Under the pieces are notes generated by a model. That model was not told the DNA's origin, did not search any database, and was given only the letters and a program-made list of their open reading frames with translations. The position numbers and the translations under genes are program-made. Below are positions 1 to 64,000 of a DNA stretch of 64,000 nt, in pieces. The stretch is from Xestospongia bergquistia (taxonomy: Eukaryota; Porifera; Demospongiae; Haplosclerida; Petrosiidae), in NCBI GenBank assembly GCA_963965975.1, contig OZ014417.1, positions 1,116,001-1,180,000 on the forward strand, given 5' to 3'. Each line of letters starts with the position of its first letter. The stretch's first letter is position 1.

Positions 1-2202
1 AAGGATGTAGTCTAGCTGACGAATTTGACGAGGGGAGTGCTGATCGGGGCGGGATGAGAGTGTAGCAACATGTGTCAACGGTTTGTGGTCTGTTAAAAAA
101 TGGAATTCCTGTCCTTCAAGGAAATGTCGAAAATGTTTGATGGACTGGTGAATTGCCAAGAGCTCTTGATCAAAAGTACTGTATCGACGTTCTGTAGGAG
201 TGAGAGTCCTGGAATAATATGATATAGGTTGCCACATACCATCAACATACTGTTGTAAAACGGCACCAATAGTGGTATCGGAAGCGTCAGTTGCTAGAGA
301 TAATGGAGCATCTGGTTTAGGATGGTTGAGTAGTGTAGCTTCGGCTAACACCTCTTTGATTTTGTGAAAAGCTGTAATGGCATCTGGTATCTACTCTAAT
401 TCCTTAGTATTCTTAGTGAGTAACCTATGGAGAGAGGAAAGAACATGGGCACATAATGGTACAAAACAATGATAAAAATTTACAAAACCTAAAAAGTCAC
501 GCAACTTGCGATGAGTGTGAGGTTGTGGATAGTCAATAAGAGTTTGTACTTTCTCAGGTAACGGACGTATACCATGATGATCAACGAGATGTCCAAGAAA
601 GGTGAGTTGTGGAACTCCAAGTTCACACTTGGAGGGGTTAATGACAATACCATGCTCTGTGAATTGTTGTAAGACTGTGCGTAAGTGTTCCTGATGTTCT
701 TCTGGAGTAGCACTGGCAATAAGGACATCATCTATGTATGCGTACGTGTTCGTAACATCGTGAAGAACTTGGTCAATAAATCGCTGAAACGATTGTGCTG
801 AGTTACGTAGTCCGAATGGTATTCGAACAAATTCAAATAGTCCGAACGGGGTCATGATGGCTGTTTTAGGAATGTCACTAGGTTCCACTGGTATCTGATG
901 GTAAGCACGTACTAGATCCAGCTTAGAAAAGATAGTAGAACCATGCAGGTTTGCTGTAAAGTCCTGTATGTGAGGAATGGGGTAGCGGTCTGGGGCTGTC
1001 TTGTTATTCAGGGCACGGTAGTCTCCACATGGGCGCCAGTCACCGGGTTCTTTCTTAGGGACCATATTGAGAGGAGAAGAGGGTCGGATTATTCCTAATT
1101 GCAACATGTGGTCAAATCCCTGATGAGCAATACGCATACGGTCTGGGGATAGACGACGAGGAGAACAATGTACTGGAGGACCTTCAGTAGAGATATGATG
1201 AGTCAAAGTATGCTTAATTGGGGTATTGTAATTATAAGGTTGGATGACTGAGGGAATCTCCTGGAGGAGGGCTTGATAAGTGTTCTGTGGTTGATTAGGC
1301 AGGAGTGTGGGCTGGAGGGAGGGCTGAGTAGAGGTGATCCCATTAACCTTTAAGGAGGTCAAACTGTCTGTGAGACACCTCTTTCTCATGTCCACTAATA
1401 ATCCATAATGTCTTAAGAAGTCTGCACCTAAAATTGGAGTTTTGACTTGTGCTATGATGAAAACCCAATGAAATACTCGACGTAATCCTAAGTCTAAAGT
1501 GAAAGGGCGTCTACCATAGGTAGTGATGGATGTGTTGTTCGCAGCTTGTAGCTGGAGACTATTGGGTTGACGTAGTCGATCGTACTTAGAGGGAGGAATG
1601 ATGCTGACTTCAGCACCTGTATCAATAAGAAAACATAATTTACTTGAAGTGTCTGTAATGTAAAATAGGCGACTAGAGATGAGGCCAGTGACACTTGTCG
1701 CCACTAGTGACTGGCCGGGTCGTTTTCCTGATAGCTGCATGGCTGTCTGCACTTCTTGGCAGCCTCACCAAACTGCTGATGATACCAACAGAGAGTAGGC
1801 TGGGTGGTTGTAGGATGTCGTGATGGAGTGAGTGAACGTGGAATTCCTCGGGAGCGAGACTGGCTTCGTCCACGGTAGGAAGAGTGAAAAAGTTTCTTGA
1901 GATGATCAATCTCTTCCCGAAGTTGAGATAATTCTGATTTGACCTCTGGTAGAATACTAATTGGAGACACAGTGGGTTGAGATGCTGTTGACATGAATTC
2001 AAGTGTAATGGCTTCTACTACCTTGTCTGCTAATTCAGCCAGTTTGGTCAGTGTCATCTTGTCTGTAGAGGCTAGTACCATCCTGACGTTAGGAGGAAGA
2101 CGTTGTATGAAGAGTTCACGAAGGAATGATTGGTTGATAGTAGTGGCTTTGTCACCGAGAAGTTGTTGCATTCGTCTGAGAAGTTGAGATGGTTCACAGT
2201 CA
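1..2202 (-). mobile_element. Ty3/Gypsy LTR retrotransposon fossil, partial (gag and part of pol)
   Basis: Minus-strand retroelement remnant cut by the left window edge and ending near 2,200 against host DNA. The part at 391-1752 shows an aspartic protease with DTGAE and a reverse transcriptase with YIDD and the usual Ty3/Gypsy order (protease before RT). The part from about 1,750 to 2,200 is gag-like with a Cys/His-containing tail. The same family occurs at 54,066-57,747 in the same orientation upstream of the duplicate receptor gene and differs by a few percent by eye. It is treated as a broken, incomplete fossil with few breaks in the visible part. The similarity to the other copy suggests it is recent. 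Confidence 0.9.
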
Positions 2203-2692
2203 AATGCCATTACTACAAATTGTACTATATTTTTCCTTTTGTACAGACAAGTGCTACAAACCATATGGTAATCTTGTCGTTATAATAACTACTATTATAA
2301 CATCCACATGTTGTCATGTAGTATGTGAAGTACTCATATAGTCATCTAATTACACACAAATTACTAATAATAAAATAATTTGTTCCCGTGAGAAATTCTT
2401 GTGGCCATAATTATGAGTTCATCTGTTTATACATGTACATGTACATTGTGTATGAGGGTGTGTCTGATACATATTGTTGTAATGGAAAAGAATTGTTGTA
2501 AATGTATATTTGTTTATTAACTGTATAAATATGATGTATTGAGGAGTGGATGAATCTATCAACAGTTAGATTGTGGAGACAAACAAAAGATGAATGAATT
2601 AATAAATATGTTCATAACAGAATAAATGTAGTTATTCCTCTACTGAGGAAGAGTTCATGTTATACTAATTTACTTTCTTTCTTTTCCTATAG
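2203..2692. other. Intronic or upstream non-coding DNA opening the duplicated block
   Basis: No coding exon is seen. The stretch matches 59,061-59,561 closely, and there it lies at the 3' end of the large first intron of the duplicate gene. It ends in a pyrimidine-rich acceptor (TTTTCCTATAG) just before the first visible exon at 2693, so it is most likely the end of an intron whose first exon is left of the window. Confidence 0.6.
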
Positions 2693-5600
2693 TGTACTAA
2701 TGTATGTCCATCAGCTAATCAAGATCCTAATGACTTTGAATCTGATATACGTATAGTTACTACTGAGCCTCGTAATGTCACTTTATCATGGACACCTCAT
2801 TCTAATTCAAATTATACAGTACAACATCGATTACAACAAGAGAATCAAGTGTATTCATTATCAGCAGAAGTATGTTGTAAATCACTCTCTTTCTGTCTCC
2901 TTTGTATCCTTTCTCCCAACCTTCTCTCTCTCACACACATTATATCTTTTACAGGTGTCAGGTCACGTTTACACAATAGAAGGTCTCTTACCATTTACGG
3001 ATTATGAAGTCCGAGTTTGTCTGTTCAATGTCAATCCACAAGATTGTGGAGGATGTTTATTATGTTTTCGTACAGCACGAGCACAAGGTAATATAATAAT
3101 ATATATTATTTATACATTGCTTGTTTTGATTTATTATTCCCACGTCCTTCCACATGTGTTTATGTTCTATTCTTTCCTTCAACTATCTGTTTGTTCATAT
3201 TTGTCACTTTACTCTTATAGAAAAACCCAGTCCACCCACCAACATAGAGGCACAATCTTCAGCTCCTCAAACAATTGAAATCATGTGGGATGTTCCTTTA
3301 GTTACAAATGGTCCAATCACTAATTATATTGTGTCTTATACTTCTCAAACAAACGGACAAACACGAAATAGAACAATTGGTAATAATCAAAAAAGACAGA
3401 TCACGCTTTCTTTATCTGATAATATTTTATCGGGTGTAACATATGATGTTATTGTTCAAGCTGTCAATGAATTTGGTACCAGTGACCCATCAGACATTGT
3501 CTCTGTAACTGCATCATCTGCTAGCAGTAAGTAGGACTCTACAAATAATTGTTTTATTCCCGATACTTGTAACACACCTGTACTGGGAACAATTGGCATA
3601 TTTTTACCCTCATGGTTGTACATGTATAAATTCTTTATTTCTATTTTTGTGAATGTAAACATAAACATGTTTTAATAATATTATAAAATACTTCTGTCTT
3701 TAATAATCTATAATGCTCATATCTATTTTAATATGTCTGTGTTCCACTTTTTAGCTGATCCTGGAGTGTTGTTGTATTCAGTTGGGACTAGTATATCATA
3801 TTACAGAATCAATGAATCCTCACTAACTCAAGCTCAATTGCAAAACAAAGAGAGATTATTGATATCGTCTGGAGCTAATGCTTTAGGTATTATAAAATAC
3901 TTTAATTATTAAATAATTTAATTCAAATGTTATAAACATATTAACAGCTATTTATATTAACATTAATCAATATTAACAATATTAACTATTAATATTAACA
4001 GTTATTATATATTTAACAATATTAATATTTCTACATTTTTTGTTTTCAGATATTGACTATCATTATCATCGTAAAGAAATTTATGTTACTGCTAATATTG
4101 GTGGTGGTTCTATAATACGATATTCTGTTAATGTATCAGAAGATAATACTGGTCTCTTAGATCTCACTGTCACAAATACATCAACAATATACAGTGGTCT
4201 TGGTAGTGGTCTAAGTAGTATTACTGTTGACTGGGTTAATAATATACTGTACTGGGTTGTTGTAACAGGTGGTAACTCTCAGGTGAGTGTGTTATCTTAG
4301 TCACAAACTAAAACTATAATTGTAAAAATTGTCTTAACATTATTTGATGATTCTGTTGTTGATGTTGATTGTGAAAACTGAAGAGTAAGTAATGTGATGG
4401 AGTTGCTCAAAGACATTCTCTCACATTACAGAACTCTTAAGCTTGTGAAGAATGTATTGATGTTACCTTTGATACACATAAAATTAAGTTGTTGTATTAG
4501 TATCAAAAATAATGTATAATATTAAAAAGTTCAGATCAATGGTCATTGCAACCAATGAATTTTATTAGGTCTATGTCAAACACTGTTTAACTTCAGTGTC
4601 TGGAAGTCAGTAAATGCTTATTTTTACTATCCTACTACTGCATCATAGTTTTGTTAACTCTCTAGGTGTTAACTTTACTTTTTAAAGTTAATCTTATGAT
4701 GTTTTTAAAATTATTGGTTTTATTCAGATATATTCTGGGTCATTGTCCGGAGACATTACACCACGTCCAATTGGATTGCCCTTCTCTGGTGAGATAAATA
4801 GTTTGACAGTTGATCCAATACACGGGTAAGGCTTTATAACAATAATATTACTGTTCCCTGATAATTTTTTTAGTTATTTCTATTGGGTTTTATTGGGACA
4901 CTATTTGGCTCAAGTTGATCTTTCTATAGTGGAGAATGCTGCCTCCAATATAAACCTTACATCTACTGCTAACTTAATTAATGCAAGCAATGTTGGTTCT
5001 TTTAGTTTAGACTTAGCTGATTCTCAGTTCTTCTATGGGACTGGAACCTACATTTTGTTACAATTATTGAGTATAGAAACTCCATTAAATGAAAGAAATC
5101 TTCTTACCAATATTAACCAGTCAATGACCTCCTTTGGGACATATGCATATATTATAGTTTTCTCTGATAACAATTGGTTCTTAGCTATTCGAAATCTACA
5201 ACTTGATTCTAACTTTAATGGTGGATTATTCAATTTTAATAATCAATTGTTTGATGTCAGAATGTTTCGCAAGTCATTTCAACCATTACCTGGTAAGGAT
5301 CACACGTACATTTGTACAAACATTACACTATATATTTTAATAGTCTTGATGTATTAACAAAGCCATCATAAAGATCACTCCTTAATTCACTACACACACT
5401 AAGTCTAGTCTTTTTTCTGTAACTTTTAACTTCTTCAATGAAGACTTGTTTATGAAAGGACAATTTCCAAGTTTTCAAAGCATCTAGTTTTTAGTTTTAT
5501 ATAATTGTACTGGGTTATATTTCAGCCACACCTACCATTTTTTAATTGTTTAATTTCTGTATACAACAATTAATAATAAGAAATAAATAGACATTGCCTA

Positions 5601-8600
5601 CTTTGATCTATCAATTTTATTAGCTTTTACAATGATGGGTGTAGCTAACTGAGACTCAAAGCTTACTAGCTTGCTCTTCTGATTCCCATCATAATCTTTG
5701 TCTATGTTAACTATGCAAAATTTTAATTTTTTCCATAAATTTAGTATCTTCAAAAAATTAAAAGGTATTTTTATTTGTGGTTTGTTTCTTGTTTAGTGCC
5801 TCCATCTAAGCCCACAAACATTCGTGCTCAACCGACCAATTCAACAGTCACTATACAATGGTCACCTCCAGTGTACTTCAGTGTTATATTTGGTATGAAT
5901 GACATCATATCTATTAATAGTACACTATACTATAAATAGTACAGTACAGAATACAGTTATAATAATAGTATATAACATACTTTTAAAGATGCATTGTTGC
6001 TATTATTAGTAACACTTATTTTGTATAGGTCGAGATGCATACAATAGCTGGGAGTACCAGGTGGACTATCGATTACATGGTTCCTCAGATAGTTTCAAAA
6101 CTTCAATGACTAACTCTACCTCTCTCACCCTCACAAATCTCACAGCTGGTACATTGTATGAGTTTACAGTCACTGCTATTGGACCGGGGGGTAATAAAGT
6201 AACAGATGAAACCTTTGTGTTTAATACTTTGCCAGAAGGTAAAACGTTTTTGGTGAGTCATGGATAGATTCATCTTCTTTCTTTTAGATCAGGCACCTGA
6301 ATTTCTTATTGCTGGTAACGAAGGTATTATCAGATCAGATTATCTTGGTAATAATCCCAGGTACATATCTCGTACTCAGACTGATCAATCCACTGGTAAG
6401 TATGTATAGAATATCATAACTGTATTTAGTAACTGCTACTATTTATAGTATTATTATTGATGACTTCATTCTAAATGCACATGCTGTTTAGTTACTTGCC
6501 ATAATAACATTTATGTTGATTGCTACTATTTATAGAATATTTGCTAAATATAGTAACATTTTTTTATAGATGGGGTCTATAATTCACTATTGGGGATTTA
6601 TTATGTTGTAAGAAAATCAGGAGAGCTTCTTGTTCAAACTGGACAAACTGATGGATCTGCAATGACAAAATTGAGTGGTCTTCAAGATCCCTTTGCTCTT
6701 CAATTGGATTGGGTATCACGTAGACTGTACTGGGTTGAGGTACTATAAATAGATATTATGTACTAAAAATAAAATTATATTCTAAATTAGTAACAGCATA
6801 CACTATAATACATTGTATGCATTTGTCAAATATTATCAATTTTCTTTCTTTATAGTCATCTCAAAAGATTGTGTCTCTTTCAACCGTCAATATTACCTCA
6901 AGTGTTAAAGAAGAATTTGTTGATGAATCTGAAATGATATCTGATTTAGCAGTTGATGGTAAAAATGGGTAAGTTGATTCTAATAACTTATGTTACTAAA
7001 TATAGACTTTCTATTAATTATTAAACCACTTCTGTTTAATTTAGAATGTTATTTTTAGTACAAGATACTTATAGTAACACTACTTAATGGAGTTAGCATA
7101 ATATTGTTATATTTAGTAACAATGCTATTATTATATGTTACTAAATTTATTATCAACTTCTATTTTAAATAGCAAACAATAAATTACATCATTGCTATAT
7201 TTAGTAACATATGTTACCTCAACTCCTAGTGTCCTTTTCTGGATTGTTGGATCAGTCATCAAAGGAAAAACTTTGAATGGTCTCATTCAATTTGATTGTA
7301 TAAATCTTCCCTATTCTCCTAATGCATCAACTATTGATCCTGTTAATAGACGTCTCTACTATATTGTAGTAACTAGCTCCATGGTAACTGTCGGACAGAT
7401 TGGTTATAACACCTTTGATTGTTCAGGAGGGTTAGTGATCTCTTTAGAATTGTTTTATAGTTTAATAACCATATCCATTACTTTCTCTATTTCATCAAAC
7501 TATCTATCCATCCAACCATCTTTATGGCAGTGTCTGGAGTGTCACTATTACAATACTGTACTTTAATGAGAATTTAATACTATACTCCAGACCCTAAACT
7601 TTAAACATTAGAACCTAAATGTATTATTTTCGCATTAAAGTATGGCATTACCAACACCAGACACATTGATTCTTTCTTTATTTTGTATTTAGACCATCCT
7701 CTTTGCATGGTATAACAAAATGAATACCTTTTTTGTTTTTCTCATCTATTCATCCATCCATTCATCCTTCTATGTATCAATCCATTTATTTCTTTTATAG
7801 ACATATCACTCGTAATGTCTCTCAGTTAGTCAACTTAACATCTGCTTTAGTCTCATTATCATATGCTGCTAATACACTCTATATTACTCATTATTTTGTA
7901 ACTCAACAATCTTCTCCCACTGTTGTCTACACAATCTCTGCTGATATTCATAATATAAACTCCAACCACACTTTAGCTCTGGGTGTGGTCAGAGCTAATC
8001 CCACGTCTGACAGTTCACAACAATTTAGAGCAATATCAATTATTTTACCTGAGCTACAACCTCTACCAGGTATGTTCTTGATTCTGCATTTATCATATTG
8101 GATAACTAATGGATGAATAAATGGATATATGGACTAAAGTTTTTATTTTTCAAATCATTTATTTACTATTTTATCTGTCCATTATAATATTTCATTCATC
8201 CATCCATTCATTAGTCTATCTCTCTAACCATTCCTCCAATTATATTGTCTTATACATTATACTTTGTATTTTATAGATGGTCTTACAGCTATCATGACTG
8301 GTGACATAACTATTCTGGCTCCTCCCCCTCCAGGATACCCGAATCTTAACAATGATACATCTAATACAACATTTATTGATATAGTTTGGGACTCATCAAA
8401 CTTTATGTTTTCTCCTGTTATCTATCAAGTTTCATTAGTTCTTTCGCGATTTGGTACTAATGTTCCTGTAATGTCTCCTCGTACGGTATGTGCTGTGTGT
8501 AATATATTGTCAATTATTGTATATGTACATTATATATCTCTCCCTCTCCCTTCCCCCCCCTCTCTCTCTCTCTCCCTCTCCCTCCCCCTCCCCCTTCCTC

Positions 8601-9080
8601 TCTCTCTCTCTCCCTCCCTCTCCCTTTCTCCTATACAGGTATTTCAAAACAATGCACAGATTTCAGATCAGATGTTCTCAACAACAGTCAATGCTACAGT
8701 GACAGGGTACTCTTATTGGACCAGCTCTTCATCTGTTACTAATGTCTTTGTATCTCCTCTAGCTTGTAAGTTTTGTGACTATATTCTAAAAATATGCAAA
8801 AGTGTTTAGTTATATTTTTAAAATAATTATTTTCTTTATTAGTACCAAAACAAGTTAAAAATGTTCGTGTCTACACATATTCTCCCTTAAGAAATACAGT
8901 TGCTATAACTGGACTTGTTGTCTGGGATGGATTGTCTACTGTAGATGCAGGAGGTGGGGTCGAAAACTACTATGTAAATGTTTATGATGTTACTAATGAG
9001 AAGAAACCACTGACATCTGAGAATGTACTTGTAAGTTAAACAGACACACATATATATCAGCATATTGAATTATCTCCCTC

Positions 9081-9126
<46 letters not shown>

Positions 9127-9382
9127 AGGCACCAAATGTCCACAGGTGGGATGGTCCCCCATTTGGTGTTAAAGGAAGTGACACTGAATTTTCTCTCACA
9201 ATCCAGGGAAATGAACACAATATACTCTATTATGTATTAAAGTTTAATCAAATATATGAAGTAGAGGTTAGTATGTTAGTGAGTGACAATATCTGTGAAT
9301 TTGTCTTTCTATCTATTTATCTAATACATCAATCAATCCATTTCAATATGTCTATTAATACGTTCAATATTAATGATATATA

Positions 9383-9428
<46 letters not shown>

Positions 9429-12400
9429 ATAAAATTTAGGTTTTTGCTAGTAATGCAGCTGGTAATGGAACTTCTTCACCAACTGTGACCTTTTATACTA
9501 ACAGTATGTGTATTATATTGTGTGTTTATTGTATACCAAATCAATCTGTAGCAACCACGCCCCCTCTTGAAGTACTAACTTCTTCATCTAAAGGTGGATC
9601 AATTGAAGGTGAACGTGGGAATGTCACATTCTCTCGTGTCACTCCCCCTATTACATTGGACACATTGGATAGGACTGTCTACTATTATAACTCATTAGAA
9701 CATGCTGTTTATAAGCAAACATTAGATATTAATAGTCAAGATGAGGTTAGTAGAACTATCCTTCTCTTTGTCTATTCAATTTATTTTATAGTTGTTTGTT
9801 AAATTAGAGTCTAATTTTAATCCACTTGGATTTGGATATGATTGGATTGCACAGACATTATACATTGTTGGTCGAACTACTCAAGGGAAAACTAATATAT
9901 TGAGAGTATTCAGATTGTATCCTGATGGTATTACAAGAATATTTGGTGGTAATGATGATGTTCCTTTTGATGTTGAAATGTCTGTCATCATTAATCCATT
10001 TAATGGGTAAGAACAATTTTTAAACCATAAATGTGTGGATATGTTCATATACAGTTAAATAGAACAAAAAAAATGATTGGACAATAACATGTTCGTACAT
10101 TTATTTGTTCTTACAGACTACTTCATTGGACAGAGTACTCACCAAGTACTCCTTCGTCACGACTATACCAGTTAAACCTGACCAACAACATGATTACATC
10201 ACTCATCTCCTCCTCACGTAAGAGAGAAATTGATATCTCTTCTCTTGAACCAACTGGAGCTCTTGTTTGGGATACTGTTACTGAGAGATTATGGTTAAGT
10301 GATCGATCAAGTGGTGATATTGTATCATGTGACTTAAATGGGAGTGGTCAGTTAGAGTGTCAACTTGAAGTGAACAATACATTATTACCAAATATGGACA
10401 ATGGTAAGATATATATGTACATGTACATGTTGTCAGTCCAACCATCTGTCCATTTCTCCATCTATTGATCCATTTATATATTACAATATCTGCTAGGTTT
10501 ACCAGCAGGATCATTAACACTTGATAAAGATCGTATTTATTGGACACAAAGTGATGATAATGTGATCTACTATGTCTTAAGAAATGATAGAGACAATTTA
10601 TTAACTCTACCTCTACCTAGTAATAATACTGTAATACTTGCTACTAGTCCAGGTTTACAACCATATCCACAAACTAGTGAGTAATGATAACCACTGTATA
10701 TGAATATTGTTGACTTTGTTACTCTCTGTCTCTCTCTCTCTCCAGACCTAAATACATATGGTTTCAATGCTAATGATGATTATTGTCTATCTCCTGATTT
10801 AAATGACTCTGGTGATCGTCCAGTTCCTATTTTTATCAACATTACTGATACACCTATAGCTATCAGATGGGAAGTACCCAAATTACCAGATAATTGTGCT
10901 GGTAGAGTTGTATCATCACTACCTCTAACATATCGTGTTGATCTAAGAATCACTACTCATCATTCTGTTCCTGACTACCCTGTGGTAAGTCTAATTCATT
11001 CTTGTTGTTGTTGTTGGTACATCCTTTTTCATCAGTGCTTATTATGTGATTTTGTGTTTTTTTCAGACTCTCTTCAAACCAGAGGTCATCTTAACAAATT
11101 TACTACCTTATACTGAATATATTGTTAAAGTAGAAGCACGTAACCAGTTTACATATGTAGGTACGGGTGGTAATTTATTTGGAGATAGTAGAGAAAATAG
11201 AACACTTGAAGGAGGTAAATTAAAATATCATCATCTATCATCATGTATCATCATTGATCATCATTTATCATCATCATTGATCGTCATTTATCATCATCAT
11301 TGATCATCATTTATCATCATGTGTCATCATGTATCATCATTTATCATCATCTATCATTGTGTAAAATCTATCATCATTTATCATCATGTATCATCATTAT
11401 CACCATCTGTCATCATCTATCATCATTTATCATCATGTATCATCATGTATCATCATTTATCATCATGTATCATGTTCTATCATCATGTATCATGATGATA
11501 GATGATGATAGATGATGATACATGATGATAAATGATTGATCATGATACATGATGATAAATGATGATACATGATGATACATGATGATACTTGATAAATGAT
11601 GATAGATGATGACAGATGGTGATATATGATGATAATGATGATAGATGATGATACTATCATCATCTATCATCATGTATCATTTACACTTACAGTCAAACAT
11701 GTACTCATATATAATATATACATGTTATATTTATATCTCAAAATGTTTATTTTCAAGTTATAAAATATGTCTGTTCTTTATTTGTAGTACCTGATCCAGT
11801 AACTGGACTCAAATCTCTTGTCTATGGACCTGATAATATTTTCCTTTATTGGGATAATCTGAATGAGACGCAGTTAAGAGGCAATGTAACAAATCAGAAC
11901 TTCTTTGCTATCCTAAACAATACCATTACTGAACAGACAAGAAAGAATAACTTTAATTTTAATAAGACTGGACTCTCACCTAATACCAGCTATAGTCTTA
12001 GTGTTCTCGCTAATAATGGTGTTCTTACTTCTAGTAAGGCCTCTACCATTACTAATACAACATGGCCTTTCCCACCTCAATTGAGGATTATAACAAACAC
12101 GAATGTTTCTTTGGTTGCTATGGTAATTCTAGAGGAACATCATGATGTCTTGCAGACGATTGAGGCATACATTATGGAGGATCAGGTATGTATAAGGGGG
12201 TGTGGTTTACATGTACTCATGTCATGTCCATTTTGCATTTATCTATCTATTGTTATATTCTATTTATAGCCCAACCAACGTAGTGAAAACTCACATGATC
12301 TCTCCTCAGTGTCTGACTATCCTCGTCAACTTAACTTCACATTCACTAATCTCTCTGCCTACACTAATTATAGCTTGTACATTCGATGGACCTACAAGTC

Positions 12401-15400
12401 TGTAGAGTACAATGGAATGGAATTTACAGCTGGAGTCTTTGAGAGTTTAAGTATCACTGAATTAACAAGACGTAAGATTTACTCAATTATTTAATATACT
12501 ATACATTTAGTATTTAGTATAAAATCAATTTAATATTTATAATAATTATATTCATTTATTCTATCTTTTGCCTGTGCTATTATGTATCTCTACTATCTTG
12601 TGTACATTCTTTGTAAAGGACTGTCATTAGTCATTCCTATATTTACTTCATTTTGTAGAAAATGCTTTCAACAGTTCAAAGTATAACATATTATTTGATA
12701 ATAAATGACATCTTTTCTTTATTTAGTACCACCTACTGTACAACCAGTATCAAAGAGAGTCATTGGATTACTTAATGAATCTGTTACTATTTCATTTACT
12801 ATCACTAATGATTTCCCAAAAGTGAAATTATATAACATACAATGGCAATTCAAGTCATTGGATTCTGAGACATTTAATTCCATTAACTCTGAGCGTCTTT
12901 CTGAAGATCATCTTTCTCTAGCAATCTCCAATGTTCAGTTGAGTAATAGAGGATTGTATAAAATGATAGCACAAAATGAAGCAGGCATTAGTGAAGCAAC
13001 AGTTGTTCTGGATGTATATGGTAAGTCTAAAACTGTAGCATTAATTTAATATATCCTCAATGATTTTAGTTACAGCTGCTTTATGGAACAATACTGGAGG
13101 GACTGTAATAAAAATAAAAGGACAAAATGTTGTGTTCAACTGTACTGCTGATGGTCTTCCACGACCTACTATCGTATGGAGGAGAAATGGTCAACTTTTA
13201 TTGAACACTAGTAGATTAAAAATTATAACATCAGAACAGACCAATAGTTTTCGTTCAAACATTATCCCTGAAGTTCTACAACATACAAGTATGCTAGAAA
13301 TTACAGACTTAAAAGGAAATGATAATGGTAGCTATTCTTGTCGAGCTGATAATGAAGCTAATTTAGGAGTTGTATTAACAACACCATTTACATTACAAGT
13401 AATAGAATGTAAGTGATTAACTGTTGTTAAATATTTATTATTAAAGATTTCTTTTAGCTCCACCAACCAATTATTGTTTGAGTTCTCCATGTGGTAAAAA
13501 TGGTAAATGTCATAGTTTGAGTAATGGATATTTATGCGATTGTAATGATGGATACACTGATATCAATTGTGAACAAGGTAAGTTATGAATGATGTTAATA
13601 TCAAGTTTATTTGTTTTAATACAGTTGTAGTGGTATCAGTTCCACCACAAATTACACAACCTCCTAAAAGTACTTCAGGGAATCTCTACTCCACTACTAA
13701 CCTCACATGTAAAGCTACTGGTTCTCCTATTCCTACTATTCTATGGTATAAAGATGATGTGTTAATTCCTAATGACAATAGTGATCCCTCTGTGTTGTTA
13801 TTCTCTGAATTGGATTTAAGTGATCGAGGATTTTACCACTGTGAAGCTAGAAGTATAATAAATGGAAAAAATGTATTTACAGTGTCTTCAAGAGTACTTC
13901 TAAATATTACAGGTATGAAATATTTTATTTTATGATGTTCACTATTTATTTTAATCCAGATGTTGTTCAGTATGAAGCTAAAATAGAACTACCAGATGAC
14001 TTTTACGAGAGAAGTAATTTGAGTATATCTGACAGGATCTCTGATCTTATTTACAAGGTAGTTGATGTATCACAAATGTTATAATCATTTTATTTATTAT
14101 TTAGAGTAACAATTATCTTACTGGTAGTCAACTGAGCAATACCTCAAACACCTCATTTTTCTTCATTCAAATTTTTAATGCTAGTAACTTGAAGTCAGTA
14201 TATCTAATTTTATGCTAGAGATTATATCAGACAATATTTAGTTATACTGCACAAGTCCATACTATTCCTATTGTTATTACTTTGTTAACAAAGAATGGAG
14301 CTTCTGAAAAGCTCAGGGATGGAGTACAACATCAAATGGCTATGCTAGGCAGACAACTTAGTGTCAATATTTCAGTAGCTGAAGTAGACAGATTTGGTAA
14401 AACAAATTTAAAGTTATATGTGTTTATTACTTTGTTTTTTAAGATGGTTGTCCTCCTGACAATACTGTTATACCATCACATTCTGGCAAGCAAGATCTTG
14501 AACTTATTCTTTTCTGGCCTGAAACTAATATTGGAGGAGAAGCTGTAGTGAGCTGTCCTTGTGGAAATGGGAGTTCAGGAGGACAAATATTAGAAGCTAA
14601 TCGATATTGTGGAGGAGACTTTATCAGAGGTGCTGAATGGTCTAAAGGAAATATAGCAGCTTGTAATTTCAGTGACTTAGCAAGAGAAATATGTCGACTA
14701 AAAAATGTTTGTTCTTTGGATGCAAATACAGATAAGTAATTATTATTTCCCTCTTTAGCTTCCTGTACCTGAGAGAATAGTACGGTTGGAGAATCTTACA
14801 AGTAACAGTGATGTTTTAGGATCAACTGAAGTAACAGCAAGTGTGAGTGTACTAGTGACAGCTACTGAAGGTGTATCTGGTAATATTACAGTAAGGAATT
14901 CTTTTTATCAACATGACAGTACCTGTTTTTATATCACCTTTAAAGTTAACTACAACATTTTTAGAAGTTGTTGACAACATATTAGATGTCAATCAAGATA
15001 CATTACAAACCAGTCAAGAAACCTCTAACACATCAGCTAAGTTAGTTTGTTATTTCAAGTAAATACTAGTACATTTTTTGTAGGATATTGGAAGCTATTG
15101 AATCAGTTGTGGAGAATATACCACTTACTAATACATCAAAGCCTGTTGTAATTTCTCAAAAGTCATTTGCTGTATCTGTGCAACAAGTAGACATTGAAGA
15201 ATTTAAACAATCTGGTCAAATGTTCAGTGTAAATTTTGGAGACTTTTCTAATAATAATCAAAGCCTTAATTCGAATGATCTGACATTTGGAGGATCTAAT
15301 CAGCATTCAACTGCATCTATCAATCTACCCAGAAATTTACTAAATGGACTTCCAAACATCAGTAATAATACTAGAATCACTCATTCAGTATTTATCACTG

Positions 15401-17224
15401 ACTCCTTATTCCTGAGGAGAGTAGACAACTTCCAAGAGGTTGGCAGTATCATCATCTCAGCTGCTGTAGTAGGGACAGATACCATTAGGGGACTTAATCC
15501 TCCTGTGGGTCTTAGTTTCATGATCAATCCAGTGAGTATAGGACTTTCTATGTGTTTATTAGTTGCTTTCTTAACTTTAGAATATAAATGGCTCATCTCC
15601 TCAGTGTTCATTTTGGAATCAATCTTTAGATGGTAAATGTGAATTATATATAATAATTTTAATTGTTACAATAGATGGATTTGGAGATTGGTCAAGTAAA
15701 GGATGTCGTAATATTACCAACAATGAAAGTGAAGTTATCTGTGAATGTAATCATCTCACAAGCTTTGCTATATTATTGGTAACAATTGTTTGTTTAATGA
15801 TATAAATATTTGTTTGAAATTCAGGATGTTTCTGTGACAGTTGAACCAACAGAGAGAACAGGATTGACATTGTTCTTGGATGCTGTGACTTACATTGGTA
15901 TCATTGTATCCCTATTTTGCCTGATTATAACTATTATCTCATATCTCTCTAACAAGTAAAATACTATAGTGTTAATAAGTTGTTATGTTTTGTTTTTACA
16001 GGAAACTTCGTACTTCTGATCATGGACAACTTCTCCTTAATTTATGTTTTGCTTTAATGGGTCTTTACATTACATTTATTTTTGCTGTTCACAGTCGAGA
16101 TGTTCCAGTTCTCTGTGCTGTTACAGGAGCAGTGTTACAATATTTTTTCCTGGTGACATTCATGCTAATGGCTGCAGAGGCTATCAATCTGTACATGAAT
16201 TTAGTGATTATTCTTGGTCAGAAAATTAGCCATTTTGTTTTGAAGGCTACTATTGCATCTTGGAGTAAGTACTGATAATGTTGTTATTATTTAATTCTTT
16301 TTTTTTCTGTATTAGTAATTCCATTCTTTATTGTGTTGTTCTGCTTTGCTCCCAATTACAAAAACTACTTGAGTGATCATTTGTGAGTAAAATTAAAGTT
16401 TAATTTCAAGTGTTATTACATTTATTACTTGCAGTTGTCGTGCTTTTAATGTTCCATATTATGTTGGTATGGTGGTACCATTTTTGATCATCTATATCTT
16501 TAATTGGGTAGTGTTTTTCATCATATTTGTTTCTCTCATCCAAAGAAGCTTCCAGTCGAAGGATGTTAAATCGAAAAATGATAAAGGGAAAAAATCTTTT
16601 GTTTGTCAACAGCTTGTTATAATTACAACATTGTCAATTTTATTTGGTTTGGGATGGGGTATTGGATTGTTTGCTACTCAAGATATCCATACCAATAAGA
16701 CAGTACAAGACTTGTTTGCCGCATTGTTTGTGATCTTGACTGCTTTTCATGGTCTTTTTATTTTCATAATGCACTGTCTTCGTTCAAAGGAAGTAAGATA
16801 CACTTGGAAACAATGGGTTTTTATTGTTACGGGCAAAGATATCAGTCGATTTTCTTCCTCAACATTTTCTCGTAAGCATAAAAAGCAATATGATATTGGA
16901 GTAGCTAATTCTGGAAATAATTCTTTGGGAAAATCCAGTTATGACAGTAATGTATATGTAACTCTTCAATCTTATAAACAAAAGCCTCTAAGCTCTCCTG
17001 TAGATGTCTTAATTGTAGAGAATAGAGAGGTGGAGATGGAAAGTGGTGCATTATCTGAGACAACTATCACTAAGTCATTTCCTGATGATAAAAATGAAAA
17101 GAAAGAACTGCAAAGAAAAGAAAATGGTACATTATCTGAGACGACCTTCACCAAGTCATTTCCTGATCATGATGATAAGAATAAAAAGGAAGAACTGCAA
17201 AGAGAAGAAGAGGAACAGAATTAA
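2693..17224 (+). CDS. Chimeric receptor: ROS1/Sevenless-like ectodomain joined to an adhesion GPCR (5' partial)
   Basis: I could chain 44 exons from 2693 to the stop at 17224. All have GT/AG borders, all phases agree and none has an internal stop, giving 8,997 coding bases or 2,998 residues. Predicted order: FN3 x2 (about 1-205), YWTD propeller 1 (206-499), FN3 (500-601), propeller 2 (602-888), FN3 x2 (889-1130), propeller 3 (1131-1422), FN3s (1423-1751), Ig (1752-1849), Ig (1850-1962), EGF (1963-2002), Ig (2003-2098), SEA-like (2099-2217), HormR-like (2218-2305), GAIN/GPS (2306-2582), 7TM plus cytoplasmic tail (2583-2998). The signal-peptide exon should lie left of the window, because the duplicate gene has it at 52,667. 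The role is inferred to be a cell-surface adhesion and signalling receptor. The main uncertainty is whether exons 27 and 28 (12,471 to 12,727) are really spliced together. A stop at 12,494 would end a shorter secreted form. Confidence 0.75.
7528..7668. mobile_element. MITE-like element in an intron
   Basis: About 140 bp inside the intron 7431-7800. The ends are imperfect inverted repeats: CAGTGTCTGG on the left and CCAGACACATTG on the right. Inner inverted matches (GTACTTTAATG against CATTAAAGTATGG) extend the terminal repeats to roughly 50 bp. It has no coding capacity. A relative with similar inner sequence lies at 50,838-50,952. Target-site duplications were not resolved. Confidence 0.55.
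8536..8634. repeat. Polypyrimidine CT/CCT-rich low-complexity tract
   Basis: Almost pure C/T on the plus strand, filling most of the intron 8486-8638 and running up to the acceptor CCTATACAG. It is simple sequence and probably length-variable. Confidence 0.85.
9073..9122. repeat. (CT)n microsatellite
   Basis: About 20 uninterrupted CT units at the 3' end of the intron 9031-9128, serving as the polypyrimidine tract of the next acceptor. Confidence 0.9.
9384..9424. repeat. (ATT)n microsatellite
   Basis: About 13 units of ATT within the intron 9267-9439. It is simple repeat DNA with no other feature. Confidence 0.9.
11223..11690. repeat. ATC/GAT-rich repeat forming a large imperfect palindrome
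   Basis: The intron 11215-11787 is mostly short units of the type TATCATCATG/TATCATCATT on the plus strand to about 11,490. The complementary orientation (GATGATAGATGATGATACAT type) follows to about 11,655, then a short return to the first orientation. The two halves can pair into a hairpin with arms of roughly 170 bp or more, centred near 11,490-11,500. Open frames in it on both strands are artefacts of the triplet-like repeat. Confidence 0.85.
12472..12726 (+). other. Junction intron between the ROS-like and adhesion-GPCR halves, with an Ig-exon relic
   Basis: 255-bp intron with donor CGTAAGAT and acceptor TTATTTAG, phase 1 on both sides. From about 12,655 its sequence resembles the last bases of the upstream Ig exon and the following intron in copies C (26,715-26,777) and E (44,375-44,436), for example CAGTTCAAAGTATAACATAT against AGTTCAAGGTACTATATAT. 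The donor of that relic is changed, so it no longer looks spliceable. This suggests the adhesion-GPCR part was cut from a longer gene with more Ig exons and now borrows the upstream exons. An AATAAA near 12,700 could allow early polyadenylation. Confidence 0.65.
12727..14706 (+). other. Copy A: Ig-Ig-EGF-Ig, SEA-like and HormR-like exons
   Basis: Exons 12727-13020 (Ig), 13070-13408 (Ig with C-T-A-D-G ... YSCRADNE), 13458-13577 (EGF, six cysteines, CDCNDGYT), 13625-13912 (Ig, YHCEAR), 13960-14057, 14105-14197 and 14231-14396 (together a SEA-like segment starting VVQYEAKIELPDDFY), and 14444-14706 (HormR-like, with CPCGNGSSGG and AEWSKGNIAACNFSDLA). The SEA call is tentative. The HormR call rests on the Cys/Trp/Gly pattern and its position just before the GAIN domain, as in many adhesion GPCRs. 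Copies C and E give the same exon borders. Confidence 0.7.
14759..15778 (+). other. Copy A: GAIN domain and GPS autoproteolysis motif
   Basis: Exons 14759-14890, 14946-15040, 15084-15531, 15581-15632 and 15675-15778. The last two carry a full GPS: CSFW, then W and GC, then CECNHLTSFAILL. By the family rule, self-cleavage would occur between L and T of HLTS, leaving a TSFAILL-type tethered agonist on the membrane part. The donor of the first exon is taken as GTAAGG at 14,891. An alternative donor further upstream with a different acceptor is possible but gives a weaker join. Confidence 0.85.
15825..17224 (+). other. Copy A: seven-transmembrane domain and cytoplasmic tail (type A tail)
   Basis: Exons 15825-15955 (TM1), 16002-16264 (TM2-TM3), 16316-16382 (TM4) and 16435-17224 (TM5-TM7 and tail). 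Hydrophobic segments include YIGIIVSLFCLIITIISYL, FFLVTFMLMAAEAINLYMNL, LSILFGLGWGIGLFAT (TM6) and LFAALFVILTAFHGLFIFI (TM7), typical of family B2 receptors. The tail of about 150 residues ends in two copies of a charged 26-27 residue unit (TLSETT.TKSFPD...KKEELQR). Copy C has three such units. Confidence 0.9.
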
Positions 17225-18354
17225 TTGAAAAATTTGTCAACTATTTTACTTAATGTGTCTAGATTTCATATTATAATTAGTTTATATAGTAGTATTGTCT
17301 CGTTTCCATGATGTTATTTTAGAAATAGTTAGTATTTTGTTAAATTTAATTACACATATTGTGTCATGCAAAATCGTGAATTTGACGCCCATTTTTGTCG
17401 TAGTTAGTATTCCATACGTGCTAGCTATTACAATTAATATTTAATTCACTATAAAACTGATTGGTTGATTTAACCAACTTTATTTAATCTTTGACAAAAT
17501 AAAATGGTGGACTAAGGTTGTTACTGTGGAATTCATCATATCTTACATACACACTGTACTCATCCAAGTCATTTGTTACATTACATAAATTTTCAATTAT
17601 ATAGTACATTGTAAAATTAATTGATTGATTTAACTATTATTTGGTTATACAGGTTACAATTGCAAACTTATTTTTGTTAAAAGGGTAATAATAATAGTGT
17701 TATCATTACTAATATACTATTGTTTATGTAGCTAGATAAACATCAATTTCATATTACAATAGCAGTATTATGCTTACATTTTACATATACAAACTTTATA
17801 ACAACGTGTTAGTTTAATCAATTAATCAAATATACAGTTCATTATGTTAGTAAACACAATGATACATGTTGTAGAGATACATGGAACCAAAATATCTATG
17901 AATTGATTAAATCAATAATTAATTTATTTTAACAGTTAATTCTAATGTATTAATGAAAGAAATGGATATAAAATAAAATAAGAAATTAATAGACTTTATA
18001 TTATTACAATACAAGTATAAAAGGATTACCACATTTTTTTTCAAGAAACTGGTGTCACTCTCTTATCACTTAATTCCTTGATGAACTGAAACTTTGATAT
18101 TGACACTTTATATCAAAACTGTTATACTACTATTAATCTAATAAAATTAAAATTTGCCCTTTTATTTAGTTAATTACTTTGATGAGTCATATTGTTCCTG
18201 TATCTTCTTTATTATTAAAGATAAAAAATAACAATATTATTGATTGGTCACTGTAAGGCTTCATATCTTTAAAATTAATATTATTAATAAACTAATAGCC
18301 TTGTAAGATGTCATACTTTTCTTGGTCGTTAAAGAAGTACTGTAAACAAGCTAT
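17225..18354. other. Intergenic region after copy A
   Basis: AT-rich with no coding exon seen. The first part (about 17,225-17,470) and a later block near 17,480-17,700 are closely similar to 30,508-31,130 after copy C. They include a block around TCATGCAAAATCGTGAA and CATACGTGCTAGCTA. This is probably 3' UTR and duplicated flank. The end of the region (from 18,300) leads into the signal-peptide exon of relic B0 and matches 31,150-31,203. Confidence 0.6.
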
Positions 18355-18718
18355 ATGTCTTTCTTTGTTGTCATCTTAGTTCTCTCTTTGTTGTCTACAT
18401 TAGTAACAGTACAAGGTAATGTAAATATTAACATTATTATAACTGTACTATATCTTTATTAGGTCCTCCACTGATAACACCATCAGGATCAGTGATAGTA
18501 TTACATGGAAATGATCTATTAGTTAAATGTGAAGCTAGTGGTAATATTCTCTCCTATCAGTGGTTAGACAATAATGGAGTTATTATCACTACTTCAAATA
18601 CAAGTCCTCTACTATTGACTAACTAATGTGACTCAGTCTGACAGTGGAAAATATACCTGCAAAGTAATCTATACCAACTCAACAACTGAGAACTCAAGTA
18701 TTCTTATAACAGTTAAAG
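18355..18718 (+). pseudogene. Relic B0: signal-peptide exon plus broken Ig exon
   Basis: The exon 18355-18415 encodes MSFFVVILVLSLLSTLVTVQ, a clear signal peptide, with a GT donor (phase 1). The next exon, 18463-18718, matches the Ig exon of copies C (22656-22910) and E (33063-33320). It has a small net deletion near 18,620 that turns ...LLLNITNVTQ into a frame-shifted ...LLLTN followed by a stop. No following in-frame exon was found. It is likely a dead 5' fragment, although a short secreted peptide cannot be excluded. Confidence 0.65.
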
Positions 18719-18983
18719 GTTATTATAACTAGTTATAACTAAATGTATACCAATTAAACATAAATAAACAAAGTTAGATAATAAAAGTGGGTGGGACTAC
18801 ATTTTTGACATAGATATATGTACTAGTTGAAGTAGATGCTATGACTCTTATTAAAGGTAATATAATAATAGAATTTATAGCAATATATAGATCTAATTAG
18901 CAAGTGCTGGCCCTTAATACTTGTTTTTATTTTTATCTTGTTAGATATAAATTCTCTTGTGATATTTTATTGATAAAAAGAGG

Positions 18984-20923
18984 ATGAAGATACCTCTGTT
19001 CTTATCAGTTGTATTAATAATAATACTGCCATTAGCTACTGAACAATCATCATGTCTCCTCCTTGCAGTAAATGGTATATAGAGAAAGTTGACGGTTCTA
19101 CTTCTTGATGCATATTCAGGAGCAGGATCATATGATCCTACTGTATCATCAGATCAGTATACTTGTATTGCTCAAGGAGCAACTAGAGATACTTATTGTA
19201 GAGTATCTATTATAGCTACATTTACTCCTAACAATGGACAATCTCAACAAACACAACACTTTCAGTTAGAGTGTTCAAGTGGTACATGGAGTGCAGTAAC
19301 TGATGATGGTTTTGGTACTCCTCCCTCAAATCCAATGCTAAGAACTGACTGTTTTAATTGTGTACCTGAAAGTCTTTAAGTAAGTTCATAATACATATTT
19401 GAATATATTGTAAATATTCCTTTTAATTAGCTTGTAATTCTGCTTGTAACTATGGATCAGGAAGATGCCTATCAAATAGTCCTCTAGTCTGTTGTCCTTA
19501 CTTTGGTCTTGATAATATGTGTACTAAATTATGTTTAATGATATTAATATTTCTTTGAAATTCAGGATGTGTCTGTGACAGTTGAACCAACAGAGAGAAC
19601 AGGATTGACATTGTTCTTGGATGCTGTAACTTATATTGATATCATTGTATCCCTGATTTGTATGACAATAACTGTTGTCTCCTATCTCTCTAACAAGTAA
19701 AATATTATTATAGTTACAAATTTGTTGATAAGTGTGTCATGCTTTGTTCTTATAGGAAACTTTGTACTTCTGATCATGGACAACTTCTCCTTAATTTATG
19801 TTTTGCTTTAATGGGTCTTTATGTTACATTTATTTTTGCTGTTCACAGTCGAGATGTTCCAGGTCTCTGTGCTGTTACAGGAGCAGTGTTACAATATTTT
19901 TTCCTGGTGACATTCATGGTGATGGCTGCAGAGGCTATCAATCTGTACATGAATTTAGTGATTGTTCTTGGTAGGAAAATTCGTCACTTTGTTTTGAAGG
20001 CTACCATTTATCTTGGAGTGAGTCATCATCAAAATGATTCACTAATATCAAGATGTATTATTTTCTAGTTACTCCATTCTTTATAGTATTGTTCTGCTTT
20101 GCTCCCAACTACAAAAACTACTTGAGTGATCATTTGTAAGTTCCTTGTTATAAAATGTGATTACATTCTATATTTTTATAGTTGTCGAGCCTTCAATGTA
20201 CCATATTATATTGGTACAATAATTCCATTTCTGATCATCTACATTTTTAATTGGGTAGTGTTTTTTATTATTGTTGTTTCTCTTATACAAAAAAGTCTCC
20301 AGTCTGATTCTAAATCACAGAAAGACAAAGGCAAAAAATCTTTCTTTTATCAACAACTCATTATAGTTACGACATTGTCAATTTTGTTTGGTTTGGGATG
20401 GGGTATTGGATTGTTTGCTACTCAAGATATCCATACCAATAAGACAATACGAGACTTGTTTGCTGCATTGTTTGTGATCTTGACTGCTTTTCATGGTTTG
20501 TTCATTTTCATAATGCACTGTCTTCGTTCAAAGGAAGTAAGAAACACTTGGAAACAATGGGTTTTTAATGTCACAGGCAAAGACATCAGTCAATTTTCTT
20601 CATCAACACTTCCTCGTAAACACCAGAAACGATATCATATTGGAACAGATAATTCTGGAGTACCTCTTAAATCTTTTTCTTCAGGAAAATCCACTTATGA
20701 TGATACAACCTTAAAGAAACAATCAAGATCTGGAGAAAGTGAAACTCTTCAGTCTTTGGAACAAACATCTCAGAGTACTTCTGTAGATGTCTTGACTATA
20801 GAGAATAGAGAAGTGAAGATAGAAAGTGATGCATTTGCTGTGACAACATTTACTAAGTCTTTTCTTGTTGATGAAGTGGATGAAAAAGAAAAATTGCAAA
20901 GAGAAGAGGAGGAACAGAATTAA
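18984..20923 (+). pseudogene. Copy B: internally deleted adhesion-GPCR pseudogene (type B tail)
   Basis: Starts like copies C and E (MKIPLFLSVVLIIILPLAT...) but meets an in-frame TAG near 19,080. The remaining first-exon segment (19,089-19,379) is open and lacks the usual donor region. After the Cys-rich exon at about 19,432-19,530, the sequence jumps straight into the intron before TM1. EGF, Ig, HormR, GAIN and GPS are therefore absent. The 7TM exons remain at 19566-19696, about 19757-20017, 20069-20138 and 20182-20923, but the TM2-TM3 exon has lost one base near its 3' end (ATTTATCTTGGAG in place of ATTTCATCTTGGAG), which breaks the phase. The tail is the long type shared with copies D and E. 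Confidence 0.75.
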
Positions 20924-20998
20924 TAGAAAAATTAGTCCATCAAGTAAAGTTTTAAGCTTTTGTTATATTTCAGTAGTACTTTTATTATATATATATAG

Positions 20999-21049
<51 letters not shown>

Positions 21050-21653
21050 TTGTTTGTTTTAATTTGTATTTTGTAGCAAAGGGACATATTTAACTTGCTA
21101 ACCTCATTGTTACATTTGATATTGTAAGAGTTTATTATCAGACTACTTTAAAGATTGATCTTCATCAATGAGTGAAGTCATTACTAACTCTATGACTGAT
21201 AATCTGGTTATTTTGGATGAGTTATTGAGGTTATAATAGAATGATATATAGATGGATGGATAACTCAATGAATGAAAACTATAGATATGTTTATTACTAG
21301 CCAGTTGTAAGAATTTTGAACTTTGTGAGAATTATGAGTCAGTAAGTAGACTCTATTGCTTACAAGGCATAAATGACAAAAGTGGTTCTACCCAAAAGTG
21401 ATCTTAGTGCCAGGACTACTTCTAGTAGTCTTATTAAAATAGATCCCTTATACTTTTTTGGCAGTGAAAGGTGTCCCCCAGATTGATGTGACAGACAGTT
21501 CCACATAGATCTATATTATTAATTCGAAGACTTAATAAGTAACTATATAGGTTTTTTGATAGTGCCATACCTACTTCCTGAATCAGCAGTTTAGTTATTA
21601 AACTGAATAATTATTAATAAATAATAACTTTCAGCATGCTTAAGTGACAAAGG
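20924..21653. other. Intergenic region after copy B
   Basis: No coding exon. It is strongly similar to 48,870-49,560 downstream of copy E, so the flank was duplicated with the gene. A CTTTCAG at 21,628-21,634, just before the ATG of copy C, could be the acceptor of a 5' UTR intron. A CTTTTCAG occupies the comparable position (32,003-32,010) before copy E. Confidence 0.5.
20985..21047. repeat. (AT)n microsatellite
   Basis: About 30 AT units broken once by GTT. The corresponding site after copy E (48,963-48,990) has only a few units, so the tract expanded after duplication. Confidence 0.9.
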
Positions 21654-22910
21654 ATGAAGATATTTCTGTTCTTATCAGTTGTACTAATAGTAATACTGCC
21701 ATTAGCTACTGGACAATCATCATGTCCTCTTCCTACAGTAGATGATATAGAGAGGGAGTTGATAGATCTACTTAATGATGCAGATTCAGGAGGAGGACCA
21801 TATGATCCTACTGTATCATCATATCAGTATACTTGTCTTGCTCAAGGATCAACTAGAGATACTTATCGTAGACTATCTATTATAGCTACATTTACTCCTA
21901 AGAGTGGACAATCTTCACAAAAACAACACTTTCAATTAGAGTGTTTAAGTGGTACATGGATGGCAAGAATTAATGATGGTTTTAGTACTCCTCCCTCAAA
22001 TCCAATGATGAGAACTGACTGTTTTAATTGTGTACGTGAAAATCTTGGTGCTGATTCTAACCATTGTTTATGTAAGTTAATGATATATATTTGAATAGAT
22101 TGTAAATATTCCATTTAATTAGCTTGTAATTCTGCTTGTAACTATGGATCAGGAAGATGTTTATCAAATAATCCTGTAGTCTGTTGTCCTTACTTTGGTC
22201 TTGATAATATGTGTACTACATCATGTCCAACTAACTATGTTGCCAGTGTCAATACTAACTTTACATGTGGTAAGTAAATTAATATATATATATATATATA
22301 ATACATTGATCCTATACTATATAGTCTGTAATCATACCTGTGGTCCTGGTGAAGTTGCTAATGCTACATGTAATGGATGTAATCTGACTGATATCTGTCA
22401 ACGAGATATACCTTGTCAAAATGGAGGATCATGTATATTGTTATCTGCCCCTAATAATTACACATGTAATTGCAGTGGTACTGGATATATGGGTACTAAT
22501 TGTACTGGTAAGTTGTCTATGTTAGTACATGCACTTTGTATTTATATTTCTTACTGATACACGGTAAGCAAAGGAATTTTAATAAGCCACTACTCCCACA
22601 ACCTTAATTTGAGTTATCATAACAAGTAATTGTTATTGAACCATATCTTTACTAGGTCCTCCAGTGATAACACCATCAGGATCAGTGATAGTATTATATG
22701 GCAATGATCTATTAGTTAAATGTGAAGCTAGTGGTAATACTCTCTCTTATCAGTGGTTAGATAGTAATGGAGTTATCACTACTTCAAATACAAGTCCTCT
22801 ACTATTGAATATAACTAATGTGACTCAGTCTGACAATGGAACATATATCTGCAAAGTAATCTATACCAACTCAGCCACTGAGAACTCAAGTATTCTCATA
22901 ATAGTTGAAG

Positions 22911-24283
22911 GTTAGTATTGTAGTTACAAAGTAAAGAAATGATGTAAATTAAAGGAGTGGATTAGAAACAAGCAATAAGAGCTATTCTCATTTTTATCTT
23001 GGTTTTATGGACATTAATTTAATAATAAATAAAGCATATTAAAATAACTAGTTTTTTGTCTTCGATGCTCATTTCCAATTCATTTCCTTTTTCTTTGTCT
23101 TAAATTCTACCACATTAAGATTTCAATTAAATTAACAATAAAAGTGAACTATCATATAAAGCAATTTGTATAATATAGCATTAACAGTAGTAACCATTGC
23201 CCAGTCTTAACGACTACTATAGTGTGTACATTAAGTATCATATTTATTTGTATCTTTTCACTGTGTAGTATATTTCCTAATATGGCCTCATATACACATA
23301 TTGTATAATAACTATGAATAGCCTTAAAATTTTATATTGTACTAAATATCAAAGCACATTGTATTGTCCTTAAATATGTCATTATTAGAAAGGTCATGCA
23401 TGAAAGTCAGAATTATAGTAGCAGATTATATTACTATATATACTGCTACTACTAGTGATATCTGTTATTACAACTAACATATTGTAAGAACATAGGAATG
23501 CCAATAGTGTACACATGTTGTTATTAATCAAATTTTGGTTACCATAGTTTTCCCAATGTGATGTACATGCAGTCTAATTGAGTTATTCACAAAGCCAAAT
23601 TATAGTAACTAAATATATAAAGCCAAAACATAACCCAAACTGAAAGTAAAACCCAATAATAGAGGCCATGACCAAGAGATGGATACTATTTCAACAAGGC
23701 ATCTGTAAATAACCAGTAGTCACATACAAGCAAGGCTCTAGTACAGTAAAACATGCTTGATTACATTAATACACTCTATAAACTGTATACCTATCTCACA
23801 AACTTACATAACACTAACTTTAGAATATATTTTCTTGTTAAAACAAACACTCTAATAATAACATTGTAATACTACAATAATGCTAAGTATTTTCATGATT
23901 ATACAATATGGCTATTCTTAGTTTATGAGGGAGTGACTGTCAAGGGCAGAGACAAATTTTCAAAGTAGGGGAGGGTGACTCAGTACAATTAAGCTGCCAC
24001 AAAGTAACACATTGGCACTATATGTAGCTATTTATAGTTAATAATAATATTGACTATTTGTTTACAGGGTAGGTATGAATATTACACATACAGAACCTTT
24101 AAGGATTGCACAGGTGCACTAAAGTTTAAAATTAAAATCTAGAGGGCTACAGGCCCCAGCTCCAAGCCTTGTCTATACCCTTTCAGTGACAGTGTGAACT
24201 GTCTTAAAAATATATTCCCAATCATTAAGTAGATTCATGACTAAGTACACTTAAAAATGAAAATCACTTATTATCATACATAG
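22911..24283. other. Long intron of copy C without recognisable genes
   Basis: 1.37-kb AT-rich intron (donor GTTAGT, acceptor CATACATAG, phase 1). A piece near 23,190-23,330 (AACCATTGCCCAGTCTTAA...) is repeated near 33,690-33,840 in the corresponding intron of copy E. No open frame or structural RNA was recognised. Confidence 0.55.
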
Positions 24284-25615
24284 ATGGCTGGAGTACATCA
24301 GCAAGTTCTCATATTATTGGAGCACTACCTATTCAACTAAAGCAAGGTCTTACACTTGTTATTACTACTGCAGAAAACAAACCAGTTAATTTCACAATCA
24401 AAAACTTAACAGGAACTATATCAAGTGGCTCAGTTACTTCCAATATACCAACAAATGTCACTTTGAATTTAAGTAATACTGTTGATAGTAGGACAGACCG
24501 AGAGAAAGGTATCATAGTGTCTACAGGATCACGTAGCAAAATATCAGTCTTTGTTGCTGTTAGTGGTAGTGATACAACAGGTGTCTATCAGAGTTATCCT
24601 ACCTGGGGATATCCTGTCAATGAATATGTTTACTATGCTATTTCCACTGGTAGTAATACTGTTGGCTCATTTAGTACTCTCCTCCTTGTATCTGCCAACA
24701 ATGATACTATTATTACTATAACTCCTACAGTTAATATAACTATCCCTCATGATCTGAGTCCCACTGGTATTGATATCATGATAACAAGTGGAAACTCTGT
24801 AACTATTCAACTAGACTATCTCCAAACATTTTTAATTGACTCAGCAAATGATTTATCAGGCTCAAAAGTCATTTCAAACAAACCAATTGCTGTTTACTCA
24901 GGACACACATGTGGCGAAGTACCAACTCCAGGAACATTTGCTTGTGACTTTCTTGGTGAGCAAATACCTCCATCAGCATCTTGGGGTAATTCCTTCCTTG
25001 TAAGTCCTTTCTCAACTCGTAAGTCAGGCTATCTGTTGAAGTTTGTCAGTTCACAACATAATACCAACATCAATATATCTTGTCAATCAAACATCACATA
25101 TGAGATATCATCACCACAGGAAGACAGTACAGCATCACAACTGATCACTGGTCGAAAGATTTGTCATATTTATGCAAATAATCCTATTCTTGTAGCACAG
25201 TTTTCTTTGGGACAAGGGCTTGATACAGAAGGCGAAAATTATATTCCTGGTGATCCTGGTGTAGTGATTGTTCCTCCCTTTAAGCATTATGTGACCAGTA
25301 CTGTATTTCCTGCTATCACTTTGTTGTTATCTACAGAATACATGAACTTGGCTGTTATTTCATCAAACTTTGATTCTTCTCAAGTACTATTAAATGGTGT
25401 ATCACTTTGGTCTGAAACATGGACTACAATTAATAGTGATGATGGTAGTAGTGTAGTTGGTTATGTATTAACAAATTATTCTCTTTCAAGTGATATTAAC
25501 AATGTCAGTTATCAAGATTCAAGTGGCAGACTCTGTCCACTAATATTTGGTTCAACCTATTCTGTTGGTTACACATATACTGGAGGACTAAACATGATTC
25601 CCTATGGATATGAAG
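24284..25615 (+). other. IgGFc-binding-protein N-terminal-type domain (single 1,332-bp exon)
   Basis: 444-residue exon with the family pattern: GSRSKISVFV, then YPTWGYPVNEYVYYA, LLLVSANNDTIITITPT, NKPIAVYSGHTCGEVP, CDFLGEQIPPSASWGNSFLV and FSLGQGLDTEG. This resembles the N-terminal domain of IgG-Fc-binding protein (FCGBP), an adhesive extracellular module. It is complete in copy C. In copy E only the 3' third survives (about 33,926-34,254). Phase 1 on both sides makes it a skippable cassette. Confidence 0.75.
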
Positions 25616-27711
25616 GTATAAAGAAACCATTTTTTATTTAATGCATTTTCTTTTCTTTATAGTTATAACTCCACCTCCATCAATTGGTAATGTTTATTAT
25701 GTTTGTTTATTTATTATTTTTGTTTCAAAGATCTTACTATTAACCCAACACCTTTGTTAGCAGTAATAAATGATGATACTGCTGTTCTAAACTGTAGTGC
25801 TAGTGGTAACCCTCCTCCTACTGTACACTGGATATTTCGTGGTAGTAATATAACAAATGATACTGTTAAGTATATTGTTACAAATGGAGTCTTAACAATA
25901 CTGAATGTAGAACTTAATGATGCTGGAGATTATCATTGTACTGCATCTAATGTATACAGATCTGTAAGTGGGACAATTGAGTTAAAAGTTCAAGGTAACT
26001 CTACACTTTAAATGCATAAAATGTCTCAGCTCTATATTTTATAGTACCTCCATTTTTTATTAATGTTCTATCAACTAAGACATTTGGTATTCTTGGTGGT
26101 AACATGAGTCTCAATTGTAGTGCTTATGGTGTTCCTAGACCTACTGTGACCTGGAGAAAGAATAATGAACACTTATCCTCATCTTCCCCTGATATTACTA
26201 TTATTAATGATAATATGATAGCTCATCAAGTTACAAGCTATCTCATATTGAGTGATATTTCTCATAATGACTCAGGAATATATCACTGTAATGCAAGTAA
26301 TGATTTAGTTGAAGTGAAATCCATCATCTCATCTGGAAGGGTATACATTTTAAGTAAGTCTAAAGTTTTGTTATACAAACAATGTTATTATTTGTTATAA
26401 ATTAGGTCCTCCATCTCTTGTAAAGGGCTTTGTGAACATCACTAAAAATCAATCAGACACTGTCCAATTGTCTTGTACCTTTTCTGGTCAACCCGTTCCT
26501 CAAGTGACATGGTCAAGATCACAGAACAATGCTGATAAGGAAGAACTTGATAATAGAACCAACAAAATAACTGTAATTAGTTCTATTAATGATACTACAG
26601 TTGTGTCTACATTGAAGATAAATGATGTAGAAAAAACAGATGAAGGGAACTATATTTGTAATGCATCTAATGGCATACCAAACTTGATCCAATCACAAGA
26701 ATACAACAAAGCCTTTATAATAGTTCAAGGTACTATATATTATTTTGATAATAAACAACATCTTTTTCTTTATTTAGTACCACCTACTGTACAACCAGTA
26801 TCTAACAGAGTCATTGGATTACTTAATGAATTTGTTACTTTTTCATTTACTATCACTAATGATTTCCCAAAAGTGAAAGTATATAACATACAATGGCAAG
26901 TTAAACGTTTTAATTCTGACAGATTTATGTTTATTAGCCCTGAGCTTTTTTTTGATAATCCACTTTCTTTAATTATCCCCAATGTTCAATTAAGGGATAG
27001 AGGATTATATAAAATGTTAGCACAAAATGAAGCAGGGATTGGTGAAGCAACAATTGTTCTGGATGTATATGGTAAGTCTGAAACTATAGTACTATAGGAT
27101 TAATTTAATATATCCTCAATGATTTTAGTAACAGCTGCTTTATGGAACAATACTGGAGGGACTGTAATAAAAACAAAAGGACAAAATGTTGTGTTCAACT
27201 GTACTGCTGATGGTCTTCCACGACCTACTATCGTATGGAGGAGAAATGGTCAACTTTTATTGAACACTAGTAGATTAAAAATTATATCATCAGAGCAGAC
27301 CAATAGTTTTCGTTCAAACATTATCCCTGAAGTTCTACAACGTACAAGTATGCTAGAAATCACAGATTTAAAAGGAAATGATAATGGTAGCTATTCTTGT
27401 CGAGCTGATAACGAAGCTAATTTAGGAGTTGTATTAACAACACCATTTACATTACAAGTAATAGAACGTAAGTGATTAGCTGTTGTTAAATATTTATTAT
27501 TAAAGATTTCTTTTAGCTCCACCAAAAAATTATTGTTTGAGTTCTCCATGTGGTAAAAATGGTAAATGTCATAGTTTGATTAATGGATATTTATGTGATT
27601 GTAATGATGGATACACTGGTATCAATTTTGTAAACAAGGTAAGTCATGAATGATTTTGATATCAAGTTTATATTTCAATACAGTTGTAGTGGTAACAGTT
27701 CCACCACAAAT

Positions 27712-27749
27712 TACACAGCCTCCTAAAAATACTTTTAGGAGGCTGTGTA
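27712..27749. repeat. Perfect 17-bp inverted repeat at a deletion junction
   Basis: The left arm (starting TACACAGCCTCC) and the right arm (GGAGGCTGTGTA at its end) pair perfectly over 17 bp around a 4-base loop ATAC. The left arm belongs to the start of the third Ig exon (ITQPPK). The right arm is its reverse complement and runs directly into HormR-exon sequence. It looks like snap-back synthesis during repair of a deletion of about 0.9 kb. Confidence 0.85.
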
Positions 27750-30507
27750 GTGAGCTGTCCTTGTGGAAATGGGAGTTCAGGAGGACAAATATTACAAGCT
27801 AATCGATATTGTGGAGGAGACTTTACCAGAGGTGCTAAATGGTCTAAAGGAAATATAGCAGCTTGTAATTTCAGTGACTTAGCAAGAGAGATATGTCAGC
27901 TAAGAAATGTTTGTTCTTTGGATGCAAATACAGATAAGTAATCATTATTTCCCTCTTTAGCTTCCTGTACCTGAGAGAATAGTACGATTGGAGAATCTTA
28001 GTAACAGTGATGTTTTAGGATCAACTGAAGTAACAGCAAGTGTGAGTGTACTAGTGACAGCTACTGAAGGTGTATCTGGTAATATTACGGTATGGAATTC
28101 TTTTAATCAACATGACAGTACCTGTTTTTATATCACCTTTAAAGTTAACTACAACATTTTTAGAAGTTGTTGACAACATATTAGATGTCAATCAAGATAC
28201 ATTACAAACCAGTCAAGAAACCTCTAACACATCAGCTAAGTTAGTTTGTTATTTCAAGTAAATACTAGTACATTTTTTGTAGGATATTGGAAGCTATTGA
28301 ATCAGTTGTGGAGAATATACCACTTGCCAATACATCAGAACCTGTTGTAATTTCTCAAAAGTCATTTGCTGTATCTTTGCAACAAGTAGACATTGAAGAA
28401 TTTAAACAATCTGGTCAAACATTCAGTGTAAATTTTGGAGACTTTTCTAATGAAAATCAAAGCCTTAATTCGAATGATCTGACATTTGGAGGATCTAATC
28501 AGCAATCAACTGCAGCTATAAGTCTACCCAGAAATTTACTAAATGGACTTCCAAACATCACTAATAATACTAGAATCACTCATTCAGTATTCATCACTGA
28601 CTCCTTATTCCTGAGGAGAGTGGACAACTTCCAAGAGGTTGGCAGCATTATTTTATCAGCTGGTGTAGTAGGGACAGATACCATTAGGGGACTTAATCCT
28701 CCTGTTGGTCTTAGTTTCATAATCAATCCTGTGAGTATAGGATTCCTAAGTGTTTGTTAGTTGCTTTCTTAACTTTAGAATATAAATGGTTCATCTCCTC
28801 AGTGTTCATTTTGGAATCAATCTTTAGATGGTAAATGTAAATGATTTATATATAATAATTTTAATTGTTACAATAGATGGATATGGAGATTGGTCAAGTA
28901 AAGGATGTCGTAATATTACCAACAATGAAACTGAAGTTATCTGTGAATGTAATCATCTCACAAGCTTTGCTATATTATTGGTAACAATTGTTTGTTTAAT
29001 AATATAAATATTTCTTTGAAATTCAGGATGTGTCTGTGACAGTTGAACCAACAGAGAGAACAGGATTGACATTGTTCTTGGATGCTGTGACTTACATTGG
29101 TATCATTGTATCCCTATTTTGCCTGATTATAACTATTATCTCATATCTCTCTAACAAGTAAAATATTATAGTGTTAATGAGTTGTTATGTTTTGTTTTTA
29201 CAGGAAACTTCGTACCTCTGATCATGGACAACTTCTCCTTAATTTATGTTTTGCTTTAATGGGTCTTTACATTACATTTATTTTTGCTGTTCACAGTCGA
29301 GATGTTCCAATTCTCTGTGCTGTTACAGGAGCAGTGTTACAGTATTTTTTCCTGGTGACATTCATGGTGATGGCTGCAGAGGCTATCAATCTGTACATGA
29401 ATTTAGTGATTGTTCTTGGTTGGAAAGTTAGCCATTTTGTTTTGAAGGCTACTATTACATCTTGGAGTAAGTGCTCATAATGTTGTTATTATTTAATTCT
29501 TTTTTTTTCTGTATTAGTAATTCCATTCTTTATTGTGTTGTTCTGCTTTGCTCCCAATTACAAAAACTACTTGAGTGATCATTTGTGAGTAAAATTAAAG
29601 TTTAATTTCAAGTGTTCTTACATTTATCACTTACAGTTGTCGTGCTTTTAATGTTCCATATTATGTTGGTATGGTGGTACCATTTTTGATCATCTATATC
29701 TTTAATTTGGTAGTGTTTTTCATCATATTTGTTTCTCTCATCCAAAAAAGCTTCCAGTCGAAGGAGGTTAAATCGAAAAATGATAAAGGGAAAAAATCTT
29801 TTGTTTGTCAACAGCTTGTTATAATTACAACATTGTCAATTTTATTTGGTTTGGGATGGGGTATTGGATTGTTTGCTACTCAAGATATCCATACCAATAA
29901 GACAGTACAAGACTTGTTTGCTGCATTGTTTGTGATCTTGACTGCTTTTCATGGTCTGTTTATTTTCATAATGCACTGTCTTCATTCAAAGGAAGTAAGA
30001 TACACTTGGAAACAATGGGTTTTTATTGTTACGGGCAAAGATATCAGTCAATTTTCTTCATCAACATTTTCTCGTAAGCATAAAAAGCGATATGATATTG
30101 GAGTAGCTAATTCTGGAAATAATTCTTTGGGAAAATCCAGTTATGATAGTGACGTATACGTAACTCTTCGATCTTATAAACAAAAGCCTCTAAGCTCTCC
30201 TGTAGATGTCTTAATTGTAGAGAATAGAGAGGTGGAGATGGAAAGTGGTGCATTATCTGAGACAACTATCACTAAGTCATTTCCTGATGATAAAAATGAA
30301 AAGGAAGAACTGCAAAGAAAAGAAAATGGTACATTATCTGAGACGACATCCACTAAGTCATTTCCTGATGATAAGAATGAAAAGGAAGAACTGCAAAGAA
30401 AAGAAAAGGGTACATTATCTGAGACGACCTTCACAAAGTCATTTCCTGATCATGATGATAAGAATAAAAAGGAAGAACTGCAAAGAGAAGAAGAGGAACA
30501 GAATTAA
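27750..30507 (+). other. Copy C: HormR-GAIN-GPS-7TM exons still open
   Basis: HormR remnant from about 27,750 to 27,908, then GAIN exons at about 27961-28089, 28145-28239 and 28283-28730, and GPS exons starting near 28,780 and 28,876 with CNHLTSFAILL. The 7TM exons are near 29,027, 29,204-29,466, 29,518-29,584 and 29,637-30,507. No internal stop was seen. The tail has three copies of the TLSETT..TKSFPD...EELQRKE unit, against two in copy A. With no start codon or signal peptide of its own it is stranded behind the broken middle. Confidence 0.7.
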
Positions 30508-31203
30508 TTGAAAAATTTGTCAACTATTTTACTTAATGTGTCTAGATTTCATATTATGATTAGTTTATATAGTAGTATTGTCTCATTTCCATGATGTTAT
30601 TTTAGAAATAGTTAGTATTTTGTTAAATTTAGTTATACATATTGTGTCATGCAAAATCGTGAACTTGACGCCCATTTTTGTCGTAGTTAGTATTCCATAC
30701 GTGCTAGCTAATTTACAATTAATATTTAATTCACTATAAAACTGATTGATTGATTTAACCAATATATACAATACAAGTCTGTGTAAATTCAAAGGTTACA
30801 TGTGGCAAAATTATTTGATACTAAGAAGTAAGCATTTTGTTTATAAATTATAGAATTGACTATTCATATGTAGCTAATTATTAGAACTGCAAAGACTTAG
30901 TTTAATCTTTGACAAAATAAAATGCTGGACTAAGGATGTTACTGTGAAATTCATCATGTCTTACATACACACTGTACTCATCCTAGTCATTTGTTATATT
31001 ACATAAATTGTCAATTATATAGTACAGTGTAAAAATTAATTGGTTGATTTAACCATTAGCTGGTTATACAGATTACAATTGCAAAGTTATTTTTGTCAAA
31101 AAAGTAATTATATTACTGTTATCATTACTAATGTACTACTACTTATGTAATGTCCTTGTAAGATATCATATTTTTCTTTAAACAAGTACTGTAAACAAGC
31201 TAT
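30508..31203. other. Intergenic region after copy C
   Basis: Duplicate of the flank after copy A (17,225-17,700 and 18,300-18,354), with an extra piece at about 30,765-30,900 not seen there. No coding exon was recognised. Confidence 0.6.
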
Positions 31204-31960
31204 ATGTCTCTCTCTGTTGTCATCTCTCTCTGCTGTCTACATTAGTAACATCACAAGGTAATACAAATATTAACATTATTATAACTGCACTATATCTTTA
31301 CTAAGTCCTCCAGTGATAACACCATCACGATCAGTGATAGTATTACGTGGCAATAATCTATTAGTTAAATGTGAATATAAAAATATAAATAAATATAGTT
31401 ATATATAAATAGTATTCCATTTCTGATCATCTACATTTTTAATTGGGTAGTGTTTTTTATTATTATTGTTTCTCTTATACGAAAGAGTCTCCAGTCTGAT
31501 TCTAAATCAAAAAAAAAACAAAAGCAAAAAATCTTTCTTTTATCAACAGCTTATTATAGTTACAACATTGTCAATTCTGTTTGGTTTGGGATGGGGTATT
31601 GGGCTGTTTGCTACTCAAGATATCCATACCAATAAGATAGTACGAGACTTGTTCGCTGCATTGTTTGTGATCTTGACTGCTTTTCATGGTCTGTTATTTT
31701 CATAATTCACTGTCTTCGTTCAAAGGAAGTAAGAAACACTTGGAAACAATGGGTTTTTGATGTCACAGGCAAAGATATCAGTCAATTTTTTTCTTCACTT
31801 CCTCCTTAACATTAGAAATGTTATCATATTGGAACAGATAGTTCTGGAGTACCTCTTAAACCTTTCTCTTCAGGATATGGAGAAAGTGAAACTCTTCAAT
31901 CTTGTGAACAAACAGCTCAGAGTACTCCTGTTTATTTTGCATGTGACCTTACCTACTTGC
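31204..31960 (+). pseudogene. Relic D: fused ends of an adhesion-GPCR gene
   Basis: Begins with a degraded version of the signal-peptide exon of B0 (ATGTCTCTCTCTGTTGTC..., frame lost). It continues into about 70 bp of the Ig exon at about 31,305 and then jumps at about 31,410 into the last 7TM exon (SIPFLIIYIFNWVVFF) with a type B tail. Frame changes occur in the basic loop (poly-A stretch near 31,510) and near 31,700. It is a dead remnant, with most of the gene deleted. Confidence 0.8.
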
Positions 31961-32045
31961 TGTATCAGCAGTTTAGTTATTATTAACTGAATAATTATTT
32001 AACTTTTCAGCAAAGTTTTTTAGTACTTTTTATTCGAGCAGAGTG

Positions 32046-35000
32046 ATGAAGATACTTCTGTTCTTATCAGTTGTAGTGATAGTAATACTGCCATTAGCTA
32101 TTGGACAATCATCATGTCCTCTCCCTACAGTAGCTGATATAGAGAGGGAGTTGATAGTTCTACTTCTTAATGCTGATACTGGTGGAGGACCATATGATCC
32201 TACTGTATCATCATATCAGTATACTTGTCTTGCTCAAGGATCAACTAGAAATACTTATCGTAGAGTATCTATTATAGCTACATTTACTTCTAAGAGTGGT
32301 CAATCTCAACAAACACAACACTTTCAGTTACAGTGTTTAAGTGGTACATGGGGTGCAGTAACTAATGATGGTTTTGGTACTCCTCCCTCAAATTCAACGG
32401 AAAGAACTGACTGTTTTACTTGTATACCTGAAAATCTTGGTGCTGATTCTAATCATTGTTTACGTAAGTTAATAAGATTGAATAGATTGTAAATATTCCT
32501 TTTAATATAGCTTGTAATTCTGCTTGTAACTATGGATCAGGAAGATGTCTATCAAATTTTCCTGTAGTCTGTTGTCCATTCTTTGGTCTTGATAATATGT
32601 GTACTACATCATGTCCAACTAACTATGTTGCTAATGTTGATACTAACTTTACATGTGGTAAGTAAATTAATATATATCTAATACATTGATCCTATACTAT
32701 ACAGTCTGTAACTATACCTGTGGTCCTGGTGAAGTTGCTAATGCTACATGCAATGGATGTGATCTGACTGATATCTGTCAACAAGATATACCTTGTCAAA
32801 ATGGAGGATCATGTATATTGTTATCTGCCCCTAATAATTACACATGTAATTGCAGTGGAACTGGATATACTGGTACTAATTGTACTGGTAAGTTGTCTAT
32901 GTTACTACATACACTTTGTATTTGAGTTTGTTGTTACTGATAAGTTACTAAAATGAGCACATGTTATGGGAAATACATCTAGGAATTTTAATAAGTTATA
33001 CTCCCGCGACCTTAATTTGAGTTATCACAACAAGTATTGTTATTGAACCATATCTTTTCTAGGTCCTCCAGTGATAACACCATCAGGATCAGTGATAGTA
33101 TTACATGGCAATGATCTATTAGTTAAATGTGAAGCTAGTGGTAATATTCTCTCCTATCAGTGGTTAGATAGTAATGGAGTTATTATCACTACTTCAAATA
33201 CAAGTCCTCTACTATTGAATATAACTAATGTGACTCAGTCTGACAGTGGAACATATATCTGCAAAGTAATCTATACCAACTTAACAACTGGTACCTCAAG
33301 TATTTTCATAATAGTTGAAGGTAATTATAACTAGTTATAACTAAGTATATACCAAGTAACATGTAAGTAAACAAATGATAGATAATAAAAAGTGGGTAGG
33401 ACTACATTTCTAACATAGCTATATATATATTAATTGAAGTAGATGCTGTGATTATTATTAAAGTAATATGATAACAAAATTTTTATTAATGTTCTATCAA
33501 CTAAGACATTTGGTATTCTTGGTGGTAAGATGAGTCTCAATTGTATTGCTTATAGTATATTAACTACTACCACTATAACAAATATATTATTAACATTGAC
33601 CACTAACATCATTTAATGTTTAGTTATTACTACTGCTACTTCAAAACATGTGTCTATAGTAGAATATAAATTGATTAGAACATCAACAGTAGTAACCACT
33701 ACCCAGTCTTAATGACTACTATATATATAATAATATTAGTATATACACTAAACATCATAAGTACTTGTATGTTTTCATTGTGTAGTATATTACCTTATAT
33801 GGCCTCATATACTCATATTGTATAATAACTTTTGAATGACCTTAAATTATATTCTCAACTATAGTTTGTATATAATTCTGTAGTGACTAAAGTAAGGTTA
33901 CAATGAAATGTTTATAAGTAATTTCCAACATTATGTGACCAGTACTGTATTTCCTGGTATCACATTGTTGTTATCTACAAAATACATGAACTTGGTTGTC
34001 ATTTCATCAAACTTTGACTCTTCCCAAGTATTATTAAATGGTGTATCACTTGGCTCTGAAACATGGACTACAATTAATAGTGATGATGGCAGTAATGTAG
34101 TTGGTTATGTATTAACTAGTTATTCTCTATCAAGTGGTATTAACAATGTAAGTTATCAAGATCCAAATGGCAGACTCTGTCCACTGATATTTGGTTCAAA
34201 CTATTTTGTTGGTTATACATATACTGGAGGACTGAACATGATTCCCCATAGACATGAAGGTATAAAGAAGGTGTATTATTTTGACTTTATTATTTCAGAT
34301 GTAACACCATCTCCATCTCCTCCTGTTGATATAAAAGAAAGTAAGCGTACATAACATATAACACTACTGCAATATTTACTGACCTCCTTCTTTATATAAT
34401 CATACCTATAGAGTCAATAACAATAGCTGTGACTGCATCATCTGTTGCTTCAACTGCTGAGGTGACTTTTGACACAACTGTTGCATTAACATTTGCAATG
34501 TCTTCACTAAAATCATCAACTACTTCAGTGTATACTTTACCATCTCCTTCATTAGTAACTACTGCTGATACAACCACTATACCATCATCAGATATAATGA
34601 TAGCTTCCTTCTTGTCATCTTCTTCATTAGCTATGGCCTCTTCATCATATTTTCTGCCATTTTCTGAATCTTTGGCTCCATCAACTACTGTTAAAGTTAC
34701 CACTTTAACATCAGAGCCATCTTCAATAAAAACTACTGTTGACACAACTTCTACCTTATCATCATCATCTATATCAGAGGTTTCTTACATGACTTCTTCT
34801 ACCTCTTCGATATATCTTCCACCATTATCAACTACTGTTGATATCACCACATTAATTTTATCATCAGTTCCATTAATATCTTCCCCTGTACACACGCCTT
34901 CTCCTTCACTAGGTAATGCTTATACAACCTCATCATCATTATCTGAGTTGTTAGAACCTTCATCTACTATTAATTCAACCTCCATTTTAACATCAGCTGT

Positions 35001-38000
35001 ATTAGAGACTTCTGTTATATCTTCTTCACTAGTTTTTGTCACTACTACTTCCTTGACATTATTGTCAGAGTTGTCTTCTTCACTTGTTAGTGCATATTCA
35101 TCATATATTATTTCATCATCAACTAAATTGTTGAAGTTGTCATCTACTGTTGATACTACCTCTTTAAAATTATCATCAGAGCTATCTTCTTCCTTAACTA
35201 CTGTTGTTATTACCTCATCAACTCTATTAGTGACTTCTCTTGAGCCATCTTCACTAATGTCTGTGGATACTATCTCTTCAAAAAGTATTTCACTATCTTC
35301 TACATTGTTAGAGTCATCTTCTTCAATGAGAACTACCATTACTTCATCATCTGCCATTATCATGAGTACTCCAGAGCCATCTTATTCAATGAGTACTACC
35401 ATTACTTCATCATCTGCCATTATCACGAGTATTCCAGAGCCATCTTCTTCAATGAGTACTACCACTACTTCATCATCTGCCATTATCACGAGTATTCCAG
35501 AGCCATCTTCTTCAATGAGTACTACCACTACTTCATCATCTGCCATTATCACGAGTATTCCAGAGCCATCTTCTTCAATGAGTACTACCATTACTTCATC
35601 ATCTGCCATTATCACGAGTATTCCAGAGCCATCTTATTCAATGAGTACTACCACTACTTCATCATCTGCCATTATCACGAGTACTCCAGAGCCATCTTCT
35701 TCAATGAGTACTACTATTACTTCATCATCTGCCATTATCACAAGTATTCCAGAGCCATCTTCTTCAATGAGTACTACCATTACTTCATCATCTGCCATTA
35801 TCACGAGTACTCCAGAGCCATCTTATTCAATGAGTACTACCACTACTTCATCATCTGCCATTATCACGAGTATTCCAGAGCCATCTTCTTCAATGAGTAC
35901 TACCATTACTTCATCATCTGCCATTATCACGAGTATTCCAGAGCCATCTTATTCAATGAGTACTACCATTACTTCATCATTTGCCATTATCACGAGTATT
36001 CCAGAGCCATCTTCTTCAATGAGTACTACCATTACTTCATCATCTGCCATTATCACGAGTATTCCAGAGCCATCTTATTCAATGAGTACTACCATTACTT
36101 CATCATTTGCCATTATCATGAGTATTCCAGAGCCATCTTCTTCAATGAGTACTACCATTACTTCATCATCTGCCATTATCACGAGTATTCCAGAGCCATC
36201 TTATTCAATGAGTACTACCATTACTTCATCATCTGCCATTATCATGAGTATTCCAGAGCCATCTTCTTCAATGAGTACTACCATTACTTCATCATCTGCC
36301 ATTATCACGAGTATTCCAGAGCCATCTTCTTCAATGAGTACTACCACTACTTCATCATCTGCCATTATCACGAGTATTCCAGAGCCATCTTCTTCAATGA
36401 GTACTACCATTACTTCATCATCTGCCATTATCACGAGTACTCCAGAGCCATCTTATTCAATGAGTACTACCATTACTTCATCATCTGCCATTATCACGAG
36501 TACTCCAGAGCCATCTTATTCAATGAGTACTACCACTACTTCATCATCTGCCATTATCACGAGTATTCCAGAGCCATCTTCTTCAATGAGTACTACCATT
36601 ACTTCATCATCTGCCATTATCACGAGTATTCCAGAGCCATCTTATTCAATGAGTACTACCATTACTTCATCATCTGCCATTATCACGAGTATTCCAGAGC
36701 CATCTTATTCAATGAGTACTACCATTACTTCATCATTTGCCATTATCACGAGTATTCCAGAGCCATCTTATTCAATGAGTACTACCATTACTTCATCATC
36801 TGCCATTATCACGAGTATTCCAGAGCCATCTTCTTCAATGAGTACTACCATTACTTCATCTGCCATTATCACGAGTATTCCAGAGCCATCTTCTTCAATG
36901 AGTACTACCATTACTTCATCATCTGCCATTATCACGAGTATTCCAGAGCCATCTTCTTCAATGAGTACTACCACTACTTCATCATCTGCCATTATCACGA
37001 GTATTCCAGAGCCATCTTCTTCAATGAGTACTACCATTACTTCATCTTCTGCCATTATCACGAGTATTCCAGAGCCATCTTATTCAATAAGTACTACCAC
37101 TACTTCATCATCTGCCATTATCATGAGTATTCCAGAGCCATCTTCTTCAATGAGTACTACCATTACTTCATCATCTGCCATTATCACGAGTACTCCAGAG
37201 CCATCTTCTTCAATGAGTACTACCACTACTTCATCATCTGCCATTATCACGAGTATTCCAGAGCCATCTTCTTCAATGAGTACTACCATTACTTCATCAT
37301 CTGCCATTATCACGAGTACTCCAGAGCCATCTTATTCAATGAGTACTACCATTACTTCATCATCTGCCATTATCACGAGTACTCCAGAGCCATCTTCTTC
37401 AATGAGTACTACCACTACTTCATCACCTGCCATTATCACCAGTATTCCAGAGCCATCTTCTTCAATGAGTACTACCATTACTTCATCATCTGCCATTATC
37501 ATGAGTATTCCAGAGCCATCTTCTTCAATGAGTACTACCATTACTTCATCATCTGCCATTATCACGAGTATTCCAGAGCCATCTTATTCAATAAGTACTA
37601 CCACTACTTCATCATCTGCCATTATCATGAGTATTCCAGAGCCATCTTCTTCAATGAGTACTACCATTACTTCATCTGCCATTATCACGAGTATTCCAGA
37701 GCCATCTTCTTCAATGAGTACTACCATTACTTCATCATCTGCCATTATCACGAGTATTCCAGAGCCATCTTCTTCAATGAGTACTACCACTACTTCATCA
37801 TCTGCCATTATCATGAGTATTCCAGAGCCATCTTCTTCAATGAGTACTACCATTACTTCATCTGCCATTATCACGAGTATTCCAGAGCCATCTTCTTCAA
37901 TGAGTACTACCATTACTTCATCATCTGCCATTATCACGAGTATTCCAGAGCCATCTTATTCAATGAGTACTACCACTACTTCATCATCTGCCATTATCAT

Positions 38001-41000
38001 GAGTATTCCAGAGCCATCTTCTTCAATGAGTACTACCATTACTTCATCATCTGCCATTATCACGAGTATTCCAGAGCCATCTTATTCAATAAGTACTACC
38101 ACTACTTCATCATCTGCCATTATCATGAGTATTCCAGAGCCATCTTCTTCAATGAGTACTACCACTACTTCATCATCTGCCATTATCACGAGTATTCCAG
38201 AGCCATCTTCTTCAATGAGTACTACCATTACTTCATCATCTGCCATTATCACGAGTACTCCAGAGCCATCTTATTCAATGAGTACTACCATTACTTCATC
38301 ATCTGCCATTATCACGAGTATTCCAGAGCCATCTTATTCAATGAGTACTACCATTACTTCATCATTTGCCATTATCATGAGTATTCCAGAGCCATCTTCT
38401 TCAATGAGTACTACCATTACTTCATCATCTGCCATTATCACGAGTATTCCAGAGCCATCTTCTTCAATGAGTACTACCATTACTTCATCATCTGCCATTA
38501 TCACGAGTATTCCAGAGCCATCTTATTCAATGAGTACTACCATTACTTCATCATCTGCCATTATCATGAGTATTCCAGAGCCATCTTCTTCAATGAGTAC
38601 TACCATTACTTCATCATCTGCCATTATCACGAGTATTCCAGAGCCATCTTCTTCAATGAGTACTACCACTACTTCATCATCTGCCATTATCACGAGTATT
38701 CCAGAGCCATCTTCTTCAATGAGTACTACCATTACTTCATCATCTGCCATTATCACGAGTACTCCAGAGCCATCTTATTCAATGAGTACTACCATTACTT
38801 CATCATCTGCCATTATCACGAGTACTCCAGAGCCATCTTATTCAATGAGTACTACCACTACTTCATCATCTGCCATTATCACGAGTATTCCAGAGCCATC
38901 TTCTTCAATGAGTACTACCATTACTTCATCATCTGCCATTATCACGAGTATTCCAGAGCCATCTTATTCAATGAGTACTACCATTACTTCATCATCTGCC
39001 ATTATCACGAGTATTCCAGAGCCATCTTATTCAATGAGTACTACCATTACTTCATCATTTGCCATTATCACGAGTATTCCAGAGCCATCTTATTCAATGA
39101 GTACTACCATTACTTCATCATCTGCCATTATCACGAGTATTCCAGAGCCATCTTCTTCAATGAGTACTACCATTACTTCATCTGCCATTATCACGAGTAT
39201 TCCAGAGCCATCTTCTTCAATGAGTACTACCATTACTTCATCATCTGCCATTATCACGAGTATTCCAGAGCCATCTTCTTCAATGAGTACTACCACTACT
39301 TCATCATCTGCCATTATCACGAGTATTCCAGAGCCATCTTCTTCAATGAGTACTACCATTACTTCATCTTCTGCCATTATCACGAGTATTCCAGAGCCAT
39401 CTTATTCAATAAGTACTACCACTACTTCATCATCTGCCATTATCATGAGTATTCCAGAGCCATCTTCTTCAATGAGTACTACCATTACTTCATCATCTGC
39501 CATTATCACGAGTACTCCAGAGCCATCTTCTTCAATGAGTACTACCACTACTTCATCATCTGCCATTATCACGAGTATTCCAGAGCCATCTTCTTCAATG
39601 AGTACTACCATTACTTCATCATCTGCCATTATCACGAGTACTCCAGAGCCATCTTATTCAATGAGTACTACCATTACTTCATCATCTGCCATTATCACGA
39701 GTACTCCAGAGCCATCTTCTTCAATGAGTACTACCACTACTTCATCACCTGCCATTATCACCAGTATTCCAGAGCCATCTTCTTCAATGAGTACTACCAT
39801 TACTTCATCATCTGCCATTATCATGAGTATTCCAGAGCCATCTTCTTCAATGAGTACTACCATTACTTCATCATCTGCCATTATCACGAGTATTCCAGAG
39901 CCATCTTATTCAATAAGTACTACCACTACTTCATCATCTGCCATTATCATGAGTATTCCAGAGCCATCTTCTTCAATGAGTACTACCATTACTTCATCTG
40001 CCATTATCACGAGTATTCCAGAGCCATCTTCTTCAATGAGTACTACCATTACTTCATCATCTGCCATTATCACGAGTATTCCAGAGCCATCTTCTTCAAT
40101 GAGTACTACCACTACTTCATCATCTGCCATTATCATGAGTATTCCAGAGCCATCTTCTTCAATGAGTACTACCATTACTTCATCTGCCATTATCACGAGT
40201 ATTCCAGAGCCATCTTCTTCAATGAGTACTACCATTACTTCATCATCTGCCATTATCACGAGTATTCCAGAGCCATCTTATTCAATGAGTACTACCACTA
40301 CTTCATCATCTGCCATTATCATGAGTATTCCAGAGCCATCTTCTTCAATGAGTACTACCATTACTTCATCATCTGCCATTATCACGAGTATTCCAGAGCC
40401 ATCTTATTCAATAAGTACTACCACTACTTCATCATCTGCCATTATCATGAGTATTCCAGAGCCATCTTCTTCAATGAGTACTACCACTACTTCATCATCT
40501 GCCATTATCACGAGTATTCCAGAGCCATCTTCTTCAATGAGTACTACCATTACTTCATCATCTGCCATTATCACGAGTACTCCAGAGCCATCTTATTCAA
40601 TGAGTACTACCATTACTTCATCATCTGCCATTATCACGAGTACTCCAGAGCCATCTTCTTCAATGAGTACTACCACTACTTCATCATCTGCCATTATCAC
40701 GAGTATTCCAGAGCCATCTTCTTCAATGAGTACTACCATTACTTCATCATCTGCCATTATCACGAGTATTCCAGAGCCATCTTCTTCAATGAGTACTACC
40801 ACTACTTCATCATCTGCCATTATCACGAGTATTCCAGAGCCATCTTCTTCAATGAGTACTACCATTACTTCATCATCTGCCATTATCACGAGTATTCCAG
40901 AGCCATCTTCTTCAATAAATACTACCATTACTTCATCTGCCATTATCACGAGTATTCCAGAGCCATCTTCTTCAATGAGTACTACCATTACTTCATCATC

Positions 41001-44000
41001 TGTCATTATCACGAGTATTCCAGAGCCATCTTCTTCAATGAGTACTACCACTACTTCATCATCTGCCGTTATCATGAGTATTCCAGAGCCATCTTCTTCA
41101 ATGAGTACTACCATTACTTCATCATCTGCCATTATCACGAGTATTCCAGAGCCATCTTATTCAATAAGTACTACCACTACTTCATCATCTGCCATTATCA
41201 TGAGTATTCCAGAGCCATCTTCTTCAATGAGTACTACCATTACTTCATCATCTGCCATTATCACGAGTACTCCAGAGCCATCTTCTTCAATGAGTACTAC
41301 CACTACTTCATCATCTGCCATTATCACGAGTATTCCAGAGCCATCTTCTTCAATGAGTACTACCATTACTTCATCATCTGCCATTATCACGAGTATTCCA
41401 GAGCCATCTTCTTCAATAAATACTACCATTACTTCATCTGCCATTATCACGAGTATTCCAGAGCCATCTTCTTCAATGAGTACTACCATTACTTCATCAT
41501 CTGCCATTATCACGAGTATTCCAGAGCCATCTTCTTCAATGAGTACTACCACTACTTCATCATCTGCCATTATCATGAGTATTCCAGAGCCATCTTCTTC
41601 AATGAGTACTACCATTACTTCATCATCTGCCATTATCACGAGTATTCCAGAGCCATCTTATTCAATAAGTACTACCACTACTTCATCATCTGCCATTATC
41701 ATGAGTATTCCAGAGCCATCTTCTTCAATGAGTACTACCATTACTTCATCATCTGCCATTATCACGAGTACTCCAGAGCCATCTTCTTCAATGAGTACTA
41801 CCACTACTTCATCATCTGCCATTATCACGAGTATTCCAGAGCCATCTTCTTCAATGAGTACTACCATTACTTCATCATCTGCCATTATCACGAGTACTCC
41901 AGAGCCATCTTATTCAATGAGTACTACCATTACTTCATCATCTGCCATTATCACGAGTACTCCAGAGCCATCTTCTTCAATGAGTACTACCACTACTTCA
42001 TCATCTGCCATTATCACGAGTATTCCAGAGCCATCTTCTTCAATGAGTACTACCATTACTTCATCATCTGCCATTATCACGAGTATTCCAGAGCCATCTT
42101 CTTCAATGAGTACTACCACTACTTCATCATCTGCCATTATCACGAGTATTCCAGAGCCATCTTCTTCAATGAGTACTACCATTACTTCATCATCTGCCAT
42201 TATCACGAGTATTCCAGAGCCATCTTCTTCAATGAGTACTACCATTACTTCATCTGCCATTATCACGAGTATTCCAGAGCCATCTTCTTCAATGAGTACT
42301 ACCATTACTTCATCATCTGCCATTATCACGAGTATTCCAGAGCCATCTTATTCAATGAGTACTACCATTACTTCATCATCTGCCATTATCACGAGTATTC
42401 CAGAGCCATCTTCTTCAATGAGTACTACCACTACTTCATCATCTGCCATTATCATGAGTATTCCAGAGCCATCTTCTTCAATGAGTACTACCATTACTTC
42501 ATCATCTGCCATTATCACAAGTATTCCAGAGCCATCTTCTTCAATGAGTACTACCATTACTTCATCATCTGCCATTATCACGAGTATTCCAGAGCCATCT
42601 TATTCAATGAGTACTACCATTACTTCATCATCTGCCATTATCACGAGTATTCCAGAGCCATCTTCTTTAATGAGTACTACCATTACTTCATCATCTGCCA
42701 TTATCACAAGTACTTCAGAGTCATCTTCTTCACTAGCTACTACTGAGAGTATCTTTTCAACATATATTCCATCACCTATCAAAACATTAATCCCAACAGC
42801 TACTGTCAGTACCACTTCCTTAATATTGTCATCAGAGCCATCTTCTTCACTAACTGTTAATTCTACATCTACTTTGCTATCAACTGTGACAACAACTTCT
42901 CTCATGTCTTCTTCATTAACTAATATTGATTCTACATCATTGTCATCAGAATTGTTAGAACCATCATCTTCACTAACAGTTAAAACAGAGGAGGTGACAA
43001 TGGCTACTTCAGTTATACTTACATCAATTGAAGATAGCTCAACAATAATAATATCTTCTACATATGTCACATTGTCATCAGTTAAAGGTAATAGTAGACC
43101 AATCTTTATATATAGTCTTTTCTTCTTTTACAGATACAGTATATACAAGTGTTAGTGATATCATGACTACATCAGTTTTTCCTAGCACCTCTTCAAAAGG
43201 TATACTGATTGATTTAATTCCATTTACTGCTTCTTTTTTTGTAGCTATATCTCCATCTCCATTTCCATCACCTGGTAATGTTTATTGTTCATTGGTTGTA
43301 TATAATTGTATCAATCCATTGATCCCCTTGTGCTAGGGAAAACATTATTTTTTCTATTTATTATGTTTATTTATTGTTTTTCTTTCAAAGATCTTACTAT
43401 TAACCCAACACCATTGTTAGCAGTAATAAATGATGATACTGCTGTTCTAAACTGTAGTGCTAGTGGTAACCCTCCTCCTACTGTACACTGGATATTTCAT
43501 GGTAGTAACATAACAAATAATACTAAGTATATTATTACTAATGGAGTCTTAACATTACTAAATGTAGAACTTAATGATACTGGAGATTATTATTGTACTG
43601 CATCTAATGTATACAGATCTTTAAGTGGCAAAATTGAGTTAAAAGTTCAAGGTAACTCTACACTTTAAATGCATAAAATATATAATATCTATGTTTAATA
43701 GTATCTCCATTTCTTATTAATGTTATACCAACTGAGACAAATGGTATTCTTGGTGGTAACATGAGTCTCAACTGTACTGCTTATGGTGTTCCTAGACCTA
43801 CTGTGACATGGAGAAAGAATAATGAACACATATCCTCATTTTCCCCTGACATTACTATTATTAATGATAATATGACAGCTCATCAAGTTACAAGCTACCT
43901 CATATTGAGTGATATTTCTCATAATGACTCAGGAATATATCACTGTATTGCAACGAATCAGTTAGTTGAAGTGAAATCCATTAACTCATCTGGAACTATA

Positions 44001-47000
44001 TACATTTTAAGTAAGTCTAAAGTTTTGTTATACAAACAATGTTATTATTTGTTATAAATTAGGTCCTCCATCTCTTGTAAAGGGCTTTGTGAACATCACT
44101 AAAAATCAATCAGACACTGTCCAATTGTCTTGTACTTTTTCTGGTCAACCTGTTCCTCAAGTGACATGGTCAAGATCTCAGAACAATGCTGATAAGGAAG
44201 AACTTGATAATAGGACCAACAAAATCACTATAACTAGTTTTAGCAATGATACTACAGTTGTGTCTACATTGAAGATAAATGATTTAGAAAAAACAGATGA
44301 AGGGAACTATATTTGTAATGCATCTAATGGCATACCAAACTTGATCCAATCACAAGAATACAACAAAGCCTTCATAAGAGTTCAAGGTACTATATATTAT
44401 TTTGATAATAAATAATGACATCTTTTCTTTATTTAGTACCACCTACTGTACAACCAGTATCTAACAGAGTCATTGGATTACTTAATGAATCTGTTACTAT
44501 TTCATTTACTATCACTGATGATTTCCCAAAAGTTAAAGTATATAACATACAATGGCAATTCAAGCCATTGGGTAATGAGACATTTATTCTCATTTACTCT
44601 ACTTCATCTGATCGTCTTTCTCTTACAATCTCCAATGTTCAGTTGAGTAATAGAGGATTGTATAAAATGTTAGCACAAAACGAAGCAGGCATTAGTGAAG
44701 CAACAGTTGTTCTGGATGTATATGGTAAGTCTAGCATTAATTTAATATATTCTCAATGATTTTAGTTACAACTGCTTTATGGAACAATACTGGAGGGACT
44801 GTAATAAAAATAAAAGGACAAAATGTTGTGTTCAACTGTACTGCTGATGGTCTTCCACGACCTACTATCGTATGGAGGAAAAATGGTCAACTTTTATTGA
44901 ACACTAGTAGATTAAAAATTATATCATCAGAGCAGACCAATGGTTTTCGTTCAAACATTATTCCTGAAGTTCTACAGCGTAAAAATATGCTAGAAATTAC
45001 AAACTTGAAAGGAAATGATAATGGTAGCTATTCTTGTCGAGCTGATAATGAAGCTAATTTAGGAGTTGTATTAACAACACCATTTACATTACAAGTAATA
45101 GAACGTAAGTGATTAGCTGTTGTTGAATATTTATTATTAAAGATTTCTTTTAGCTCCACCAACCAATTATTGTTTGAGTTCTCCATGTGGTAAAAATAGT
45201 AAATGTCATAGTTTGAGTAATGGATATTTATGTGATTGTAATGATGGATACACTGGTATCAATTGTGAACAAAGTAAATTATGAATGATTCAATATCAAG
45301 TTTATTTGTTTCAATACAGTTGTAGTGGTATCAGTTCCACCACAAATTACACAGCCCCCTAAAAGTACTTCAGGGAATCTCTACTCCACTACTAACCTCA
45401 CATGTAAAGCTACTGGTTCTCCTATTCCTACTATTCTATGGTATAAAGATGATGTGTTAATTCCCAATGACAATAGTGATCCCTCTGTGTTGTTATTCTC
45501 TGAATTGGATTTAAGTGATCGAGGATTTTACCACTGTGAAGCTAGAAGTATAATAAATGGAAAAAATGTATTTACAGTGTCTTCAAGAGTACTTCTAAAT
45601 ATCACAGGTATGAAATATTTTATGATGTCCACTATTTATCTTAATCCAGATGTTGTTCAGTATGAAGCTAAAATAGAACTACCAGATGACTTTTATAAAA
45701 AAAGTAATTTGAGTATATCTGATAGGATCTCTGATCTTATTTACAAGGTAGTTGATGTGTCACAAATGTTATAATTACTTTATATATTATTTAGAGTAAC
45801 AATTATCTTACTGGTAGTCAACTGAGCAATACCTCAAACACCTCATTTTTCTTCATTCAAATTTTTAATGCTAGTAACTTGAAGTCAGTCCATCCATTTT
45901 TATGTTAGATATTATATCAGACAATATTTAGTTATACTGCACAAGTCCATACTATTCCTATTGTTATTACTTTGTTAACAAAGAGTGGAGCTTCTGAACA
46001 ACTCAAGGTTGGAGTTAAAGAACAAATGGCTATGCTAGGCAGACAACTTAGTGTCAATATTTCAATAGCTGAAGTAGACAGATTTGGTAAAACATATTTT
46101 AATTTATTTTTTGATTATTTTGTTTCTTTAAGATGGCTGTCCTCCTGACAAAACTATCATACCATCACATTCTGGCAAGAAAGATCTTGAACTTATTCTT
46201 TTTTGGCCTGAAACTAATATTGGAGGAGAAGCTGTAGTCAGTTGTCCTTGTGGAAATGGGAGTTCAGAAGGACAAATATTACAAGCTAGTCGATATTGTG
46301 GAGGAGACTTTACCAGAGGTGCTGAATGGTCTAAAGGAAATATAGCAGCTTGTAATTTCAGTGACTTAGCAAGAGAAATATGTCAGCTGAGAAATGTTTG
46401 TTCTTTGGATGCAAATACAGGAAAGTAATCATTATTTACCTCTTTAGCTTCCTGTAGCTGAGAGAATAGTACGGTTGGAGAATCTTACAAGTAACAGTGA
46501 TGTTTTAGGATCAACTGAAGTAACAGCAAGTGTGAGTGTACTGGTGACAGCTACTGAAGGTGTATCTGGTAATATTACGGTAAGGAATTCTTTTAATCAA
46601 CATGACAGTACCTGTTTTTATATCACCTTTAAAGTTAACTACAACATTTTTAGAAGTTGTTGACAACATATTAGATGTCAATCAAGATACATTACAAACC
46701 AGTCAAGAAACCTCTAACACATCAGCTAAGTTAGTTTGTTATTTGAAGTAAATACTAGTACATTTTTTGTAGGATATTGGAAGCTATTGAATCAGTTGTT
46801 GAGAATATACCACTTACTAATACATCAGAACCTGTTGTAATTTCTCAAAAGTCATTTGCTGTATCTTTGCAACAAGTAGACATTGAAGAATTTAAACAAT
46901 CTGGTCAAACATTCAGTGTAAATTTTGGAGACTTTTCTAATGAAAATCAAAGCCTTAATTCGAATGATCTGACATTTGGAGGATCTAATCAGCAATCAAC

Positions 47001-48869
47001 TGCAGCTATAAGTCTACCCAGAAATTTACTAAATGGAATTCCAAACATTACTAATAATACTAGAATCACTCATTCAGTATTCATCACTGACTCCTTATTC
47101 CTGAGAAGAGTGAACAACTTCCAAGAGGTTGGCAGCATTATTTTATCAGCTGCAGTAGTAGGGACAGATACCATTAGGGGACTTAATCCTCCTGTGGGTC
47201 TTAGTTTCATGATCAATCCAGTGAGTATAGGACTTTCTATGTGTTTATTAGTTGCTTTATTGACTTTAGAATATAAATGGTTCATCTCCTCAGTGTTCAT
47301 TTTGGAATCAATCTTTAGATGGTAAATGTGAATTATATATAATAATTTTAATTGTTACAATAGATGGATTTGGAGATTGGTCAAGTAAAGGATGTCATAA
47401 TATTACCAAGAATGAAACAGAAGTTCTCTGTGAATGTAATCATCTCACAAGCTTTGCTATATTATTGGTAACAATTGTTTGTTTAATAATATAAATATTT
47501 ATTTGAATTCAGGATGTGTCTGTGACAGTTGAACCAACAGAGAGAACAGGATTGACATTGTTCTTGGATACTGTGACTTATATTGGTATCATTGTATCCC
47601 TGGTTTGTATGACAATAACTGTTGTCTCATATCTCTCTAACAAGTAAAATATTATTATAACCACAAATTTGTTGTCATGGATAGTGTTAATGAGTTGTTA
47701 TGTTTTTTTCTTACAGGAAACTTCGTACTTCTGATCATGGACAACTTCTCCTTAATTTATGTTTTGCTTTAATGGGTCTTTACATTACATTTATTTTTGC
47801 TGTTCACAGTCGAGATGTTCCAGTTCTCTGTGCTGTTACAGGAGCAGTGTTACAGTATTTTTTCCTGGTGACATTCATGGTGATGGCTGCAGAGGCTATC
47901 AACCTGTACATGAATTTAGTGATTGTTCTTGGTAGAAAAATTAATCGCTTTGTTTTGAAGGCTACCATTTCATCTTGGAGTGAGTCATTATCAAATGATT
48001 CATTAATATCAAGATGTATTGTTTTCTAGTTACTCCATTCTTTATTGTATTGTTCTGCTTTGCTCCCAACTACAAAAACTACTTGAGTGATCATTTGTAA
48101 GTTCATTGTTATAAAATATGATTACATTCTATATTTTTATAGTTGTCGAGCCTTCAATGTACCATACTATATTGGTACAATAATTCCATTTCTGATCATC
48201 TACATTTTTAATTGGGTAGTGTTTTTTATTATTGTTGTTTCTCTTATACGAAAGAGTCTTCAGTCTGATTCTAAATCACAGAAAGACAAAGGCAAAAAAT
48301 CTTTCTTTTATCAACAGCTTATTATAGTTACAACATTGTCAATTTTATTTGGTTTGGGATGGGGTATTGGATTGTTTGCTACTCAAGATATCCATACCAA
48401 TAAGACAATACGAGACTTGTTTGCTGCATTGTTTGTGATCTTGACTGCTTTTCATGGTTTGTTTATTTTCATAATGCACTGTCTTCGTTCAAAGGAAGTA
48501 AGAAACACTTGGAAACAATGGGTTTTTAATGTCACAGGCAAAGATATCAGTCAATTTTCTTCAGCAACACTTCCTCGTAAACACCAGAAACGATATCATA
48601 TTGGAACAGATAATTCTGGAGTACCTCTTAAATCTTTCTCTTCAGGAAAATCTACTTATGATGATACAACCTTAAAGAAACAATCAAGATCTGGAGAAAC
48701 TCTTCAGTCTTTGGCTGTAGATGTCTTGACTATAGAGAATAGAGAAGTGAAGATAGAAAGTGATACATTTGCTGTGACAACATTTACTAAGTCCTTTCCT
48801 GATGATGAAGTGGATGAAAAAGAAAAACTGCAAAGAGAAGAGGAGGAACAAAATTATTTGAAAAATTAG
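32046..48869 (+). CDS. Copy E: mucin-stalked adhesion GPCR, 4,795 residues
   Basis: Complete 28-exon model, 14,388 coding bases, with all phases consistent. Early exons: 32046-32463 (signal peptide MKILLFLSVVVIVILPLAIG and an unrecognised domain), 32511-32657 (Cys-rich), 32705-32887 (EGF), 33063-33320 (Ig), 34299-34340 (linker), 34412-43087 (mucin-like), 43134-43199, 43245-43274 (linkers). Later exons are listed in the separate Ig, GAIN/GPS and 7TM entries. Residues: 1-139 N-terminal domain, 140-249 Cys-rich/EGF, 250-335 Ig, 350-3241 Ser/Thr stalk, 3274-3780 five Ig domains, 3781-3820 EGF, 3821-3916 Ig, 3917-4035 SEA-like, 4036-4123 HormR-like, then GAIN/GPS to about 4400 and 7TM to the end. 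Inferred role: a surface receptor held far from the membrane, or shielded, by a glycosylated stalk. The ATG at 32046 is chosen because a signal peptide follows directly and copy C starts the same way. Confidence 0.82.
33321..34298. other. Copy E intron holding displaced exon relics
   Basis: Contains about 75 bp at 33,479-33,555 resembling the Ig exon at 26,045 (TATCAACTAAGACATTTGG), then a piece of the copy C long intron, then the 3' third of the IgGFc-binding exon at about 33,926-34,254. That partial exon is open (ITLLLSTKYMNLVVISSNF), but I found no acceptor in the right phase, so the model splices 33,320 directly to 34,299. Phase 1 on both sides permits this skip. Confidence 0.6.
35311..42740 (+). 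repeat. Coding minisatellite, 63-bp unit, about 118 copies
   Basis: The unit encodes variants of IITSIPEPSSSMSTTITSSSA. Variable sites are few: T/M before S, I/T in S(I/T)PEP, S/Y in PSSS/PSYS, I/T in TTIT/TTTT, and F for S in places. Several units are 60 bp, lacking one Ser codon, and all length changes seen are multiples of three. Units differ by only a few bases, which shows recent homogenisation. The opposite strand also reads open over short stretches, but only as a by-product. Confidence 0.93.
36135..40635 (+). repeat. Higher-order duplication inside the minisatellite, period 2,322 bp
   Basis: The order of unit variants from about 36,135 to 38,310 recurs from about 38,457 to 40,635 at a constant shift of 2,322 bp, which is 37 units of which three are 60 bp long. 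The match seems nearly exact, including rare variants such as the CCTGCC unit (37,427 and 39,749). A second, shorter higher-order repeat of 501 bp lies at about 40,900-41,900, marked by the rare AATAAATACTACC variant at 40,914 and 41,415. Confidence 0.8.
43391..46395 (+). other. Copy E: Ig x5, EGF, Ig, SEA-like and HormR-like exons
   Basis: Exons 43391-43651, 43702-44010, 44063-44386, 44437-44724 and 44766-45104 (Ig domains with the usual C...W...DxGxYxC pattern, e.g. DTGDYYCTASN and DEGNYICNASN), 45154-45273 (EGF, CDCNDGYTGINCEQ), 45320-45607 (Ig), 45650-45747, 45795-45887 and 45921-46086 (SEA-like), 46133-46395 (HormR-like). Lengths match copy A exactly except for one Ig exon (288 against 294 bp). 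The donor after 45887 (GTCCAT) is weak compared with GTATAT in copy A and should be checked in RNA. Confidence 0.75.
46448..47467 (+). other. Copy E: GAIN domain and GPS motif
   Basis: Exons 46448-46579, 46635-46729, 46773-47220, 47270-47321 and 47364-47467, the same lengths as copy A. The GPS is complete (CSFW ... W ... GC ... LCECNHLTSFAILL), so autoproteolysis at HL/T is expected. The stalked ectodomain would then be held non-covalently on the 7TM part. Confidence 0.85.
47513..48869 (+). other. Copy E: seven-transmembrane domain and type B tail
   Basis: Exons 47513-47643 (TM1), 47717-47979 (TM2-TM3), 48030-48096 (TM4) and 48143-48869 (TM5-TM7 and tail). All phases hold, unlike the sister copy B. 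The tail begins KHQKRYHIGTDNSG, is rich in Ser, Lys and Glu, and ends EKEKLQREEEEQNYLKN. It is distinct from the type A tail, suggesting different cytoplasmic partners. Confidence 0.88.
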
Positions 48870-51283
48870 TCCATCAACTAAATGGCTTAGCTAGCTTGTA
48901 AGGACATGTTGATTATTAGTTGTAAAGTTTTAAGCTTTTGTTATATTTCAGTAGTACTTTTATTATATATATATAGTTATATAGTTATAGTTATTGTTTT
49001 GTTTTGATTTGTATTTTGTAGCAAAGGCACAAATTTAACTTGCTAACCTCATTGTTACATTTGATATTGTAAGAGTGAGTTTTCAGACTTTAAAGATTGA
49101 TCTTCATCAATGACTGAAGTCATTACTAAATCTATGACTGATAATCTGGTTATTTTGGATGAGTTACTGATGTTATAATAGAATGATATATAGACGGATG
49201 AATAACTTAGTGAATGAAAACTATATAGATATGTTTATAACTAGCCAGTTGTAAGAATTTTGAACTTTGTGAATTATGAGTCAGTAAGTAGACTAACTAT
49301 TGATTATGAAACATGTCATGACAAAAGTGGTTCTACCCAAAAGTGATTTTAGTGCAGGACCACTTCTAGCAGTCATATTAAAATTGATCCTTTAGACCTT
49401 TTGGCAGCAAAAGGTGTCTGTCCCTCAGACTACAGACAATTCCATATAGATCTATATTATTAATTTAAAGAATTAATAAGTAACTATATAGTATTTTGCA
49501 AATGACCATATCTACTTGCTGTATCAGCAGTTTAGTTATTATTAATATATAAGTTGACTCTATATAGAATTAGTTAATAACAGCAAATGACAATATATAT
49601 ATGTTAATAGTTAATCATTAAGACACAGTACTAACTAGTACTGTGAGACTAAAATAACTGCTAACTAACTCAATGCAACAAACTTGGTATTTTTTCATCA
49701 ACTATGAGCTGTGATAACTCATTTAAAACATTAAAAAACATTTGAGTTGATCTTATCATCACTTATTAACCTCATAGTTATACCTTGTATCCAAACATAG
49801 TGAGAACATGGCATGACATAATATGGACTTACAACTTATGTTGACACAATTAACAACATTATATACTAATCATATACTTGAGACCATACAAGTTGTTTAG
49901 CTCTTATTCTAACTAATTGTTTACTGCATATTTTTATAATTAAAACTATTTTAATATGCACTTTCAGTTTTTCAATTACAGCTAAAATATTTATAATTTA
50001 ATTAAAACTTTATTAAATTTCAAAAGATGAATTAATCGATCTTTTATTACATGCAGGAGTCGTATAAAAGTATAAGTAGTAATATAATGTTTAGTTTTGT
50101 TATAAATGAAAAAAATCTCTTAAATATTCTGATTAATCAGTAAATATTCTGATTAATCAGCAAGGCAGTGCTAACTCTACAAACTATTTAAACACCTCTA
50201 AGATATGACTAGAGTGTTTTTAGTTATAGTAACTTACAAAAAGTGAGTAAAATAGTAAACCTATGTGATCATCTCCAGCTAGAGTTGTACAGTGACTTTC
50301 TTGAGCATCAGTGGTAGAAACTACTATTACTATTAATAGTAGTACTGACTGAAATATTTGCATCTTCACTGTATAAAAGTGTGACAGAGAACGTGCTGGA
50401 GAGTAGATAGCTATAACCGAAAGTCGATAGTTATTATTTTGACCATTAAAGGACTGAGCTCAGCTCTTTTCTATAGTACAGACGGTTTTCTATGGCTGCA
50501 TGAGGTCTATTAATAGGATGGTGAGACACTTATTTGTCATCCTGTCTGTGCTATATATGGACATGAGAATGTTATAATATAAATAGTTTTGTCTGTGTGT
50601 GTTTTTAATTAACTGGATTTAGATATAATATAATAATTATAATAATTAAATTAATTATAGCTATCTTGTTATCATCTAAGTAAAAATTTCAAGCTCTCTC
50701 TCTCCCTCTCTCTCTATATATATTATATATTGTTACATGCATTGTAAGATTATTACAGTGTAGGATAAAAAGTTGGTTAGGGGAAAGGGTGGTGCTAAAA
50801 TTTGTGCATTCATTTTTTGTTGTACATGCATTTATATTCCCTGGCAGAAATTCAATACTTCAATGTGAGATTAATACTATACCCTAGACCCTAATACTTT
50901 GGAATATAACTGTATTAATTTTGTATTAAAGTATGGCTTTTTTCTGCTGGGACTCTAGGCACAGCGTTCATTCATGATGATGTATTAGGTAATGTTTTTT
51001 TTAATATAGGTCAACCAATATTATCATTGACACTAGCATGACCAGACACTCATATAAGAGAGAACTTGTAATTGTAAACTGACAACTAAGTAGAGTATGT
51101 TACTTTATATCGAAGATTTTGATGCTAAAACACGACAGATGTAATGTATCGTTATTCGCAAAACATTATTAACGCGCGTTACGGTACATATGCGTATAAT
51201 ATATTTTTTTACGCGTACTACGATCACTACAATTAGAACAATATACGGCCGGAAGCGACATGACTTGAGCCTCATTTCGAGGT
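48870..51283. other. Intergenic region between copy E and the hAT fragment
   Basis: The first 700 bp duplicate the flank after copy B. The rest is AT-rich with a small tandem repeat at about 50,122-50,165 (GATTAATCAG twice), a CT-rich stretch at about 50,693-50,715 and a MITE at 50,838. No coding exon was recognised. Confidence 0.6.
50838..50952. mobile_element. MITE-like element related to that at 7,528
   Basis: About 115 bp with inverted ends TCCCTGGCAGAAA and TTTCTGCTGGGA. The inner blocks (TACTTCAATGTGAGATTAATAC and TTGTATTAAAGTATGGC, partly inverted copies) and the string CTAGACCCTAATACTTT resemble the intronic element at 7,528-7,668. It is non-coding. Confidence 0.5.
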
Positions 51284-51828
51284 GTGGAGGATGATCTTGA
51301 GTCTAGGAAGTCTAAACTAGCAAGAGTGTTTGCTGGATATCAAGATGATATCGCCGAGTTTTCTTCTTGTAATGCTACAGATGAGGTGAAATATCATTTT
51401 ATAACACGCATCTTTACACCGGATTCACAATACAAGTTTCCTAGGAACAATGATGGTCGAAGCTTTCAATTTTCATGGTTGTCTAAGTATCCATGGCTCA
51501 AGTACAGTCAACAAAAAATGGAGGTTACTGCCTACCTTGTGTAATATTTGCTAAAAGCATTGGTCTTAATGCTGATCCTGGCATACTAGTGAGCAATCCA
51601 CTGACCAATTTTAAGAAGGCACTTGAGATATTGGAAAGGCACTGTACAAAATTGTACCACAAAGATGCTCTTGTAAAATGGATGGTTTTGTTAGTGTTAT
51701 GACTGGGAAACAGTCAAGTATTTGTGCCCAGCTAAATGATTGTGCTGCAAAAACAATATCAATGAATAGAATGAAACTTAAATCTATTATTGAAACCATA
51801 ATTCTTTGTGCAAAACAGAATATTCCGT
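51284..51828 (+). mobile_element. hAT transposase fragment with TTF-type zinc finger, broken
   Basis: Encodes the N-terminal part of a hAT-family (ZMYM/TTF-finger-like) transposase: FQFSWLSKYPWLKYS, then GGYCLPCVIFA, NPLTNFKKALEILERH, and KTISMNRMKLKSIIETI. The protein is spread over three frames, with shifts near 51,520 and 51,680, and the RNase-H-like catalytic part is absent. No terminal repeats were recognised. It is an old, inactive DNA-transposon remnant or a piece of a domesticated gene. Confidence 0.75.
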
Positions 51829-52666
51829 GATATTTGTGTTTATATTTACAGATTTTGAACAAAATTAATATAAATTGGTAATATGCAGCAACACAATGTT
51901 ACCATTGCTGAAATGCCCTATAATCCCCTGTTTGTCTGGGAATTTTTATTCCTCTGCTACATGTGAGCACCCAAATTTCTAGCTACGCCCCTGGGAATTG
52001 CAAGCACTCTTTTGTGTTGACAGAGTATCAGTCTTTATTAGCAATCTTCAAGGCCTGAAGAAGTCATTTTATTGCTGCGATTGCCACTAATCGGCCAGGC
52101 CGATCATTGTTCGTTTAGTTGGAAAGAATATTTGTAAGCGTTTAACGTCGTTGTTCGTCAGCTTCCAAAATTGCTGGACAGTTTGGTAAACAATACTTTC
52201 TCCTGTGTTCCTTTGGTACTGTGTGACCTGTTCGGCAGTTAGTATCAAGTAGTGAAGAAACTTTGCGAAGATAAACAGTAATTCGGGAGAGAATTTGAGA
52301 CGTAAACAAGTATTTTATTTATAGTTTGTGGTTAGTTTGATGCCATTAGTCAAGCTAGCTTGTGTGTTGTGTACTATAAGTTAGAAAGTAGCATTGGGTA
52401 GTGTTGTTAGACCCTACCCAATGCTACGATTTATCTTTCTCCCTAGCTTCACTTTCTATCCATTTTGTCTGACCACAGAAGGAAAAGCAACCCTCAAAGA
52501 AAAACAAACCTGAGCTGAAATAATCTATTCATAGACTAAACTAGGTTGTTACCTGAGTAACCACACCGACCTACCAATCCAAAGGAAAAGATTTATACTA
52601 AAAAAAACAAAGCAAGGGAAAACTATTTCTTGAATAAGACAGACTTAAAGACGATCGGAAAGAACC
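51829..52666. other. Upstream region of the second ROS-like gene (probable promoter and 5' UTR)
   Basis: No coding exon. From about 52,000 the base composition is less AT-rich, as expected around a transcription start, and the region leads to the ATG at 52,667. The string CTAGCTACGCCCCTGG near 51,980 looks like repeat-derived sequence. No TATA box in a convincing position was found. Confidence 0.4.
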
Positions 52667-55600
52667 ATGAGTTCTTGGAGAACATTGTTTCTACTTACTT
52701 TACTTGGGTCAGTATTTCATGCTACAGTTAGTCAAGAGGTAAGAATGATAGTTACTATAATTATTAGTGAGATTATCTCCATATGTCTAACTCCATTGGA
52801 CTTAACAGTAATAATACATCATGTGACTTATTATCATGTCCAGCGTGTAATATTTTTGATACTGTTTTAGCGCTATACCTTGTTACTTTCTATGTAATGT
52901 GTTAATGATTTAACATTTTATTTCAGTATGTCCATTTCATTGTAACACACCATACTCCTTGAGCTTATCATGATAGATAGTAAGAAATATTTTGACTAAG
53001 TCAGTCGGTTTAATTTTATAAGATTTCATCTCCTATTGTGGTCACTGACCTTAGTAATGAGGTATCCTTGGTATAGAGTTTAAATAAATAGTACACTATA
53101 GTATTAGTATGGGACTCGACCACGTGTCTTTAATTCAGAGTGCCCTTTATAAGAAATTTCACTGTAGTAATGGTTTGTTATTAACGGGCATTAGATTAAA
53201 AAAGTCATTTCCCTTTTCTTGGAAGTTAAATTATATTTGTTTATGTCTTTTATCTAATCTAAGATTAATATATCCAATATTATAATCTCTTTTATTTTCT
53301 AAAAGGAGAGTAACGGATTATGCTTTGATCTAAATAACTTAGTTAATTGTAAATTAGTCAGCTACAGCTGTATAGTATTACTTTTCACATAGTGTAGTAC
53401 ATATTATAGCTAATGTTTTCTGATTTCTTGTTTTGTTCCATTACCTTACATGTTACTTCAAAGTCTTATCTTTTGTTTTTAATGATCTGTTAACTTAAAT
53501 GGTTGTATTGACCAACAGTACTCATTGACTTGGTTTTTAGTTTCTACATTAGTCTTGTCTCTTGTTTTCTTCTTTATCTCTATGCTTCATAAGACATGTT
53601 ATTTGCAAGAAAATCAGTAATGCTGAATTCATGGATAAAAGAATGCCTTATCTAAACAGGCACACAATAGATATCTGGTCAGGTTAGAAGACACTCTTAG
53701 TTGTAAGCTGTAGACTTGTGAACATGAGTGTATACACTTACATATAAACCAGTTATTACAGTGATAAAAGACAACTTAGTAAGAGGAGTGGCTTTAGTAT
53801 ATAATCAATACTAGAATCAGTTCTAGGTTAAAGTGTGAGGAGTGTCTGATATGATAGACCTGATAACTGTTAAGTTTGACTTGGAGTAATTCCTTATGAG
53901 ATATTATGCACATAATTTATATGGAGGGTTGTCAAAACTAATACTTAGAAAACACCAATTACTTTGTGGATAATAGTATTGTAAGAATGAGAGGAATCCA
54001 ATGGTATCATAGTTAATTCTTTAAGAAGTAATATTACAAAGTCATGGTTTAAAATTATAGGATATTGACAATAAATGTAAACTAACTCTATCATTAGAAC
54101 ACGCAAACCAGAGAGAAAGAGAGAGAGAGAAACATACTAACACAACTGAATAACTAACTCTACTAAAATTACAGAAAAACCACATTTATATATAGTCACT
54201 ATTCCACATGGGCTTGAAGTTTAGTGAGGTGTGGCTGAAGGCATGGGATGTAAACACTACAGTTACCAGGTAGAGACAAATAAGCTGGTTTAAGGCGATC
54301 AAGAGAAATAACTTTATGTTGTCCATTCACATTTAATGTAAAATGCTTCTTTTGACGTTTAATAACTCTGTATGGTCCATCGTAAGGACGTTGTAGTGAA
54401 GATCGTACACCATCATAACGAATAAAAACATGAGTACATGTAGAAAGAGCTGAGTTAATGTAACTCTTACGTTCCTGTGATCGAGGAGGTATAGCTTGTA
54501 ATGAGTTCATGACTGTTCTTAGACTAGTAACAAAATTAGAAGGATCGTCAGTGGATTTCAAAACAGATGGTGATAGAAATTGTCCTGGGATACGTAGTAC
54601 AGTTCCATATACAAGCTCTGCTGCTGTACATCCTATGTCTTCTTTCAAAGTAGTCCTTATACCTAGGAGTATTAATGGTAGGGCGTCAACCCAGTGTACA
54701 GAAGATGGGAGTATTTTCAACGACGACTTCAATTATCGGTGAAAACATTCGACAAGACCATTGGCAATGGGATGATATGCTGTTGTACAAATACAATGAA
54801 CTCCTATGATTTTAAATAAGTCAGCCCAGAGAATGGGTTCGAATTGGCGACCTTGATCTGTAGTGACAGTAGCTGGTACGCCAAACCTAGAAATCCAGTT
54901 TGCAATAAAAGCTTTTGCCACTTCTTCAGCTGTAATCTCACGGAGAGGAACGGCCTCTGGCCACCGAGTAAAACGATCAATGATGGTTAGTAGATACGTG
55001 TAGCCGTGTGAGACTGGGAGTGGGCCGACCAGATCGAGATGGAGTTTACTAAATCTGTTGTCAGGGGTAGAGAAAGAACTAAGAGGAGTAACTGTATGAC
55101 GCTGTATCTTAGATGATTGACATGCTACACACGTACGAGTCCAATTCTTAATATCTCTGTACATGCAAGGCCAGACATATCGACCGACTATGAGTTTGTG
55201 AGATGCTCGTTTGCCTGGGTGCGAGAGACCACCAAGTACGCCAAACACTTTACGACGAAAAGGGGTCGGTACAAATGGGCGTGGCGTACCATTTGAAACA
55301 TCTCAAATGATAGTGGAGTCTGAGAACGGTAATGGTACTGGTTTCAGATCTAATGATGAAGATGTAGATACCAGATATTCCTTAAGTTCAGGATCATTAG
55401 TCTGAGCTGTGGCCATACCTGGAAATCAAGGGCTGGAAAGGTATTCTGGGAGAGTGTGTTGATATTAGCTTGTGATAACGCATCAGCAACTGGGTTGTCA
55501 CTGCCTTTGAAATGTCGTATGTCAGAAGTAAACTGAAGGATGTAGTCGAGGTGACGAATTTGACGAGGGGAGTGCTGATTGGGCCGGGATGAGAGTGTAG

Positions 55601-58600
55601 CAACATGTGTCAACGGTTTGTGGTCTGTTAAAAAAATGGAATTCCTGTCCTTCAAGGAAATGTCGAAAATGTTTGATGGACTGGTGAATTGCCAAGAGCT
55701 CTCGATCAAAAGTACTGTATCGACGTTCTATAGGAGTGAGAGTCCTAGAATAATATGATATAGGTTGCCACATACCATCAACATACTGTTGTAAAACGGC
55801 ACCAATAGCTGTATCGGAAGCGTCAGTTGCTAGAGATAATGGAGCATCTGGTTTAGGATGGTTGAGTAGTGTAGCTTCGGCTAACACCTCTTTGATTTTG
55901 TGAAAAGCTGTAATGGCATCTGGTGTCCACTCTATTTCCTTAGTATTCTTAGTGAGTAACCTATGGAGAGAGGAAAGAACATGGGCACATAATGGTACAA
56001 AACGATGATAAAAATTTACAAAACCTAAAAACTTACGCAACTTGCGATGAGTGTGAGGTTGTGGATAGTCAATAAGAGTTTGTACTTTCTCAGGTAACGG
56101 ACGTATACCATGACGATCAATGAGATGTCCAAGAATGGTGAGTTGTGGAACTCCAAGTTCACTTAGAGGGGTTAATGACATTACCATGCTCTGTGAATTG
56201 TTGTAAGACTGTGCGTAAGTGTTCCTGATGTTCTTCTGGAGTAGCACTGGCAATAAGGACATCATCTATGTATGCATACGTGTTCGTAACACCGTAAAGA
56301 ACTTGGTCAATAAATCACTGAAACGATTGTGCTGAGTTACATAGTCCGAATGGCATTTGAACAAATTCAAATAGTCCAAACGGGGTCATGATGGCTGTTT
56401 TAGGAATGTCACAAGGTTCCACTGGTATCTGATGGTAAGCACGTACTAGGTCCAGCTTAGAAAAGATAGTAGAACCATGCAGGTTTGCTGTAAAGTCCTG
56501 TATGTGAGGAATGGGGTAGCGGTCTGGGGCTGTCTTGTTATTCAGGGCACGGTAATCTCCACATGGGCGCCAGTCACCAGGTTCTTTCTTAGGGACCATA
56601 TGGAGAGGAGAAGCCCAACTGCTAGAAGAGGGTCGGATTAGTGTCTGTAATGTAAAATAGGCGACTAGAGATGAGGCCAGTGACACTTGTCGCCACTAGT
56701 GACTGGCTGGGTCATTTCCCTGATAGCTGCATGGCTGTCTGCACTTCTTGGCAGCCTCACCAAACTGCTGACGATACCAACAGAGAGTAGGGTGGGTGAT
56801 TGTAGGATGTCGTGATGGAGTGAGTGAACGTGGACGTCCTCGGGAACGAGACTAGCTTCGTCCACGGTAGGAAGAGTGAAAAAGTTTCTTGAGATGATCA
56901 GTCTCTTCCCGAAGTTGAGATAATTCTGATTTGACCTCTGGTAGAATACTAATTGGAGACACAGTGGGTTGAGATGCTGTTGACGTGAATTCAAGTGTAG
57001 TGGCTTCTACTACCTTGTCTGCTAACTCAGCCAGTTTGGTCAGTGTCATCTTGTCTGTAGAGGCTAGTACCATCCTGACATTAGGAGGAAGACGTTGTAT
57101 GAAGAGTTCATGAAGGAATGATTGGTCGATAGTAGTGGCTTTGTCACCGAGAAGTTGTTGCATTCGTCTGAGAAGTTGAGATGGTTTACGGTCACCTAAC
57201 TCCTCGGAATTGAGTAGCTGTTGAAGGCGCCTCTGTTCTGATGTGGCGGTTCAACCAATAAGGGCAGTCTTTAGCTTGTCATAGGGGTTTGTGTCGGGTA
57301 CTGTTAACACCAAGTCTCGTACCTCGGTAGCAAATTCTGGACTGAGAAAAGCGACTATGTATTCGTACTTCGTCTTTTGAGAGGTGATGTTTCTCGTCTG
57401 AAACTGTGCTTCGAACTATGCGAACCATATCTGGGGGTCGGCAGGCCAAAATGGAGGTATCTTGAGTGACACAGAAGTAACTGAGGCGGTTGGTGCGGGT
57501 TGATTTTCATCGCCGGTTGACATGTTCCTTGATCGAGCGTCCGGGTCACCTATTGACAATAAATGTAAACTAACTCTCATTAGAACACACAAACCAGAGA
57601 GAAAAAGAGAGAGAGAAACACACGAACACAACTGAATAACTAACTCTACTAAAATTACAGAAAAACCACATTTATATATAGTCACTATTCCACATGGGCT
57701 TGAAGTTTAGTGAGGTGTGGCTGAATGCATGGGATGTAAACACTACAGGACACTATAAAGTCAATCTGAAAGGTCAAACCAAATGGAGAGTTTAGGTAAA
57801 GATAGTTAACTTTATAAAGCCATATTTTATACTTAAGTACACAAGAAGGAAGCTTGTGGCATGTAATACTTCATATGAATGATTCTCTTATAAATGGTTG
57901 CTAGGCAACGTATAACTCACTTGACAATGTTATAGTAGATTTTCTGCATGATTTATTTTGTTTTGTAATTTTTAATTATATTTTTATCTACTGTACATAC
58001 TACAAATTGACATGTATCGATAATGTACTGGGTGTGGTTTCACTGTATGTACATATGTAATTAAAATTCTGCTAAGTAAGCCCATATCGTCAAGCAAGGA
58101 TTGAAGTCACATACATGTATGTTTACATGTAATGTGGAACATATTTCTCTCATTTTGGCTTCGTATGTTGTATTTTAAATGTACTATTGTCTCCTGTGTC
58201 AAAGTTGTCAGCATGATGTTTTTTTGTAATTATACATGTTAACTTAAACTATAAAAACTTTTTAAAATAATTACTCAATGAATTACTCACTTGTGTTTTG
58301 TTTTGATGATCTTTAGTTGCCATAGTAACACTCACTCCTTCCCTTCTTTCCTTTTCTTACAAATGTTTTGACTCTTGTGTGTGACTTTAAAGAGGAGAGC
58401 TGGAGTTAGTATCAACAGAACCCTGATCTAATCTTTTACTATGTGGCTTGATATGCACACACCTGATCAATTTAATTGGCTTTGTGGCTTTAAAATATTT
58501 TTAGAGATAACATCATTAGAGATTAGTTCTTATAATTAGAGAATAATTATCTATAGGTTATACTTCTGGTTACTATAGTATACATTTAATATACCATAGT

Positions 58601-61600
58601 ATACATTTAATATACTAAAGTATACTTCTAGTATACTAAAGTATACTTCTAGTATACTAAAGTTCATTGTTTGATACATAGGTATACATACCAAAGGCTT
58701 TACCTGACCATAAACAAGGCATGTGCTATATGTGTTATCATAATGGGTGTGGTCTCAAAGCAATTCTGTTGTAATATCTTTCTGTTTTAAGCTAAATACT
58801 TGTTTATGTTGGTACTAGTAACTGAAGACAGGTCTTTAACAACAATAGAATGAAATGTTATGACTTAAACAAATCAAATAAAGCAATATTAGCTTGTTCA
58901 TTACAGAAAATTAAAGTATTTGAGGTATATACATGTAGTATACTAGAGTATACATGTAATATACTAAAATATACATGTAATATACTATACTATACATGTA
59001 ATATACTAAAGTATACATGAAGTATACTGAAGTATGCAGCATATTTCCTGAACAAAGTCAAATGCCATTACTACAAATTGTACTATATTTTCCTTTTGTA
59101 ACAGCAAGTGTTAGCTACAAACCATATGGTAATCTTGTCGTTATAATAACTACTATTATAACATCCACATGTTGTCATGTAGTATGTGAAGTACTCATAT
59201 AGTTATCTAATTACACACAAATTACTAATAATAAAATAATTTGTTCCCATGAGAAATTCTTGTGAGAAATTCTTGTGGCCATAATTATGAGTTCATCTGT
59301 TTATACATGTACATGTACATTGTGTATGAGGGTGTGTCTAATACATATTGTTGTAATGGAAAAGAATTGTTGTAAATGTATATTTGTTTATTAAATGTAT
59401 AAATATGATGTATTGAGGAGTGGATGAATCAATCAACAGTTAGATTGTGGAGACAAACAAAAGATGAATGAATTAATAAATATGTTCATAACAGAATAAA
59501 TGTATTCTCTACTGAGGAAGAGTTCATGTTATACTAATTTACTTTGTTTCTTTTCCTGTAGTGTACTAATGTATGTCCATCACCTAATCAAGATCCTAAT
59601 GACTTTGAATCTGATATACGTATAGTTACTACTGAGCCTCGTAATGTCACTTTATCATGGACACCTCATTCTAATTCAAATTATACAGTACAACATCGAT
59701 TACAACAAGAGAATCAAGTGTATTCATTATCAGCAGAAGTATGTTGTAAATCACTCTCTTTCTGTCTCCTTTGTATCCTTTCTCCCAACCTTCTCTCTCT
59801 CACACACATTATATCTTTTACAGGTGTCAGGTCACGTTTACACAATAGAAGGTCTCTTACCATTTACGGATTATGAAGTCCGAGTTTGTCTGTTCAATGT
59901 CAATCCACAAGATTGTGGAGGATGTTTATTATGTTTTCGTACGGCACAAGGACAAGGTAATAATAATAATATATATTTTTTATACATTGCTTGTTTTGAT
60001 TTATTATTCCCACGTCATTCCACATGTGTTTATGTTCTATTCTTTCCCTCAATGATCTGTTTGTTCATATTTGTCACTTTACTCTTTTAGAAAAACCCAG
60101 TCCACCCACCAACATAGAGGCACAATCTTCAGCTCCTCAAACAATTGAAATCATGTGGGATGTTCCTTTAGTTACAAATGGTCCAATCACTAATTATATT
60201 GTGTCTTATACTTCTCAAACAAATGGACAAAAACGAAACAGAACAATTGGTAATAATCAAAAAAGACAGATCACACTTTCTTTATCTGATAATATTTTAT
60301 CGGGTGTAACATATGATGTTATTGTTCAAGCTGTCAATGAATTTGGTACCAGTGACCCATCAGACATTGTCTCTGTAACTGCATCATCTGCTAGCAGTAA
60401 GTAGGACTCTACAAATAATTATTTTATTCCCGATACTTGTAACACACCTGTACTGGGAACAATTGGCATATTTTTATCCTCATGGTTGTACATGTATAAA
60501 TTCTTTATTTCTATTTTTGTGAATGTAAACATAATGTTTCAACAATATTATAAAATACTTCTGTCTTTAATAATCTATAATGCTCATATCTATTTTAATA
60601 TGTCTGTGTTCCACTTTTTAGCTGATCGTGGAGTGTTGTTGTATTCAGTTGGGACTAGTATATCATATTACAGAATCAATGAATCCTTGCTAACTCAAGC
60701 TCAATTGCAAAACAAAGAGAGATTATTGATATCGTCTGGAGCTAATGCTTTAGGTATTATAAAATACTTTAATTATTAAATAATTTAATTCAAATGTTAT
60801 AAACATATTAACAGCTATTTATATTAACATTAATCAATATTAGCAATATTAACTATTAATATTAACAGTTATTATATATTTAACAATATTAATATTTCTA
60901 CATTTTTTGTTTTTAGATATTGACTATCATTATCATCGTAAAGAAATTTATGTTACTGCTAATATTGGTGGTGGTTCTATAATACGATATTCTGTTAATG
61001 TATCAGAAGATAATACTGGTCTCTTAGATCTCATTGTCACAAATACATCAACAATATACAGTGGTCTTGGTAGTGGTCTAAGTAGTATTACTGTTGACTG
61101 GGTTAATAATATACTGTACTGGGTTGTTGTAACAGGTGGTAATTCTCAGGTGAGTGTGTTATCTTAGTCACAAACTAAAACTATAATTGTAAAAATTGTC
61201 TTAACATTATTTGATGATTCTGTTGTTGATGTTGATTGTGAAAACTGAAGAGTAAGTAATGTGATGGAGTTGCTCAAAGACATTCTCTCACATTACAGAA
61301 CTCTTAAGCTTGTGAAGAATGTATTGATGTTACCTTTGATACACATAAAATTAAGTTGTTGTATTAGTATCAAAAATAATGTATAATATTAAAAAGTTCA
61401 GATCAATGGTCATTACAACCAATGAATTTTATTAGGTCTATGTCAAACACTGTTTAACTTCAGTGTCTGGAAGTCAGTAAATGCTTATTTTTACTATCCT
61501 ACTACTGCATCATAGTTTTGTTAACTCTCTAGGTGTTAACTTTACTTTTTTAAGTTAATCTTATGATGTTTTTAAAATTCTTGGTTTTCAGATATATTCT

Positions 61601-63832
61601 GGGTCATTGTCCGGAGACATTACACCATGTCCAATTGGATTGCCCTTCTCTGGTGAGATAAATAGTTTGACAGTTGATCCAATACACGGGTAAGGCTTTA
61701 TAACAATAATATTACTGTTCCCTGATAATTTTTTTAGTTATTTCTATTGGGTTTTATTGGGACACTATTTGGCTCATGTTGATCTTTCTATAGTGGAGAA
61801 TGCTACCTCCAATATAAACCTTACATCTACTGCTAACTTAATTAATGCAAGCAATGTTGGTTCTTTTAGTTTAGACTTAGCTGATTCTCAGTTCTTCTAT
61901 GGGACTGGAACCTACATTTTGTTACAATTATTGAGTATAGAAACTCCATTAAATGAAAGAAATCTTCTTGCCAATATTAACCAGTCAATGACCTCCTTTG
62001 GGACATATGCATATATTATAGTTTTCTCTGATAACAATTGGTTCTTAGCTATTCGAAATCTACAACTTGATTCTAACTTTAATGGTGGATTATTCAATTT
62101 TAATAATCAATTGTTTGATGTCAGAATGTTTCGCAAGTCATTTCAACCATTACCTGGTAAGGATCACACGTACATTTGTACAAACATTACACTATATATT
62201 TTAATAGTCTTGATGTATTAACAAAGCCATCATAAAGATCACTCCTTAATTCACTACACACACTAAGTCTAGTCTTTTTTCTGTAACTTTTAACTTCTTC
62301 AGTGAAGACTTGTTTATGAAAGGACAATTTCCAAGTTTTCAAAGCATCTAGTTTTTAGTTTTATATAATTGTACTGGGTTATATTTCAGCCACACCTACC
62401 ATTTTTTAATTGTTTAATTTCTGTATACAACAATTAATAATAAGAAATAAATAGACATTGCCTACTTTGATCTATCAATTTTATTAGCTTTTACAATGAT
62501 GGGTGTAGCTAACTGAGACTCAAAGCTTACTAGCTTGCTCTTCTGATTCCCATCATAATCTTTGTCTATGTTAACTATGCAAAATTTTAATTTTTTCCAT
62601 AAATTTAGTATCTTCAAAAAATTAAAAGGTATTTTTATTTGTGGTTTGTTTCTTGTTTAGTGCCTCCATCTAAGCCCACAAACATTCGTGCTCAACCGAC
62701 CAATTCAACAGTCACTATACAATGGTCACCTCCAGTGTACTTCAGTGTTATATTTGGTATGAATGACATCATATCTATTAATAGTACACTATACTATAAA
62801 TAGTACAGTACAGAATACAGTTATAATAATAGTATATAACATACTTTTAAAGATGCATTGTTGCTATTATTAGTAACACTTATTTTGTATAGGTCGAGAT
62901 GCATACAATAGCTGGGAGTACCAGGTGGACTATCGATTACATGGTTCCTCAGATAGTTTCAAAACTTCAATGACTAACTCTACCTCTCTCACCCTCACAA
63001 ATCTCACAGCTGGTACATTGTATGAGTTTACAGTCACTGCTATTGGACCGGGGGGTAATAAAGTAACAGATGAAACCTTTGTGTTTAATACTTTGCCAGA
63101 AGGTAAAACATTTTTGGTAAGTCATGGATAGATTCATCTTCTCTCTTTTAGATCAGGCACCTGAATTTCTTATTGCTGGTAACGAAGGTATTATCAGATC
63201 AGATTATCTTGGTAATAATCCCAGGTACATATCTCGTACTCAGACTGATCAATCCACTGGTAAGTATGTATAGAATATCTTAACTGTATTTAGTAACTGC
63301 TACTATTTATAGTATTATTATTGATGACTTCATTCTAAATACACATGCTGTTTAGTTACTTGCCATAATAACATTTATGTTGATTGCTACTATTTATAGA
63401 ATATTTGCTAAATATAGTAACATTCTTTTATAGATGGGGTCTATAATTCGCTATTGGGGATTTATTATGTTGTAAGAAAATCAGGAGAGCTTCTTGTTCA
63501 AACTGGACAAACTGATGGATCTGCAATGACAAAATTGAGTGGTCTTCAAGATCCCTTTGCTCTTCAATTGGATTGGGTATCACGTAGACTGTACTGGGTT
63601 GAGGTACTATAAATAGATATTATATGCCAAAAATAGAATTATATTCTAAATTAGTAACAACGTACACTATAATACATTGTATGCATTTGTCAAATATTAT
63701 CAATTTTCTTTCTTTATAGTCATCTCAAAAGATTGTGTCTCTTTCAACCGTCAATATTACCTCAAGTGTTAAAGAAGAATTTGTTGATGAATCTGAAATG
63801 ATATCTGATTTAGCAGTTGATGGTAAAAATGG
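52667..63832 (+). CDS. Second ROS1/Sevenless-like receptor gene (3' partial, runs off window)
   Basis: Thirteen exons are visible: 52667-52738 (signal peptide [20 protein letters not shown], then VSQE, phase 0), 59562-59738, 59824-59956, 60091-60396, 60622-60753, 60917-61149, 61592-61689, 61738-62156, 62661-62756, 62893-63102, 63152-63259, 63434-63603 and 63720-63832. From the second exon on, they match 2693-6968 exon for exon with identical lengths and about 1% difference. They encode FN3x2, propeller 1, FN3 and the start of propeller 2. Exon 1 is assigned by its signal peptide, GTAAGA donor and matching phase 0. The 6.8-kb first intron holds a Ty3/Gypsy element. Whether this copy also ends in an adhesion GPCR cannot be seen here. 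Confidence 0.78.
52739..54065. other. First intron of the second ROS-like gene, 5' part
   Basis: AT-rich non-coding sequence from the donor at 52,739 to the left LTR of the inserted retroelement. No exon or structured repeat was recognised. Confidence 0.5.
54066..54261 (-). repeat. LTR (3' LTR of the minus-strand element)
   Basis: Matches 57,554-57,747 along its full length. It starts TGACAATAAATG and ends GTAAACACTACA on the plus strand. Confidence 0.9.
57554..57747 (-). repeat. LTR (5' LTR of the minus-strand element)
   Basis: Partner of 54,066-54,261. The sequence just inside it (reading GGTGACCCGGACG on the minus strand) is where a tRNA primer site is expected. I could not name the tRNA. 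Confidence 0.9.
58574..58664. repeat. Tandem repeat of about 20 bp with GTATAC palindromes
   Basis: Four to five units of the type AGTATACTTCTAGTATACTAA. Each unit contains self-complementary GTATAC and AGTATACT. Confidence 0.8.
58926..59036. repeat. Second GTATAC-type tandem repeat cluster
   Basis: Five units of the type TATACATGTAATATACTAAA, related to the cluster at 58,574 and ending about 20 bp before the start of the large duplicated block. Confidence 0.8.
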
Positions 63833-64000
63833 GTAAGTTGATTCTAATAACTTATGTTACTAAATATAGACTTTCTATTAATTATTAAACCACTTCTGTT
63901 TAATTTAGAATGTTATTTTTAGTACAAGATACTTATAGTAACACTACTTAATGGAGTTAGCATAATATTGTTATATTTAGTAACAATGCTATTATTATAT
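59057..64000. repeat. Duplicated block matching 2,199 to about 7,140
   Basis: Collinear across exons and introns with an offset of about 56,870 bp. Sampled exons differ at 4/306, 2/233 and 3/419 bases, and introns show similar low divergence with small indels. The match runs off the right edge, so the true length is unknown. Confidence 0.93.

Follow-up and report, generated by a model that had tools for sequence, protein, structure and literature searches.

The 64 kb of DNA analyzed here (hereafter the window; 33.5% GC, no Ns) contains a gene, gene A, that is likely to be a chimeric receptor gene, in which an ectodomain of the ROS1/Sevenless type was fused by rearrangement to an adhesion GPCR (aGPCR). 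Gene A is an adhesion GPCR with a new head, and its sequence points to an adhesion-GPCR architecture that is new and probably functional; we are aware of a ROS1-type head in a tyrosine kinase only. Were the fusion expressed, it would place a G-protein receptor under the control of this head and show directly how exon shuffling recombines the inputs and outputs of animal receptors. Paralogs of the parents, a breakpoint near the end of an exon and matching intron phase all lie within 64 kb, so that the event is captured at this one locus, and gene A also has a bearing on the relative age of ROS1-type ectodomains and the ROS kinase. The window as a whole is a tandem cluster of related aGPCR genes and fragments, interspersed with retroelement DNA and two copies of the ROS1-type ectodomain (table 1). 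Its gene content, short introns and AT-richness suggest that it probably comes from a sponge.

We modeled gene A with a small gene finder and hand curation, partly against gene C (one of two paralogous aGPCR genes within the window, genes B and C), which gave 44 exons at 2,693–17,224 of the forward strand and 2,990 residues, 1,748 of them upstream of the junction between the two halves and 1,242 downstream. All 43 introns have GT-AG boundaries (43/43), the exons keep a single frame and the sole stop codon is terminal (17,222–17,224). The gene finder forbids stops, so the open frame of gene A is partly open by construction; independent backing for the model comes from its domain content and from its agreement with gene C and with the second copy of the ROS-type head (copy 2). 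Gene-finder penalties of 9, 11, 13 and 15 gave 43, 41, 35 and 35 exons, respectively, and a first, low-penalty model that was over-split into 92 exons was discarded; in the final, hand-curated model the acceptor of exon 29 was shifted from 13,076 to 13,070, which is also an AG and is the acceptor common to gene C. The first-pass annotation had placed a ROS1/Sevenless-type ectodomain in phase ahead of an adhesion GPCR, and this is borne out by the exon model, the domain content and alignments to PDB chains. The rebuilt model likewise has the 27 and 17 exons counted earlier and the same junction intron (255 bp, phase 1), and all 44 exons run in frame to the final stop as had been claimed, with the total length revised from 2,998 to 2,990 residues and the upstream part from 1,751 to 1,748. 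Neither a start codon nor a signal peptide for gene A was found within the window, and the model begins at an acceptor. Scans of viral contigs and genome contigs with pieces of gene A returned no relatives. An ATC-rich palindrome, its many inverted arms 62–104 nt long, makes up most of intron 25 (11,215–11,787).

Table 1. Positions in the window of the features of gene A, of the second copy of its head and of upstream retroelement DNA.
Feature	Positions	Strand	Basis and remarks
LTR retroelement remnant upstream of copy 1 of the head	1–2202	-	Abuts the ROS-like unit at 2,195–2,202
Gene A exons 1–27, ROS1-type ectodomain	2693–12471	+	Exon model, Pfam and PDB matches; FN3x2-propeller A-FN3-propeller B-FN3x2-propeller C-FN3x3
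FN3-1 and FN3-2, exons 1–3	2693–3526	+	Pfam fn3 33.3 and 50.7 bits; alignment to 9pwq_A
Propeller A, exons 4–7	3755–5292	+	LRP4 chain E=4e-8; ROS-family chain 9oyz_B E=6.6e-7; no Pfam match
FN3-3, exons 8–9	5797–6238	+	Pfam fn3 42.8 bits; alignments to ROS-family and Sevenless chains over the FN3/propeller boundary
Propeller B, exons 10–14	6288–8069	+	ROS-family chain and LRP6 matches; Pfam Ldl_recept_b 13.5 bits against a cut-off of 21
FN3-4 and FN3-5, exons 15–19	8277–9503	+	Mainly by position; FN3-5 fn3 18.7 bits against a cut-off of 25; FN3-4 without Pfam match
Propeller C, exons 20–23	9552–10676	+	LRP6/VLDLR matches over 220–240 residues, E 3e-6 to 5e-5
FN3-6, FN3-7 and FN3-8, exons 24–27	10746–12471	+	Pfam fn3 29.0 bits; 30.8 bits with 2 stretches
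Junction intron 27, phase 1	12472–12726	+	Paralog homology begins inside, at 12,661–12,670
Probable remnant: 3' end of a lost Ig exon with its donor	12661–12680	+	Alignment to genes B and C; now within intron 27
Gene A exons 28–44, aGPCR half	12727–17224	+	Ig, Ig, EGF-like, Ig, SEA-like (label of the first-pass annotation), HRM-like, GAIN/GPS, 7TM, cytoplasmic tail; 1,242 aa
Exon 40, GPS motif HL/T	15675–15778	+	CNHLT/SFAILLDV from residue 2,564; expected cut L/T; Pfam GPS 61.9 bits
Candidate signal-peptide exon of copy 2	52667–52738	+	24 residues; donor GAG/GTAAGA, score 7.5; phase 0 into 59,562
Copy 2 of the ROS-type head	59053–64000	+	98.3% identity; exons 1–12 complete; continues past the window end

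For comparison with Pfam, the head of gene A was split into ten segments (seven FN3 and three propeller). The fn3 family passes its cut-off in five of the seven FN3 segments (FN3-1, FN3-2, FN3-3, FN3-6 and the FN3-7/-8 piece), and no Pfam propeller family does so in the propeller segments (0/3); the identity of these predicted propellers rests on PDB matches to LRP4, LRP6, VLDLR and ROS-family chains. The resulting module order is like that of ROS1 (FN3x2-P-FN3-P-FN3x2-P-FN3n, P denoting a propeller). ROS1 and Sevenless have four FN3s after the last propeller whereas gene A has three, no separate Cys-rich CATCH domain is seen in gene A, and the head is followed by an aGPCR instead of one transmembrane segment and a kinase. 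The available text on ROS1/Sevenless counts nine FN3 domains and three propellers (PMC11743138).

The N-terminal part of the head resembles ROS1 and Sevenless in sequence as well as in order. In a search of PDB sequences, residues 27–751 of gene A are collinear with ROS1/Sevenless chains, and FN3-FN3-propeller-FN3-propeller of gene A is homologous and collinear with the ROS1/Sevenless ectodomain. With residues 1–499 as the query, 193 distinct PDB sequences match, and among the best 60 of these 193, six align in a single stretch across FN3 and propeller, namely human ROS1 (9pwq_A, 9pvp_A, 10gh_A and 10ft_A, all four under the name "Proto-oncogene tyrosine-protein kinase ROS"), Sevenless (9bfp_A) and 9oyz_B. 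Residues 27–367 of gene A align to 95–410 of human ROS1 (9pwq_A, E=2.4e-15), and residues 27–388 to 122–457 of 9oyz_B (E=2.1e-18); the latter is labeled only "Tyrosine-protein kinase receptor" in the PDB, and the parallel between its coordinates and those of ROS1 leads us to take it as a ROS orthologue. The query of residues 205–902 gives 57 rows, headed by 9oyz_B (residues 281–751 to 355–819, E=2.1e-18); two Sevenless rows among them span propeller B as well as FN3-3, and a weak match to DCC (E=0.025) starts within propeller A; FN3-3 of gene A has the run R.A...W.Y.V in common with 9oyz_B. The full 1,748-residue query matches 88 PDB sequences, and the best 60 of these 88 are led by FN3 proteins (receptor phosphatases, titin, Dscam) and LRPs. 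These 60 include two Sevenless rows (E=7.7e-9 and 1.1e-6, residues 493–779 to 694–978) but no chain named ROS, and the ROS1 matches are those obtained from the shorter queries.

In the C-terminal half of the head, propeller C and FN3-6 to FN3-8 are found, FN3-5 is weak, FN3-4 is without a match and three FN3s stand at the end. ROS and Sevenless are absent from the PDB rows for this half (0/16 for query 887–1748 and 0/16 for query 1001–1548), and since neither matches there, we describe this half as predicted to be ROS1-like by module type and order only. Sevenless binds the GPCR BOSS through its second to third FN3, according to the available text of the same source (PMC11743138), and this BOSS-binding part falls within the region collinear with residues 27–751 of gene A.

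Downstream of the junction, the Pfam families above cut-off are Ig (three stretches), GPS (PF01825, 61.9 bits) and 7tm_2 (PF00002, 87.9 bits), the last spanning profile positions 4–250 of 250. These make the Ig, GPS and 7TM parts of the previously proposed order (Ig-Ig-EGF-Ig-SEA-like-HormR-GAIN/GPS-7TM) firm; its EGF and HRM parts fall below cut-off (19.7 vs. 21.5 and 15.7 vs. 26.2, respectively), and no SEA family was reported by Pfam in the GPCR half. Gene A has the marks of an adhesion GPCR (B2), that is, 7tm_2 and a GPS with HL/T before the 7TM, and TSFAILLDV is its predicted tethered agonist. Because aGPCR exons stand in place of the single transmembrane helix and tyrosine kinase, gene A falls outside the RTK family.

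The paralogs within the window bear on how this half came to lie behind the head. By self-comparison, gene C (44,376–48,841) is 90.7% identical to the 3' half of gene A, and gene B (26,719–30,409) is 91.2% and 96.3% identical to it in two pieces, homology to both genes beginning at 12,670 in this comparison. Gene C has the same exons as exons 28–44 of gene A, all matching in phase (17/17), and gene B has the same exons apart from a deleted middle. In local alignments, homology to gene A extends upstream as far as 12,661 for gene C and 12,670 for gene B. What lies just before the breakpoint in gene C is the end of an Ig exon (44,063–44,386, Pfam Ig match), with a further Ig exon at 43,391–43,651 and a third between the two, read by eye. 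From these alignments, a lost Ig exon seems to have left its last bases and its donor in intron 27 of gene A, and since an Ig exon ends at the breakpoint in genes B and C, gene A would be the derived form, a B/C-like gene minus its 5' part. Where genes B and C have more Ig exons upstream, gene A has the ROS1-type head. Lenient alignment gave a longer tract of homology reaching upstream of 12,661, which was rejected after comparison with 300 shuffles under six settings: the score of the tract was reached by 155, 120, 74, 92 and 102 of 300 shuffles in five settings, with one mild exception (13/300) under a stricter mismatch penalty and a larger target.

In the scenario that we favor, a rearrangement in the tandem aGPCR cluster would have deleted the N-terminal part of an aGPCR together with its Ig exons as far as the final bases of one of them, and the remaining aGPCR part would have been set behind a gene for a ROS1-type ectodomain. 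The phase-1 donor of exon 27 and the phase-1 acceptor of exon 28 would keep the frame, and the predicted transcript would encode a receptor of ~3,000 residues. The ROS1-type head could then bind a ligand or a partner on a neighboring cell, and the signal might be passed via the Ig/EGF stalk, as force or conformational change, to an autocleaving GAIN domain (HL/T); GAIN would in turn expose the tethered agonist TSFAILLDV, which would activate the 7TM and a G protein. The GAIN and tethered-agonist steps follow established aGPCR biology, of which the modules and the GPS motif are the parts observed in gene A.

The introns of gene A differ in length on either side of the junction, with medians of 124.5 bp upstream (n=26) and 47.5 bp downstream (n=16) and 255 bp at the junction itself. 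We read this contrast as the trace of two parents; a difference so sharp would also suit two neighboring transcription units, a reading that we consider unlikely, in which a ROS-like gene ends in intron 27 (yielding a secreted or truncated ectodomain) and the 5'-truncated aGPCR half has its own start. Translation continued past the donor of exon 27 would run through eight codons to a stop (by eye) and an in-phase start at 12,582 leads into a hydrophobic N-terminus, as such an arrangement would have it; however, the donor and acceptor of intron 27 are normal and match in phase, and the 3' half is constrained though it is without the N-terminal part of its paralogs. A scan of intron 27 yielded two ATGs and three in-phase combinations of start and donor, the donors scoring 1.07, -0.56 and 1.77 as against 2.71–8.06 for the 43 donors of the gene, and none of the combinations passes a preset signal-peptide test that 20 of 1000 shuffled introns pass. 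The idea that the 3' half has a signal peptide of its own, raised in the first-pass annotation as an argument against the fusion, thus has little support, all three donors scoring below 2.71, and within intron 27 the scan weakens the case for a separate start.

Between genes A and C (~1,210 codons), dS is 0.145, dN 0.062 and omega 0.425 (Fisher p=4.8e-11). Changes assigned to the A branch where genes B and C agree comprise 18 synonymous and 20 non-synonymous (omega 0.33, Fisher p=0.0013), counted over exons 28–29 and 36–44 only (gene B being without part of the middle) and excluding 20 three-state codons; by part, the tail alone gives p=0.0007 and the Ig exons alone p=0.67. Judging from these counts, the 3' half of gene A is under purifying selection on its own branch, and part of this constraint may predate the fusion. 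Having lost the native 5' part, the 3' half can probably be made only with the upstream unit, such that constraint on it would favor a working fusion. For the ROS-like head, comparison of copy 1 with copy 2 over 731 codons gives seven synonymous and 11 non-synonymous differences (omega 0.50, p=0.17), and substitutions number 18/2,193 in exons and 28/2,075 in introns (p=0.10); constraint on the ROS-like half is hinted at by these figures and is not significant.

With dS between the two copies of the head only 0.013, gene A could be seen as a young, decaying pseudogene fusion that is intact for want of time. Its neighbor gene B, at a dS of 0.055, appears to carry a frame-breaking deletion, and the region upstream of gene A has a deletion relative to copy 2; against these stand the omega of 0.33 on the A branch and an open model of 2,990 codons with no stop or frameshift, and we regard decay as distinctly improbable. 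It is more improbable again that a ROS-like gene and an aGPCR gene were mis-joined by the assembly of a repetitive cluster, for although the window is full of near-identical duplicates and paralog homology ends where the two halves join, the 3' half is a paralog in its own right and not a misplaced copy of gene B or C (dS to C 0.145; dS to B 0.055 in exons 36–44 and 0.12 in exons 28–29), the lack of Ns and the resolved array of ~120 63-bp units suggest long reads, and the matching phase and clean intron would have to be coincidence.

The 12 exons of copy 2 that are complete within the window are all open (12/12), with length identical to copy 1, and from its phase we infer that the candidate signal-peptide exon upstream belongs to copy 2. 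The matching first exon of gene A would lie to the left of the window. The copies differ in their upstream DNA: a stretch matching 57,195–59,052 of copy 2 is deleted upstream of copy 1, and within the retroelement remnant there, 1–1079 and 1648–2202 are 96.6–96.7% identical to parts of 55,536–57,194, and the extra piece at 1,080–1,647 is lacking in copy 2. The would-be intron 1 of copy 2 contains an LTR-type retroelement with an RT/RNase H match (54063–57748, minus strand), whose terminal repeats at 54,063 and 57,551 are 96.5% identical; the label "LTR" is our own. An open frame with a signal-peptide-like start (MQIFQSVLLLIVIVVSTTDAQ) and no Pfam match lies at 50223–50459 on the minus strand.

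A regular-expression search of the six frames of the window found no kinase catalytic motifs. The available text of a study of tyrosine kinase evolution places Sev-specific kinase motifs at the emergence of bilaterians and regards InsR/Sev fibronectin ectodomains as older (PMC8662651). On that account we do not adopt the view that a kinase output was swapped in gene A; the ROS1-type ectodomain may predate its kinase. We further entertain, as a possibility with the odds against it, that ROS1-type ectodomains predate their joining to the ROS kinase and serve as aGPCR sensing heads in this lineage, in which case copy 2 would lead into a second aGPCR past the window, making a small receptor family, as opposed to a one-off accident, and a cis counterpart of the Sevenless–BOSS pairing, in which a ROS ectodomain meets a GPCR.

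Among described receptors, the aGPCRs of the sponge Amphimedon carry GPS, HRM, Ig, EGF and fn3 domains according to a figure legend (PMC4302439). GPS, Ig and fn3 also occur in gene A, as do EGF-like and HRM-like parts below the Pfam cut-offs, whereas no propeller or ROS1-like array is named for Amphimedon in the available part of that source (PMC4302439); an incomplete model of such a gene may underlie one of the Amphimedon aGPCRs. Choanoflagellates and sponges have GPCR-tyrosine kinases, in which a kinase is joined to a 7TM (PMC12716839, as far as its available text describes them). These and gene A both mix parts of GPCRs and kinase receptors by gene fusion; however, the kinase of the former lies behind the 7TM (PMC12716839), whereas in gene A an RTK-type ectodomain lies before it. 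Our literature search, whose coverage left most subscription journals outside, met no ROS1-type FN3/propeller array ahead of an aGPCR and no paper combining "adhesion GPCR" with "YWTD".

Upstream, gene B has an IgGFc-binding frame, and gene C a signal-peptide frame and a Ser/Thr-rich repeat frame. The frame of gene B (24241–25635) is open and matches the IgGFc-binding domain (PF17517, E=7.4e-48), a module that, to our knowledge, has no precedent in adhesion GPCRs. At 27684–27760, gene B is without the stretch matching ~13,676–14,543 of gene A; read by eye, this deletion appears to break the frame, and gene B may be a recent pseudogene. Upstream of the Ig exons of gene C, 8.8 kb (34345–43152) are dominated by 63-bp repeats in ~120 copies, in which 2,936 codons are open in one frame that is Ser/Thr-rich (1,019 S, 590 T), possibly a mucin-like aGPCR stalk of great length. 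A 7TM fragment that stands alone between genes B and C (31399–31987) is 92–93% identical to copies at 20,222 and 48,183 and 84% identical to genes A and B. A rearranged small unit, gene D (18361–20937), has a signal-peptide-like start and an Ig, followed by the Cys-containing N-terminal part of the cluster aGPCRs, which leads directly into the 7TM part.
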